Source: Lachnospiraceae bacterium (GTDB taxonomy: Bacteria > Bacillota > Clostridia > Lachnospirales > Lachnospiraceae). Taken from it: a DNA stretch of 51,478 nucleotides. Of the stretch, positions 1-51,478 are shown in pieces. Numbering within the stretch: the stretch's first letter is position 1; every line of letters starts with the position of its first letter. Position numbers and translations under genes: made by a program. The stretch spans positions 1 through 51,478 of the forward strand of contig JAGAQZ010000005.1 in NCBI GenBank assembly GCA_017622505.1, read 5' to 3'. The notes beneath the pieces are model-generated. The model was not told the origin of the DNA and did no database searches. It was given only the letters and a program-made list of their open reading frames with translations.

Positions 1-2
1 AA

Positions 3-167
3 AACGAAATGTATTATGGTTATGAAAAAGAATATGAATCCTTTGAACAATTTTCAAAAGCACTTGAGGAATATATAGATTATTATAACAACAAAAGAAT
101 CCAAGCCAAAACAAAATGGATGCCCCCTGCAAAATACAGGGCAACATCCATGTCATGTTGTGCTTAA
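3..167 (+). CDS. IS3-family transposase OrfB, C-terminal fragment (partial at the window edge)
   Basis: Frame 3 is open from the left edge for 54 codons to TAA at 165-167. It reads the typical C terminus of an IS3/IS150 OrfB (DDE integrase, rve fold): an EYIDYYNNKR segment followed by PPAKYRA, which follow the last catalytic acidic residue in this family. The DDE residues themselves lie upstream of the window. The gene is cut by the window boundary, so it may be intact in the genome. The terminal inverted repeat 14 bp after the stop supports the assignment. Confidence 0.85.
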   Translation, partial: NEMYYGYEKEYESFEQFSKALEEYIDYYNNKRIQAKTKWMPPAKYRATSMSCCA

Positions 168-181
168 TTCAATTATTAATG

Positions 182-206
182 TGTCCAGGATTCTGGGTAC
201 ATATCA
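182..206 (+). repeat. Terminal inverted repeat (right end) of the IS3-family element
   Basis: A 25-bp sequence starting TGTCCAGGATT and ending TACATATCA. Its reverse complement begins TGATATGTACCCAG, matching the TG...CA end convention and the overall pattern of IS150-group ends. It lies 14 bp after the transposase stop, as expected for a right end. Confidence 0.7.
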
Positions 207-229
207 ATTTGACTACCTGTTTCTTTATT

Positions 230-2746
230 TTATGGCTGCGGTGCCATCTGTATCAAATCTTCTTTCGTGTAAATCGGAGCCTCATATAAGCCGTCATATC
301 CGCTGATATAAACCTTATTCTGCTCTGTATCCACTGCCACCATATTAGGAATGTACATCACCTTTTTATAATCTTCCGAAAGCACATATCCGCCTCCGAT
401 GCAGGAAACGAAAGTATACTCCTTTGTTGTACCTTCATCATCTACAATGAATTCTCCTTTTCCCAAATACCCCGTCAATGTGTTGCCTTCTTCGATTCTA
501 TAAGTCAAATCCTCGTAGATAGAATAAATAACAATATCGCCATTGTAATATGTGGCAAATGCTATCATCTCATTATCATCCGTAAACAATGAATACACAT
601 AATTTGCATTTTCAAGATTATACTCTTTTGCCCAAGCCTGAGCCTCTTGGTTATAAAAGCACACCGGTTCCGGAATCTCTACCTCATCTTCCGTAAGAAC
701 AATTCCTTCTGCGCGCTGTTTGGTATATGCCGTAATATGATTATCGTTTTCTTCCACGACAAGGATTTCGTATGGTGTAACAGCATACAACATATTATCT
801 TCCGTTTTACAGTCAAAACTCCGACTAAGATCCATAGGATAAAAAACAGTGGGATCTGCCATCAAATACGTTCCGTCTTCACAATAAATATCAAAGAAAA
901 TGCTACCCTTTGTGCTATATGCCTCTACAACAGGTGAACTTGTTGCCATTTTACAAATAATTTCACCGTTATCCATATCCAACAGACGCAAATCCTGATC
1001 TGTTACCACAAGCAATGCATTTCCTGCATCCGATTCAGGCAAACATATCATTTCCGAGAAACAACTTAATTGCTTATCTTCCCATAAAATCTCACCGGTA
1101 TTAATGTCCGCCGCACACACATAGCAGAAAGATTCCGTCGGCGATTCGGCAAAAGTATGCGAAGCAAGAATATATGCCGTATCTCCTCTGACTGCAATGT
1201 CATCCACTGCATTAATATCTTTCAATACAAGGGAAGATTTCATTTCCATTGTATTACAATCTGCAAAATAAACTTCGTACAGTTCTTCTTCCACACCAAT
1301 ATCATATGCCCATGAAAGAACACCCTCCGCACTCACCGAAACACCAAAGGGCATTCCTCCGCCCTCACCTTCCGGCGCCCGTCCAAGACATTCCAACGTA
1401 ACAGCATCATAAATCAAAAAACCGCCAAATAAACGCTGGGCAATCAGGTATTTTCCTGTGGGATCCGTATATACGCCAAAGAAATGATCCTCTTCCAAAG
1501 TTTTAATTATTTCCCTCTTCCCGATATCATATATTTTCACTTCGGAAGACGCATTCCAGAACGCAAAACGATTTTCAGCAAGAAATACATAACCATCCTT
1601 ATAACTGGTTCCTTCTCCTCCCGAAGGAAGTTCAAAAATCTTACTTCGGGTTGCCAGGTCATACAATTCCAAGGTACCCGTATCATCATAAACAGCAAGG
1701 GTATTGCCATCTTTTGAAACACTGATATCACGCACAATTCCCAATGTTTCAATCTGATATTGCGGTGAAAAAGCATTACCCAAATCATATGCACGTAAAC
1801 TTTGGGTCAATGCAAAATGTGCTTCCTCTGTATAAGGCATTGTCAAAACTTCATATTGCGTCATTGCCATAGTTGCCGACTCAATCGCAGCTTCTCTGTT
1901 ACCCTCATCCAAATATTGCAATGCCTGATTTGCAAGACTTTTTGCCTGCTCAACCTTCATTAATTCATTCTGCTCACTTAAATTATCCGACAAACTTTGA
2001 ATCGTCTGATTTTTACGGTTCAATTGCAAGGCTACACCTACCGAAATCGCAGCAATTATCAAACAAATGAACGCCCACAGCGTCATACGGCGCATATTCC
2101 GTTTATGTTCCTGCTCTTTATGTCTCTGACGCAAATCATCGAAATTCAAATGAAACATCGCCGCAAGAATACGAAGTAACTCGATGTCCATATTTTTAAG
2201 AATATCTTTTTTATTCTTACCGCGAACATCTGCTGCCAGGGGTTCTACCGGCACCTTCACTTCCTCTACACTGCCATCCACCTTGGTAACCGTTTTGGTC
2301 TCAAACAGAAGTTCATCGGGAAAAGATTCTGACGGCTCACCCTCAACCAACACAGCCAGTACTCTCTGGCGGCCGCGCAATTTTACAAAGGTCTCAATTT
2401 CTTTTTTACACCAGACAGACTCACGCAGTCTCGGCGAACAAATTACAATTAACCAGTCACTGTTGTGCAAAGCTGCCATAATCGGATCATTCAAATCGCT
2501 GGTTAAAGGCAATTCCTCCTGGTCGCGAAAAACTCTCTCAATTTTATTCTTCATACCCGCGCGCTTCTTTGCAACATCCGCAGGCATACGATAGGCTTCT
2601 AATTTTTTATGCAAATTTTCTGCTACAAACTTATCCAAATCACAATGTCTGTAACTGATAAAAGCATCGTAATGCAGTTGTGACGGCTTTACTTCCGCCC
2701 CTTGTACTGTCTTATTTTCTTCCATTTTACTTTCACTTTCTTTCAT
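230..2746 (-). CDS. TIR domain - transmembrane helix - beta-propeller protein (paralogue 1)
   Basis: 838 aa. TIR domain at about residues 25-165: YDAFISYRH opening, RDQEELP in the box 2 region, VICSPRL, then VWCKKE with W112 and E116 where bacterial TIR NADases carry the catalytic glutamate. A helical linker rich in Arg/His (about 185-220) precedes one hydrophobic helix at about 221-241. A coiled-coil-like stretch (243-280) leads into about 500 residues of WD40/PQQ-like blades with repeated DxxGTLxLYDL motifs. Positive residues before the helix predict TIR inside and propeller outside. The start could instead be Met8; neither has a strong ribosome site. It is the last gene of three tandem paralogues, 9 bp after the second. 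NADase activity is inferred from the Trp/Glu motif; the ligand is unknown. Confidence 0.85.
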   Translation of the reverse strand: MKESESKMEENKTVQGAEVKPSQLHYDAFISYRHCDLDKFVAENLHKKLEAYRMPADVAKKRAGMKNKIERVFRDQEELPLTSDLNDPIMAALHNSDWLIVICSPRLRESVWCKKEIETFVKLRGRQRVLAVLVEGEPSESFPDELLFETKTVTKVDGSVEEVKVPVEPLAADVRGKNKKDILKNMDIELLRILAAMFHLNFDDLRQRHKEQEHKRNMRRMTLWAFICLIIAAISVGVALQLNRKNQTIQSLSDNLSEQNELMKVEQAKSLANQALQYLDEGNREAAIESATMAMTQYEVLTMPYTEEAHFALTQSLRAYDLGNAFSPQYQIETLGIVRDISVSKDGNTLAVYDDTGTLELYDLATRSKIFELPSGGEGTSYKDGYVFLAENRFAFWNASSEVKIYDIGKREIIKTLEEDHFFGVYTDPTGKYLIAQRLFGGFLIYDAVTLECLGRAPEGEGGGMPFGVSVSAEGVLSWAYDIGVEEELYEVYFADCNTMEMKSSLVLKDINAVDDIAVRGDTAYILASHTFAESPTESFCYVCAADINTGEILWEDKQLSCFSEMICLPESDAGNALLVVTDQDLRLLDMDNGEIICKMATSSPVVEAYSTKGSIFFDIYCEDGTYLMADPTVFYPMDLSRSFDCKTEDNMLYAVTPYEILVVEENDNHITAYTKQRAEGIVLTEDEVEIPEPVCFYNQEAQAWAKEYNLENANYVYSLFTDDNEMIAFATYYNGDIVIYSIYEDLTYRIEEGNTLTGYLGKGEFIVDDEGTTKEYTFVSCIGGGYVLSEDYKKVMYIPNMVAVDTEQNKVYISGYDGLYEAPIYTKEDLIQMAPQP

Positions 2747-2755
2747 AAGATATAA

Positions 2756-5239
2756 TTACTGCTCCCACGCAATCTGTAATAACTCTTCAGTGGTGTATAG
2801 GGGGGCTTCGTAATGTTTCTCATACCAACTCAGATAAACCTTTCGGTTTGCGATATCAATATGGCGTACATTATCTATATACATAGTCAGCTTCATCTCT
2901 GAATTTAATACATAGCAGCCTTCCGTTCCGTGAAGATAGGTATTTCCGTCTTCATCTTTGCCCACATACCACTCCAATAACGGCATATCGGGAACAATAT
3001 TCAAAACTGTTCTGTTTTCCACATCATACACAAGCATATCTTTATTTGTGTAAAAAATAAATGCCGCCCTTGCATCATCACTATATAAAATTCTTCTCAC
3101 CAATTCAGGATTTGGCAATTGATAAGAACGGGCAATTTCAAGTTCATCCATACCGTCATCAATATTGGCATATATATTTTCGGGCAACTCGTATTTTATA
3201 TCTGTTTCCTTGATATCCGGTCCCATTTCCGTAGTATATGCCACCAACGAATTTCCTATTTCCGGATAGATTACAATACCATAATCTGTTTCGATAATCT
3301 CTTCATTTGCGGTTGTCATACATTCCATACGATGGCTGATATTAATTAAAGAATCTGACTCCGTTCCGATAACAAATATTTCACCGTTTTCCCCCCACAT
3401 ACGAAATGTATTTTCGTCCGGGTATGCACTCGTATCCAGCACTTCTGAACTAACCGGCAAAGTAAGTGTTGCAGCTCCGCTTTCCAAATCACATAAGACA
3501 ACTGTATCTTTTGTTAAAAATAATAAATCCGTACCGCCCTCGTATCCCGGCAAAGTTACGCTTTTGGCCTGAAAACCTTTATATTCATTCTCCCAAAGAA
3601 CATTTCCTGTCTGTATATCCACTGCAGTCAAATACGCATCCGAATAATCAGACGCATCTTCTCCCCATTTGGTCGATGCAATATAAGCAACTCCATCCAT
3701 ACATTTTACATCGTCAATTATGGTATCTGTCACTTCGTAGTAAGATAAAATTTCTGCAGTTTTTAAATCTGCAAAATATAATCTGCACTTTGTTTCTTTA
3801 TTGTCCGTCAGATTCCAGACTCCAAATGTAAAAATTCCATCCGGCGAAATACTCATCAATCCATCAATCTGAGTACCTTCTACCTTTTCCAAACTGCCTT
3901 TCGGCTCAAATGTTTTACCGTCATATATCTGAAAGGTTCTGCCATAATCGCGCACAACAATCCATTCTTCATCCTGACTGCCGAATATAGCACTCACTCC
4001 GGAAATCTCTATTTCAGATACTACTTCACGTGCCTTCAAATCATAAACACAAGCTTTCGTCATATACTCACCATCGGGAATACGATATAACAAATACCTA
4101 TTTCCCAAGAAGGCATAATGTGAAGTGAGTTCCACTTCATTTTCTATCCCTTCCAAAATTTGAATCGTCTCACGCTTCTCTAAATCATATAAAAGAAAGG
4201 TTCCCGCATCATCACAAACTGCCAAGGTATCTCCGTCAGGGCTCACACCGATATTCTGAATAACACCGGGCACCTCAATTCCATACTCCATTTTGTATAT
4301 TTCGCCGATATCATACACGCGCAGACTGCTTAACAACGCCATCTGTCCCTCGGCAGTTACCGGCATAGTCACACCCTGATATTCTGTCAAAGACATAACC
4401 GCCGTCTCTTTAGCACTTTCCCTATCCCCTGCACTCATATACTGTTCCGATAAGTCCGCCAGTAACAATGCCTGGTTATAGGCCAAGGCTTCGTTCTGCG
4501 CAGCAATCTCAGAAGACTGCTCCATAATCTCCTGCGCCTGCACTTCAATCTGCTCTTTCTGACTTTGGATATGAAATGCCGTAATCATAAAATAAATACC
4601 AAAGCACAAGCCTGCCGCTGCCGCGATGACCGATGCGGTCATTATGCGTTTCAACCGCTGTTCACGGTGTCTTTGGCGCAATTCATCAAAAGGCAAGCCA
4701 AACATAGCTGCAAGAAGACGCAGTTTCTCGGTTTTCATCTTTGTAAGGATTTCTTTGTGACTGTTACCGCGTACATCTGCTGCCAATGGCTCCAACGGAA
4801 CACGCACTTCTTCTACGCTTCCGTCCGGCAAAACCTTTTCTTCCATACGATATAAAAGCTGCTCCGGAAAGGACTCCTTCGGGTCCCCTTCCACCAATAC
4901 CGTAAGAATGTGCTGCTTTCCGTGAAACTTGATAAAAGTCTCAATCTCTTTCTTACACATAATCGACTCTTTATAACGCGGTGAACAAATAACAATCAGC
5001 CACTCTGAGTCTTTTAATGCATCCACAAGGGTCTGCTCCAAGTCATCCGTCAGCGGAAGTTCTTCCTGGTCGCGGAACACCCTGTCGATTTTTCTTTTTA
5101 AATTTTTATTCCCTTTTAAAACAGTTTTAGGCAGACGAAACGCCTCCAACTGTCTGTGCAGTTTCTCTGCCACAAACTTGTCGGTTTCCGTATGCCTATA
5201 ACTGATAAATGCATCATAATGATATGTCTGTTTCGCCAT
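2756..5239 (-). CDS. TIR domain - transmembrane helix - beta-propeller protein (paralogue 2)
   Basis: 827 aa from the ATG at 5239, chosen because a GGGG ribosome site lies 5 bases upstream; the longer frame to 5278 would start inside a perfect hairpin. Same order as its neighbours: TIR at about 5-145 (HYDAFISYRH, FRDQEELP, VICSPR), membrane helix at about 201-221 (VIAAAAGLCFGIYFMI), coiled-coil-like segment at 222-260, then propeller blades with DGDTLAVCDDAGT and LYDLEKR repeats. The putative active-site motif reads IMCKKE, so the tryptophan usually before the Cys is Met94 while Glu98 is kept. Predicted N-in, C-out. The gap to the upstream paralogue is 56 bp and holds a GC-rich hairpin. A receptor-like role is inferred from layout only. 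Confidence 0.85.
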   Translation of the reverse strand: MAKQTYHYDAFISYRHTETDKFVAEKLHRQLEAFRLPKTVLKGNKNLKRKIDRVFRDQEELPLTDDLEQTLVDALKDSEWLIVICSPRYKESIMCKKEIETFIKFHGKQHILTVLVEGDPKESFPEQLLYRMEEKVLPDGSVEEVRVPLEPLAADVRGNSHKEILTKMKTEKLRLLAAMFGLPFDELRQRHREQRLKRIMTASVIAAAAGLCFGIYFMITAFHIQSQKEQIEVQAQEIMEQSSEIAAQNEALAYNQALLLADLSEQYMSAGDRESAKETAVMSLTEYQGVTMPVTAEGQMALLSSLRVYDIGEIYKMEYGIEVPGVIQNIGVSPDGDTLAVCDDAGTFLLYDLEKRETIQILEGIENEVELTSHYAFLGNRYLLYRIPDGEYMTKACVYDLKAREVVSEIEISGVSAIFGSQDEEWIVVRDYGRTFQIYDGKTFEPKGSLEKVEGTQIDGLMSISPDGIFTFGVWNLTDNKETKCRLYFADLKTAEILSYYEVTDTIIDDVKCMDGVAYIASTKWGEDASDYSDAYLTAVDIQTGNVLWENEYKGFQAKSVTLPGYEGGTDLLFLTKDTVVLCDLESGAATLTLPVSSEVLDTSAYPDENTFRMWGENGEIFVIGTESDSLINISHRMECMTTANEEIIETDYGIVIYPEIGNSLVAYTTEMGPDIKETDIKYELPENIYANIDDGMDELEIARSYQLPNPELVRRILYSDDARAAFIFYTNKDMLVYDVENRTVLNIVPDMPLLEWYVGKDEDGNTYLHGTEGCYVLNSEMKLTMYIDNVRHIDIANRKVYLSWYEKHYEAPLYTTEELLQIAWEQ

Positions 5240-5260
5240 AAAATCCCCAATATACGTAAT

Positions 5261-5280
5261 GCGTGCCGTTTCCGGCACGC
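5261..5280 (-). other. Perfect 8-bp stem-loop with GAAA loop between TIR genes 3 and 2
   Basis: GCGTGCCG and CGGCACGC flank TTTC on the plus strand, so the leftward transcript would form an 8-bp GC-rich stem closed by a GAAA (GNRA) tetraloop. No T-run follows it in the direction of transcription, so it is not a standard intrinsic terminator. It sits about 20 bases before the second TIR start and could be an mRNA processing or stability element. Confidence 0.6.
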
Positions 5281-5295
5281 CTACTTATTTCATAA

Positions 5296-7743
5296 TTATC
5301 CCTGATATACTTCCGCAATTTCCAACAAATCTTCTATCGAATAAAGCGGTGCTTCGTAATTGCTGTTAATCCAGTTTAAATATACCTTTCGATTCTCAAT
5401 ATCTACATCCTTGGCATACTCAATCCACATAACAGGCTTCATATCTTTGTTTAAGACATACACACCATAGTATCCGCTCAGATAAGTATAGTCATCTTCA
5501 TCCGTTCCGATGCACAATTCCGTACTGTATGCATCTTCAATGGTATTAATAACCTCTTTCGTTTCAACGTCGCAAATTACCAGACGACGATCCCAGTAAG
5601 AGATAAAACAATACTTTCCGTCAGGACTGTAATACGCTTCCAAAACATAATTGGAATCTTCCAATTGATAAGACTGTGCAATCTGTTGTGCTTCTTCACC
5701 GATTATAATTTCCGCTTCCGGAAGTTCTACAGTCTGCTCAATCTCTTTGATATTCGGACCCTGTTCATAGGTATAAACAGTTATTTTATTATCATTGTAA
5801 GGTACAACAGCAATACCATAACCGGAATTATTTATATATGAATGATTTGAAGTTTTGCATTCGAATTTATAACTCAAATCCATAACCTGCTTCAAATCAG
5901 TGCGAACATATAAAAATTCACCACTCTTTGTAAACAAAGTAAAATCATTGGCATCTGCATAAAGATTAATATCAACTACTTCATCACCGATTGTGCAGTC
6001 CATCGTAACTTCGCCTGTTGCCAAATCAAGCAGAAATGCACTTTCGCTGGTAGTCAAAAGCAAATCCGTTGCATCTTCACAGATGGGCACAGCTATTTCA
6101 TCCACCCAGCAATCTTCCTGCACATTTTCCCAAATCACGCTTCCGCTTCGCGCATCAATTGCCATTACATATGCATCTGCACTTTCGTACATCTCACCAT
6201 ATTCACCAAGCGCCACATACGCTACACCATCACGAAATTCTACATCCTGTACTTTTTTATAACCCAAGTCGAAACTTGATAAAACTTCCATAGTATTTAA
6301 ATCAATAAAATACAAATCATAAAGATCTCGCTCGGTTACATCATCCGTAGGTCTTGAATATCCGCAAGCCAAAATACCATCCGCAGAAATATACGGACCA
6401 TCCACATAAAAGCCTGCGTCTAACTTCGGCGTAGTACCCAATGTTTCATATGTATTGCCGTCGATAATCATAAAATTGGAACCCCATTGTTCAACCGCAA
6501 TGTAGTTACCGCCATTTCCCGCGGTAATTTCACTACCCTGATCCAAAGGAATCTCCTTAATCATTTCCTTTGTAGATAAATCCATAACGCAAAGTACATT
6601 ATCTTTGTTCAGATATGCAAAACGGGTATCATCAACAAAAGTAAAACCATAATCTCCCAAGGTATCATAAATGTTCGGATTAATGATTCTGATGATTTCT
6701 TTCTGCGCTATATCAAACAGTGTAATCGCACCGGTATTATCATAAATCGCAAGGGTGTCACAATCCGGTGACTGCTTCACACTTTCAATACGTCCTGACA
6801 TTTCCACCTGATATTCTGCCTTGGCAGACACACCAATATCATATGCGCGAAGACTCTCATTCAAAGCATAGTGCGCTTCCGGAGTATAGGGCAATTCGAT
6901 GCCGTCGCTTTCTGTCAGTGCCTCGGTTGCAGTCACAACAGCACTGTTACGGTCACCGTTATTTAGGTACTGCTCTGATAATTCAGCCAGGGATAAAGCC
7001 TGTCTTAAAGCAAGCTCTTTGTTCTGTAACTGAATCTCTTCTGCCTGGGCCTCAATCTGCTGTTTCTGACTGTTAATACGAAGTGCTGTAACGGTGCTGT
7101 AAACACCAAAGGCAAAGAAAAGCGCACCTGCTATTAACGATGCCGTCAAAATACGGCGCATCTTCTGCTCACGATGTCTTTGACGGATATCATCATAATT
7201 CAAGTGAAACATTCCTGCGCACAAGCGCATGGTTTCTATTTTAATCAGTTTTTTTACTTCTTTTTTATCTTTACCGCGCACATCCGCCGCTAACGGTTCT
7301 ACGGGGATTTTAACCTCTTCAATTGTACCGTCCGCACGGGGATGCTTTTCCACACGGAATAAAAGTTCATCCGGGAAAGACTGCAACGGCTCTCCCTCGA
7401 TGATCACTGCCATTACATGTTCTCGGCCGCGCAAGGCCACAAAGGTTTCGATTTCCTTTTTGCACCACAGGGATTCACGAAGTCTCGGCGAACAAATCAC
7501 AATCAGATACTCGCTGCTGTGTAACGCCTCCATAATGGGGTCATTTAAGTTACTGGTGATGGGCAGTTCTTCCTTATCGCGAAAGACTCTTTCAATCTTA
7601 TTCTTCTGCCCCGGGCGTTTCTTTGCCACACTTCGCGGCAAACGGAAAGACTCCAATTCCCTATGGAGATTCTCTGCAACAAATTTATCTAAATCCGTAT
7701 GTCTGTAACTGATAAACGCGTCATACTTAAATTTCTTTTCCAT
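5296..7743 (-). CDS. TIR domain - transmembrane helix - beta-propeller protein (paralogue 3, promoter-proximal)
   Basis: 815 aa from the ATG at 7743, set by an AAAGGAG site 6 bases upstream; the frame extends to 7770 without such a site. TIR at about 6-145 with KYDAFISYRH, FRDKEELP, VICSPRL and SLWCKKE, keeping both Trp93 and Glu97 of the putative NADase motif. Arg-rich linker, membrane helix at about 199-220, Gln/Glu-rich coiled-coil-like segment (222-255), then WD40-like blades (CDTLAIYDNTGAITLFDI). The pre-helix RQRHREQKMRR predicts a cytoplasmic TIR and external propeller. It is first of the three in transcription order, 65 bp behind the DHH gene; a weak TTGCAT-18-TGATAT promoter could lie in that gap, so read-through from the NrtR-like promoter is plausible but unproven. 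Confidence 0.87.
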   Translation of the reverse strand: MEKKFKYDAFISYRHTDLDKFVAENLHRELESFRLPRSVAKKRPGQKNKIERVFRDKEELPITSNLNDPIMEALHSSEYLIVICSPRLRESLWCKKEIETFVALRGREHVMAVIIEGEPLQSFPDELLFRVEKHPRADGTIEEVKIPVEPLAADVRGKDKKEVKKLIKIETMRLCAGMFHLNYDDIRQRHREQKMRRILTASLIAGALFFAFGVYSTVTALRINSQKQQIEAQAEEIQLQNKELALRQALSLAELSEQYLNNGDRNSAVVTATEALTESDGIELPYTPEAHYALNESLRAYDIGVSAKAEYQVEMSGRIESVKQSPDCDTLAIYDNTGAITLFDIAQKEIIRIINPNIYDTLGDYGFTFVDDTRFAYLNKDNVLCVMDLSTKEMIKEIPLDQGSEITAGNGGNYIAVEQWGSNFMIIDGNTYETLGTTPKLDAGFYVDGPYISADGILACGYSRPTDDVTERDLYDLYFIDLNTMEVLSSFDLGYKKVQDVEFRDGVAYVALGEYGEMYESADAYVMAIDARSGSVIWENVQEDCWVDEIAVPICEDATDLLLTTSESAFLLDLATGEVTMDCTIGDEVVDINLYADANDFTLFTKSGEFLYVRTDLKQVMDLSYKFECKTSNHSYINNSGYGIAVVPYNDNKITVYTYEQGPNIKEIEQTVELPEAEIIIGEEAQQIAQSYQLEDSNYVLEAYYSPDGKYCFISYWDRRLVICDVETKEVINTIEDAYSTELCIGTDEDDYTYLSGYYGVYVLNKDMKPVMWIEYAKDVDIENRKVYLNWINSNYEAPLYSIEDLLEIAEVYQG

Positions 7744-7808
7744 TTTTTCTCCTTTTAGATGCATAGACAATTCATATCACATCTACAGCCGCATCAAATG
7801 CAACTGTT

Positions 7809-9356
7809 TTATCCTTCGCACTCTGCATATGTCTTTGCAAAAATGTTTTTGTTAATCAAATATACATCATGCAAATCATCACATCTTACCGCTAAATAAT
7901 CGCCGGTTCTTCCGCGATAATATTTGCCCCACAACGTAAACACCTTCACGTCGCCCACAACAGGCTTTGCATAAATACGCGCCTGTCCCGTAGGAATACA
8001 GGTCTTGGCGTAAGACGTAATTGCTGTATTCTCGCCGGTTAAGCAATTTCGAATGGTAGGAATGTACTGTGCATCCACTACATCACGCTCGAAACAATAC
8101 TCACGGTCTGACTTCTCGTAAGAACGGTTGAACTTTTCTTCCTTAATCGGATAAACTTCACCGTCCACACCAATCATAATGTAATCTTTTTCGGTTACCT
8201 TAATGATGTCCGTATCGCCTTCCATAGTTCTTACGATAATCGGCGTTCCGATGGGCACTACCTCATCTGCTTTTACATAGCCGATGGGATTTTTTAATTT
8301 CTCGTATAACTTAAATTCGGCCAAATCCGCTTCGTAATCTTTGGCATAGATTAATTCAAAACCTTCGTGGTATTCTGCCATACGTTCTTTGAAATACGTT
8401 TCCGGTAATTTATCTCCGAATTTTTTGACATACTTTTTCTTACTGATAAAACCGCCGGCCTTCTCGTAATGACCGCCGCCGGAACCGATGCCCTCGGTAA
8501 GAAAGCTTGCAAGCTCGCTGGCATTTACTTCCTGCACGCAACTGCGCACCGATATTTTATATCCTTCCGAGTTTTCATTGAAAACAACACTGGTTTCCAT
8601 TTTATCCACCTGAAGAAGGAAGTCGTTAATCAGACCTAAAATGTTAGGATCGCAGGGCTGTGAACGTACGACTGCGAATTTGTAGTGGTCATCATAAAAA
8701 TAATCACGCATTGCAATACCCGCAATATCCAACTCCTCCAAAGAAATATTGGAATTACGGAAGGTTGTCACCAAAGACTGCTTAAAAGGCAACATATCCC
8801 TGGCATCTCTGTCCGTGGGATTAAAAATTTCCGAAAACTGATTGGTATCCGTATAAAGTCCGTAATACAAAGCAGTTCCCAAGCCGTTCTCATCCGTCAC
8901 TTCATAGCCTGCTTCCAGAAGCATCTGCCAAACAAGAGTAGAACAACTGCCAAGCCCCGAATGAATTCTTGTAAGCTCCATATCTTCAATTTCTCTCTGA
9001 TGATGATCGATAATCGCAACCGCATCTGCATTCATACGGGTTACGTTTCCTGCACCGTACTGACAATCTGCGGTAATCAAAAGCCCGGGACGATACACCG
9101 GCTCTTCTCCCACGGGTATGTACTCAACAGGAATTTTTAACATATCACGCATTAACACAAGGTTCGACTTCTGAATCTGGTTGCGTCCGCTGTATACTAA
9201 ACTTACATCTTTCCCTTTGCTCTGAAAATAGCAATACAAACCATACCCCGACGCAATGGCATCTGCGTCCGGATTATCATGGCACTGAATGGTAATCGGA
9301 TTGTAATCTTCCAAGTCTTCTAACCACAATTCCGTTCTTTTTTCCTTTAACTCCAT
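7809..9356 (-). CDS. DHH-DHHA1 family phosphoesterase with C-terminal extension
   Basis: 515 aa. DHH domain motif I is HDNPDADAIAS (residues 26-36, metal-binding Asp27/Asp30/Asp32), an Asp in TADCQYGAG (97), and the name motif IIDHHQ at 115-120. DHHA1 nucleotide-binding glycines are GSGGGH at 291-296. Such proteins are Mn-dependent enzymes that hydrolyse nanoRNA, pAp or cyclic dinucleotides; there is no PAS/GGDEF or membrane part here, so it is not GdpP. Residues about 340-515 form an extra domain that I do not recognise, making it longer than NrnA (about 310-340 aa). It starts 8 bp after the NrtR-like gene, in one transcription unit. Substrate unknown. Confidence 0.85.
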   Translation of the reverse strand: MELKEKRTELWLEDLEDYNPITIQCHDNPDADAIASGYGLYCYFQSKGKDVSLVYSGRNQIQKSNLVLMRDMLKIPVEYIPVGEEPVYRPGLLITADCQYGAGNVTRMNADAVAIIDHHQREIEDMELTRIHSGLGSCSTLVWQMLLEAGYEVTDENGLGTALYYGLYTDTNQFSEIFNPTDRDARDMLPFKQSLVTTFRNSNISLEELDIAGIAMRDYFYDDHYKFAVVRSQPCDPNILGLINDFLLQVDKMETSVVFNENSEGYKISVRSCVQEVNASELASFLTEGIGSGGGHYEKAGGFISKKKYVKKFGDKLPETYFKERMAEYHEGFELIYAKDYEADLAEFKLYEKLKNPIGYVKADEVVPIGTPIIVRTMEGDTDIIKVTEKDYIMIGVDGEVYPIKEEKFNRSYEKSDREYCFERDVVDAQYIPTIRNCLTGENTAITSYAKTCIPTGQARIYAKPVVGDVKVFTLWGKYYRGRTGDYLAVRCDDLHDVYLINKNIFAKTYAECEG

Positions 9357-9364
9357 CTCTTCAC

Positions 9365-10078
9365 CTATTCTTCCAATGCATTATAATCTGCGTTTTTTAC
9401 ATACAGTTTACTCGGTCTGTGTGCCTCGCCCGATGTAGACTCCTCGGTTTCAAGCACCATAGGACTTACTTTTTTACGGAAGTTTGCCTTGTACAAAGGC
9501 TTGTCCATAAGAATTTCGTATACCTTCTGTAACTTCGGCAAAGTAAATTTCTCCGACATAAAATTAAACGCAATATCGGAATAAGCCGCAGCTTTATTTT
9601 TAATACGGGTTCTTGCATATGCAATAATCTCTTTATGGTCAAATGCAAGCTCCTTATCCGGTGTCAACACTTCCTCTACCGGGTACAGATAATCACGAAT
9701 ATTTCCATTCGCAGATTTCGCACACAATTGGTCAATGGATACTAACGCCATATAAGAAACCGAAATGATTCTCATACGGGGATCTCTCTTTACATCGCCC
9801 CAGGTATACAACTGCTCAAAATACATATCCGTCAAGCCGGTCTCCACTTTAACACCACGTTTTACTGCGTCTTCCAAGCTTTCATCAATTCCCACGAAAA
9901 CACCGGGTAGTGCAAGGCAACCCTTATAAGGGAATTCACTACGCTCTACCATAACTACTTTTAACGTGTCGTCTTCAATTGTAAAAATCAATACATCCAC
10001 TGCCACGGAAGGCTTTTCAAACATGGAACTGTCATACTGCTGTAAAAATTCTTTTTCTTCTGATGTTGTCTTTTTCAT
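9365..10078 (-). CDS. NrtR-like Nudix-winged helix protein (probable regulator)
   Basis: 237 aa. The N-terminal Nudix fold (about 20-150) contains LPGVFVGIDESLEDAVKRG, but the box is degenerate: the usual REUxEE core reads RGVKVE, losing the first Glu of the RE pair and one of the EE pair, so hydrolase activity is doubtful. The C terminus (about 170-225: LPKLQKVYEILMDKPLYKANFRKKV) matches the winged-helix tail of NrtR-type regulators, which bind ADP-ribose and control NAD metabolism genes. It is the first gene of a leftward unit with its own TTGACA/TATCAT promoter. An ADP-ribose-responsive regulator is the best call; a residual ADP-ribose pyrophosphatase is the alternative. No NAD biosynthesis gene is in the window. 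Confidence 0.8.
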   Translation of the reverse strand: MKKTTSEEKEFLQQYDSSMFEKPSVAVDVLIFTIEDDTLKVVMVERSEFPYKGCLALPGVFVGIDESLEDAVKRGVKVETGLTDMYFEQLYTWGDVKRDPRMRIISVSYMALVSIDQLCAKSANGNIRDYLYPVEEVLTPDKELAFDHKEIIAYARTRIKNKAAAYSDIAFNFMSEKFTLPKLQKVYEILMDKPLYKANFRKKVSPMVLETEESTSGEAHRPSKLYVKNADYNALEE

Positions 10079-10123
10079 ACATTACCCCGTCTCTTAGTAT
10101 AATAGCACTACTTTACTGTTTTT

Positions 10124-10152
10124 ATGATAGTATTTTACACATACTTTGTCAA
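10124..10152 (-). promoter_or_regulatory. Promoter of the NrtR-like/DHH (and possibly TIR) unit
   Basis: On the minus strand TTGACA (10147-10152), a 17-base spacer and TATCAT (10124-10129) form a good sigma-A promoter, about 45 bases before the NrtR-like ATG. The leader between -10 and the start contains TAGT-N8-ACTA, a possible but unproven operator. Confidence 0.65.
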
Positions 10153-10153
10153 C

Positions 10154-10184
10154 AAAAAAGCGTGAAAATTTGGTGTTTTCACGC
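10154..10184 (-). terminator. Intrinsic terminator of the 10200-10607 gene
   Basis: On the minus strand GCGTGAAAA, a 7-base loop and TTTTCACGC are followed by TTTTTT. The 9-bp stem lies 15 bases after the membrane-protein stop and directly before the -35 box of the next unit. Confidence 0.8.
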
Positions 10185-10199
10185 CTTTTATTCTGCTGT

Positions 10200-10607
10200 T
10201 TATTTTATGTTCTGCATACCGCTATAATTTGCGTTATAATTTGGCACATTTGCGCTATTGATTGCAGGCTTTCTCATAAAAATCCACCAGTATACGGGGA
10301 ATGCCATCATCTGAAATGTCAGGAAAGCGCCACACCATAAAGAACGGTATGTAATATCAATCTGCTTATTCTTAAAAGCAAAAATACTGAACACAATCAT
10401 ATCCGCAATATCTACTGCGATAAAAGCAAAAATGCACACCCATATTGAAAGCATAAAAAGTACCGCCAGCAAATTTGTGAACTCTTCCGGTGCTTTCATC
10501 ATGCCCAATACAAAAAGCATTAAAAGAACCAATACCGGAATCAAGAAACAACCGATTAACGTTATAATAGGTGCAAATGCCAGCACTCCTGTCCAAAATC
10601 TTTTCAT
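10200..10607 (-). CDS. Small polytopic membrane protein, function unknown
   Basis: 135 aa with about four hydrophobic segments (roughly residues 8-35, 43-66, 68-80 and 90-112) and a polar Asn-rich tail (PNYNANYSG). A perfect AGGAGG lies 6 bases before the ATG. I recognise no family motif. It has its own terminator, so it is a single-gene unit between the NrtR-like unit and the divergently transcribed GH3 gene. No signal of horizontal transfer is visible. Confidence 0.7.
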   Translation of the reverse strand: MKRFWTGVLAFAPIITLIGCFLIPVLVLLMLFVLGMMKAPEEFTNLLAVLFMLSIWVCIFAFIAVDIADMIVFSIFAFKNKQIDITYRSLWCGAFLTFQMMAFPVYWWIFMRKPAINSANVPNYNANYSGMQNIK

Positions 10608-10717
10608 TTTATATTCCTCCTAAATTGTCGTTTTGTCATACGCAGTTTTCCTGCTTTTGCTAATAACACTGTCTTCCCATGCAAAAGGTTGCACAAATTT
10701 TAAAATTCATAAATGAA

Positions 10718-10747
10718 TTGTGATAGCTTTCTTTTATCTTTTATACT
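10718..10747 (+). promoter_or_regulatory. Candidate promoter of the GH3 gene
   Basis: TTGTGA (10718-10723), an 18-base spacer and TATACT (10742-10747) on the plus strand, giving a leader of about 120 bases before the GH3 start. The 249-bp gap otherwise shows nothing clear. Confidence 0.45.
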
Positions 10748-10872
10748 AAAATGATGTTAGTAATTTCCCTTTTAAAACCTATTTAAAAAAGGCAATTTTC
10801 ATAAATACCCTCATTTCGTACTGATAAACGGAAGCAGGGCGTTCAATAAAATAAAACAACGGAGATGACTAT

Positions 10873-13284
10873 ATGAACACATTAAAATTATCCCCTGAAG
10901 AAATACTTGCACAAATGACTTTGGAAGAAAAAGCAACTTTGGTAAACGGCGCATCCTTCTTCGGTATGGCCGGATTAGAACGATTTGACATTCCTGCCCT
11001 GCAGTTGTTGGACGGCGGTACCGGCATGAACTTTGAACAACTTTTTGGCGATCTGTATTCCCGCGCCGAGAAGGAAACAAACAGCACCAACGGAATGGTA
11101 GGCTCTACTGTGCTGACCCATGTAATTGACCGGTATTATGAACCCGAGAAATTAACGGAAGAAGAATCGGAAGTACGCAGTTGGATTGAAGAACAGTTAC
11201 GCGCCCGCACAGGACGCGACTACGCGCCGGGATGTTTTCCGCCGGGAATTTTACTTGGTGCAACTTTTAACCCTGATGTGGTTAAAACAGTGGGTGAAGC
11301 TTTAGGCGCAGAAGCCCGTCTTTTTGGCGTGCAAATCCTTTTGGGAAGCCCTAACGTAAACATTCACAGAGACCCGCTGAACGGCCGTCTTTTTGAAGGC
11401 TATTCGGAAGATCCCTGTCTGGTATCCACCCTTGCGCCGGAACTGGTAAAAGGCGTTCAAAAATTCAAAGTAGCCGCCAACGTAAAACATTTTGCGGCGA
11501 ATAATCAGGAAACCAACCGCGTAGGCATTAACGAAACCATTTCAGAACGTGCCCTGCAGGAAATCTACTACCCCGGTTTTAAGGCTTGCGTTCAGGAAGG
11601 CAAAGTAGAAACCATTATGAGTGCATACAACCGTATTAACGGTGTGCCCTGTACGGAAAGCTATAAATTATTAACAGAAGAATTGCGTGACAAATGGGAC
11701 TTTGAAGGCACGGTTTTATCAGACTGGGGCGCAGTTTATCACCCTGTGGAAGCGATTCAAGCCGGAAACGATTTGGCAATGCCGGGGCCTTTACCCGCAG
11801 AACCCATTATTGATGCCGTAAATGAAGGTCGCCTGTCTATGGAAGTGCTGGACAAGGCAGTGCTTCGCTTATTAAAGACCATTGCATATTGTTTGGATAG
11901 CCCTTATAAAAATGTTGATTCCGTAAGCATCGGCGAAAAAGAAATCCCTATGTGGGCTATGAATACCTGCGGCGATGGCGCGCCGGATTTAGACGCAATC
12001 TATGAAGCCACCACTGCTGCCGCTTACGAAAGCGCAGCGGAGGGTATTGTTCTCTTAAAAAATAACGATGTATATCCGCTTTCGACGGAAGAAAGAATCC
12101 TTCTTACCGGCAGTGATAACTTCTTGACCTGCGGTACCGGAAGTGCCGGAATCACCACCAATCGCAATACATCCTTTGAAGAATGTATTGGCGGAACTTA
12201 TGTAGGATATGACTATGATTTTGAAGCATATTGTAAGCAAGTGCGTAATGTACACATTATTTTGACCGCCACAGTCAGCGGTATGGAGGGCAATGACAGA
12301 CCGCATATGCGAATTGCCGAAGCAGATGATTTGGCATTACGACAGCTCATTGATTTCAAGAAAGAATATGGCTGTAAACTATCTCTTGTATTGAACGTTT
12401 GCGGACCCGTAGACCTTTGCGATTACGAAGCAGATTTGGACGCCATCTGGTGTGTGTTCCTCCCCGGTATGGAAGGCGCACATGCGTTGGCCGATTTGAT
12501 GCTGGGTACAAGAACGCCTTCCGGCAAACTTCCCATTACCTTCCCGAAGCGTTATGAAGATACACCGACCTTCTTAAACTTCCCCGGCGAAGGCTATGAA
12601 GTCAACTACGGCGAAGGAATTTATGTAGGCTACCGCTATTATGATAAAAAGAAAGTAGCCCCGGCTTATCCTTTTGGATACGGACTTTCCTATACTACTT
12701 TTAACATTGAAAATTGTAAGGCCGATAAAGAAGAATTTGAAGATGAATTGAAAGTAAGCCTGACCGTTACCAATACAGGCAACTTCCCCGGCGCAGAAGT
12801 CATTCAATTATATATCTCTGATGAAACTTCCATGTTGCCGAAACCGTTGAAAGAATTAAAGAAATTCAGAAAAGTATTTTTACAGCCCGGTGAAAGCAAG
12901 GATATTACTTTTACGCTGACAAAGAAAGATTTTATGTCCTTTGATATGGATTATAATGAATGGCTGGCGGAAGAAGGCTACTATCATATTTTGATTGCAA
13001 CCTCAAGCGCAGAAGCTGATATCAAGGGTGATATCCGGGTATATCTGGATACCCGTTCCCCTTACTCTTACGGTCTTACCTCTACGGTTAAAACCATTTT
13101 TGAAAAAGAACCCTTAAAAGAAGCACTTTTTACCCTGTGGAACGAAATGGGATGGGATATGCAGATTATTGCAAGCAACTACCAATACACGCCCAACCGC
13201 ACCATAGAACAAATAATGCCCGCCGCTCCCAGCGAGAGCAGCAGGCAAAGTTTCTTAGCAAAGGTTGAAAAAGTGCGCCATTAA
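10873..13284 (+). CDS. Glycoside hydrolase family 3, probable beta-glucosidase
   Basis: 803 aa, no signal peptide, so cytoplasmic. N-terminal GH3 TIM barrel with the substrate-binding KHFAANNQE at 205-213 and the nucleophile aspartate in VLSDWGAV (Asp284). The C-terminal GH3 alpha/beta domain follows (about 390-600, VLLKNN, PITFPKRYEDTP, YPFGYGLSY), then a fibronectin-III-like domain (about 630-710, VTNTGNFPGAEVIQLYI). The family removes terminal beta-linked glucose (or other sugars) from oligosaccharides. CGGAGA lies before the ATG. A HAD hydrolase of the beta-phosphoglucomutase type converges on its 3' end with a 30-bp overlap. Exact sugar specificity cannot be read from the sequence. Confidence 0.92.
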   Translation: MNTLKLSPEEILAQMTLEEKATLVNGASFFGMAGLERFDIPALQLLDGGTGMNFEQLFGDLYSRAEKETNSTNGMVGSTVLTHVIDRYYEPEKLTEEESEVRSWIEEQLRARTGRDYAPGCFPPGILLGATFNPDVVKTVGEALGAEARLFGVQILLGSPNVNIHRDPLNGRLFEGYSEDPCLVSTLAPELVKGVQKFKVAANVKHFAANNQETNRVGINETISERALQEIYYPGFKACVQEGKVETIMSAYNRINGVPCTESYKLLTEELRDKWDFEGTVLSDWGAVYHPVEAIQAGNDLAMPGPLPAEPIIDAVNEGRLSMEVLDKAVLRLLKTIAYCLDSPYKNVDSVSIGEKEIPMWAMNTCGDGAPDLDAIYEATTAAAYESAAEGIVLLKNNDVYPLSTEERILLTGSDNFLTCGTGSAGITTNRNTSFEECIGGTYVGYDYDFEAYCKQVRNVHIILTATVSGMEGNDRPHMRIAEADDLALRQLIDFKKEYGCKLSLVLNVCGPVDLCDYEADLDAIWCVFLPGMEGAHALADLMLGTRTPSGKLPITFPKRYEDTPTFLNFPGEGYEVNYGEGIYVGYRYYDKKKVAPAYPFGYGLSYTTFNIENCKADKEEFEDELKVSLTVTNTGNFPGAEVIQLYISDETSMLPKPLKELKKFRKVFLQPGESKDITFTLTKKDFMSFDMDYNEWLAEEGYYHILIATSSAEADIKGDIRVYLDTRSPYSYGLTSTVKTIFEKEPLKEALFTLWNEMGWDMQIIASNYQYTPNRTIEQIMPAAPSESSRQSFLAKVEKVRH

Positions 13285-13932
13285 ATATTCTTTCACTTCA
13301 ATCAGGGATGGAAGGATGTGTTCAGACAGTTCTTCCATCTCTTTATTTGGCGGTAACATATCCGGCACCATCAACGGGCGCATATTGGCGCTGTACGCCG
13401 CTTTAATTCCGTTATAGGAATCTTCTATGACATAGCACCGTTCCGGGGCAATTTGAAGGCATTCCGCAGCTTTTAAGAAGATGTCCGGCGCAGGTTTGCT
13501 TCTTTTTACCATATCGCCGCAAATAACTGCATCGAAATAATCTAATAAACCGGCATCCTGAAGCTCCTGTTTTACTACCGCTTCTCTTGTAGAAGAAGCA
13601 AGGGCAATGCGGATATCGTTTTCATTTAAGAATTTTAAAAGTTCTTTGATTCCCTTCTTCATGGGAAGTCTGCCTTCCCCGTAACGGGTGTGGAACAACG
13701 CAGACATTTCAGCTTTGTATTCGTCATAAGGGAAGTCCTGTCCGTAGCGAAGCTTCATCTTCTCTCGGGTAGCGGTTGCATTAATGCCGACACACTCCGC
13801 ACAGGCCTCTGCAATATTCGGAATATTGTACTTGGCAGCAGTTTCTTCCCAGCATTCCACTACCAGTCTCTCGGAATCAAAAATAACTCCGTCCATGTCA
13901 AAAATCACTGCATCAAAATCACGTTGGATCAT
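13255..13932 (-). CDS. HAD-superfamily hydrolase, beta-phosphoglucomutase/phosphatase-like
   Basis: 225 aa. HAD motif I is FDMDGVIFDSE with nucleophile Asp12 and Asp14; motif II is the Ser in LASSTREA; motif III is the Lys in KPAPDIF; motif IV is VIEDSYNGIKAA. The all-helical cap inserted after motif I (about 20-85) is subclass I, as in beta-phosphoglucomutase and sugar-phosphate phosphatases. GAGAGG precedes the ATG. Its 3' end overlaps the convergent GH3 gene by 30 bp. Substrate is probably a sugar phosphate; beta-PGM and generic phosphatase cannot be separated here. Confidence 0.85.
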   Translation of the reverse strand: MIQRDFDAVIFDMDGVIFDSERLVVECWEETAAKYNIPNIAEACAECVGINATATREKMKLRYGQDFPYDEYKAEMSALFHTRYGEGRLPMKKGIKELLKFLNENDIRIALASSTREAVVKQELQDAGLLDYFDAVICGDMVKRSKPAPDIFLKAAECLQIAPERCYVIEDSYNGIKAAYSANMRPLMVPDMLPPNKEMEELSEHILPSLIEVKEYLMAHFFNLC

Positions 13933-13965
13933 AAGACACCTCTCGCACCTCGTTCTAAATGCATT

Positions 13966-14175
13966 TTACTCAATCCCCGTCACTTCGTATCCTTCATCTT
14001 CTACGATTTTCTTAAGCACATCATCTGCCACTTCTGCATTCAATGTCAAAACCGCGGTTCCTTCTTCGTGGCTTACGATTGCTTCATCCACTTCCGGCAT
14101 TGCTTCCAGAACCTTTTTTACACGTCCCGAACAATGTCCGCACATCATACCTGTAATTTTCATTGTTTTCTTCAT
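13966..14175 (-). other. copZ: Possible internal translation start giving free CopZ (69 aa)
   Basis: The C-terminal HMA segment of CopA begins with an in-frame ATG at 14175 (MKKTMKITGMMCGHC) preceded by AAAGGAAG at ribosome-site distance. The 69-residue product would be a complete CopZ-type copper chaperone. The region looks like a separate copZ gene joined in frame to copA. Separate production is inference from the retained ribosome site. Confidence 0.4.
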
Positions 14176-16497
14176 ATTATTTACTTCCTTTCGCTCTTCT
14201 TCCGCCAACGCCGGCTTTACCTTTTTATCTCTCTTGGCATTATACACCTTAACCCAATTCAAACGCAAGGCATTGGATACCACACAGAAGCTTGATAAAC
14301 TCATTGCTGCCGCTCCGAACATAGGATTTAATTCCCAACCAAGCACAGCGATAAAAGCACCTGCTGCCAATGGAATTCCGATGCAGTTATAAAAGAATGC
14401 CCAGAACAAGTTCTGATGAATATTTCTCAAAACCGCGCGGCTCAAACGAATTGCTGCAGGTACATCCATTAATGAACTCTTCATCAGTACCACATCCGCC
14501 GCATCAATAGCCACATCTGCACCGGCACCGATGGCAATGCCCATATCTGCTTTCACAAGGGCAGGAGCGTCGTTAATTCCGTCACCTACCATAGCGACCT
14601 TGCCAAGTTTCATCAATTCCGTAATTGCTGCTTCTTTACCTTCAGGAAGTACGCCTGCGATCACTTGATCCACACCGGCTTCCTTACCGATTGCATTGGC
14701 CGTCTTCTCACTATCTCCGGTAATCATTACAACACGGATGCCCATATTCTGAAGCTGTGCAACGGCTTCTTTACTGTCAGGTTTCATTACATCCGCTACT
14801 GCAATCATACCAAGAAGTTTATCTCCTTTGGTAAAAAACAACGGTGTTTTACCCTGCATTGCAAGGGCCTCCGCCTGTTCTTCCATTGCCCTGGAAATAA
14901 CAACCTGACCTTTGATATATTTAAGACTTCCGCCCACCAAACAGTCACCTTCATATTTTGCTTTTAAACCGTTTCCGGGTAAAATCTCAAAGTCTGAAAC
15001 TTCCGTTTCTTTTACACCTTTTTCACGTGCGTATTCTATAACTGCACTTGCCAACGGGTGCTCGCTTTTACATTCCAAAGACAAAGCCGCAATTAACAGT
15101 TCCTCTTCCGTCACATCGTCTGTCGCTACCACATCGGTAACCTTCGGTGTACCTGCCGTAATGGTTCCGGTTTTATCCAGCGCAACAATCTGCACTTTAC
15201 CGGTCTCTTCCAAGGAAACCGCTGTCTTAAAAAGAATACCGTTCTTGGCACCTACACCGTTTCCCACCATAATGGCAACAGGAGTAGCAAGTCCCAGTGC
15301 ACAGGGGCAACTGATGACTAACACCGAAATACCTCTTGCCAAAGCAAAGCCGATGCTTTCACCAAGGAGTAGCCAAATTAAAATTGTAATCACTGCAATG
15401 GTAATCACAACAGGGACAAAAACACCGGACACTTTATCCGCCACTTTCGCAATGGGCGCTTTGGTTGCTGCCGCATCACTTACCATCTGAATAATTTGAG
15501 AAAGCGTTGTATCTTCGCCCACGCGGGTTGCTTCACATTTTAAGAAACCGGAACGATTAATGGTCGCTGCCGATACCAAATCGCCCGAATTTTTATCCAC
15601 AGGAATACTCTCACCGGTAAGTGCTGACTCGTCAATAGCACTGCTGCCTTCTAACACAATACCATCCACCGGAATGCTTTCACCGGGACGCACCACAAAG
15701 ATATCGCCTTTTAACACTTCCTCAATTGAAACATTTTTCTCTATACCGTCACGAACCACAGTAGCTGTTTTCGGTGCAAGATTCATTAAAGACTTCAACG
15801 CATCCGTAGTCTTCCCCTTTGAACGGGCCTCTAACATTTTACCAACGGTAATCAGGGTAAGAATCATCGCCGCCGACTCGAAATAAAACTCGTGCATCAA
15901 TTCGTGGGCACCTTCCATATTGCCGGCACTCACTTCCGTCGTCATAGCAAAAAGCGCATAAGTACTATACACAAAAGCCGCACCGGAACCCAAGGCCACC
16001 AACGTATCCATATTGGGTGCTTTGTGAAGAACACCTTTCCAACCGCTGATAAAAAACTTCTGGTTTATCACCATGACTATCGCGGTCAATAGCAACTGCA
16101 AAAGCCCTAAAGCCAAAGGATTATGGACAAAAAACGTAGGCACGGGCCATCCCCACATAGAATGTCCCATAGAAAAATACATCAATACCGCAAGAAAACC
16201 CACCGACGTAATTAATCGCTTCTTCATCTTGGGTGTCTCGGTATCTTCCAAGAGATCCTCACCATTATTCTTTTTATTCGCAACAGATGCCGGTGCATCA
16301 CTCAAAACGCTTGCACCATACCCCGCATCAGTCACTGCTTTGATAATATCGGTTTCGCTTGCACTACCCTCCACACCCATGGAATTGGTCAAAAGGCTGA
16401 CAGAACAACTTGTAACACCTTCTACCGCAGATACCGCCTTTTCCACCCGGGCACTGCAAGCCGCACAACTCATGCCGGTCACTGTATATTTCTGCAT
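13966..16497 (-). CDS. copA: Copper-exporting P1B-type ATPase with C-terminal CopZ-like domain
   Basis: 843 aa. N-terminal HMA domain with GMSCAACS (Cys11, Cys14), eight predicted membrane helices, ion-path CPC in ISCPCALGLA, phosphorylation motif DKTGTIT, hinge GDGINDAPAL, and the YN and MxxSS signatures of Cu(I) pumps near the end (WAFFYNC, AMSLSS). After the last helix a Lys/Glu-rich linker leads to a second HMA domain with GMMCGHCSG at the C terminus, which is unusual because CopA HMA domains are normally N-terminal. It exports Cu(I) using ATP. It is 15 bp behind csoR in a copper-responsive operon. Confidence 0.95.
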   Translation of the reverse strand: MQKYTVTGMSCAACSARVEKAVSAVEGVTSCSVSLLTNSMGVEGSASETDIIKAVTDAGYGASVLSDAPASVANKKNNGEDLLEDTETPKMKKRLITSVGFLAVLMYFSMGHSMWGWPVPTFFVHNPLALGLLQLLLTAIVMVINQKFFISGWKGVLHKAPNMDTLVALGSGAAFVYSTYALFAMTTEVSAGNMEGAHELMHEFYFESAAMILTLITVGKMLEARSKGKTTDALKSLMNLAPKTATVVRDGIEKNVSIEEVLKGDIFVVRPGESIPVDGIVLEGSSAIDESALTGESIPVDKNSGDLVSAATINRSGFLKCEATRVGEDTTLSQIIQMVSDAAATKAPIAKVADKVSGVFVPVVITIAVITILIWLLLGESIGFALARGISVLVISCPCALGLATPVAIMVGNGVGAKNGILFKTAVSLEETGKVQIVALDKTGTITAGTPKVTDVVATDDVTEEELLIAALSLECKSEHPLASAVIEYAREKGVKETEVSDFEILPGNGLKAKYEGDCLVGGSLKYIKGQVVISRAMEEQAEALAMQGKTPLFFTKGDKLLGMIAVADVMKPDSKEAVAQLQNMGIRVVMITGDSEKTANAIGKEAGVDQVIAGVLPEGKEAAITELMKLGKVAMVGDGINDAPALVKADMGIAIGAGADVAIDAADVVLMKSSLMDVPAAIRLSRAVLRNIHQNLFWAFFYNCIGIPLAAGAFIAVLGWELNPMFGAAAMSLSSFCVVSNALRLNWVKVYNAKRDKKVKPALAEEERKEVNNMKKTMKITGMMCGHCSGRVKKVLEAMPEVDEAIVSHEEGTAVLTLNAEVADDVLKKIVEDEGYEVTGIE

Positions 16498-16512
16498 AAA
16501 AAACTCCTTTCG

Positions 16513-16830
16513 TTATTTCATTAACTTCTGCAAAGTATCCACCAATTCATCAACGGTTTCTTCTTTGCCGTCTTTAATGTCATTCGTAACGCAGGTCTTA
16601 ATATGATTCGTCAGCAGCACTTTATTAAAACTGTTCAAAGCTGCCTTCACTGCTTCCACCTGAATTAAAATGTCCGTACAATACGCATCTTTCTCTACCA
16701 TGCCTTTGATTCCGCGAATCTGCCCTTCGATTCTGCTTAATCGATTTGTCAAATCTTTATATTCTTTTTCGGAACGTTCTTTTGTTTTCGCACAACAACA
16801 TGTTTCTTTCTTCTGCTGATTCATCATCAT
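16513..16830 (-). CDS. csoR: CsoR-family copper-sensing repressor
   Basis: 105 aa all-helical DUF156 protein. The copper ligands are in place as Cys51 (AYCTDILIQV), His76 and Cys80 (NHIKTC), the CHC set of CsoR; RLSRIEGQIRGI is the family signature. Cu(I) binding releases the operator. The N terminus has three successive Met codons behind AGGAGA, so the start may be the third (16824), and an odd Cys triplet at 11-13 not found in typical CsoR. It is the first gene of the csoR-copA unit, directly after a matching palindrome. Confidence 0.93.
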   Translation of the reverse strand: MMMNQQKKETCCCAKTKERSEKEYKDLTNRLSRIEGQIRGIKGMVEKDAYCTDILIQVEAVKAALNSFNKVLLTNHIKTCVTNDIKDGKEETVDELVDTLQKLMK

Positions 16831-16844
16831 ATCTCCTATTTTAT

Positions 16845-16861
16845 ATACCCCCTAGGGGTAT
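16845..16861 (-). promoter_or_regulatory. CsoR operator
   Basis: ATACCCC and GGGGTAT arms (7 bp) around a 3-base centre, the TACCC/GGGTA dyad type bound by CsoR. It lies between the -10 box and the csoR ribosome site, where bound repressor would block initiation. Confidence 0.85.
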
Positions 16862-16865
16862 CTAT

Positions 16866-16894
16866 ATCATATTATGATGCATATTTTTTGTCAA
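16866..16894 (-). promoter_or_regulatory. csoR-copA promoter
   Basis: TTGACA (16889-16894), 17-base spacer, TATGAT (16866-16871) on the minus strand, directly upstream of the CsoR operator. Confidence 0.8.
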
Positions 16895-17119
16895 TATTTG
16901 ATTTGCGCGATGACTTTTTCTTGCATATTGATTTCTTTTATATTATAGTTATCTCACAAATCATTTTATGTAGGGCTGACCTACTCTGACTTTTCTTAAG
17001 TCATATCAATTATTTCTTTTATTTTCAACAACGGATACACAGAATGATTATATTTCCTGTTGCTTTTATTATGTCGCGCGGAAATTAATCAAATACAAAT
17101 CACAAGGAGGAATATGCCT

Positions 17120-18235
17120 ATGGCGCATACCGGTTTTCTAAAGTTTCGGCCTCTTACAGAATTGAATCTTATTGATAATTTTTTATTTCATAAGATGATT
17201 GATGACAAAGAGACCGGCGAAGAGTTTTGTCGTATTCTTTTAAGAACTATCCTGAATAAAGAAATACGGCACATTAAAATCACACCCCAGAAAGAACTGT
17301 ATGGACTGGATACAGACATGCACGGCATTCGTATGGATGCTTATCTGGAAGACATCAGCGACTGCGATGCCTTGGATGCAGATATTTTACCTGACATCTA
17401 TGACATCGAGCCCAATCTTACTTATGAGAAAGACTCTATACCCAGACGAATGCGATTCTATCAGGGAATGATTGACGCTGCTAACCTGAAGAGAGGTCAG
17501 GCATACACGCGCCTTCCCAACGTGGTCATTATTTTCATTCTGCCTTATGACCCGTTTGGATGCGATCGTATGATCTATACCATACAAAATATGATAAAAG
17601 AAGAGCCGTCCTTCGACTATAACGACGGCGCATTGAAAATGATACTTTATACGAAAGGAAAAGCCGGAAACGCTAGTAAAGAATTGCAGGATATGTTAAA
17701 ATATTTTGAAAACTCCGTATCGGCAAATGTAACCAATCCGGATATTGAATTTATACATCACGTGGTTGGCCGGCTAAAAGAACAAGGGGAGATAAATTTA
17801 GACTATATGAAATCATGGGAATGGGATAAATACAATCAAAAAATCGGACGGGATCACGGATTAATCGTAGGTCGTGAAGAAGGTTATAGTACCGGTCTTG
17901 AAGAAGGCCTTGCCGTAGGTCGCGAAGAAGGTTATAGTACCGGTCTTGAAGAAGGCCTTGCCGTAGGTCGCGAAGAAGGTTATAGTACCGGTCGCGAAGA
18001 AGGCCTTGCCGTAGGTCGCGAAGAAGGTTATAGTACCGGTCGCGAAGAAGGCCTTGCCGTAGGTCGCGAAGAAGGCCTTGCTGCCGGACGCGAAGAAGGA
18101 ATCTATGCGCTTATTCGTAGTTGCCGTAAATATAACACTACCGATGATGAAATTATAAATGAACTCATGTCCAATTTCTCTATAGCCTGGGAAGAAGCCC
18201 AAGGTTATCTGAATCAGTATTCTAAACAGTCTTAA
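17120..18235 (+). CDS. Rpn/YhgA-like PD-(D/E)XK nuclease-family protein with 16-residue repeats
   Basis: 371 aa from the ATG at 17120, 9 bases after AAGGAGG (an ATG at 17114 is possible). Opening LTELNLIDNFLFHKM and a DTDMHGIRMDAYLED core resemble the PD-(D/E)XK transposase family of Rpn recombination-promoting nucleases common in clostridia. The usual catalytic acidic residues are likely Asp in RMDAY and the later NVVIIFIL strand region. The C-terminal third has four 16-residue units of the GREEGYSTG-x-EEGLAV type plus two half units, then a helical tail. Flanked by a terminator at its 3' end. The native role of such proteins is unclear; it is an isolated gene. Confidence 0.8.
   Translation: MAHTGFLKFRPLTELNLIDNFLFHKMIDDKETGEEFCRILLRTILNKEIRHIKITPQKELYGLDTDMHGIRMDAYLEDISDCDALDADILPDIYDIEPNLTYEKDSIPRRMRFYQGMIDAANLKRGQAYTRLPNVVIIFILPYDPFGCDRMIYTIQNMIKEEPSFDYNDGALKMILYTKGKAGNASKELQDMLKYFENSVSANVTNPDIEFIHHVVGRLKEQGEINLDYMKSWEWDKYNQKIGRDHGLIVGREEGYSTGLEEGLAVGREEGYSTGLEEGLAVGREEGYSTGREEGLAVGREEGYSTGREEGLAVGREEGLAAGREEGIYALIRSCRKYNTTDDEIINELMSNFSIAWEEAQGYLNQYSKQS
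17870..18109 (+). repeat. 48-bp in-frame tandem repeat inside the Rpn-like gene
   Basis: Four nearly identical 48-bp copies (17870, 17918, 17966, 18014) followed by two 24-bp half copies at 18062 and 18086. Each copy encodes GREEGYST-G-L/R-EEGLAV. The unit is a multiple of three, so copy-number change leaves the frame open. The main difference among copies is Leu/Arg at residue 10. Confidence 0.92.
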
Positions 18236-18299
18236 TTCATTTCTATTTAAGGAACTGATATGAATAACATATCTTTCCGCTTAGACACATAATTAAATA

Positions 18300-18343
18300 T
18301 AAAAGCAGAACGAATGACCGTTACATCATCCGCTCTGCTTTTT
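18300..18343 (+). terminator. Terminator of the Rpn-like gene
   Basis: AAAAGCAGA pairs with TCTGCTTTT across an imperfect inner stem (ATGA/TCAT), followed by T residues on the plus strand. It may also act on leftward transcripts. Confidence 0.65.
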
Positions 18344-18386
18344 ATTTATTTCAGCTTATAACTAATAAGTTTTAATACTTTATATT

Positions 18387-21083
18387 TTAATACGTTTTCA
18401 TAATCTCAAACTCATCCGCCAGATAATAGGTATCAAAATCTCCCGGCGCGCGCCAGTCCTGAATTGAAATTACAATACGATATTCCCCCGGTGGTAACTC
18501 ACCATATAAATATTCCCACGTAACAGGTAAAACAGTCGTTTCTCCGGCAGATATTTCATAAGCAATCTGATGCCACGCAACCTCAGCAATTGGCGCCAGG
18601 TCATACCACGCTCCATCCACCTTTCGCTGAATGGTAAACCATGCACCGGTCTGTAATACCTTTCCTACATCACCGGAAGACAGCAAATTCAAACGCAACT
18701 GGTTATTTATCTCTAAATCACCATTTAAATCAGTGTATTTCTCCATAGAAAGGCTTACTCCGTCTAACGTATTTACTTCATGCTCCCAAGGGGTATCTAC
18801 AACCGCTGGCAAATTCATTCCTGACATCGCATTTCCATCCTCTGATAAAGTTCCTGCATCCGAATAATGCACTCTAAGAATCAATGCCGTATACAAAGGC
18901 AAATGCTCATCATACATTTTACCGGTGTCCCACATGGATATTACAATTTGCTGGCCACCTTTTAACGCATCAATCGGATAAACATCTTCCGGAATTTGCA
19001 CCACAAAGGCTCCCGGGAAATTCTCCGATTCGGAAGTAATACAGATTTTATCCTTAGAATCTGCCATAACTTCTTTTATGGTTGCCTGAATAAGCACCGG
19101 CTGTTCCTCTCCTTCTGCCACTGTACCGCTCACCGCGTAATTATCCGTGGCAAAAATATAAGTTGCTTCTCCATAAAAACCGTTTCCGTTACTGCCTTCA
19201 TCCCACTGGGCAATTACCTCGTAAATACGTCTCGGACGCAGTTCCAAGAAATAAACATCCTCTAAGGTATATTCGTCTAACACCAACGGCTCCATATCAC
19301 CCAAATCCAACAAATCATATTCTTTTACCCTTATACAATCCGGGTCAATCCCCCAACTCAACATGTACGGGGCATAATCGATATTGTTATAATCGCGCAC
19401 CTCTATCCACTCATCTTCCTTGCCTTTTACTGCTACCGTCGGAAAGGCTCCGCTGGCATTTATTGTAGTCATCTCGTTCGGATTTCCCGTAGGATAACTC
19501 CACTCGTAGGTTCCGCTTTCCACATAAGTAAAATTCATGGCACTGGATAAGGCATCCTGCATGGTCAGTGTGGGCGGTTTCTTCAAGAGTTGTACAGAAG
19601 TGATGTTTTCCAGTTCTAACTGTTCCTGCAAAAGTAATTTCTCTTCCGCCTCTAATTCTCCCTGAAGTTTTTCCTGTTCCAACTGGTCCTTCAAAAGTTC
19701 TTCTCGTCTTAAAATATCAATCACCTTATCATACAAGTCTTTCGGCACATAATAACAAGTTGCGCCCGTAGTCTGCATAGCATCCGAAATCATCCCGTAA
19801 TTCGGCTCACTGTACATCGATAAAACAGCACCATTCTGATAATCAATGAAAATGACACTCAAACCTTCCAACTGTTCTCCGTCTTCCACTTCCCGATACT
19901 CATTCGTGTCCAGAGTCGCCTCAATAATTTCCTGCAAAGTTTCTTCATCCGTAATCACCAACGGTTCTTCCAAAGTGCGTCCGTAGTATCCGTCCGAATA
20001 TATAATAATCTCCGATACATTCTCCCACTCCACGCTGCCGTCATTGATATACGGTATGGTCTTCTCCTTCGGCTTTGTCATAAAACAAACCGCTACTACC
20101 CCACACAAAAGCAGCGACACCAGAATAATCCAAAACGCAGGCTTTTTATAGTTTAAAACATTCACAATACGCTTCTTCACACCCACCTCACCAAATGCCA
20201 GCGGGCAGGCTGAAATCATACGTCCCGGTGCACTGCATTTTAAAAGTGCCTTAGAATAAGCTTTTTTGTGATTCTCGCCCATCTCCTTAATTACTTTCTC
20301 ATCACAGGCAAGTTCGATATCCCGACACAATAAAATATAAGCAACCCACACCAGGGGATTGAACCAATAAAAACTTAAAAGCATAAAAGCAATCGGTTTA
20401 ATCCAGTGATCTTTCCTTGTAATGTGTGCCTTTTCATGGGCGATAACACATTCCATATCCTCAGCAGCCATTTGGAACGGCATATAAATTCCCGGCTTGA
20501 AAAATCCAAGCACAAAAGGAGATGCCACTTTTTCACTCTGATAAATCAAATATTTCTTACCACGTTTTTCAAAAGCTTTCTCTTTATGACCATCGGCGCA
20601 CAAATCTCCGCTATAAATCACCGCATCCGCCACACGTTGTTTTAGATGAAGGTAAGATATGATGCAATACGCAAGCATAACAATCATACCAACCAGCCAA
20701 ACGATAGCCAAAATATCTGTCCACGAAATGCTTACTGCTTGCACCGCTTCTTCCGCCGGCACAAACGTTCCTGCCATATCCGTACTTTGCGGCGCAGCTC
20801 CTGCACTCGTATTAAAATCCAACATTACCGGAGATGCACCTGCGTCCGTACCTGTTGCGGTACTCTGCAGTGTGTCCGCAGGAATAGGACTTTTCCCCGG
20901 CAGCAGACTAAACATACTCTCAAAAGAAAACGGCACCACAAGCCTTATTCCAACCAGCCCCCAGAGAATACCACGAATCCATTTTGGTGCTTTTGCTAAA
21001 ACCAATCGCAACACAATCACTGCCACAATCAGATAACTCGCCGTGATGCTCATATTCACAATTTCAAGAAAGAAGTTTGACAT
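18387..21083 (-). CDS. BlaR1/MecR1-like M56 membrane metallopeptidase with large extracellular part
   Basis: 898 aa. Membrane helices at about 8-30, 38-55, 122-145, 230-252 and 315-335. The cytosolic loop holds the M56 zinc site HEKAH (216-220) with ELACDE at 257-262 as third ligand. Known BlaR1 proteins sense beta-lactams outside and cleave the partner repressor inside. Here the roughly 560-residue outer region shows no penicillin-binding SxxK/SxN/KTG set; it contains a Glu/Gln-rich helical stretch (480-525) and ends in an Ig-like domain (about 770-895). The signal sensed is therefore probably not a beta-lactam. It starts 3 bp after the blaI-like gene with a GAGGAGG site inside that gene's end. 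Confidence 0.87.
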   Translation of the reverse strand: MSNFFLEIVNMSITASYLIVAVIVLRLVLAKAPKWIRGILWGLVGIRLVVPFSFESMFSLLPGKSPIPADTLQSTATGTDAGASPVMLDFNTSAGAAPQSTDMAGTFVPAEEAVQAVSISWTDILAIVWLVGMIVMLAYCIISYLHLKQRVADAVIYSGDLCADGHKEKAFEKRGKKYLIYQSEKVASPFVLGFFKPGIYMPFQMAAEDMECVIAHEKAHITRKDHWIKPIAFMLLSFYWFNPLVWVAYILLCRDIELACDEKVIKEMGENHKKAYSKALLKCSAPGRMISACPLAFGEVGVKKRIVNVLNYKKPAFWIILVSLLLCGVVAVCFMTKPKEKTIPYINDGSVEWENVSEIIIYSDGYYGRTLEEPLVITDEETLQEIIEATLDTNEYREVEDGEQLEGLSVIFIDYQNGAVLSMYSEPNYGMISDAMQTTGATCYYVPKDLYDKVIDILRREELLKDQLEQEKLQGELEAEEKLLLQEQLELENITSVQLLKKPPTLTMQDALSSAMNFTYVESGTYEWSYPTGNPNEMTTINASGAFPTVAVKGKEDEWIEVRDYNNIDYAPYMLSWGIDPDCIRVKEYDLLDLGDMEPLVLDEYTLEDVYFLELRPRRIYEVIAQWDEGSNGNGFYGEATYIFATDNYAVSGTVAEGEEQPVLIQATIKEVMADSKDKICITSESENFPGAFVVQIPEDVYPIDALKGGQQIVISMWDTGKMYDEHLPLYTALILRVHYSDAGTLSEDGNAMSGMNLPAVVDTPWEHEVNTLDGVSLSMEKYTDLNGDLEINNQLRLNLLSSGDVGKVLQTGAWFTIQRKVDGAWYDLAPIAEVAWHQIAYEISAGETTVLPVTWEYLYGELPPGEYRIVISIQDWRAPGDFDTYYLADEFEIMKTY

Positions 21084-21086
21084 ACT

Positions 21087-21449
21087 CTATTCCTCCTCAT
21101 ATGAATCAATTAAGTTACGAAGCTCTGCCACTTCTTTGGCGGATAATTTTTTATGCTTAGTAAAAGCCGCGATAAAAGCAGGTAGCGACCCTTCAAAGGT
21201 CTTCTCCACCAACTCATCAATTTCCGCCGCCTGAACATCTTCCTTGGATACCAAAGAAGTCACTACCGCATCTTCACTTTTCAACACACCACGTTCCGCA
21301 AGACGTTTAATCACGGTATATGTAGTAGCCTTTTTCCAGCCCAGTTCCTCCTGACATAATTTCACAAGCTCCGTACTCTTAACAGGCTCATGCTCCCATA
21401 AAATCAGGCAAAAACGATACTCACTTTCAAATACTTTCGGTGTCTCCAT
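21087..21449 (-). CDS. BlaI/MecI-family transcriptional repressor
   Basis: 120 aa penicillinase-repressor winged helix: ESEYRFCLILWEHEPVKSTELV, then KKATTYTVIKRLAERGVL as the recognition helix and wing, and a C-terminal dimer region (VDELVEKTFEGSLPAFIAAF). Family members repress their own operon until cleaved through the partner M56 protease. That partner follows directly. No beta-lactamase or PBP gene is nearby, so targets other than itself are unknown. AGGAAGAT precedes the ATG. Confidence 0.92.
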   Translation of the reverse strand: METPKVFESEYRFCLILWEHEPVKSTELVKLCQEELGWKKATTYTVIKRLAERGVLKSEDAVVTSLVSKEDVQAAEIDELVEKTFEGSLPAFIAAFTKHKKLSAKEVAELRNLIDSYEEE

Positions 21450-21546
21450 TTGTCATCTTCCTTTCTGAAATAATACTTTCCAACTGTCAACGACATTTTT
21501 GGATATGGAATATAAAACACTTTTTACTTTCTATCTTATCAAAAAC

Positions 21547-21594
21547 AAGGTCGAATACGTTAAACCTTTTCTCAAGTCTAACGCATTCGACCTT
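21547..21594 (-). promoter_or_regulatory. 16-bp-arm dyad over the predicted blaI start site
   Basis: AAGGTCGAATACGTTA and TAACGCATTCGACCTT are inverted repeats with one mismatch, separated by 16 bases. Its centre falls near the transcription start expected from the promoter at 21575-21603, as for an operator; the RNA would also fold into a long stem. BlaI binding is inference. Confidence 0.5.
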
Positions 21595-21603
21595 CCTTGT
21601 CAA
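21575..21603 (-). promoter_or_regulatory. Candidate blaI-blaR1-like operon promoter
   Basis: TTGACA (21598-21603), 17-base spacer and TAGACT (21575-21580) on the minus strand. The spacer and -10 lie inside the dyad at 21547-21594. Confidence 0.55.
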
Positions 21604-21632
21604 TATGCTTTTTATAAAATAATTCCCCCACG

Positions 21633-21666
21633 AAAAAAGAAACACCCCTCTTTCGCAGGATGTTCC
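21633..21666 (-). terminator. Terminator of the CPBP/DUF2975/XRE operon
   Basis: On the minus strand GGAACATCC pairs with GGGTGTTTC (G-U pairs allowed) and is followed by TTTTTT, 32 bases after the XRE stop. Confidence 0.6.
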
Positions 21667-21698
21667 TTTTATTCCACAATCTATTCTTCTGTCACAAT

Positions 21699-21926
21699 CT
21701 ACTCGTCCTCATCAACCGCAGTTTCATCATACTCCAGAATATCTCCCGGCTGACAATGCAACGCCTCACAAATCGCTTCCAAAGTCGAGAAACGAATGGC
21801 ACTGATTTTACCGGTTTTCATCTTGGATAAGTTCACGTTGGTAACGCCAACCATCTCCGATAATTCATTCAAACTGATTTTACGGTCCGCCATCACACGG
21901 TCCAGTCGTAATATAATCTTACCCAT
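21699..21926 (-). CDS. XRE-family small regulator (YozG-like)
   Basis: 75 aa. Cro/C1-type helix-turn-helix over almost the whole length: ISLNELSEMVGVTNVNLSKMKTGK with recognition helix around TNVNLSKMK, then FSTLEAICEALHCQPGDILEY. An acidic tail closes the protein. AAGGGGGA precedes the ATG. It lies 15 bp behind a DUF2975 protein, the same pairing as YozG/YoaS in Bacillus. It is a likely autoregulator of the operon, probably through the TTATCG palindromes at its promoter. Confidence 0.9.
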   Translation of the reverse strand: MGKIILRLDRVMADRKISLNELSEMVGVTNVNLSKMKTGKISAIRFSTLEAICEALHCQPGDILEYDETAVDEDE

Positions 21927-21941
21927 AATCGCGTCCCCCTT

Positions 21942-22637
21942 TTATAATGTCTCATCAGATTCCTGCTGTAACATTGCACCATATTGGAAAATATACGCCA
22001 ATGCCAAAACAACAAGCACCATAATAATCATACCGATATCAATGCTGATATTCAAGTTATTTGATACCATAAAATTAGCAGCCGCTTCCGCTGTAGGATA
22101 CATAATGCACCAGGGAATTAACGAAAATCCAACCTGCTTGATACGCTTAATCACGCCTGCAGAAAAAGGTGTTTCACAAGTCTTGAATTCTTTACAAAGC
22201 TTAATGATAAAAGTAATAGTAATAAAATTTACTACCATCAGAAGGGTTTCAACCAAAATAAAAATTACAATTTTAACAGGGTGAAAAATATTTGTCGGCT
22301 GTGATGCCATCTCAATCGCTACCGTATTATTGTCTCGATCTACGGTAAAATCTACCATTTCCATCTCTTCACCATCTACCGCTACACTGTAAGCTTCCAT
22401 ATTTAATTCTTCAATATCTTCATCTGTTACGGTTTCACCAATGGCATCCAAATCCACCTGCATATCCATACCGACATAATAATCCAAAGTAAACAAATCT
22501 TTTGGCACTGCCAGCATAAAAATGCCTGCCGCCAATAAAATGACTGCACCCAAAATCACAAAAATACGACTAATCTGTGCTACAACTTCACCGATTTTAC
22601 CAAACTTATTAATCTTTGCTACAACTTCCTGTTTCAT
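21942..22637 (-). CDS. DUF2975 membrane protein
   Basis: 231 aa from the ATG at 22637, set by CGGAGG 7 bases upstream; the upstream frame to 22772 overlaps the CPBP gene and lacks a site. Hydrophobic helices at about 21-43, 135-160, 180-200 and 205-225, with a polar loop between the first and second (VPKDLFTLDYYVGMDM). The DUF2975 pattern of an N-terminal helix, extracytoplasmic loop and three C-terminal helices is present. Partner of the downstream XRE protein; it might sequester or signal to that regulator, which is inference. Confidence 0.85.
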   Translation of the reverse strand: MKQEVVAKINKFGKIGEVVAQISRIFVILGAVILLAAGIFMLAVPKDLFTLDYYVGMDMQVDLDAIGETVTDEDIEELNMEAYSVAVDGEEMEMVDFTVDRDNNTVAIEMASQPTNIFHPVKIVIFILVETLLMVVNFITITFIIKLCKEFKTCETPFSAGVIKRIKQVGFSLIPWCIMYPTAEAAANFMVSNNLNISIDIGMIIMVLVVLALAYIFQYGAMLQQESDETL

Positions 22638-22684
22638 TTTAAATCCTCCGTTTTTAATCTTCTTAATAATTGTTATATTCCGTT

Positions 22685-23290
22685 TTAGATAAGAGAAAAT
22701 GCCGCGCAGATTCCTGCAAATATATTTGAAATAGTGTGGATTATCCAACTCGGAATAATGGAACCTTCGCACTTCTTCTCATTGATATAACCCATTAACC
22801 AGGCAACAACACCCGTAAATATAATCACAATCAATGCTTTGACAACTCCTACCACTCCCCAAAACATAACTCCATGTACGAATCCGAATATTAAAGCCTG
22901 AACAACGTTGGCTACACCAAATCCGAATTTATTTTGTATCCTTTTTAACAAAAATCCTCTGAATAAAATTTCTTCCGGTAAAGCAGTATTAAATGTTGCA
23001 TAGATTACAATTGCCGGAATCGCCTGTAATCCAAGTCCTGCAAATTCAGAAGTTGCAAATTCAACATCTTTCAGCATATATAATGTCAACATTCCCAAGA
23101 ACATAAAAGCAACGGTTACCATAAAACTGGCTATAAATACCTTCTTATTCCATTTCATCTTTTTTAATCCAATCCACTGCGGAAAGCTTTGCTTTTTTCT
23201 TGCAGTAATGAACCACCAGATAAAAGGTATGATTGCAAATAAAATAATCTGTAATATACTGCTTACAATTTTGCTTAACAATAAATTCAT
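22685..23290 (-). CDS. CPBP-family intramembrane glutamic protease (CAAX/Abi)
   Basis: 201 aa from the ATG at 23290 behind CGGAGG; the frame runs to 23326 without a site. Motif 1 is EEILFRGFLL (EExxxR), motif 2 FGFVHGVMF (FxxxH), motif 3 HTISNIFAG (HxxxN), the catalytic set of the Rce1/CPBP family. Six or so membrane helices. Such proteases are often tied to bacteriocin self-immunity or regulated proteolysis, but no bacteriocin gene is in sight. First gene of a three-gene unit with DUF2975 and XRE proteins. Confidence 0.9.
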   Translation of the reverse strand: MNLLLSKIVSSILQIILFAIIPFIWWFITARKKQSFPQWIGLKKMKWNKKVFIASFMVTVAFMFLGMLTLYMLKDVEFATSEFAGLGLQAIPAIVIYATFNTALPEEILFRGFLLKRIQNKFGFGVANVVQALIFGFVHGVMFWGVVGVVKALIVIIFTGVVAWLMGYINEKKCEGSIIPSWIIHTISNIFAGICAAFSLI

Positions 23291-23344
23291 TTTTACCTCC
23301 GACTTAAAAGTTACATATTTGCGCAAAAAGTTAAATTTTTAATG

Positions 23345-23356
23345 TTTATCGATAAA
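23345..23356. promoter_or_regulatory. Perfect palindrome TTTATCGATAAA downstream of the CPBP operon -10
   Basis: A 12-bp perfect palindrome lying just past the -10 (23360-23365) in the direction of transcription. It shares the TTATCG half-site with the palindrome at 23395-23411. Confidence 0.6.
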
Positions 23357-23359
23357 TCC

Positions 23360-23387
23360 ATAATATCATATTCTTTTCGTTTGTCAA
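23360..23387 (-). promoter_or_regulatory. CPBP/DUF2975/XRE operon promoter
   Basis: TTGACA (23382-23387), 16-base spacer and TATTAT (23360-23365) on the minus strand, about 70 bases before the CPBP start. Confidence 0.7.
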
Positions 23388-23394
23388 CAACTTT

Positions 23395-23411
23395 TTATCG
23401 TTTTTCGATAA
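23395..23411. promoter_or_regulatory. Palindrome TTATCG-TTTTT-CGATAA upstream of the CPBP operon -35
   Basis: Perfect 6-bp arms around 5 bases, 7 bp upstream of the -35 box. Centre-to-centre distance to the other TTATCG palindrome is about 52.5 bp, close to five helical turns. Confidence 0.6.
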
Positions 23412-23431
23412 TTTTTTATTTCAAACAATAA

Positions 23432-23453
23432 AACCACCCTAAACAGGGTGGTT
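23432..23453 (-). terminator. Terminator of the GH25 gene
   Basis: AACCACCCT-AAAC-AGGGTGGTT, a perfect 9-bp stem directly after the GH25 stop; the leftward transcript continues into TTATTG, a short U-rich tail. Confidence 0.75.
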
Positions 23454-23454
23454 C

Positions 23455-24201
23455 TCATTCCCAAATCACATATTCATCCAATTCATCCAAACTTCCATAA
23501 AACACATTCATATCAATATGCTCTTCCGCACCGGAATATCCTTCAAACACTGCCTGGTCCGTATACTGCCAAAATGTCCATTCCCCACGCATATCCAAAT
23601 TAGGACTGAAATAGACATTTCGAATCCACAAAGGATACCCGTCAATTTCACCATCCAGATACTTATAATAAAATGTATAGGTAGTGTATACCATAGGCTT
23701 CACGCCGTATTCTTCTTCCAGTAATGCCAGCATGGTTTTTAATTCTGCCACAAGTTCCTCTTCTTCCGGAGGATTGCTGAACTTATCTCCATAAAATTCA
23801 ATGTCCACCACAGGAATAAGATTTCCTGACAAATCTCCTACGCTTTCAATATACAGCTGTGCCTGAGTTTCTGCCGGACTGTCAAAACTAAAGAAGTGAT
23901 ATGCACCAACCTTGACATCAGTAGCATCTGCAGCTTCCCAATTCTCATAAAATCTGGTGTCTACATGCCCACTTCCTTCCGTAGCTTTGATGAAAGCAAA
24001 CTCCAATCCCTGTTTTTCCAAAACTTCCCAGTTTATTTCGCCCTGGTAATGTGAAACATCAATTCCATGGACTTGATATCCTGAAGCAATCCTACAGGCC
24101 AATCGATTATCCCGCGCAGAAGTATATATAACAATTGCTACAAGCAATACCAATAAAACAGCAATCTGTAACAATCTGTATCTTATCTTTTTCTTTGTCA
24201 T
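23455..24201 (-). CDS. GH25-family lysozyme (muramidase), membrane-anchored
   Basis: 248 aa. N-terminal KKKIRYR followed by a hydrophobic helix (about 9-27), a signal anchor or signal peptide. GH25 domain from about 45: HGIDVSHYQGEINW with the first active-site Asp, FAFIKATEG, GAYHFFSF, and VVDIEFYGDK with the DxE catalytic pair, then MVYTTYTFYYKYL, LWIRN and FWQYTD. It cleaves the beta-1,4 bond between N-acetylmuramic acid and N-acetylglucosamine. It is monocistronic with its own terminator; housekeeping wall turnover or self-lysis is likely, since no phage genes surround it. Confidence 0.93.
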   Translation of the reverse strand: MTKKKIRYRLLQIAVLLVLLVAIVIYTSARDNRLACRIASGYQVHGIDVSHYQGEINWEVLEKQGLEFAFIKATEGSGHVDTRFYENWEAADATDVKVGAYHFFSFDSPAETQAQLYIESVGDLSGNLIPVVDIEFYGDKFSNPPEEEELVAELKTMLALLEEEYGVKPMVYTTYTFYYKYLDGEIDGYPLWIRNVYFSPNLDMRGEWTFWQYTDQAVFEGYSGAEEHIDMNVFYGSLDELDEYVIWE

Positions 24202-24289
24202 ACCCTATACTTTCCAAATCCAAAATACGAATCAATCTCTTATATTATCTCTTGTGTATTCTGCTTTGTAAAGTAAAAACTTATTCTCT

Positions 24290-24733
24290 CTAATAACTTT
24301 CTGTTACATCCTCTTCCTTCTCGGCAATATCTCCTACCGGTTTTTGTAAACCCTCAATTACAATATTATTCTTCTGTGCATAATCCCAAAGTGCTGCGTG
24401 GATAGCCTCTTCCGCAAGCAGTGAACAATGAACCTTTACCGGCGGAAGCCCATCAAGAGCCTCCATCACAGCTTTATTGGTAACCTGCATTGCTTCCTGC
24501 ACACTTTTCCCTTTTACAAGTTCTGTCGCCATACTGCTGGTTGCTACTGCAGCTCCGCAACCAAAGGTCTTGAATTTGACATCACGAATTACACCTCCAT
24601 CATCAACATCCAGATAAATACGCATAATATCGCCACACTTTGCATTACCAACGGTACCTACTCCGCTGGCATCTTCAATTTCACCCATATTTCTCGGATT
24701 ATAAAAATGATCCATAACCTTTTCGCTATACAT
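24290..24733 (-). CDS. nifU: NifU/IscU-type Fe-S cluster scaffold
   Basis: 147 aa. Opening YSEKVMDHFYNPRNMG is the family signature. The three cluster-ligand cysteines are Cys33 (AKCGD), Cys59 (FGCGAA) and Cys103 (VHCSLLAEEAI). It receives sulfur from the cysteine desulfurase and assembles [2Fe-2S] or [4Fe-4S] clusters. Its start overlaps the nifS 3' end by 8 bp, with GGAGG inside nifS, so translation is coupled. Last gene of metY-cysK-nifS-nifU. Confidence 0.95.
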   Translation of the reverse strand: MYSEKVMDHFYNPRNMGEIEDASGVGTVGNAKCGDIMRIYLDVDDGGVIRDVKFKTFGCGAAVATSSMATELVKGKSVQEAMQVTNKAVMEALDGLPPVKVHCSLLAEEAIHAALWDYAQKNNIVIEGLQKPVGDIAEKEEDVTESY

Positions 24734-25913
24734 ATTCGTTTCCTCCGCTCTTTAAACTGTCTTCATACAAAGGCGACATACTTCTTAACCGTTCTACAAT
24801 CTTTTTTAACTCGTCCACCGCATAATCAATTTCTTCCTTTGTGGTATCTTCCGATAAGGTAAGACGTAAAGAACCGTGTGCAATTTCATGCGGAAGTCCA
24901 ATCGCAAGCAGTACGTGAGAAGGATCTAATGAACCCGAAGTACAAGCCGAACCGCTGGATGCACAGATGCCTTTTCCATCCAGCATAAGCAACATAGACT
25001 CACCTTCTATATAGCGAAAGCAGAAATGCGCATTGTTTGGAAGTCGCCGGTTCCTCTCACCATTTAACCGGCTATTTGGAATCTCATCCAATACCCTATC
25101 AATCAGATAGTCTCTTAAACTAATTTGTTTATTTGTTCGTTGACTCAGCAAGTCATTTGATATTTCCGCTGCTTTCCCAAAGCCTACAATCCCAGGTACG
25201 TTGAGGGTACCGGCACGTCTGCCGCGTTCCTGAGCTCCACCATGAATAAAAGAGCCGATTTTAACACCTTTTCGTATATAAAGGAGTCCAATTCCTTTTG
25301 GGCCGCCCAATTTATGCCCGCTGGCACTTAACAAATCAATATTCATAGCATCCACATTAATCGCGATATGACCAAAAGCCTGCACGGCATCAGTATGAAA
25401 TAAAACACCGTGTTTCTTCGCAATTTCTCCGATTTGTGTAATGGGCTGGATAGTTCCTATTTCGTTGTTGGCCATCATAACGGATATCAAAATCGTATCC
25501 GGCCTGATGGCCGCCTCCAACTCTTCCAAAATCACACTTCCGTTCTCATCCACATTCAGATAAGTAACCTCACAGCCTTTCTTTTCCAAATATTCACATG
25601 TATGGAGAATCGCATGATGCTCTATTTTCGTTGTGATAATGTGCTTTCCCTTCTTTTCGTAAGCTTCTGCCACAGCTTTTATCGCCCAGTTATCCGATTC
25701 GGAACCACCTCCCGTAAAATATATTTCCTCGGGTTTGGCATTGATTACGCCTGCCAGCGTTTTCCTAGCCTTATTTACTGCCTTATTCGCTTCACCCGCA
25801 AAAGAATATATCGATGACGGATTTGCATAATTCTCTGTCAAATAAGGCATCATAGATTCCAGGACCTCTGGATACATCCGAGTGGTTGCTGCATTATCCA
25901 AATATATCTTCAT
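24726..25913 (-). CDS. nifS: Cysteine desulfurase, NifS/IscS class
   Basis: 395 aa fold-type I PLP enzyme. Schiff-base lysine is Lys201 in SASGHKLGGPKG, His100 in IEHHAIL stacks on PLP, and the persulfide-forming catalytic Cys is Cys324 in SSGSACTSG. The long loop around the Cys marks group I (NifS/IscS). It takes sulfur from cysteine and passes it to NifU. 14 bp behind cysK with AAAGGAAA before the ATG. The neighbours show a unit that makes cysteine and turns it into clusters. Confidence 0.96.
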   Translation of the reverse strand: MKIYLDNAATTRMYPEVLESMMPYLTENYANPSSIYSFAGEANKAVNKARKTLAGVINAKPEEIYFTGGGSESDNWAIKAVAEAYEKKGKHIITTKIEHHAILHTCEYLEKKGCEVTYLNVDENGSVILEELEAAIRPDTILISVMMANNEIGTIQPITQIGEIAKKHGVLFHTDAVQAFGHIAINVDAMNIDLLSASGHKLGGPKGIGLLYIRKGVKIGSFIHGGAQERGRRAGTLNVPGIVGFGKAAEISNDLLSQRTNKQISLRDYLIDRVLDEIPNSRLNGERNRRLPNNAHFCFRYIEGESMLLMLDGKGICASSGSACTSGSLDPSHVLLAIGLPHEIAHGSLRLTLSEDTTKEEIDYAVDELKKIVERLRSMSPLYEDSLKSGGNEYV

Positions 25914-25927
25914 ACAAAATTTCCTTT

Positions 25928-26866
25928 CTATTTATCGCTTTTAAAAAGATCCGTAGATAAATACCTGTCTCCTGTGTCCGGGAATAATACCACGATATTT
26001 TTACCGGCATTCTCTTCTCTCTTTGCAAGCTCCACTGCTGCATACAAAGCTGCGCCGGAAGAGATACCTACCAAAGCCCCTTCTGACCTGCCCACCAATC
26101 TTCCGTACTCGAAAGCACTCTCGTTTGATACTGTAATAATTTCATCATAAATATTAGTATCCAAAATCTTCGGAACAAAACCTGCACCGATGCCTTGAAT
26201 TTTATGTGGGCCCGGTGTCCCTTTCGAAAGAACAGGGGAATCCTCCGGCTCTACCGCAACTATCTTTACATCAGGTAATTTTGATTTTAAATATCTTCCT
26301 ACACCTGTTATGGTTCCGCCGGTACCAACGCCGGCCACAAAAAGATCTACCTTGCCTTCCGCATCTTCATAAATCTCCGGTCCTGTTGTCTCAAAATGAA
26401 TTCTAGGGTTTGACGGGTTTCCAAACTGTCCCGGTATAAAGCTGTTTGGAATTTCTTTTGCAAGTTCTTCTGCCTTGGCAATGGCACCCTTCATGCCCTT
26501 GCTTCCTTCTGTTAAAACAAGTTCCGCGCCGTATGCTTTGACAAGTAGCCTTCTTTCAACACTCATGGTTTCCGGCATAACAATAATAATACGATAGCCG
26601 TAGGCTGCCGCTACAGACGCAAGACCTATACCGGTATTGCCGGATGTTGGTTCGATAATTACGGAATCACTTTTTAGCTTTCCGCTTTTAATTGCATCAT
26701 CAATCATAGCCTTGGCAACTCTGTCTTTTACAGAACCTGCAGGATTAAAATACTCAAACTTCGCATAAATATTTGCTTTTAAATCCAGTTCTTTCTTTAT
26801 ATTATTTAATTCTACCAACGGTGTGCGTCCAACAAGCTCACCTATGGACTGATATATTTTACCCAT
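25928..26866 (-). CDS. cysK: Cysteine synthase A (O-acetylserine sulfhydrylase)
   Basis: 312 aa fold-type II PLP enzyme. PLP lysine is Lys47 in [11 protein letters not shown], phosphate-binding loop is [10 protein letters not shown], substrate loop is [10 protein letters not shown], and EPEDSPVLS matches CysK. It condenses O-acetylserine and sulfide to cysteine. AAAGGAGA precedes the ATG; 24 bp behind metY. The next gene, nifS, consumes its product. Confidence 0.95.
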
Positions 26867-26890
26867 GATACTATCTCCTTTTCTCGCGCT

Positions 26891-28168
26891 TTAAATTTGT
26901 TCCAATGCCTGTTCAATATCTTCAAGAATATCCTGAATATGCTCTGTTCCGATAGAGAGTCTGATTGTATTCGGATGAATATCCTGCTCCTCTAATTCCT
27001 CTGCACTTAACTGCGAGTGGGTTGTGGTTGCCGGGTGAATTACCAAACTCTTCACATCTGCCACATTTGCAAGCAGAGAAAAAATCTTTAAGCTGTCAAT
27101 AAACTTATGTGCCTCTTCCTGACCGCCTTTGATGTCAAAGGTAAAAATGGAACCCGCGCCCTTCTCAAAGTATTTTTCATACAATGCATGATCGGGATGC
27201 TCCTTAAGAGAAGGATGATTTACACGAAGTACCTTGGGATGATTCTGCAAATAATCAACCACTTTTAAGGTGTTCTCAATGTGTCTATCAAGGCGCAAGG
27301 ATAAGGTCTCCACACCTTGTAATAAAAGAAACGCGTTAAACGGTGATATGCACGCGCCCTTATCTCTTAACAAAATCGCACGAATGTAGGTCACAAATGC
27401 CGCCGCACCCACTGCATCCACAAAAGATATGCCATGGTAACTGGGATTTGCATCTGCAATACCGGAAAACTTACCTGATTTCTTCCAGTCAAACTTTCCT
27501 GAGTCTACAATAATACCACCAAGCGAAGTTCCGTGTCCTCCAATAAACTTGGTTGCAGAATGAACCACAATATCTGCTCCGTACTGAATCGGCTTTATTA
27601 AATAAGGTGTCCCGAAAGTATTGTCAATAACCAGCGGAATTCCATGTTTATGCGCAATTTTTGCAATTTCTTCAATATCGGGAATATCACTATTGGGATT
27701 ACCAAGTGTCTCTAAATAGACAGCTTTGGTATTCTCTTTGATTGCAGCCTCTACTTCTTCCGGATTGTGTGCATCTACAAAGGAGGTTTCTACACCATGC
27801 CTTGGCAATGTGTGTGCCAGCAAATTATAGGTTCCCCCATATATGGTCTTCTGTGCTACGATATGATCGCCGGCCTGGGTCAACGCTTCCAGCGTATATG
27901 TAATTGCCGCCGCGCCGGATGCAAGTGCTAAAGCTGCAACACCACCTTCTAAGGCTGCAATTCTCTTCTCTAAAACATCCTGTGTGGAATTCGTTAATCT
28001 GCCGTAAATATTGCCGGCATCACTAAGTCCGAATCTTGCAGCTGCGTGTGCCGAATTATGAAATACATAAGATGCTGTCTGATAAATAGGAACCGCTCTC
28101 GCATCGCTTGCGCTGTCCGCCTGCTCCTGTCCAACGTGTAATTGTAATGTTTCAAATCTGTATGCCAT
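26891..28168 (-). CDS. metY: O-acetylhomoserine sulfhydrylase
   Basis: 425 aa from the ATG at 28168 (AGAGGAC upstream); the frame extends to 28243 over leader sequence. Cys/Met-metabolism PLP family: FETLQLHVGQ opening, TRP-like SGAAAITY, IDNTFGTPYL, and PLP lysine Lys207 in VHSATKFIGGHG. Length and the long insertion around GKFDWKKSGKFSG fit MetY rather than MetB/MetC. It makes homocysteine from O-acetylhomoserine and sulfide. First gene of the sulfur unit behind a promoter with an Rrf2-type dyad. Confidence 0.92.
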   Translation of the reverse strand: MAYRFETLQLHVGQEQADSASDARAVPIYQTASYVFHNSAHAAARFGLSDAGNIYGRLTNSTQDVLEKRIAALEGGVAALALASGAAAITYTLEALTQAGDHIVAQKTIYGGTYNLLAHTLPRHGVETSFVDAHNPEEVEAAIKENTKAVYLETLGNPNSDIPDIEEIAKIAHKHGIPLVIDNTFGTPYLIKPIQYGADIVVHSATKFIGGHGTSLGGIIVDSGKFDWKKSGKFSGIADANPSYHGISFVDAVGAAAFVTYIRAILLRDKGACISPFNAFLLLQGVETLSLRLDRHIENTLKVVDYLQNHPKVLRVNHPSLKEHPDHALYEKYFEKGAGSIFTFDIKGGQEEAHKFIDSLKIFSLLANVADVKSLVIHPATTTHSQLSAEELEEQDIHPNTIRLSIGTEHIQDILEDIEQALEQI

Positions 28169-28303
28169 GTTTTTGTCCTCTTTTCTTAATTGTTTATGAA
28201 TTAATATATAAGTTACAACTACTAAGCCTACACATTCGACCATTTCTATAATTATGACGTAACATCAAAAATATAATTTTCATAGATTTTCCTCTTTCCT
28301 ACA

Positions 28304-28322
28304 ATACCTATTCATTTGGTAT
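28304..28322 (-). promoter_or_regulatory. Candidate Rrf2 operator at the metY operon
   Basis: ATACC-N9-GGTAT, 5-bp arms, immediately downstream of the -10 box and so over the start site, where a bound repressor would block transcription. Binding by the adjacent Rrf2 protein is inference. Confidence 0.55.
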
Positions 28323-28328
28323 GTTTAC

Positions 28329-28357
28329 TTTATACTTTTCATTGCCTAGTTTGTCAA
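28329..28357 (-). promoter_or_regulatory. metY-cysK-nifS-nifU promoter
   Basis: TTGACA (28352-28357), 17-base spacer, TATAAA (28329-28334) on the minus strand. The leader to metY is about 155 bases; I see no known riboswitch fold in it. Confidence 0.75.
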
Positions 28358-28387
28358 TAGGTTTTATAGAATTATTTTAATAAAATA

Positions 28388-28415
28388 AAAAAGACATACA
28401 TTCATATGTCTTTTT
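28388..28415 (-). terminator. Terminator of the Rrf2 gene
   Basis: AAAAAGACATA-CATTCA-TATGTCTTTTT, an 11-bp stem 5 bases after the stop, with a T-rich tail on the leftward strand. It separates the regulator from the metY promoter. Confidence 0.8.
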
Positions 28416-28420
28416 ATCAA

Positions 28421-28855
28421 TTAAATGATATAATCACTGCTACCGTTTCTTTTTTGTTCAATGATATCCTGCAGGCTTATACTATCTAAATATTCATTCA
28501 CGACCTTCTCTAAGCCTTGCCAGACCGGAAGGGTTATACAATACCCACATTTCTCACACTGATTAGGCGTCTGTTCCAGACAAGCAACCGGTGCAAGACT
28601 TCCTTCGGTATTCCTTAGAATTTCACCTACCGTAATATCCTGCGGACTTTTACCCAGCTTATATCCTCCCTGATATCCTCTATTGGTAATCAACATCCCC
28701 GAGCGGTTTAAGATAGGAATAATCTGTTCCAAATACTTCTTAGATATATCCTGCCGTTCAGCAACCTCTTTTAATGCAATAAAACCATTGTCATTATGCT
28801 CAGCCAGATCAATCAGCATTCGCAATGCGTAACGTCCCTTTGTCGATATCTTCAT
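28421..28855 (-). CDS. Rrf2-family regulator of sulfur/Fe-S genes (CymR/IscR type)
   Basis: 144 aa. Winged helix at about 1-65 with KGRYALRMLIDLA and ISKKYLEQIIPILNRSGM, wing NRGYQGGYKL. The cluster loop at 92-106 has four Cys (Cys92, Cys100, Cys103, Cys106 in NQCEKCGYC), so it resembles IscR-type Fe-S sensing more than CymR, which lacks this set. Placed directly before metY-cysK-nifS-nifU, with a dyad at both promoters. It probably reports Fe-S or cysteine status and controls the unit and itself. CGGAGG precedes the ATG. Confidence 0.9.
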   Translation of the reverse strand: MKISTKGRYALRMLIDLAEHNDNGFIALKEVAERQDISKKYLEQIIPILNRSGMLITNRGYQGGYKLGKSPQDITVGEILRNTEGSLAPVACLEQTPNQCEKCGYCITLPVWQGLEKVVNEYLDSISLQDIIEQKRNGSSDYII

Positions 28856-28871
28856 CCTGCACCTCCGATAT

Positions 28872-28893
28872 ATCCTATTAAATCCATAGGAAT
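28872..28893 (-). promoter_or_regulatory. Candidate autoregulatory operator of the Rrf2 gene
   Basis: ATTCCTAT-N7-ATAGGAT on the minus strand, just past the -10 box and before the ribosome site. Near-palindromic arms of 7-8 bp. Confidence 0.5.
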
Positions 28894-28920
28894 TATATCA
28901 TTAATTTGTGCTTCCTTCAA
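28892..28920 (-). promoter_or_regulatory. Promoter of the Rrf2 gene
   Basis: TTGAAG (28915-28920), 17-base spacer, TATAAT (28892-28897) on the minus strand. The -35 lies in the last codons of the upstream flavodoxin-fold gene. Confidence 0.6.
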
Positions 28921-29557
28921 GATATGTATCCAATCTTCTATTCAAATCTCTCTTCTTGCCGCCGTTTGCCTTAATCATCTTGCGCCAGCTATTCTGTGCC
29001 GCAATCTTATAAATGAATCTGGGGAATGCCACTGTAGCATATTTATTCACTTCCCCTTCTTTCTTCACGATGCGATCAGCAAACTTCTTCATCGCCTTAA
29101 AAATATTTGCTCTCGGACCTGCTTTGGCTGACGTATTACCGCTTACCGCAATGGCTCCGCCTCCGCCGATTCCAAGACTGCCCTTATATGCGCAACCGGC
29201 CTTCGCGCACCAGTTTTTTAACACATTCAATGCCGGCTCTGCCTGATTGCCTTCATAGAAACCGCAGTTTGCAATTCCATATACATTTAAGTTCTTATTC
29301 TTCCAAGTCATCTTCTCAAGTTGCTTTAAACATGCCAAAAGATGTGAAGGCAATGAATCCACATACAAAGGAAATGCCACAACCCAGGTATCTGCCTTTT
29401 TTAACTGCTCAATAATTTCAGCAGTTAACTTGCTTGTGCGAAGACAAATCTCCTCGATATCTACCTTGGTTCCCAAACACGCTTTCAAATCATTCAAAAG
29501 TATTCCGCTGGAACTGCCCTTTACCTTGGGACTTGCATTAATCAATGCTACTGTCAT
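28901..29557 (-). CDS. NAD(P)H-dependent FMN reductase-like flavoprotein
   Basis: 218 aa flavodoxin-like fold. LINASPKVKGSSSG at 5-18 is the FMN phosphate loop, VVAFPLYVDSLPSHL at about 58-72 the second flavin loop, and YGIANCGFYEGNQ at about 92-105 the third. Residues 150-218 form a basic tail (KKEGEVNKYATV, GGKKRDLNRR). It overlaps the preceding flavodoxin-fold gene by 4 bp (ATGA), so the two are translationally coupled. Physiological electron acceptor unknown. Confidence 0.8.
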   Translation of the reverse strand: MTVALINASPKVKGSSSGILLNDLKACLGTKVDIEEICLRTSKLTAEIIEQLKKADTWVVAFPLYVDSLPSHLLACLKQLEKMTWKNKNLNVYGIANCGFYEGNQAEPALNVLKNWCAKAGCAYKGSLGIGGGGAIAVSGNTSAKAGPRANIFKAMKKFADRIVKKEGEVNKYATVAFPRFIYKIAAQNSWRKMIKANGGKKRDLNRRLDTYLEGSTN

Positions 29558-30042
29558 AGTTTTAACCCCTTTAACTCGTCTTTACTCTTATAGAAATATA
29601 CCCCTTCAAAATCCGCGTCGAAATTCTCGGCATTGCCCTCAATAATATCCTTCGCGGTCTTCTTCTCATCTTCCGTAATATCTTCACCATAAAAATGCGC
29701 CGACAATTTAAAATGGTTGGTATAGCGATGCTTATGATGCATTTCACCGTTCCGAATAATAAAATCGCCCTGCACATATGAAATTGCACGATCCTGCGCA
29801 GCCTTCACAAAAGGACTCACAGTACCGTAATAGCACTCGCTTACGATAATCATTTCATCACACAGACCCATATCCAAAGAAGTACGTTCATATCCGTCAT
29901 GAATCACGCACTCGCCGGGAGTCTTCGCCCAACAGCCGAAACAACCGATACAATTCTTAATGTTTCCCTGGGGATTGATTACCTTGTGCTCGCCCTCAAT
30001 TTCGAAATCAAAATCCTCTATATCTGTAAGAATCAGTTTCAT
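29554..30042 (-). CDS. Flavodoxin-family protein with CxxCxxC motif
   Basis: 162 aa from the second of two adjacent ATGs (30042), which has the better spacing from GAGG; the first is at 30045. CIGCFGCWAKTPGECVIHD at about 32-50 is typical of NADPH-dependent FMN reductase-like proteins in anaerobes, and IIVSECYYGTVSPFVKAAQDR is the flavin loop. The usual N-terminal phosphate loop is replaced by LTDIEDFDFEIEG, so flavin binding may be altered and it may work as a partner of the next gene. Role unknown. Confidence 0.72.
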   Translation of the reverse strand: MKLILTDIEDFDFEIEGEHKVINPQGNIKNCIGCFGCWAKTPGECVIHDGYERTSLDMGLCDEMIIVSECYYGTVSPFVKAAQDRAISYVQGDFIIRNGEMHHKHRYTNHFKLSAHFYGEDITEDEKKTAKDIIEGNAENFDADFEGVYFYKSKDELKGLKL

Positions 30043-30224
30043 CATTACCTCAACATTATGTTATGGCATTCCTTTTACCATAAAATCATAACTTCATTTT
30101 CTATACGGTGCTGTTTTCCAGGTTATTATACATCGTTTGGATCTCACACCCTCTTGCTTATTTTATCACACATTTATTAAAACGATTCTTAAAAGAAAAT
30201 AGTATATTTATAAAAAAAAAATAA

Positions 30225-30259
30225 AAACTACGTGAATTAAATATTCATCCACGTAGTTT
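30225..30259 (-). terminator. Terminator of the lipoprotein operon
   Basis: AAACTACGTG and CACGTAGTTT around a 15-base loop, followed on the leftward strand by TT, A and a run of ten T residues. It lies 33 bases after the first lipoprotein stop. Confidence 0.8.
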
Positions 30260-30292
30260 CATTTATCACAATTCTTTAAAAAACCCTACTCA

Positions 30293-31744
30293 CTATAATT
30301 CAAGCATCTCGTCTATCATCTCATAGATATATTTATTTCCGCCTAAATAGTCATAATCCCCTTCTATCCTATAAGACTCATACTTCTCTTTGGGAATCTC
30401 TTCATCATTGCAGTAATACTTGATTACGTTATCCTCATCCGTCGCATAATCGCCTTCATATTCTCTCCTGCAAAGATCGTATACCTGTTCCAGATCATCT
30501 CTGCCGTCCGAAGTTGTCGCATACCAAAACCTTCGATAACTAGCTTCATACTCTCCGTCATATCCATAGTATTCAAAGCAAAAAAGATTCTCATATGGCA
30601 AATAACATCTGGAACCAATACCGCCTCTAAGTCCCCATCTATTCATAATTACACTGATATTCTGTACTCCATGATATTCCGCCCCCGGCGTATACGCATA
30701 TACAGAAGTAAAATGATTCTCCAGCTCCATTACCAACTCAGGAATATCGTCATCATCAATATACTTAAAAGAGAACAAAATGTTCTCATAATACCATCCG
30801 TTTTCTTCAAATTCTTCCAACATAAAATACTGAAACATATCCAAATATGCCTGCTGCCAATCTGAAAGTTCCCTTCCCGCAACAATCTCCTCTATCGGTA
30901 ATTCATGATAATCATACATTTTGCTTTCCGGCGTATGCTCCATTGTCGTGTATATAAGTTTCGGAAGACAATCTTTGTTGATTTCATCCAGACTTGGTGT
31001 GGCAATTTGGGCTTCTGCCGTAAACAAAAGCCATGGTTCAAATCCGTTCTCCCGCGTAGAAAATGCATATGCTTCTGCTTTTCCATTCGCGAAATCATAT
31101 ACAATTCGCTTCCCTTGTGCCGTGTGCTCATAAAATATTTTTTCCGTAAACTCACACAGAACCAATTCTTCGCCCCGCTTCTCAAACACATAGGAGTTAC
31201 ATTCATAATCTTGCGGACCGCCATTTTCGGAAAGATATAACTTACCATCGGCAATTTCCACGTCATCACCATATCCTACAATTTGATCATTCATACTTAC
31301 AAGTTCATATGCCTCAGTTTTTTCACTAAAAAGCAACAATATGTTATCGTAGTAATCCGATTCCTCCGGATTAACATATACCAATACCGCAATATCATTT
31401 ATGCCATCATTTCCGATATCACCTTCATCATATCCCCTCAATTCAACATAGGGCGGCAGCCATTCACACACCATTGTTATATTCGGCAGATGTGCTTCCA
31501 TACATTTCTGCGTTAATGATATTACTTCTTTCCGTGTTGAAGAAATTTCATCGTTCACATCATTTTCTGCAGCATAAAATATTACATAATTCAAATGGGG
31601 TTGTAATGCAATGGTATATCCATTATTCATACCATTTACAAAGCATGCACATGACGCGGACTCTTTTGAATCCTCATTACAGCCTGCCAATATTCCTATT
31701 ATTAATATTGTACATAAAATAAATCGTATCGGCCTCTTTTGCAT
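30293..31744 (-). CDS. Lipoprotein, tandem paralogue 1 (unknown function)
   Basis: 483 aa from the ATG at 31744 (MQKRPIRF). Signal peptide with lipobox ILAGC, lipidated Cys22. N-terminal module (about 45-250) holds an EF-hand-like acidic motif EGDIGNDGINDIA; C-terminal module (about 285-480) holds DDDIPELVMELENHF and YLPYENLF, repeated in both neighbours. No catalytic motif recognised. It is last of three tandem paralogues, 54 bp behind the second. The family resembles large cell-surface lipoprotein expansions of gut Lachnospiraceae. Ca-binding through the acidic loop is plausible but unproven. Confidence 0.8.
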   Translation of the reverse strand: MQKRPIRFILCTILIIGILAGCNEDSKESASCACFVNGMNNGYTIALQPHLNYVIFYAAENDVNDEISSTRKEVISLTQKCMEAHLPNITMVCEWLPPYVELRGYDEGDIGNDGINDIAVLVYVNPEESDYYDNILLLFSEKTEAYELVSMNDQIVGYGDDVEIADGKLYLSENGGPQDYECNSYVFEKRGEELVLCEFTEKIFYEHTAQGKRIVYDFANGKAEAYAFSTRENGFEPWLLFTAEAQIATPSLDEINKDCLPKLIYTTMEHTPESKMYDYHELPIEEIVAGRELSDWQQAYLDMFQYFMLEEFEENGWYYENILFSFKYIDDDDIPELVMELENHFTSVYAYTPGAEYHGVQNISVIMNRWGLRGGIGSRCYLPYENLFCFEYYGYDGEYEASYRRFWYATTSDGRDDLEQVYDLCRREYEGDYATDEDNVIKYYCNDEEIPKEKYESYRIEGDYDYLGGNKYIYEMIDEMLEL

Positions 31745-31798
31745 CTTCCCCAACTCCCTTATCATACACACTTCAATATCCGTAACGCCAAAAAACTT

Positions 31799-33292
31799 TT
31801 ATAATCCTGTCATCTCTTCTACAACTTCATAAGCAAGCTTGTCCCCTATGATATAACCGGTTTCTCCCTTTATTATGTATGATCGGAATTCCTCTTCCGA
31901 TATTTCCTGTGCGTTATATGTATATATAATCGATGAATTTTCATCATGTGAATTTTCATATTCCCAGCAAAGGTAATACTTATCCACCAATTCATACTCT
32001 GCACTTATCTCCCCATACCAGATAACTTCACTGCCAAAATCCGTATTGGAATTTACTATTATATTTTGATAGGGATAATAATCATATCCATGATTTCCCA
32101 TAGCACCATATCCCCAGCTATCCATAAGCACATTCACATCCTTGATACCGGCATACTCCTTACCGGGTGCGTAAATAAACAGAGATACGCAATATCCGGT
32201 ATTTCCCACTGCTAATTCCGGAATAGTATCTTCGTTGATATATAACAGCGCAAACTCTATATTCTCCGAATTCATTTCTGTTTGATCCGTCAAAATTGCC
32301 TGAATCAATTCATAATATACCGGCTTCCACGCATCCTCTTCTGTACTTTCATAACACAACTGCGGTACCCTATAATCATACGCTTTTCCGTTTTCCGCAT
32401 ACACCAAGGAACTTTCTACAATCTCCGGCACCTTCCAAGGTGTGACCTTATTAAAATCTCCCGTAACCGATTCAATATTTGCCTCATATATCAATCGGGG
32501 TGTCCGGTCGTTATCCACCTGTGAATAAGCATAAGATTGTACCCTGCCTTCCTGCATTTCATACACAGTTATTTCTCCGGCTCGACTCTGCGCACTAGAT
32601 TTATCCTCTGTCAATTGTGTCAGTATCAATTGAGACTCCTGCAACATAAACCGATATGTCATGGTCATCGCTTTCTGTTCGTTTTTTTGCAATACAACAT
32701 ACACTTCCCCTGCCACGATTTTGGTTTCAAATTCATAATTCTGATAAAACCATTCATGGCTTCCTTCCGGTATTAGCGTGTAACTGATGGCTGTACATTG
32801 ATATGCGTCACCAAACTCCGTCATAACACATACTGCATATTTATATTTTACATCCGCAATCGAACTGGTGGATTTTAGAACAAACACAAAATCTCCAAAA
32901 CCATCATTTCCAATGTCACCTTCCGCACTCGCCACAATCTCTATATCGAAACTTAATTGTTCTTTTACAGCATACACATTCGGCAAATACTCTTCCATGC
33001 ATTGTATTGTGTTTATATATCCGAACATATGCGGAGAATTTCCCACTTCAACACTATCCAAAGGTTGAAGCCCCGATTGCATATGTTCCGTTTCCTGAGA
33101 TATATTAACTGTCATCTCATCCTTAACATTGTTATCGCTAAAATTTATTCCAATCGGTTTAGCACCCAATTCCTCCAAAAGTATAATGGCGTACTCACTA
33201 TTTGAACTCACTTCGGCTTCAGTATCGCATCCTGTTAAGATACTGTTCAAAAGCATTAATATAATTGATAATATAATCATCCTCTTTTGCAT
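31799..33292 (-). CDS. Lipoprotein, tandem paralogue 2 (unknown function)
   Basis: 497 aa. Lipobox ILTGC, Cys22. Same two-module plan as its neighbours: AEGDIGNDGFGDFVFVLKS at about 125-145 in the first module, then EDTIPELAVGNTGYCVSLF and YYPYQNIIVNSN in the second (about 345-495). AGAGGAA precedes the ATG; its 3' end is 54 bp from paralogue 1. Ends in EVVEEMTGL, like EIVEEIMKL of paralogue 3, so the C-terminal helix is conserved. Confidence 0.8.
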   Translation of the reverse strand: MQKRMIILSIILMLLNSILTGCDTEAEVSSNSEYAIILLEELGAKPIGINFSDNNVKDEMTVNISQETEHMQSGLQPLDSVEVGNSPHMFGYINTIQCMEEYLPNVYAVKEQLSFDIEIVASAEGDIGNDGFGDFVFVLKSTSSIADVKYKYAVCVMTEFGDAYQCTAISYTLIPEGSHEWFYQNYEFETKIVAGEVYVVLQKNEQKAMTMTYRFMLQESQLILTQLTEDKSSAQSRAGEITVYEMQEGRVQSYAYSQVDNDRTPRLIYEANIESVTGDFNKVTPWKVPEIVESSLVYAENGKAYDYRVPQLCYESTEEDAWKPVYYELIQAILTDQTEMNSENIEFALLYINEDTIPELAVGNTGYCVSLFIYAPGKEYAGIKDVNVLMDSWGYGAMGNHGYDYYPYQNIIVNSNTDFGSEVIWYGEISAEYELVDKYYLCWEYENSHDENSSIIYTYNAQEISEEEFRSYIIKGETGYIIGDKLAYEVVEEMTGL

Positions 33293-33374
33293 CTTCGTTC
33301 CTCTTACAACTTAATAATAAATCATCCAATCACCACATTATATCAAACATGCTTCATCACTCTCACAACTTATA

Positions 33375-35537
33375 TTATAACTTCATAATTTCTTCTACAA
33401 TTTCGTATGCTTTTTTATTTCCTTCTATAAACTTAAAATTACCGTCAATTTTATAAGTCTCATACAAGTCTTTGCTGATTTCCTTACCGTTGAAATAATA
33501 CTTACATTCTTCGGAATCATCCTGCATATCAATATCTTCGTAATAAATCGTATATTTACTGTCTAACTGATTATTTTCGTTAATATAGCCATACCAGGTT
33601 GTACCTGCAGCCCCGGCGAAATCCGCATTATAGTTATAGATAATATTGTCTTTGGGTAAATAATAGTAACCTACATTTCCCATAGCACCGTATCCGCAAT
33701 TCTCAAGAAGTACATTTACTTCTTTGACATCTCCGTACTGCCCTTCCGGTGCATAGGTAAATACCGAAACGAAATATCCGTTCTGACTTACTACCAGTTC
33801 CGGAATTTCATCTTCGTTAATATAGATCAACCTATATGTTAATTCCTTGTTATAAATATCCGTTTGTTCCAACGCAATCGCCTGTAACAAGTTAAGATAT
33901 GCCTTTTGCCAGGGTTCCAATGTTTCCACAACTTCCCCATTTTCATTCTGCACAACTTGCAGATATTCATCGAGATAAAGCGCCTTATAATTATAGTCAT
34001 TGGCATTTTCGTTCCACTTCATCAAACTTTCGTCTACCTGCGGTATCTGCCAGAGTGTCATTTTATCAAAAGTCAGCATTGCAGTTTCACAGGTTCCGGT
34101 ATATAACTCCCATGCCTCAAAAGAATTCTCTAAATCAGAATAAGCACCACCTACCACTTCACCGGTCAAAATGCTTTGAACAACTGTTTTTCCACATCCG
34201 CTGGACTGATTACTGTAGTCTCTCTCCAGTCTGGATAAAACAAGAGAATTTCCTTTCAATTCGTAACAATATTTACAATTTTCCCAGTTATCTCCATCCT
34301 TAAAAGTATTAGAAACCTGTAATTCTCCTGCACTAATTTCCACTAAATATTCATGATCGTCCTCTTCATAATACTGCTCGTTATTTGCCAACATATTATG
34401 ATTGATTGCCGTACACTTATATTCACCATCTATCTCCGTAAAAACACAAACGGTAAAGGAATAGCGACCGTAATCATCCCAGCCCGAAACAGAAGGATCA
34501 TAGGATTTTAAAATAACTGCCGCATCTTTTTTACCATCGCTTCCGATGTCCCCCTCTGCAATATTGATGATCTCCACATCACCCTCCGTCTCCTCGGACG
34601 TAATATTATGCTTAGGAAGCTTATCTTCCAAAAGTGTAATCATATCATAATAATTCTGTCTGTGAACGGAATCGTTTTCCGGCACATAATGAATTGGCTG
34701 CAAACCGACAAAAGCCGGTGCGCCTTCCATTGTTACAACGCAGGCGTCTATTTTATCCAGCATTTCATCCTTGGTTAAGGTTCCGCCTAAAAATTCAATA
34801 ATTTTATCGGGAAAATTATATGTCAGCCACTCTTCTTCCGTAACTTCCTTTGTAATTATTTTACTTGTTTGTTCGATATTTGCTTCGGCATCTTCCGCAG
34901 ACACATCTTCCGTAGTCTGTTCCTGTGAAAGTTCTGTACTCTCTTCTTCCGCACTCACACTTTCTTCTAAAACTTCCGGACCTTCATAAAAGTAAGTATT
35001 GGTAGTTCCATTTTCGTTTTCCACGATGTCATACCAAATAGAATACCAATCCACCAAAGCAAAATTTTCATTCATATGAAAATAATCTACCGTATATCTC
35101 TCTTCATCCAAATGATCATTTCGAATGGTATTTTCGTAAGGAATATAGTAATACCCTGTATTGGAATTTGTTCCCCACCACCATTCTTCCATCAAAATAT
35201 TTACATTGGATACACCTGACGCAACACTGCCCGGACAATAGGTATACATATATATCCAGCTATCACCGCTTACAACAAATTCGGGCATCTCGTCTTCATT
35301 GATATATACCAAATCAAAGCGCAAACTCTCTGTATCGCAGTAAGGGTCTATCTCACCTTCTGTCCAGCCTTCTACAAGGTTTCTGTAGGCTTCCTTCCAT
35401 TCTCTGCTATTATATTCATTTATACCGCCGGGATCGCCATGTGTAATTCCTATATTATTTGAATCGCCACAACCTGCTACAAATACAGTTAATAACATTA
35501 TCATTAATATATATACTAAAAATTTTCTTTTTCCCAT
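33375..35537 (-). CDS. Lipoprotein, tandem paralogue 3 with duplicated C-terminal module
   Basis: 720 aa from the ATG at 35537 behind AGAGGAA. Lipobox FVAGC, Cys23. The order is module B (about 30-190, DEMPEFVVSG, YYIPYENTI), a Ser/Glu-rich linker (190-225), module A (about 265-540, AEGDIGSDGKKDAAVILKS), then a second module B (about 555-720, DEIPELVVSQ, YYLPKDNII). Neighbours have A-B only, so an extra B copy was added at the N terminus. Promoter-proximal gene of the three. Function unknown; extracellular after lipid anchoring. Confidence 0.8.
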   Translation of the reverse strand: MGKRKFLVYILMIMLLTVFVAGCGDSNNIGITHGDPGGINEYNSREWKEAYRNLVEGWTEGEIDPYCDTESLRFDLVYINEDEMPEFVVSGDSWIYMYTYCPGSVASGVSNVNILMEEWWWGTNSNTGYYYIPYENTIRNDHLDEERYTVDYFHMNENFALVDWYSIWYDIVENENGTTNTYFYEGPEVLEESVSAEEESTELSQEQTTEDVSAEDAEANIEQTSKIITKEVTEEEWLTYNFPDKIIEFLGGTLTKDEMLDKIDACVVTMEGAPAFVGLQPIHYVPENDSVHRQNYYDMITLLEDKLPKHNITSEETEGDVEIINIAEGDIGSDGKKDAAVILKSYDPSVSGWDDYGRYSFTVCVFTEIDGEYKCTAINHNMLANNEQYYEEDDHEYLVEISAGELQVSNTFKDGDNWENCKYCYELKGNSLVLSRLERDYSNQSSGCGKTVVQSILTGEVVGGAYSDLENSFEAWELYTGTCETAMLTFDKMTLWQIPQVDESLMKWNENANDYNYKALYLDEYLQVVQNENGEVVETLEPWQKAYLNLLQAIALEQTDIYNKELTYRLIYINEDEIPELVVSQNGYFVSVFTYAPEGQYGDVKEVNVLLENCGYGAMGNVGYYYLPKDNIIYNYNADFAGAAGTTWYGYINENNQLDSKYTIYYEDIDMQDDSEECKYYFNGKEISKDLYETYKIDGNFKFIEGNKKAYEIVEEIMKL

Positions 35538-35576
35538 TTTGTTTCCTCTTTTACACATTGAATACTATGCATAACT

Positions 35577-35605
35577 ACAATATAACAAAACATTCGGATT
35601 ATCAA
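35577..35605 (-). promoter_or_regulatory. Promoter of the lipoprotein operon
   Basis: TTGATA (35600-35605), 17-base spacer, TATTGT (35577-35582) on the minus strand, 39 bases before paralogue 3. Confidence 0.6.
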
Positions 35606-35662
35606 GTAAGTTTGCTTTATTTTTTTATTCACAAAAGCCTTCTAAAATCTTGTTCATAAACC

Positions 35663-35690
35663 TTGAAAATCAGACAAAATATAGTAAAAT
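35663..35690 (+). promoter_or_regulatory. upp promoter
   Basis: TTGAAA (35663-35668), 16-base spacer, TAAAAT (35685-35690) on the plus strand, 37 bases before the upp ATG. Confidence 0.6.
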
Positions 35691-35727
35691 ATATATTAGT
35701 AAAAAACAAATGAAAGGAAGCAATACT

Positions 35728-36369
35728 ATGTACAACGGAAATGAAAATGTTATGATTTGCGATCATCCTTTGATCAAGCACAAAATTTCAATGCTTCGTA
35801 ATAAAAACACCGGAACCAATGAATTCCGCGCCATCGTAGAAGAGATTGCAATGCTCATCGGCTATGAAGCATTAAGAGACTTAGAAATCAAAGAAGTGGA
35901 TGTTGAAACTCCTTTGGAAGTTGCCAAATGCCCCGTTATTGCCGGCAAGAAGCAGGCAATCGTGCCTATTTTGCGTGCAGGCTTAGGTTTGGTAGGCGGT
36001 CTGTTAAAATTAATGCCCACCGCTAAGGTCGGACACATTGGTCTTTACCGCGACGAAGAAACTTTCGAACCCCAGGAATACTATTGTAAGCTTCCTTCTG
36101 CAATAGACCAGCGTAAAATTTTTGTAGTAGACCCTATGCTTGCAACCGGCGGTTCCGCCATTGCGGCAATTGATTTTATCAAACAGCGTGGCGGCAAGGA
36201 CATTATCTTCCTTTGTGTAATTGCTGCACCGGAAGGACTTGATAAACTCATAGCGGCACATCCTGATGTGAAAATTTTTGTAGGTAACTTAGACCGCGGC
36301 CTAAACGAGAAAGCATACATCGTTCCCGGTCTCGGCGATGCCGGCGACAGAATTTTCGGCACGAAGTAA
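35728..36369 (+). CDS. upp: Uracil phosphoribosyltransferase
   Basis: 213 aa from the ATG at 35728, set by AAAGGAAG; the open frame begins earlier at 35650. [19 protein letters not shown] and the PRPP loop [15 protein letters not shown] (around 127-141) are the UPRT signatures, and the end [15 protein letters not shown] binds uracil. It makes UMP from uracil and PRPP. The uracil permease converges from the other side, so both salvage functions lie together although on opposite strands. Confidence 0.97.
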
Positions 36370-36379
36370 TTCCGTCTTA

Positions 36380-36589
36380 CAACCGAAATTTGGATTTTAT
36401 TTTTTATAGAATGTAGCAATTTAGTATTCAATACGGACACGCTTTCGCTCCGTTAAGAATCGTAGCGGACACTAAGTTCGAAAACCATAAATTGTTTTCT
36501 CACTGAGTGCCGACGTTCTTAAAGGGTCCTTAATTGAATTACTAAATTGCTACTTTTTATTTATGCCATGAATATCCAAATTTCGGTTG
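36380..36589. repeat. 210-bp imperfect foldback between upp and uraA
   Basis: The outer 16 bp (36380-36395, CAACCGAAATTTGGAT) reappear inverted at 36574-36589. Further in, GTAGCAATTTAGTA near 36413 pairs with TACTAAATTGCTAC near 36540; GGAC-TTAAGAA segments pair with TTCTTAA-GTCC; GAAAAC and GTTTTC close an apical loop near 36480-36496. The whole interval is noncoding and would fold as one long hairpin. It could be a MITE-like element or a large structured RNA. The rest of the 320-bp gap holds only the uraA terminator. Confidence 0.75.
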
Positions 36590-36621
36590 AATCTCATAAC
36601 ACGTCTTGCATCTTATATAAC

Positions 36622-36653
36622 AAAAAGCACTACCTTCGCCAAGAAGATAGTGC
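36622..36653 (-). terminator. uraA terminator
   Basis: GCACTATCTTC and GAAGGTAGTGC (11-bp stem with one G-U) around TTGGC, followed by TTTTTG on the leftward strand. Confidence 0.82.
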
Positions 36654-36689
36654 CTTAATTATATTCATAATATATTAATCTTTTATACC

Positions 36690-38063
36690 TTATTCCGTTT
36701 TCATGGAACGTGTCTGTCCCACTTCAAAATTTACGCCTGTATCATCGGGCTTTTCTTCGTCAAAGTTGTAGTCCTTACCGGGAAGGATTGCGTTTAAGAT
36801 AATACCTGTTAATGCACCAACTGCAAGACCGGAAAGGCTGATGTTGATATCACCGATAGCAAATGAAATTGCACCTGCGCTACTGTAATTGATACCGATT
36901 GATAATACAAGAATCAAAGCTGCAATAATAACGTTACGGGACTTCGCAAAGTCAACCTTATTCTCAACAACGTTACGCACACCAACAGCAGAAATCATAC
37001 CGTAAAGGATTAAGGAAATACCACCAACGGTAGCGGTAGGCATTGCCTGAATCACTGCCGCAAACTTCGGACAGAAAGAGAAGAAAATTGCAAACACTGC
37101 TGCCAATCTTACTACCATAGGGTCATATACCTTGGAAAGATTTAAAACGCCTGTATTTTCACCATAAGTTGTATTTGCAGGTGCACCGAAAAGTGATGCT
37201 ACGATGGTTGCAAGACCATCACCAAGTAAAGTTCTGTGAAGTCCGGGGTCTTTGATGAAATTTCTTCCGACGGTAGACGAAATAGCGGATACATCACCAA
37301 TATGTTCTACAATAGTTGCCAATGCAATGGGCACAATTGTAATGATTGCAGTAATCAACAGGGACGCATCAAAATTGTCACCGAACATAGCAAATACCGT
37401 CATGTCCATATCTATGGGCAATCCAACCCATGCTGCATCTTTTACACCGCTGAAATCAACTTTACCCATGCAAATGCCAACCAAATAAGATGCAACAACA
37501 CCGATTAAGATAGGGATAATTTTAATCATGCCCTTACCGAAGATATTACAGATAATAACTGCAAGAATCGCTACCAACGCGATAATCCAGTTAGAAGAAC
37601 AGCTGTCAATCGCTGATTTGGAAAGTGTTAAACCGATTGCAATAATAATGGGACCTGTTACGATAGGCGGGAAGAATTTCATAATTCTGTTTGCTGAGAA
37701 TAATTTAATCAACAACGCCATTACCAGATAAAGAAGTCCCGCACATGCCACACCAAAGCAGGCGTAGGGAATCATTTCAACATTGCTCTTGCCGTCCACC
37801 ATCGGGGCAATTGCAAAATAGCCACCCAAAAATGCGAAGGACGATCCTAAGAACGCAGGAACTTTCCCTTTAGTTAATAAGTGAAATAAAAGTGTTCCGA
37901 TGCCGGCAAATAAAAGTGTAGTCGATACATTCAAACCTGTCAAAATCGGTACTAAAACTGTGGAACCAAACATGGCAAACATATGCTGAAGTCCCAATAC
38001 GGTGACTTTACCCACGCCCAGTTCTTTTGCATTGTAAACTGCATCTTGTGTTTTGTTACTCAT
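36690..38063 (-). CDS. uraA: Uracil permease (NCS2 family)
   Basis: 457 aa from the ATG at 38063 behind AAGGAGG; the frame extends upstream to 38138 without a site. About 14 hydrophobic helices. VLGLQHMFAMFGSTVLVPILTGL is the NCS2 opening with the QH motif; substrate-site segments include EHIGDVSAISSTVGRNF with Glu of TM8 and NTTYGENTGVLNLSKV of TM10, close to UraA/PyrP. It imports uracil with protons. Convergent with upp. No pyrimidine attenuator was seen in the short leader. Confidence 0.93.
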   Translation of the reverse strand: MSNKTQDAVYNAKELGVGKVTVLGLQHMFAMFGSTVLVPILTGLNVSTTLLFAGIGTLLFHLLTKGKVPAFLGSSFAFLGGYFAIAPMVDGKSNVEMIPYACFGVACAGLLYLVMALLIKLFSANRIMKFFPPIVTGPIIIAIGLTLSKSAIDSCSSNWIIALVAILAVIICNIFGKGMIKIIPILIGVVASYLVGICMGKVDFSGVKDAAWVGLPIDMDMTVFAMFGDNFDASLLITAIITIVPIALATIVEHIGDVSAISSTVGRNFIKDPGLHRTLLGDGLATIVASLFGAPANTTYGENTGVLNLSKVYDPMVVRLAAVFAIFFSFCPKFAAVIQAMPTATVGGISLILYGMISAVGVRNVVENKVDFAKSRNVIIAALILVLSIGINYSSAGAISFAIGDINISLSGLAVGALTGIILNAILPGKDYNFDEEKPDDTGVNFEVGQTRSMKTE

Positions 38064-38212
38064 TTTTAGCCTCCTTGGTATTTTATGTTTTTCGTGTTTA
38101 ACACTATTTACATCATAGCACTTTTTTATTCTGACCACAATGTAGTAACATCTGTTTTATGATAAAAAATCTTGTTCTTATCCTATATAAAATTTGCTTT
38201 TTACAAACTGTT

Positions 38213-39591
38213 TTACTCCGCGTGTTTGATATCCTTATATATCTCTTCTACCTGCGGACGCAACTCCAAAAACACATCTACAAGAATAGGATCAAAAGAA
38301 GTGCCTCTTCCCTCTTCTATAATCTTAAAGCACTCATCCAAGGGCAAAGCATCACGATAGCATCTTTTCTCCGAAATCGCATCAAACACATCCGCAATGG
38401 CCATAATGCGGGCACACAAAGGGATTTCTTCCCCTTTCAATCCTTCGGGATAACCTTTGCCGTTCCATTTCTCATGGTGATATCGGGTTACCTGATATGC
38501 AATATCTCTATACTGTTCATCACTTAAATGTCCGAACGTATCCTGGATAATTTTGCTTCCGCCCGCTGCATGATTCTTCATTTTTTCAAATTCTTCATCG
38601 TCAAGCTTATCCGGTTTTTGCAAAATATCATCCGGCACGGATATTTTACCGATATCATGCATAGGCGCAGCCATAATCAAATTATGTATATAATCCTTGG
38701 TCAAAATCTCGCGATAATATCCTTTATTACGCAAGCCCCAGGTAAGCAGCTCCACATATTGGCTGGTTCTTCTTACGTGTCCGCCGGTACTGTCATCACG
38801 ACTTTCTACCAGAGTCGCAAACCCCATAATCATTTCCGATTGATAGTTCCCAAGTTCTTTTAATATCGGATTCTCCTGATTAATATAAATACCAAGCACA
38901 AACAGGGTCGGCGCAATCGCCGTAATCAGCAGCTCCGTATAAACTGCTTTTATACCGGTTACTACAATTACTGCTCCGATAAAAAGACCGATGCTGTAAC
39001 GTTTCTTCTTTTCAATGTACTTCCAGCCCTGCACAAACTTATACAGCGAAAACAATAAGTACAGACCGGCCGTAATGAAACAAATATATACCGAAACTCC
39101 CATAGCATAATTGCTAATCGCTCCCACGCGGTACTCTGTTTCTCCGATAAATGCCACTCCTAAAATGCAGACCAAAGCAAAGGGTCCATACAAAAGAAGT
39201 TTCGACCACCAATGGCGTGGAAATGAATCCGTTATATGAAGCATATACAGAAACATAATAAATATCAAAGCTTCCAAACCGATTAAATAACCGATATGGG
39301 CAACCGTATTTAACCAGGCCGGAACATTGTGCAAATTATTAACCGTATAGGCCGACAAGCCATCAAAAATAATACTGAATACCGATACTGTCAAAAGCAA
39401 TTCAAACCACTTACTCTCGATATGAATCTTCTGCCTTTTTTCTCACCATTGTATGAAATTGCCACATACAGAACCACTACCAGGCACGCCATCTGCAGTA
39501 GAAAATGCTGCATCGGTACTTCCTGCCTGATATATTTAAAAATAACCGTATTCTCAAGATCTATTGCAGATAAATCCTGTGGAAATTGCAT
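38213..39591 (-). pseudogene. 7TM-HD-GYP c-di-GMP phosphodiesterase, frame disrupted
   Basis: The start is ATG 39591 behind AAGGAGTG, 11 bp after the radical SAM gene. The first frame encodes the N-terminal membrane part (MQHFLLQMACLVVVLYVAIS) and stops near 39391; the remainder, open to 38213, is in the -1 frame. One extra base in the A6 run at 39436-39441 (minus strand) would join ISYNGEKK to RQKIHIESKWFELLL. After about seven helices comes an HD-GYP domain: MHDIGKISVPDDILQKP and HHEKWNGKGYPEGLKG, which degrades cyclic di-GMP. Mutation, assembly error in the homopolymer, and slippage at the A-run all fit; the first two are more likely. Confidence 0.72.
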
Positions 39592-39602
39592 TTTTTCACT
39601 CC

Positions 39603-40922
39603 TTACACAATATTAGGAACAATACCTTTTTTAATCTGATAACGATAGAACAAATTTACGCCGAAATAAAACAGTGAATTCACCGGTCGCTTGATAAATG
39701 CACTTGTAAAAATCGTGCGTTTTAAAATGCTTCCGATGCTATACACATCATTATACAAATCCCAGTATGCCTTCGTCAGTTCCTCCGGCGTCATATTCTT
39801 CGGATAATGAACCGCCTCACAGGAATTGTACGAATAAATGTCAGCATTGTAAATACGATTTTGCTCCGTCATTTCGTCAAAAAACTTCGTTCCCGGAATC
39901 GGTGTTAATATATAAAAGCGCGGCACTGCAATGTGATTGTCAGCGATGAATTTGGCCGTCTCACGGATGGACTCTAAAGTGTCACCATCGGCTCCCACCA
40001 CCATCTCTGTCGAAATATCAATGCCGTGTTTACGGATAATACGAATCTGCGCCGCATAATTCTCCGGATGCGCCCAGGCCTTATTCATACTGACAAGACT
40101 CTCTCTTGTAATGCTCTCCAAGCCAAAACTTAAAACATAGCATCCGCTCTTTGCAATAATGTCCAACAACTCTTCATCCTTGGCAATATCAATGGAACAC
40201 TGGGTCATCCATTTCATCTTCAGCTTTTTAATTTCGGCACACAACTCAATGGCATAATCCCTGTCCGAAAAAATATTGTCGTCCAACAAAAGAAACTGCT
40301 TAAAACCAAGTTCTTTTACACGCTTAATATCCCTGATTACATCCGGAATGCTCCGCTTTAAATACTGCCCCCTGTAAAGGCAATATACCGAACAAAAACT
40401 ACAGGTTTTGGGACATCCGCGTCCCGCCTGTACCGGAAGGAAGTTGCCGATTTTTTTATTAAGCAGTAACTCGTATTTCGGCAGGGGTGTTTCTAACTTG
40501 GTCAGTTTCTTGCGATACACCTTTTTTAACTCACCATTGGAGTAATCCCGAAGCATCTCTGCCCAGGTTTCTTCCGCATCGCCCACCATAACGCAGTCCG
40601 CGTATTTCTCCGCCTCCTGTGGCATAAGGCTTACCATATAACCGCCCAGTACTACAGTCTTTCCAAGTTCACGAAACTTCTTGGCAATATCAATGGTACG
40701 GTGCACGGCGTGCCCCATACTGCTGATTCCGATCAAATCCGCATCCGTATCAAAAGGCACATCTTCTATGGTCTCATAACAAAGCTCCACCTCATAATCT
40801 TCCGGCGTCAGCGCTGCAAGCAAAGGCAGGGCAAGTCCTACAAAAAACAGTCTGCTCTTTTTTACCAGTACCCCATGCTGGTCATAGGGTGTGGGCTGAA
40901 TCAATAAAATCTTTTTATTCAT
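39603..40922 (-). CDS. B12-binding-domain radical SAM enzyme 5 (divergent member)
   Basis: 439 aa. Rossmann-like cobalamin-binding domain at about 1-140 (GISSMGHAVHRT, VVLGGYMVSLMP, VVGDAEETW-like loop) without the DxHxxG motif, as in class B radical SAM methylases. Radical SAM cluster cysteines Cys170, Cys174 and Cys177 in GRGCPKTCSFCS; LLLDDNIFSD and VVGADGDT are later barrel motifs. It keeps the GD/GE-type substrate loop that the other four lack. GGGAG precedes the ATG; it follows the previous radical SAM gene by 36 bp and precedes the HD-GYP gene by 11 bp. Reaction unknown; methyl transfer or C-C bond formation are the family options. Confidence 0.87.
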   Translation of the reverse strand: MNKKILLIQPTPYDQHGVLVKKSRLFFVGLALPLLAALTPEDYEVELCYETIEDVPFDTDADLIGISSMGHAVHRTIDIAKKFRELGKTVVLGGYMVSLMPQEAEKYADCVMVGDAEETWAEMLRDYSNGELKKVYRKKLTKLETPLPKYELLLNKKIGNFLPVQAGRGCPKTCSFCSVYCLYRGQYLKRSIPDVIRDIKRVKELGFKQFLLLDDNIFSDRDYAIELCAEIKKLKMKWMTQCSIDIAKDEELLDIIAKSGCYVLSFGLESITRESLVSMNKAWAHPENYAAQIRIIRKHGIDISTEMVVGADGDTLESIRETAKFIADNHIAVPRFYILTPIPGTKFFDEMTEQNRIYNADIYSYNSCEAVHYPKNMTPEELTKAYWDLYNDVYSIGSILKRTIFTSAFIKRPVNSLFYFGVNLFYRYQIKKGIVPNIV

Positions 40923-40958
40923 TATTTTACTCCCGAATACAGACTTCCCCGTCTGCTT

Positions 40959-42317
40959 TTAAAAAATAAAATTTCTTCTGAACTGAATACACAAAGTCTT
41001 AATCACAAACAGAAAATCCTTAATGCCGATTGTCTTATACAACTCGGCTTTGCGGTTATGCAACGCAAGCTTCATAGACATTTTATAATACTGCATTGTA
41101 AAAGCGGTAACGCTCATGTGTTTCGGCTTAAGAATGCAGTGGAACAGGTCCTGCTTACGGATATCCCTTGTCACCAAATCCTTCTCGTACTCTTTGTAAT
41201 TGGCCGCCCCCTGCATCGGTGTAAAAACAGACACCGTAGGGATAATCGGACGCTTTGCAATCCAGTTATACAAATCCTTAAAATCTTTTTTATTCATCTC
41301 CTGATGCACGATAAAAAGTCCGGCGCAGATAATATTATTTTCACTTAAAATCCTTACGCACTCTTCATTGTGCCAAACGGTAGCGTGCTTGTTATAAGAA
41401 TCCAGTTCCTTGTCATCGGTAGCCTCAAGACCTACCATAACAAGGGAAAGCCCCACTGCTGCCAACTCCTTCATAATATCTTCGTTCTCTGCGATAAAAT
41501 CCGCACGACCGTAAATTAAGAATTTCTTTTGAATATTCTTTTCTTTAATCAGACGGATAAACTCCCAAAGATATTCCCTGCTGACCAGGAAGTTATCGTC
41601 CGTAATATGTACGTTTGGTACATCAAGGGTTGCAATCTCATCCACCAGATGCTCCACACTTCTGCAACGGTATGCACCGCCGTTTCGGTTGGTACAGTAA
41701 CAGAACGTACAGGCATTGGGACAGCTGTAGGAATTCTTCACAAGTGCCAGCGGTCTGAATTTCAGGTAACCGTATCGCTTCACGTTGGCATAGAAATAAC
41801 TTCTGTCAGGCACCGGCAAATCCGCAGGGCTCTCGGTTTCTTTGGCATTACAAATCCACTCGCCTTCTTTGCGGTAACAGATACCGTTTATATCATCTAA
41901 AGTTAAATCTTTATCATCACCTGCAAGATATGTCATTAAACGTGCAAAGTTCTTCAATCCGCTCAAATGATACAAGTAATCTGCCTGCGAATCATAAAAG
42001 TTTGGATAGTTAATCTCTACATGACTTCCTCCCAAAACAACGAAAATTTCGGGATTATACTTCTTGACTCTCGCGGTCAACTTCTTCATCAACGGTTCCT
42101 GGGTAATATAACCTGTCATACATACCACATCCGGCTTTACTTCACGCAACTTTTTTCTCAGAGAAGTAAAATCATGACGCCTGTCATAGATTACAGCCTC
42201 GTACCCTGCCGAAACCAATACCGTATATAAATATTCCAATTCCAAAGGCTCGTGGTCCACTTGCGCTGTCATCGCAAAAATGCCCACCGTCTCCGGTTTA
42301 ATCAACAGTACTTTCAT
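40959..42317 (-). CDS. B12-binding-domain radical SAM enzyme 4
   Basis: 452 aa from the ATG at 42317 (AAAGGAAG site); the frame runs to 42371 inside the upstream gene. B12 domain at about 1-145 (DHEPLELEYLYTVLVSAGYEAVIYD, VLGGSHVEINYPNFY). Cluster Cys199, Cys203, Cys206 in YSCPNACTFCYCTN, then ITDDNFLVSREYL, MVGLEATDDKELDSYNK, and VHQEMNKKDF. Close in plan to the next two upstream genes. Its start overlaps the upstream gene by 20 bp, so it is part of one coupled operon. Substrate unknown. Confidence 0.87.
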   Translation of the reverse strand: MKVLLIKPETVGIFAMTAQVDHEPLELEYLYTVLVSAGYEAVIYDRRHDFTSLRKKLREVKPDVVCMTGYITQEPLMKKLTARVKKYNPEIFVVLGGSHVEINYPNFYDSQADYLYHLSGLKNFARLMTYLAGDDKDLTLDDINGICYRKEGEWICNAKETESPADLPVPDRSYFYANVKRYGYLKFRPLALVKNSYSCPNACTFCYCTNRNGGAYRCRSVEHLVDEIATLDVPNVHITDDNFLVSREYLWEFIRLIKEKNIQKKFLIYGRADFIAENEDIMKELAAVGLSLVMVGLEATDDKELDSYNKHATVWHNEECVRILSENNIICAGLFIVHQEMNKKDFKDLYNWIAKRPIIPTVSVFTPMQGAANYKEYEKDLVTRDIRKQDLFHCILKPKHMSVTAFTMQYYKMSMKLALHNRKAELYKTIGIKDFLFVIKTLCIQFRRNFIF

Positions 42318-43641
42318 TTTTACTTCCTTTATTTTTATAAATCTTATCAAACGTTCCAAGAAGGGACGCAAGATAAATTCTCGGGTAATTTACGTAGTAT
42401 AAGAAATCATACTCCAACTTAAACAGCCACATAGGCAAATGTTCGGGTTTCATCAGAACGTGGGTACCGCCGGTTCTTTTATACTCGTACTTATAAAGCT
42501 TGTCCTTGTTCTCTTCGTAGGTAACCGTACCCTTGAACGGAATCAGGATACTGAACAATACCCAAATCAATTTCTCTTTTCTGATAAAACGATTAATCTC
42601 CATAAAATTCTTATGAGTAAAATCATAGTTGATTACAAACAATCCCACGCACAACATTTTATGGTCGCGAAGAATTTTGACTGCCTCACGGTTTAACTCC
42701 ACGCTGGAATTCTTGTTATAATAATCCAGTGTTTCATCATTGGTCGCTTCCAAACCAACCAGCATATCTCGAAATCCCACCTTATAAAGCAAGGGCATAA
42801 TGTCCTTGCAACGCACAATACTGTCGGCTCTTGCAAAGATCATAAAAGTCTTATAACAATTATGTTCAATTAACTTATTACAAATCTCCAAAACACGTTC
42901 TTTGTTTACAAGGAAATCGTCATCGATGATGAAAATTTTATCATTGTCCAAGCCCAGGATTTCATCTACCACATCATCCACTTTACGTTCCGCATAGTGA
43001 CAGGCGTTAAACTGTCTGGAAATACAGAAGTTACATTTCTGCGGGCAGGAAAAAGCGGTCTTCATTACAGAGAACGTACCCTTTGCAAGCACGCGGTACT
43101 TCTTGATATTATCATAAAAATGACTTCTGTCCGGAAGAATACCGTAATCGCTGATGGGCTCGCCTTTTTCATTTTTTACCCAGGTGCCGCCTTCGCGATA
43201 AGCCATACCGGTACAATCCTTTAACGCCTCGCCCGTAAACTCGTTTCGCACTGCAAGACGGATGGAATCCAAACCGTGGTCGTAGAGTACAAAGTCCACA
43301 TCTTCTAACATAAAGTCATCGGGGTTAATGAAAACCTCCGCACCGCCCACCATAATTTTAAGCTCGGGGCGGGCCTTTTTTAACTTGTGAAGTTCTTTTA
43401 ACACATAGTGGGCAATGTTTGAAATAATGGAAAAACCAACAATCGTAATCTTGTTCTCGTCAACCAATTTCAACAGTCTCTTGAAACGAAAACAGGGACT
43501 GCTGATGCTCTCATCATGAATCATACAGAAAGCATCTTCCGCCTTGATGGCAGCCATAATGTATTCCAGGCCCAAAGGCTCCAAACTTGCCACTCTTTTA
43601 TCATAAGGTGCACGCACCAATAAATAACGTTCTTTTCTCAT
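42298..43641 (-). CDS. B12-binding-domain radical SAM enzyme 3
   Basis: 447 aa. B12 domain at about 1-145 (LVRAPYDKRVASLEPLGLEYIM, IMVGGAEVFINPDDF) and LYDHGLDSIRLAV in place of a GEGE loop. Cluster Cys199, Cys203, Cys206 in FSCPQKCNFCISR. IIDDDFLVNKERVLEICN and MLVGLEATNDETLDYYNKNSS are barrel segments shared with its neighbours. AAGGGAA before the ATG. 21 bp after the preceding radical SAM gene; overlaps the next by 20 bp. A methylase or coupling role is inferred from family only. Confidence 0.87.
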   Translation of the reverse strand: MRKERYLLVRAPYDKRVASLEPLGLEYIMAAIKAEDAFCMIHDESISSPCFRFKRLLKLVDENKITIVGFSIISNIAHYVLKELHKLKKARPELKIMVGGAEVFINPDDFMLEDVDFVLYDHGLDSIRLAVRNEFTGEALKDCTGMAYREGGTWVKNEKGEPISDYGILPDRSHFYDNIKKYRVLAKGTFSVMKTAFSCPQKCNFCISRQFNACHYAERKVDDVVDEILGLDNDKIFIIDDDFLVNKERVLEICNKLIEHNCYKTFMIFARADSIVRCKDIMPLLYKVGFRDMLVGLEATNDETLDYYNKNSSVELNREAVKILRDHKMLCVGLFVINYDFTHKNFMEINRFIRKEKLIWVLFSILIPFKGTVTYEENKDKLYKYEYKRTGGTHVLMKPEHLPMWLFKLEYDFLYYVNYPRIYLASLLGTFDKIYKNKGSKNESTVD

Positions 43642-43662
43642 AGGAATTCCCTTTTACCCTTT

Positions 43663-44991
43663 CTAAAACCAGCCCTTACGCTTGGTATCGTACGCAGTCT
43701 TAAACAACGCTCTGCACATAACCTTGGGATAGGTCAGTACGTGCAACCAATATACGCGGAACATAAACATAAAGGACGACATATGCTCCGGTTTAATCGT
43801 AATGTGGATACCGTCTAAGCGCTTTGACTTAAACTTGATAACGCGGTCCTTATACTCGTCATACGCGTCCGTACCCTTGTACGGGGTAAAAATACCGAAC
43901 ACTACCCAAAGCAGATTATTCTCGCGGATAAACTTAATCAGGTTCTTAAAATCCTGCTTGGTGGAAGTATGACTTACCACGAACAGGGCGTTGCACACCA
44001 GATTGCTATCGTGAAGATTTTTAATCGCCATAATGTTTTCGTTCTTGGAAGTCTGCTTATTGTATTCGTTCAGCTGCTCGTCGCTGATGGCTTCCAGACC
44101 AACCATAATGTCGCGGAACCCGGCCTCATAAGCCAGGGCAAGAATGTTGTCCGGATTCTCTGCCAAAAAGTCCGCTCTCGCATAAGCCATAAACTGCTTC
44201 TTGATGCCACGTTTGATAATCTCATCGCAGAACATTTTGACACGTTTTTTATCCACGAAAAAGGTATCATCCACAAACCAGATTCTGGGATGGTCAATCT
44301 CTTCTACCTCATCCACAACCTTCATAATATCTCGCTCGGTATAGGTATCGCTGTTCATCTTCGTGCAGTAACAGAAACTGCAGTTAAAGGGGCAGGAGAA
44401 GGACGCCTTGCTCAGCGCATAACTGCCTTTTAAGAAGATAAAATTCTTCTTCAGTCCCTGATAAAATGCGGTACGGTCAGGCTTACAGATGAAATCATCC
44501 ACTGCGGGGCCTTTTTTCTTAAATACCCACTCGCCGTTCTTTTTAAAACAGATACCGTTCTGCTCATCCATCACATCTTCCGCAAAACCGCCGAGAATCA
44601 AATTCTTCAAAGTCTGCAGACCATTGTCGTAATAAACCATATCGATAGAGTCAGTACAGAAGTCCTTGTAATTCATCTCCGCTTCCGGTCCGCCCACCCA
44701 GATGTTGGTATCAGGTAAACGTTTCTTTAGTTTCTTGGCCGTATCCAGAATATAATCCACGGTATTTGCGTTGGCGTTAAAACCAACGTAGTGAAAACCG
44801 CCCTTTTTAATCTTGTTGGTCAAACGATTCATGCGGTTAAAATAGGGATATTGAAACTCATCAAAAATTTCGCACTCTACACCCAAATCGTTACACAAGC
44901 CTACGATATACTCCAGTCCCAGCGGTTCCAAATTCGCGATGATAGTTGTGAATTTCGGACGCACCAGTAATATTTTAATTTTCTCGTTCAT
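43663..44991 (-). CDS. B12-binding-domain radical SAM enzyme 2
   Basis: 442 aa. B12 domain at about 1-145 (LVRPKFTTIIANLEPLGLEYIV, IWVGGPEAEMNYKDF, YYDNGLQTLKNLI). Cluster Cys200, Cys204, Cys207 in FSCPFNCSFCYCTK. FVDDTFFVDKKRVKMFC and MVGLEAISDEQLNEYNKQ are later motifs shared with the other copies. The ATG follows the stop of the upstream gene with no gap, and GGGGAAAG lies within that stop region. C-terminal residues 400-442 are basic and aromatic (MFRVYWLHVLTYPKVMCR), suggesting membrane or lipid contact, which is inference. Confidence 0.87.
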   Translation of the reverse strand: MNEKIKILLVRPKFTTIIANLEPLGLEYIVGLCNDLGVECEIFDEFQYPYFNRMNRLTNKIKKGGFHYVGFNANANTVDYILDTAKKLKKRLPDTNIWVGGPEAEMNYKDFCTDSIDMVYYDNGLQTLKNLILGGFAEDVMDEQNGICFKKNGEWVFKKKGPAVDDFICKPDRTAFYQGLKKNFIFLKGSYALSKASFSCPFNCSFCYCTKMNSDTYTERDIMKVVDEVEEIDHPRIWFVDDTFFVDKKRVKMFCDEIIKRGIKKQFMAYARADFLAENPDNILALAYEAGFRDIMVGLEAISDEQLNEYNKQTSKNENIMAIKNLHDSNLVCNALFVVSHTSTKQDFKNLIKFIRENNLLWVVFGIFTPYKGTDAYDEYKDRVIKFKSKRLDGIHITIKPEHMSSFMFMFRVYWLHVLTYPKVMCRALFKTAYDTKRKGWF

Positions 44992-46356
44992 TTACTTTCC
45001 CCTCATTAGTTTCTTCATATATTGCCAGTTCACTTTGAAAGCGCCCCAGGTTAATTTCAAGGTATCGTGCAAGCCGTACTTCTTAATCATATACCAGGCG
45101 CTTACAGGATTCGCGGTAATGGTGTAATATAGCACCATGGTGTACCAGTAGTACTTCCTTGCGGAAATGTGGGTGGGTTTTACTACCAGATGGGCCAAGT
45201 CCCACTTCTCATATTCTTCCTCTGCCACGATGAAATCATTGCGGTACTGCTCATACATTTCGGTTCCGCGAAGTGGTGTCAAAGGCTGTAAATTGACGAA
45301 TACAAGACCCAGCTTTTTAATCCACTTACCCAGTGCCTTGAAATCTTCCCAACGCCAGTCAAGACCTAAGATAAAAGTACCGTAACATTCCACATCATAG
45401 CGTTTCAGAATTGCCACCGCTGCTTCATTTATGGCTACGTTGGATTTCTTATTGTAATCCACCAGTTCGTTGCTGTCGCAGGATTCCAGACCTACAATGA
45501 CCGCACGCAAACCTACTTCCTTAAAACGCTTGATGACGTCTTCGTTTGATGCAATAAAATCTGCTCTTCCGTAAATCAAATATTTTTTATGTATGCCCTT
45601 TTCTTCCAGCATATCACAGAAGCGAAGGATACGGTTTCTGTCTACCAGGAAGTCATCATCCACAATGTAGATTTCCGTTTCCGGAACGCTCTCTAACTCT
45701 TCTATGATATTTTCCAAGGTACGTGTAAAATACTTCCCGTCAGTAATCTGACGGCAAAAGCAGAACTTGCACTGATACGGGCAACCGTAACTTGTCTTAA
45801 TTAAACTGCAGTTGCGGTGAAACATATAGTAATAATGCTTGCGGTATTTATTTACCTTATCTCTCGCAGGAAACAGGTAGTTAAACTCATTCTCTTTGAC
45901 AACCGCAGGGCCGTCCTTTTGATAAACGCAAGGTATCTTGTGCACATCTTCTTTTTGGTCCAGTGAATTCAGAATTTCGATAAAAGTGCGAATGCTGTTG
46001 GCACGCACAATGTAATCAATATACTCACACTCAAAATCCTCCGGATTTACCTCGGCGTGAACGCCGCCTACGACAACAGGCAGGTTCAAATCATAAGCCT
46101 TAATCTTTTTGGCATATTCTTTGATGACATTCACGTGCGCAATGTAGCCTGTAAGGCCTACCACATCAGGCTTGTGCATCTTAAGAAAATATGCCAGCGA
46201 CTTTTTCTCAAGAATCATATCCACAATCACCGCTTCGTGGCCCAGCACTTCAATGTTAGACGCCAGGTACTCCAGTTCCAGTGGCTCACAAATCATAACA
46301 TTCTGCAAACCGATGGTTTCCTTATGCGGTCTTGGTCTAAAAAACAATACTTTCAT
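44992..46356 (-). CDS. B12-binding-domain radical SAM enzyme 1 (first of five)
   Basis: 454 aa. B12 domain at about 1-150 (MICEPLELEYLASNIEVLGHEAVIVD, VVVGGVHAEVNPEDF). Cluster Cys192, Cys196, Cys199 in YGCPYQCKFCFCRQ, then YIVDDDFLVDRNRILRFCD, IVGLESCDSNELVDYNKKS, and LGLDWRWEDFKALGKW. The C-terminal 60 residues are hydrophobic and aromatic (YYWYTMVLYYTITANP). Starts 20 bp inside the upstream FemAB-like gene. First radical SAM gene in transcription order. Substrate unknown. Confidence 0.87.
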   Translation of the reverse strand: MKVLFFRPRPHKETIGLQNVMICEPLELEYLASNIEVLGHEAVIVDMILEKKSLAYFLKMHKPDVVGLTGYIAHVNVIKEYAKKIKAYDLNLPVVVGGVHAEVNPEDFECEYIDYIVRANSIRTFIEILNSLDQKEDVHKIPCVYQKDGPAVVKENEFNYLFPARDKVNKYRKHYYYMFHRNCSLIKTSYGCPYQCKFCFCRQITDGKYFTRTLENIIEELESVPETEIYIVDDDFLVDRNRILRFCDMLEEKGIHKKYLIYGRADFIASNEDVIKRFKEVGLRAVIVGLESCDSNELVDYNKKSNVAINEAAVAILKRYDVECYGTFILGLDWRWEDFKALGKWIKKLGLVFVNLQPLTPLRGTEMYEQYRNDFIVAEEEYEKWDLAHLVVKPTHISARKYYWYTMVLYYTITANPVSAWYMIKKYGLHDTLKLTWGAFKVNWQYMKKLMRGK

Positions 46357-47368
46357 TTTCTTCTCTTTCTTCCTTGAATACCCTATAGTCCGGAAAACGA
46401 TAGCGGTACTCCAGAATCCCTTTTCCTAATTTAATCGCCGTATTCAACAGGCAATTGGTATGATTGGCATAAAAATATTTTTTCTCAAGGACAGCACCGA
46501 ATTTCATTTTGGTTTCTTCGGATGTCTGCCCCAAATCGATAGATTTAAATTTATTTTCGATGGCATATTTTATGATGTTATAAATCATAAAATAATACAA
46601 ATCCGTAGTCTCTTGGGAATAATCCATTCCGCAAAACATAAAGATTAATTGTTCGCCCACACCTTTTAGCATAACAAATCCAATGGGTTTATCTTCCCGA
46701 TAAAAGACCAGCTTGTCAGCATCCGCTTTCTCAAAAAATCCCGGCTCTAACCGCTCTAATTTGTAGCCGGATTTCTCGTAGGTATTCCGGTATAAATCGT
46801 ACACCCTGTCATTCTTCGGATTCTTCTTTATTTCCAAATCAGCACAGGCCTTGATGGCCAGACGAATCCTTCTGCGGTAAGAACTTCGAAAACTTTTAAA
46901 ATAGTCCTCTGCCGTCTCATACCTTCGCGCCTCATTACCGAGTGTCAAATCCACCATACAGGTAGGCAGTGTCTCACCGATTACATAACTGCCGTGGGCG
47001 ATGGGGTTTGAAACATTCAGCACAAGTTTGGCTCCCTTGATGGTTTTGATATAATCAAGCATAAACTTTTCATCGTTGGTCACATACCCCGGATAACTTA
47101 AAGAACAGGGGAAACCGATGACTTTAACCGGATAGTACAGGGACATTTTACCGAAGGTTAAAATATCCATCCGATTGTGATACACCACAAAAAACGCATA
47201 GGACTTACCCTTTTGAATATAATAATATTCCTGCTTAAAAAGATTGTTTTCTTTAATCAGATTCAACAGTTCCCCTTCAAAGGGATACTCCAAAAAGGGT
47301 AGCTTCGGAAGCTTATCAAAATGCTCCTCGCAATATACTTTTATATCCTCATTAGATTTCTTTTTCAT
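46337..47368 (-). CDS. GNAT/FemAB-like acyl- or aminoacyl-transferase
   Basis: 343 aa. Two GNAT-fold halves: residues about 40-170 (SYAFFVVYHNRMDILTFGKM) and about 180-320 with FRSSYRRRIRLAIK and the C-terminal signature DLGQTSEETKMKFGA, as in BioF2/FemAB-like transferases that move an acyl or aminoacyl group to an amine. It is soluble. Starts 17 bp inside the upstream GNAT gene and overlaps the next gene by 20 bp. Given an ACP and ligase in the same unit, an acyl-ACP donor is a reasonable inference. Confidence 0.78.
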   Translation of the reverse strand: MKKKSNEDIKVYCEEHFDKLPKLPFLEYPFEGELLNLIKENNLFKQEYYYIQKGKSYAFFVVYHNRMDILTFGKMSLYYPVKVIGFPCSLSYPGYVTNDEKFMLDYIKTIKGAKLVLNVSNPIAHGSYVIGETLPTCMVDLTLGNEARRYETAEDYFKSFRSSYRRRIRLAIKACADLEIKKNPKNDRVYDLYRNTYEKSGYKLERLEPGFFEKADADKLVFYREDKPIGFVMLKGVGEQLIFMFCGMDYSQETTDLYYFMIYNIIKYAIENKFKSIDLGQTSEETKMKFGAVLEKKYFYANHTNCLLNTAIKLGKGILEYRYRFPDYRVFKEEREENESIVF

Positions 47369-48437
47369 ACACTATATATCTCTTATAAACTCCGTCGCAG
47401 ACTGCTTTACAGAATCCCGAAGAGTCCGTATTCTCATCCAGTACCCAGGAAGTTTCCGCTCTGGTTGCGCCGTAATTTGCAACGATTTTCAGAAATACCT
47501 GATGAATCAACACAAGGGGCATTCCCACAGTACGATATTCTTCCAGTACGCCATACTCCATTACCTTGGCAGTGTTCAGCTTTTTATTTAAGAACAGGTT
47601 CTTGATAAAATGCTTGGCACCGAAAGCCTCGCCGGGTTTGGCAAGTTCGTTAAAATCCGGATACCACATAATGAAGGCCACAGGCTTGTCACCGTCAAAA
47701 GCGAAAATCAGCGAATCCTCTTTCATAAATAAAAACAATTCTTTTAACATCTCGATATCTTCCTGATAAGTTCTCGGATAATAATACCGGTGATGATTGA
47801 AACATAAGTTGTTTAAGTCCGTATAGATTTTGGCATATTCTTCAAAATGTTTCTTATCGAAACATTTAAATGTATAATTACGTTCTACTTTGCGCAGGAA
47901 AGCGGCATAGCGTTCCAACTGCTTATCAATCTTCTCGATATGATAGGTGCTCATGGTAATCTCTTCACACCCCATATTTTTAAAATAGGTATTAAAGTAC
48001 TCGTGATTAATGGCTGAACCGAAAGAGTTTCCTTTCTCGTAGCCGGAAGCCAGTAATCCAAGGCCATAATTTACGTGGCCGTTTAAGCCGATTACAAGCC
48101 TTGTACAGCCAAAAGCCTTACCGACCTTCACCACCTCGTCCGTAAGCATTGTAACGGCCTCATCCGCGCCCTCACGGCTTACGAAGAAACTAAGCTGTAT
48201 GTATTCTTTTAACTGTTCGGTATAAACCGCCATACCCTCACACAGAATCCGGCCGTCTTCTTCCACGTAATAAACTTTTACTTCTTTGTTGTTCGTAAAA
48301 GAAGTTTTGCCCGCGAACAAATCCTTAATCATAAAAATGTCGTTGTCCACGAAGTGTGAGTTTTCACCTAAAATTTCTCTTCGGAACGCAAGAAATTTCT
48401 TCTGCTCCGCTTTGCTTTTTACTTCTGTAATATTCAC
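47352..48437 (-). CDS. GNAT-fold acyltransferase (YghO-like)
   Basis: 361 aa with a GTG start (48437) behind AAGGGGAA. N-terminal half: KFLAFRREIL and GLNGHVNYGLGLLASGYEKG. C-terminal GNAT half: LIFAFDGDKPVAFIMWYPDFNE, VMEYGVLEEYRTVGMPLVLIHQV, then ETSWVLDENTDSSGFC and YKRYIVYEK, the ending seen in YghO-type proteins. Probable amide- or ester-forming transferase on carrier-bound acyl groups. It overlaps the next gene by 17 bp and lies 80 bp behind the ACP; that gap holds two related inverted repeats. Confidence 0.75.
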   Translation of the reverse strand: MNITEVKSKAEQKKFLAFRREILGENSHFVDNDIFMIKDLFAGKTSFTNNKEVKVYYVEEDGRILCEGMAVYTEQLKEYIQLSFFVSREGADEAVTMLTDEVVKVGKAFGCTRLVIGLNGHVNYGLGLLASGYEKGNSFGSAINHEYFNTYFKNMGCEEITMSTYHIEKIDKQLERYAAFLRKVERNYTFKCFDKKHFEEYAKIYTDLNNLCFNHHRYYYPRTYQEDIEMLKELFLFMKEDSLIFAFDGDKPVAFIMWYPDFNELAKPGEAFGAKHFIKNLFLNKKLNTAKVMEYGVLEEYRTVGMPLVLIHQVFLKIVANYGATRAETSWVLDENTDSSGFCKAVCDGVYKRYIVYEKEI

Positions 48438-48453
48438 AATGTTCCCCTTGTTT

Positions 48454-48507
48454 TATGTACATTTCATACATATTCTTTATATTAATTTACGTACATTTCG
48501 TATACGT
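48454..48507 (-). repeat. Pair of related dyads between the ACP and GNAT genes
   Basis: TATGTA-CATTTCA-TACATA (48454-48472) and ACGTA-N9-TACGT (48489-48507) share the 9-mer GTACATTTC exactly 34 bp apart. The 80-bp gap is the only long gap in the operon. They may be regulator sites or RNA hairpins. Confidence 0.45.
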
Positions 48508-48517
48508 TTTTTCGTGC

Positions 48518-48748
48518 TTATTGTGCTTCTGCGCGCTTCGCTTCCAGATATGCAATCAACTCACTTACCGTATTCAACGAACGGTAATCTTTCTCATCGA
48601 TTTCAATGTGGTATTCTTCTTCAATCAAACAAACCAGATTTACGAAATCAAAGGAAGTCAAACCGTAATCTTTCTTGAAGTTATCATCATCGTTGATTTG
48701 CTTGATGCCGTAATTATCTTTCATTAATTTCTTCAATGCTGCTATCAT
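48518..48748 (-). CDS. Acyl carrier protein, dedicated to the operon
   Basis: 76 aa four-helix carrier. Phosphopantetheine serine is Ser32 in YGLTSFDFVNLV (the usual DSL reads TSF). Acidic helices EEEYHIEIDEKDY and VSELIAYLEAKRAE complete the fold. It carries an acyl chain as a thioester in the cytoplasm. Starts 5 bp after the ligase gene, whose last codons supply its GGAGAAT site, so the two are coupled and likely act as a pair. Not the housekeeping AcpP, since no fatty-acid synthesis genes are near and the DSL motif is altered. Confidence 0.9.
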   Translation of the reverse strand: MIAALKKLMKDNYGIKQINDDDNFKKDYGLTSFDFVNLVCLIEEEYHIEIDEKDYRSLNTVSELIAYLEAKRAEAQ

Positions 48749-48753
48749 AAATT

Positions 48754-50331
48754 CTATTCTCCGTATTTACTTCTCAAAATCTTCTTGGTGCTGTTTTTCT
48801 CAAACTCTTTATCCATCAATTCATAATCCGCAAGACGCATATATTCGGGCAGGCTTTCGTTGATACGGTCAATATCCGCCTGAATATCTTCCGGTGCCTC
48901 TTCGGTATAAATCAGTGCTACAAGAATGCGGTTATCATTTACCCTTCGGGTGGTAACGATGCACTCTTTAATCCAGTCCAAGTTGCTTAATTTCGCCTCT
49001 ATCATTTCCGGCAAAACATTCTTGCCGTTATCAAGAATAATCAGGTTCTTTTTACGTCCCGTCACGTACAAACGACGTTCTTTTAAATAACCATAATCAC
49101 CGGTCTTAAAATAGCCGTCCACCATACATTCCGCAGTCGCTTCCGGGTTCTTATAATACCCAAGCATTACGTTGGGCCCCTTGATTAAAATTTCACCGTC
49201 GTCCGCAATTTTGGCATCGACTTCTTTGATAATCGTACCCACGCTTTCAGAATCCATATCAAACTCGCGGTTGATACAAATTAAGGGTGCACACTCCGTC
49301 AAGCCATAACCGTTTAAAAGATAAATTCCAAGCTCCATATAGCGGTCCACATAGTAGGGATTTAAGGGCGCGCCACCGCAGGAAATAAACTTCAAACGCT
49401 TGTTGATTAAGTTGCCGAAAAGCATTCTTCGGATATCAATTTTGAACTTCAAAAGGAAGTTGCTGACCTTAATCATCCGCTGTAAAAGTTTATCCTTCTT
49501 CTGACGTTTTGCCTCTGCCAGAATCTTTTTATAAACACCCTCTGCAATCATAGGAACCATACTGACAAAGTAGGGGTTGTATTCTTTTAAATCTCTTTGG
49601 AAATGTTTGATATTCACAGTCAGGCAAATGGTTCCGCCGTTATAAAGTGTACATAAAATACCCGGGTTAAAACCATAGGTATGATTCATGGGCAACACCG
49701 CAAGACTGGGACTTTTTAACACATTATTCTGCAGGGCACCGCGTAAGCAGGCCGTTACATTTCGCTGTGTCAGCATTGCACCTTTTACATCGCCCGTGGT
49801 GCCGGAAGTAAAGCCTAATACGCAGAAGCGGTCGCTGTCCGTATCCTTAATTTCTTCCCAAAGCAAATCGATGCTGTGCTTGTCTTCGATAATATCAGAA
49901 TATACTTCATCTATATTGATAAATTCCACTTCTTCGGAAGTTTGAAAACTCTCAACTAAGTGCGCGGTTTTATCGGTGTAGAAAACAACACTGATGTCGA
50001 AATCGTGAATCTGCTTCCACAAATTCTCAGGCACATTTTCCTTATCCATAGGCGCAATCACATTCTTAAATACCGTGGCAAAATAAATCGTCAGATACTC
50101 ATAACGGTTCTCCGATAAAATACCGATGTGCTTGTTTTCCAGGCCTTTGTTTTTTAAATAAAAATAAAAACTTGTGGTCTCTTCCAGCATCTCGCGATAA
50201 GAGATATCACGAATTGCTTCCTTCTCACGATAGCGGATTGCAATCTCCTCCGGAGTCTTGCCGTAAACGCTGTGAAGCATCTCATAAAAGTTGTTATAAA
50301 CCACCACATCAAGATAGGGATAACCTGCCAT
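48754..50331 (-). CDS. AMP-forming acid:CoA/ACP ligase
   Basis: 525 aa ANL adenylating enzyme. A3 P-loop FTSGTTGDVKGAML at about 182-195, A5 YGLTECAPLI at about 342, A7 FKTGDYGY, A8 hinge GRKKNLIILDNGKNVLPE, and A10 lysine in KNSTKKILRSK at the end. It activates a carboxylic acid as acyl-AMP and transfers it to a thiol, here probably the adjacent ACP. The acid (fatty, aryl or other) is not predictable from visible residues. First gene of the ten-gene unit, with only a weak GGCGG before the ATG. Confidence 0.92.
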   Translation of the reverse strand: MAGYPYLDVVVYNNFYEMLHSVYGKTPEEIAIRYREKEAIRDISYREMLEETTSFYFYLKNKGLENKHIGILSENRYEYLTIYFATVFKNVIAPMDKENVPENLWKQIHDFDISVVFYTDKTAHLVESFQTSEEVEFINIDEVYSDIIEDKHSIDLLWEEIKDTDSDRFCVLGFTSGTTGDVKGAMLTQRNVTACLRGALQNNVLKSPSLAVLPMNHTYGFNPGILCTLYNGGTICLTVNIKHFQRDLKEYNPYFVSMVPMIAEGVYKKILAEAKRQKKDKLLQRMIKVSNFLLKFKIDIRRMLFGNLINKRLKFISCGGAPLNPYYVDRYMELGIYLLNGYGLTECAPLICINREFDMDSESVGTIIKEVDAKIADDGEILIKGPNVMLGYYKNPEATAECMVDGYFKTGDYGYLKERRLYVTGRKKNLIILDNGKNVLPEMIEAKLSNLDWIKECIVTTRRVNDNRILVALIYTEEAPEDIQADIDRINESLPEYMRLADYELMDKEFEKNSTKKILRSKYGE

Positions 50332-50380
50332 ATTTAAGCCGCCTTTTCTAATCTTTTTTACAATTGTCGCATTCTATAAA

Positions 50381-50405
50381 ATTATATCACATAATGTCAC
50401 ATTAT
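50381..50405 (-). promoter_or_regulatory. Extended -10 promoter with overlapping palindrome, ligase/ACP/radical-SAM operon
   Basis: On the minus strand TGATATAAT gives an extended -10 (TATAAT 50381-50386) with no good -35. Directly upstream lies ATAATGT-G-ACATTAT (50391-50405), a 15-bp palindrome over the spacer. A weak -35 plus an operator-like site suggests control by an activator or repressor not in the window. Confidence 0.55.
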
Positions 50406-50559
50406 AAAATAAAAAATATAAGAATGCCCGACATCCGTCTCGATGCTTTATGCCCGAAAAATTATGCACAGCCTTTTATCTAATACTTCTTTACCTGGTA
50501 AATCGGTATTATTTACAACAGAAATCACCAAAAAAGTGTTTTTTTGCATATTTCTACAG

Positions 50560-50588
50560 TTTACTTTACTTCTAAAATATATTAGAAT
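50560..50588 (+). promoter_or_regulatory. Candidate pfp promoter
   Basis: TTTACT (50560-50565), 17-base spacer, TAGAAT (50583-50588) on the plus strand, 45 bases before the pfp ATG. The remaining bases of this 302-bp divergent gap show a direct ATGCCCGA repeat and no gene. Confidence 0.5.
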
Positions 50589-50633
50589 GAAACTTGAGTA
50601 AAAAATTAAATATTACATAAAGGAGACGTAGTT

Positions 50634-51478
50634 ATGAAAATTTCATCATTACAGAAAGCAAGATACGAGTATTCTCCCAAGCTTCCCGCAATGTTAAGAA
50701 ACGGTATTGCTGACATTTGCGTAAGCGAAGGTGCAGAAACTCAGAGCGTAGCTGATCAGGAAAAGATCAAAGAACTTTTCCCCAACACCTATGGCAAGAA
50801 AGAAATCACTTTCCAGAAGGGTCAGAACACATCTGTTGCTAAGAAGCAGATTGTAGGTGTTATCCTTTCCGGTGGACAGGCTCCCGGCGGACACAACGTT
50901 ATCTGTGGTTTATATGACGCTTTAAAGGCTACAAACCCTGAAAACGAATTATACGGCTTCAAGGGCGGCCCCAGCGGTCTTATCGAAGATGACTACTTAA
51001 TCTTTGATGACGAATACATCAACAAGTTCAGAAATACAGGTGGTTTCGATATCATCGGTTCCGGTAGAACCAAACTTGAAACCAAAGAACAGTTCGCTAT
51101 CGTTGCAGAAGTTTGCAAGAAGCACGGCATCACAGCTGTTGTTATCATCGGTGGTGACGACTCTAACACAAACGCTGCTGTTCTTGCTGAATACTTTGCA
51201 GCTAACAACACAGGCGTACAGGTTATCGGATGTCCTAAGACAATCGACGGTGACTTAAAGAACGAAGACATTGAATGCTCATTCGGTTTCGATACAGCTA
51301 CTAAGACATACAGCGAAATCATCGGTAACATCGAAAGAGATGCTAACTCAGCTAAGAAGTACTGGCACTTCGTAAAAGTTATGGGACGTTCTGCTTCTCA
51401 CGTAGCTTTGGAATGTGCTCTTGAAACACAGCCTAACATCTGTTTAGTATCAGAAGAAGTTGCTGCTAAGAAGATGTC
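50634..51478 (+). CDS. pfp: Pyrophosphate-dependent 6-phosphofructokinase, N-terminal part (runs off the window)
   Basis: AAAGGAGACG is followed at 50634 by ATG, and the frame stays open for 281 codons to the right edge. The start [32 protein letters not shown], the PPi-type [10 protein letters not shown] (ATP enzymes have GGDGS), and [14 protein letters not shown] with catalytic Asp identify a PPi-PFK of the long plant/clostridial type, about 550 aa when complete. It reversibly phosphorylates fructose-6-phosphate with PPi in glycolysis. The highly regular codon use suggests strong expression. Only the truncation by the window limits it. Confidence 0.95.

Follow-up and report, generated by a model that had tools for sequence, protein, structure and literature searches.

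The window analysed here, a stretch of 51,478 nucleotides from a bacterium of the family Lachnospiraceae, carries a leftward run of nine minus-strand genes (50331–39603) for a ligase, an acyl carrier protein (ACP), two acyltransferases and five B12-binding radical SAM enzymes. The question it raises is whether these genes form a unit of common function and what such a unit could make. No description of the cluster or its product was found in the open-licence literature, in agreement with an earlier note on this DNA, which recognised no published cluster with this gene set.

The operon and its boundaries

The successive genes (Table 1) are spaced by 5, 80, −17, −20, 0, 21, −20 and 36 bp, so the single leftward run with overlaps or small gaps described in the earlier note stands, with spacings of −20 to 80 bp. 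Its start at 50405 has to be corrected: the ATG of the ligase lies at 50331, and no listed gene begins at 50405. The run was also counted as ten genes, of which nine hold; the tenth, a membrane HD-GYP gene, was rejected as a conserved member, being present in one of 31 long-flank loci (defined below), the window itself, and replaced in the relative G303 by a uracil-permease-like gene (named by eye) directly after SAM5. Locus L029 has a 60% HD-GYP homologue, placed 4.4 kb upstream of its ligase and separated from it by other genes. As listed, the HD-GYP frame starts with a TTG at 39400, 202 bp past SAM5; it looks frameshifted near its start, since a separate ATG frame opens 11 bp beyond the SAM5 stop, in a different frame, and ends at 39391. 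In the window it may be co-transcribed with the operon.

The operon is real and more than a chance array, given its low dN/dS against G303 and a gene content kept across distant Clostridia. Its proteins are 87–96% identical to those of G303, and all nine genes are under strong purifying selection, with dN/dS of 0.015–0.091 (0.038 for LIG) and synonymous sites near saturation in several; the uracil permease, taken for comparison, gives 0.031. Scans for sigma-70 promoters (31 sites, 32.7 expected by chance) and terminators (9 sites, 11.2 expected by chance) were uninformative, and nothing in Rfam matched across 36000–51478.

Table 1. Genes of the operon in the window, listed from the ligase end.
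Gene	Position	Strand	Predicted product	Remark
LIG	48754..50331	-	AMP-forming acid ligase, fatty acid type, 525 aa	PF00501, 181 bits
ACP	48518..48748	-	dedicated acyl carrier protein, 76 aa	PF00550, 43 bits
GNAT1	47352..48437	-	YghO/Aca (bacterial ceramide synthase type) N-acyltransferase, 361 aa	core gene
GNAT2	46337..47368	-	FemAB-like acyltransferase (Acetyltransf_6), 343 aa	core gene
SAM1	44992..46356	-	B12-binding radical SAM enzyme, 454 aa	core gene
SAM2	43663..44991	-	B12-binding radical SAM enzyme, 442 aa	accessory
SAM3	42298..43641	-	B12-binding radical SAM enzyme, 447 aa	accessory; sister of SAM2 (tree)
SAM4	40959..42317	-	B12-binding radical SAM enzyme, 452 aa	accessory
SAM5	39603..40922	-	B12-binding radical SAM enzyme, separate lineage, 439 aa	core gene

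Ligase, carrier and acyltransferases

An adenylating ligase coupled to its own ACP, as first proposed, is borne out by the Pfam matches of both proteins and by a GGAG ribosome-site-like stretch inside the last LIG codons. LIG contains the motifs TSGTTGDVK, NGYGLTE and FKTGD; its best NCBIfam match, a long-chain-fatty-acid–CoA ligase subfamily, reaches 178 bits, below the cut-off of 476, and such top matches are of a generic kind. In the ACP, the serine of a GLTSFD motif is the candidate phosphopantetheine site. The reading that an acid is loaded on a dedicated carrier is thus supported, and LIG would presumably load an acyl chain.

The claim of two GNAT-fold proteins also holds, by different routes. 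GNAT2 passes the Pfam cut-off for Acetyltransf_6 (PF13480, 28.0 bits, cut-off 22) and fails that of the XrtA/PEP-CTERM FemAB model TIGR03019 (19.9 bits, cut-off 260). GNAT1 stays below the Pfam acetyltransferase cut-off (15.3, cut-off 20.7), but profile comparison with nine YghO-type proteins in hhalign gives a probability of 99.9 and an E-value of 2.8e-33 over 356 columns; GNAT2, used as a control, gives a probability of 0.6 and no match. GNAT1 is therefore a full-length relative of the YghO/Aca family, with a predicted activity. At only about 20% identity to YghO, it may use a different acyl acceptor. Profile searches of the PDB gave no meaningful match for GNAT1 or GNAT2.

A tblastn search with GNAT1 found 24 plasmid records besides Acetoanaerobium, with one annotated YghO among the matches listed; GNAT2 gave partial weak plasmid matches besides Acetoanaerobium. 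Neighbourhoods were read in nine of the 24 records. A class I/II aminotransferase-type PLP gene is present in seven of the nine, four of these having in addition an ACP, an epimerase and a fatty acyl-AMP ligase; the other two carry LptF/LptG and CDP-alcohol phosphatidyltransferase genes. Class I/II aminotransferase-type PLP is the kind of annotation that serine palmitoyltransferase (Spt) genes receive.

The radical SAM enzymes

All five SAM proteins exceed the Pfam cut-offs for PF04055 and PF02310 (54 and 61 bits in SAM1, 69.5 and 39.1 bits in SAM5) and carry CxxxCxxC, in SAM1 as CPYQCKFC at 192. They can be assigned to the cobalamin-dependent radical SAM superfamily, with cofactor binding predicted. 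The earlier description of five paralogous B12/CxxxCxxC proteins is right as to domains and motif; as to kinship it fits SAM1–SAM4, which are 29–38% identical to one another, whereas SAM5 shares 23–26% with any of them and lies outside their clade in the tree. SAM5 is very well conserved, with a mean column identity of 76% across lineages (15 rows); an alignment of SAM1 gives 79% (14 rows).

None of the five matches a characterised family above a curated NCBIfam cut-off. For each of them BchE ranks first or second among the NCBIfam models, and the ladderane-type lipid radical SAM model TIGR04072 reaches at best 86 bits (SAM5; cut-off 360). A SAM1 profile matched AprD4, OxsB, TokK and CysS in the PDB.

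Distribution of the gene-cluster family in Clostridia

The operon represents one form of a family of gene clusters with a scattered occurrence in Clostridia; the core of the family is GNAT1, GNAT2, SAM1 and SAM5. In all, 53 loci, mostly from metagenome-assembled genomes, were compared: the window, 51 from the search and L095, found through GNAT1. The long-flank set of 31 omits 22 loci in which the sequence flanking SAM1 falls short of 7.5 kb on at least one side and retains the window despite 5.1 kb on one side; presence was scored by blastp bit-score limits set by the analyst (for example LIG 250, GNAT1 60, GNAT2 50). By these limits GNAT1 and SAM5 are each present in 31/31 long-flank loci (29/29 after removal of the window and L095) and GNAT2 in 29/31, while the accessory SAM2 and SAM3 occur in 23 and 21 and SAM4, with its divergent forms counted, in 26. 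LIG and ACP are found in exactly the same 21 loci and neither in the other 10. Among all 53 loci, GNAT1 is seen in 49, GNAT2 in 47, SAM5 in 43, LIG in 30 and ACP in 31. Most misses are cut contigs; those in L092, L081, L077 and L086 are not, or not wholly. In L077 and L086 no GNAT2 was found near SAM1; in L081, whose contig begins just before LIG, no SAM5 was found in the 10 kb downstream of SAM1. L092, a short-flank locus, is perhaps a remnant: SAM1 is split in two frames and accompanied by a small methyltransferase gene, with GNAT1, GNAT2 and SAM5 all missing from the 10 kb upstream and the 4 kb downstream.

A set of loci seeded with SAM5 agrees. It comprises 17 of the 18 non-own orthologs above 550 bits, with G570 (contig edge) and the G692 fragment left out, and shares with the SAM1-based set at least one contig (L132 and L085). 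All four core genes lie in 17/17 of these loci and in 0/13 loci of SAM5 paralogs, whose neighbours hold no core genes and no functional clue (13 loci, from 14 of 47 paralog matches listed). The shared-pathway reading is supported, with GNAT1 beside radical SAM genes in every long-flank and every SAM5-seeded locus and L092 as the exception. It had been argued that radical SAM genes occurring elsewhere without their partners would speak against that reading; the outcome is mixed, since they do occur without the ligase and ACP, missing from 10/31 loci, but in the two sets not without GNAT1. The fixed unit is thus the acyltransferases with SAM1 and SAM5, and ligase and ACP are a loading option. 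As a pathway core the pair was rejected: elsewhere in the genomes of the ligase-less loci no such ligase was found at E ≤ 1e-30 in 9/9 searched (L091, of ten, left out), and L147 and L148 carry a different ligase in its place.

Radical enzymes number from two (L085, of the four-gene core type) to five per cluster, and GNAT1 is patchily distributed, in 15 of 31 congeneric genomes. Record titles name the rumen and other ruminant gut sites as sources; Acetoanaerobium is from a sludge digester. Carriers include records named Sedimentibacter hydroxybenzoicus DSM 7310, Youngiibacter fragilis 232.1 and Acetoanaerobium noterae, and also Lachnospiraceae AB2028 and G41, which are not titled as MAGs.

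Variant operons

In three variant operons from two lineages (L145, L147 and L148), SAM5 and SAM4 have two further genes between them, one for a FeeM-type N-acyl amino acid synthase and one for a phosphatidylserine decarboxylase; the gaps range from −4 to 129 bp. In L145 and L147 the FeeM genes score 48.0 and 43.1 bits (cut-off 27) and the decarboxylase genes 158 and 155 bits (cut-off 22); the congener L148 has 99% identical copies of both. Each of the three genomes has another phosphatidylserine decarboxylase elsewhere. L147 and L148 also carry a different fatty acid–CoA-type ligase, 23% identical to LIG, about 590 bp upstream of GNAT1. In L141 the frame of an amino acid decarboxylase-like gene runs into that of GNAT1. 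Such variants make up 4/17 SAM5-seeded loci, two of them near-identical congeners, and none has the gene order of the window. Together with the family of GNAT1 they favour the earlier suggestion of acyl transfer to an amine acceptor.

Possible products

We lean slightly towards the view that the product of the cluster family is a fatty amide or an N-acylated amino lipid, altered at unactivated carbons by B12 radical enzymes; the reactions and their order, the acceptor and the lipid nature of the product are what we infer from the observed gene content, families, conservation and linkage. LIG would activate a free fatty acid and load the dedicated ACP, while relatives lacking the pair would take the acyl group from the cell's own acyl-ACP or acyl-CoA. 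GNAT1 would form an amide with an amine not made by Spt, probably an amino acid or its decarboxylation product, and GNAT2 could add a second acyl or aminoacyl group. SAM1 and SAM5 would act on unactivated carbons, either in the acyl chain or in the amine portion; methylation is the simplest option, a guess for radical SAM enzymes that match no characterised family; SAM2–SAM4 may add further modifications, differing between lineages. The operon has no Spt gene, and no Spt-like enzyme was found at E ≤ 1e-10 in the window's own genome (90.85% complete), G303, G319, G328 and G331, all five labelled Lachnospiraceae or Ruminococcus. Three further cluster genomes (G329, G330 and W01) have an alpha-oxoamine synthase homologue of 30–33% identity, which may be of a housekeeping type.

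Possible, though unlikely, is that the product is not a membrane lipid but a secreted small fatty amide, a signal or antibiotic, decorated by radical methylation. The oaa cluster of gut Clostridia has a like logic of ligase, ACP and amide-forming enzyme (PMC13142362), but no condensation domain was found among the ten proteins scanned here. The patchiness of GNAT1 and the turnover of accessory genes are in keeping with a specialised metabolite. In single loci GNAT1 follows closely on a transporter-type gene: in L046, after 34 bp, on one of the sodium-dependent neurotransmitter/amino acid family, and in L095, after 11 bp, on one of the EamA type; however, no transporter type was seen recurring across lineages in an informal, uncounted look, and the 10–14 aromatic residues in the C-terminal 70 residues of SAM1–SAM5 (a raw count with no control set) would suit a membrane-bound substrate.

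It is quite unlikely that the product is no lipid at all, the target of the acyltransferases and radical SAM enzymes being an amino acid, a cofactor or an envelope component. Many FemAB-like proteins act on cell-envelope substrates, which would suit GNAT2, and the 10/31 loci devoid of ligase and ACP are compatible with this; yet the relatives of GNAT1 adjoin Spt-type PLP or other lipid genes in 9/9 loci read, and FeeM and phosphatidylserine decarboxylase genes lie inside variant operons.

We give equally little credence to a so far undescribed lipid pathway of anaerobes with B12 radical SAM enzymes in place of Spt chemistry: they would build or branch the hydrophobic part by radical C–C bond formation, and the ceramide-synthase-type enzyme would N-acylate it; if true, ceramide-like lipids of a new chemical class would occur in rumen, gut and digester Clostridia. 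An anaerobic ceramide-like pathway lacking Spt, in which radical enzymes build the long-chain base that GNAT1 acylates, is slightly more doubtful still. The family of GNAT1 and a ligase–ACP–acyltransferase triad as in sphingolipid clusters (PMC9386255) accord with it, as does the lack of Spt-like enzymes in the five genomes, but three others have the alpha-oxoamine synthase homologue, and the nine genes include no carbonyl reductase-type gene. We know of no precedent for such a coupling. Highly improbable is the tail-to-tail coupled membrane-spanning lipid of diabolic acid type proposed earlier: radical SAM chemistry acts on alkyl chains and such lipids are reported in Bacillota including Butyrivibrio, but the coupling in Bacillota is assigned to Mss, which resembles archaeal Tes (PMC13274423), a PDB search with the profile of SAM1 (the one searched of the five) brings up no Tes entry at E ≤ 0.001, and a YghO-type N-acyltransferase is not evidently needed.

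On the preferred reading, of an N-acylated product modified by radical enzymes, an amide formed by a ceramide-synthase-type enzyme and unactivated carbons altered by B12 radical chemistry would meet in one pathway; no such pairing turned up in the open-licence papers searched. With GNAT1 and GNAT2 beside SAM1 and SAM5, a gene-cluster family is defined. Since it occurs in records named for Sedimentibacter, Youngiibacter and Acetoanaerobium species, the product can be sought in culture, and the natural variants in radical enzyme number offer material for assigning each enzyme's role. Bacterial fatty acid amides act on animal receptors (PMC13142362), which would make a new class of them from these Clostridia widely interesting.

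Comparison with known systems

The XrtA/PEP-CTERM-associated module consists of a FemAB-like protein, an acyltransferase and a PLP decarboxylase, which GNAT2 (to TIGR03019), the variant FeeM (to TIGR03694) and the variant decarboxylase (to TIGR03099) match weakly, all far below the curated cut-offs; no exosortase was noticed in passing. HpnR, the hopanoid C-3 methylase, is a B12-binding radical SAM enzyme for lipid methylation; in a tree with four references it is, with an unannotated Streptantibioticus protein, nearest to SAM1–SAM4, but identity is about 25% and the best score against TIGR04367 is 181 bits (SAM1; cut-off 650). BchE and HpnJ share the B12-binding radical SAM architecture, with best scores of 148 bits for BchE (TIGR02026, SAM4; cut-off 481) and 88 bits for HpnJ (cut-off 578).

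Like oaa of Coprococcus eutactus, the operon unites a ligase, an ACP and an amide-forming enzyme in gut Clostridia; the oaa adenylating enzyme, ACP and stand-alone condensation domain lead to oleoyl aminovaleric acid. Unlike oaa, described in PMC13142362 as three proteins, none of them radical SAM, the operon has a GNAT-type amide former and five radical SAM enzymes. In the ceramide clusters of Caulobacter and E. coli BL21, with the gene set aasR-acpR-spt-epi-aca(yghO), the genes CC_1154/yghO, named aca, are required for dihydroceramide biosynthesis and lie beside a dedicated acyl-ACP synthetase and ACP (PMC9386255). The operon shares with them an adenylating ligase, a candidate member of the AasR clade, a small dedicated ACP and a YghO/Aca N-acyltransferase; it differs in lacking spt and an epimerase/reductase of the CerR or carbonyl reductase type (none among the ten genes scanned), in its additional FemAB-like acyltransferase and set of five B12 radical SAM enzymes, and in its Clostridia host.

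The operon and its closest relatives

The window, contig C25 of a draft genome of 2.44 Mb (90.85% complete), carries nine genes with intergenic gaps of -20 to 80 bp, which encode a ligase (LIG), an ACP, two acyltransferases (GNAT1 and GNAT2) and the radical SAM proteins SAM1 to SAM5. The B12-type radical SAM assignment that the earlier note gave to the five latter proteins was borne out, as all of them score above the Pfam cut-offs of the two domains and contain the CxxxCxxC motif. The nearest relative of the operon, from a MAG labelled Lachnospiraceae bacterium, shows protein identities of 87-96%. Against the counterparts in G303, a relative with operon proteins of 87-96% identity, dN/dS is 0.015-0.091 across the nine genes, with a synonymous divergence that is high and rough for several of them; purifying selection on all nine is strong. 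Judged by eye, the 80 bp that separate ACP from GNAT1 contain two near-copies of a GTATACGAAATGTACGTAAA-like element that may be an operator. In one congeneric operon a TIR-domain protein is encoded directly upstream of the ligase.

Coordinates of the operon and of features in the window and related loci
Feature	Location	Strand
Operon: LIG; ACP; GNAT1; GNAT2; SAM1 to SAM5	window 50331-39603	minus
ACP-GNAT1 gap	window 48438-48517	
66-codon ATG frame	window 39391-39591	
TIR-domain protein gene	L030:12467-14641	
Genes between SAM6 and SAM5	L068:7305-9435	
Genes between SAM6 and SAM5	L084:2460-4597	
Genes between SAM6 and SAM5	L047:14116-16210	
SAM5 interrupted by TGA	G728, C31:7820-9082	
SAM5-like gene and ligase-like frame	L158:8426-17001	

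Core and accessory genes

Of the 53 loci compared, 31 extend 7.5 kb or more to both sides of SAM1 (long-flank set; the window was kept despite 5.1 kb on one side). GNAT1 and SAM5 are present in 31/31 of these, and in 29/29 after the window and L095, the locus found through GNAT1, are dropped; they are followed by GNAT2 (29/31), SAM4 (26/31), SAM2 (23/31) and SAM3 (21/31), by LIG and ACP, which occur in an identical 21 loci, and by a small methyltransferase (9/31) and a further radical SAM type, SAM6 (7/31). At loci of SAM5 orthologs, not seeded by SAM1, all of GNAT1, GNAT2 and SAM1 were found in 17 of 17, and near SAM5 paralogs this set was found at none of 13. The minimal form is GNAT1-GNAT2-SAM1-SAM5 (L085/L132). 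One short-flank exception, L092, retains a split SAM1 and the methyltransferase, with GNAT1, GNAT2 and SAM5 absent within 10 kb upstream and 4 kb downstream; in L081, also short-flank, whose contig begins just before LIG, SAM5 was not seen within 10 kb downstream. Since none of the nine genomes searched that lack a local LIG has a LIG homologue elsewhere (E<=1e-30), the pair of ligase and ACP seems to be a loading route added to the pathway and not its centre.

The membrane HD-GYP gene, counted by the earlier note as a tenth member, did not prove conserved: it is present in 1/31 long-flank loci, and the L029 copy lies 4.4 kb off the ligase. It may be co-transcribed with the operon in the window's genome. 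The gene appears frameshifted near its start because a 66-codon ATG frame, which opens 11 bp past the SAM5 stop, ends 10 bases inside the listed HD-GYP frame in a different reading frame.

Several radical SAM genes are broken: SAM5 falls into two frames in L028/L045 and is cut by a single TGA in G728, SAM1 is split in both L091 and L092, and SAM4 in L091; either assembly error or decay would account for this. In one variant, seen at three loci, an ABC-type ATPase, a HypB/CobW-like GTPase and a small Fe-S protein, possibly involved in metal or corrinoid handling, are encoded between SAM6 and SAM5.

Distribution

A GNAT1 search found the gene in 15 of 31 congeneric genomes, and SAM1 adjoins it in all 14 matches outside the window's own genome. 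Within the family (299 genomes, about one per genus) GNAT1 matched in four: the window's own, G112, with the cluster lacking SAM4, G039, with a lone GNAT1 of about 50% identity, and G244, with a distant relative (25%); no SAM1-like protein was found in G039 or G244 at E<=1e-15. The lone homologue of G039 adjoins an ion-channel/TrkA-C gene and an alpha-amylase. When 84,980 named genomes were scanned with the SAM1 alignment, 51 loci were obtained, labelled Lachnospiraceae, Butyrivibrio, Ruminococcus, Oscillospiraceae, Defluviitaleaceae, Clostridiaceae, Tissierellia, Sedimentibacter, Youngiibacter and others; the Acetoanaerobium noterae locus was added through GNAT1 from the plasmid collection. 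Most of the cluster loci come from MAGs. Profile searches, with listed matches reaching down to E 1e-80, found SAM5 orthologs above 550 bits in 12/391 genomes of the class, plus one 330-bit fragment, and orthologs in 8/398 of the phylum sample, own genome included in both; the paralogs are set apart at about 271-306 bits.

Radical SAM enzymes

A tree of 204 proteins with four references, rooted at its midpoint, groups SAM1-4 with SAM6, next to HpnR and a Streptantibioticus protein. SAM5 forms a lineage of its own, on the same side as BchE and a Treponema protein. SAM1-SAM5 all stay below the curated cut-offs of the named families, with SAM1 against HpnR giving the highest score (181 bits, cut-off 650). 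Methylation is the simplest guess, as the closest annotated reference is HpnR and methylases make up most of the characterised cobalamin-dependent members. The review PMC13331322 also lists ring contraction and thioether and ring formation. In L158 a SAM5-like gene lies 44 bp before an AMP-binding-ligase-like frame of at least 2373 residues, possibly another natural-product cluster. The SAM5 paralogs at L155, L151, L152, L156 and L157, from several genomes of one family (f99), seemingly share a neighbourhood, which in L155 resembles, by eye, the mraZ/rsmH cell-division region.

Acyltransferases and the acyl acceptor

GNAT2 is a FemAB-like protein. A tblastn search of plasmid records with GNAT1 gave, among the 19 matches listed, YghO-type proteins of about 20-23% identity, and profile-profile comparison aligned the two over 356 columns (probability 99.9, E 2.8e-33), against a probability of 0.6 for the GNAT2 control. 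By these alignments GNAT1 is homologous to YghO-type proteins over its full length, and E-values at 20% identity speak for common descent, not for the same substrate. The acyltransferase bCerS we take to be the same gene as CC_1154/aca. The genes yghO and Caulobacter CC_1154 are listed as aca, needed for dihydroceramide biosynthesis, in clusters that also have an ACP and an acyl-ACP synthetase dedicated to them (PMC9386255). CC_1154 has been proposed to be the ceramide synthase (PMC11324152), and bCerS is the name used in PMC11087976.

A class I/II aminotransferase-type PLP gene lies near the YghO-type gene, within the fetched stretch, in seven of nine loci read, four of which also have an ACP, an epimerase and a fatty acyl-AMP ligase; the remaining two have LptF/LptG and CDP-alcohol phosphatidyltransferase genes and no PLP gene. 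From annotation and the published E. coli arrangement, these PLP genes would encode Spt. At E<=1e-10 no Spt-like enzyme was found in the window's genome or in four other cluster genomes labelled Lachnospiraceae or Ruminococcus; three other carriers have a homologue, which may be a housekeeping enzyme.

The enzymes of variant operons suggest that the acyl acceptor is an amino acid or its amine. L145, L147 and L148, which represent two lineages and not three because L147 and L148 are congeners, have two extra genes between SAM5 and SAM4 (gaps -4 to 129 bp). In L145 and L147 one scores as an N-acyl amino acid synthase of the FeeM type (48.0 and 43.1 bits, cut-off 27) and the other as a phosphatidylserine decarboxylase (158 and 155 bits, cut-off 22); the L148 copies are 99% identical to those of L147. 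As all three genomes encode a second phosphatidylserine decarboxylase outside the operon, the in-operon enzyme looks dedicated. The L141 locus has a gene with diaminopimelate/ornithine decarboxylase domains that continues into the GNAT1 frame. Such variants are few, and these enzymes were not found in loci with the window's gene order. Transporter genes lie upstream of GNAT1 in two loci: at 34 bp in L046, for a sodium-dependent member of the neurotransmitter/amino acid family, and at 11 bp in L095, for one of the EamA type.

Proposed pathway and comparison with known systems

From parts whose presence and linkage are observed we infer the reactions, their order and the product: LIG and ACP would convert a fatty acid to acyl-ACP, SAM1 and SAM5, with SAM2-4, would modify the acyl or amine part by radical chemistry, GNAT1 would form an amide, and GNAT2 would carry out a second acyl or aminoacyl transfer. 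The diabolic-acid-like tail-to-tail coupling offered as an option in the earlier note is disfavoured. No description of this cluster was found in the open-licence papers searched. Bacterial ceramide clusters contain a serine palmitoyltransferase, which the operon lacks and for which the search of the window's genome gave no match, and gut fatty acid amide clusters a condensation domain, of which the operon has none; the operon is a member of neither system. It would work like the ligase-ACP-N-acyltransferase part of the former and is alike in logic to the latter (PMC13142362).
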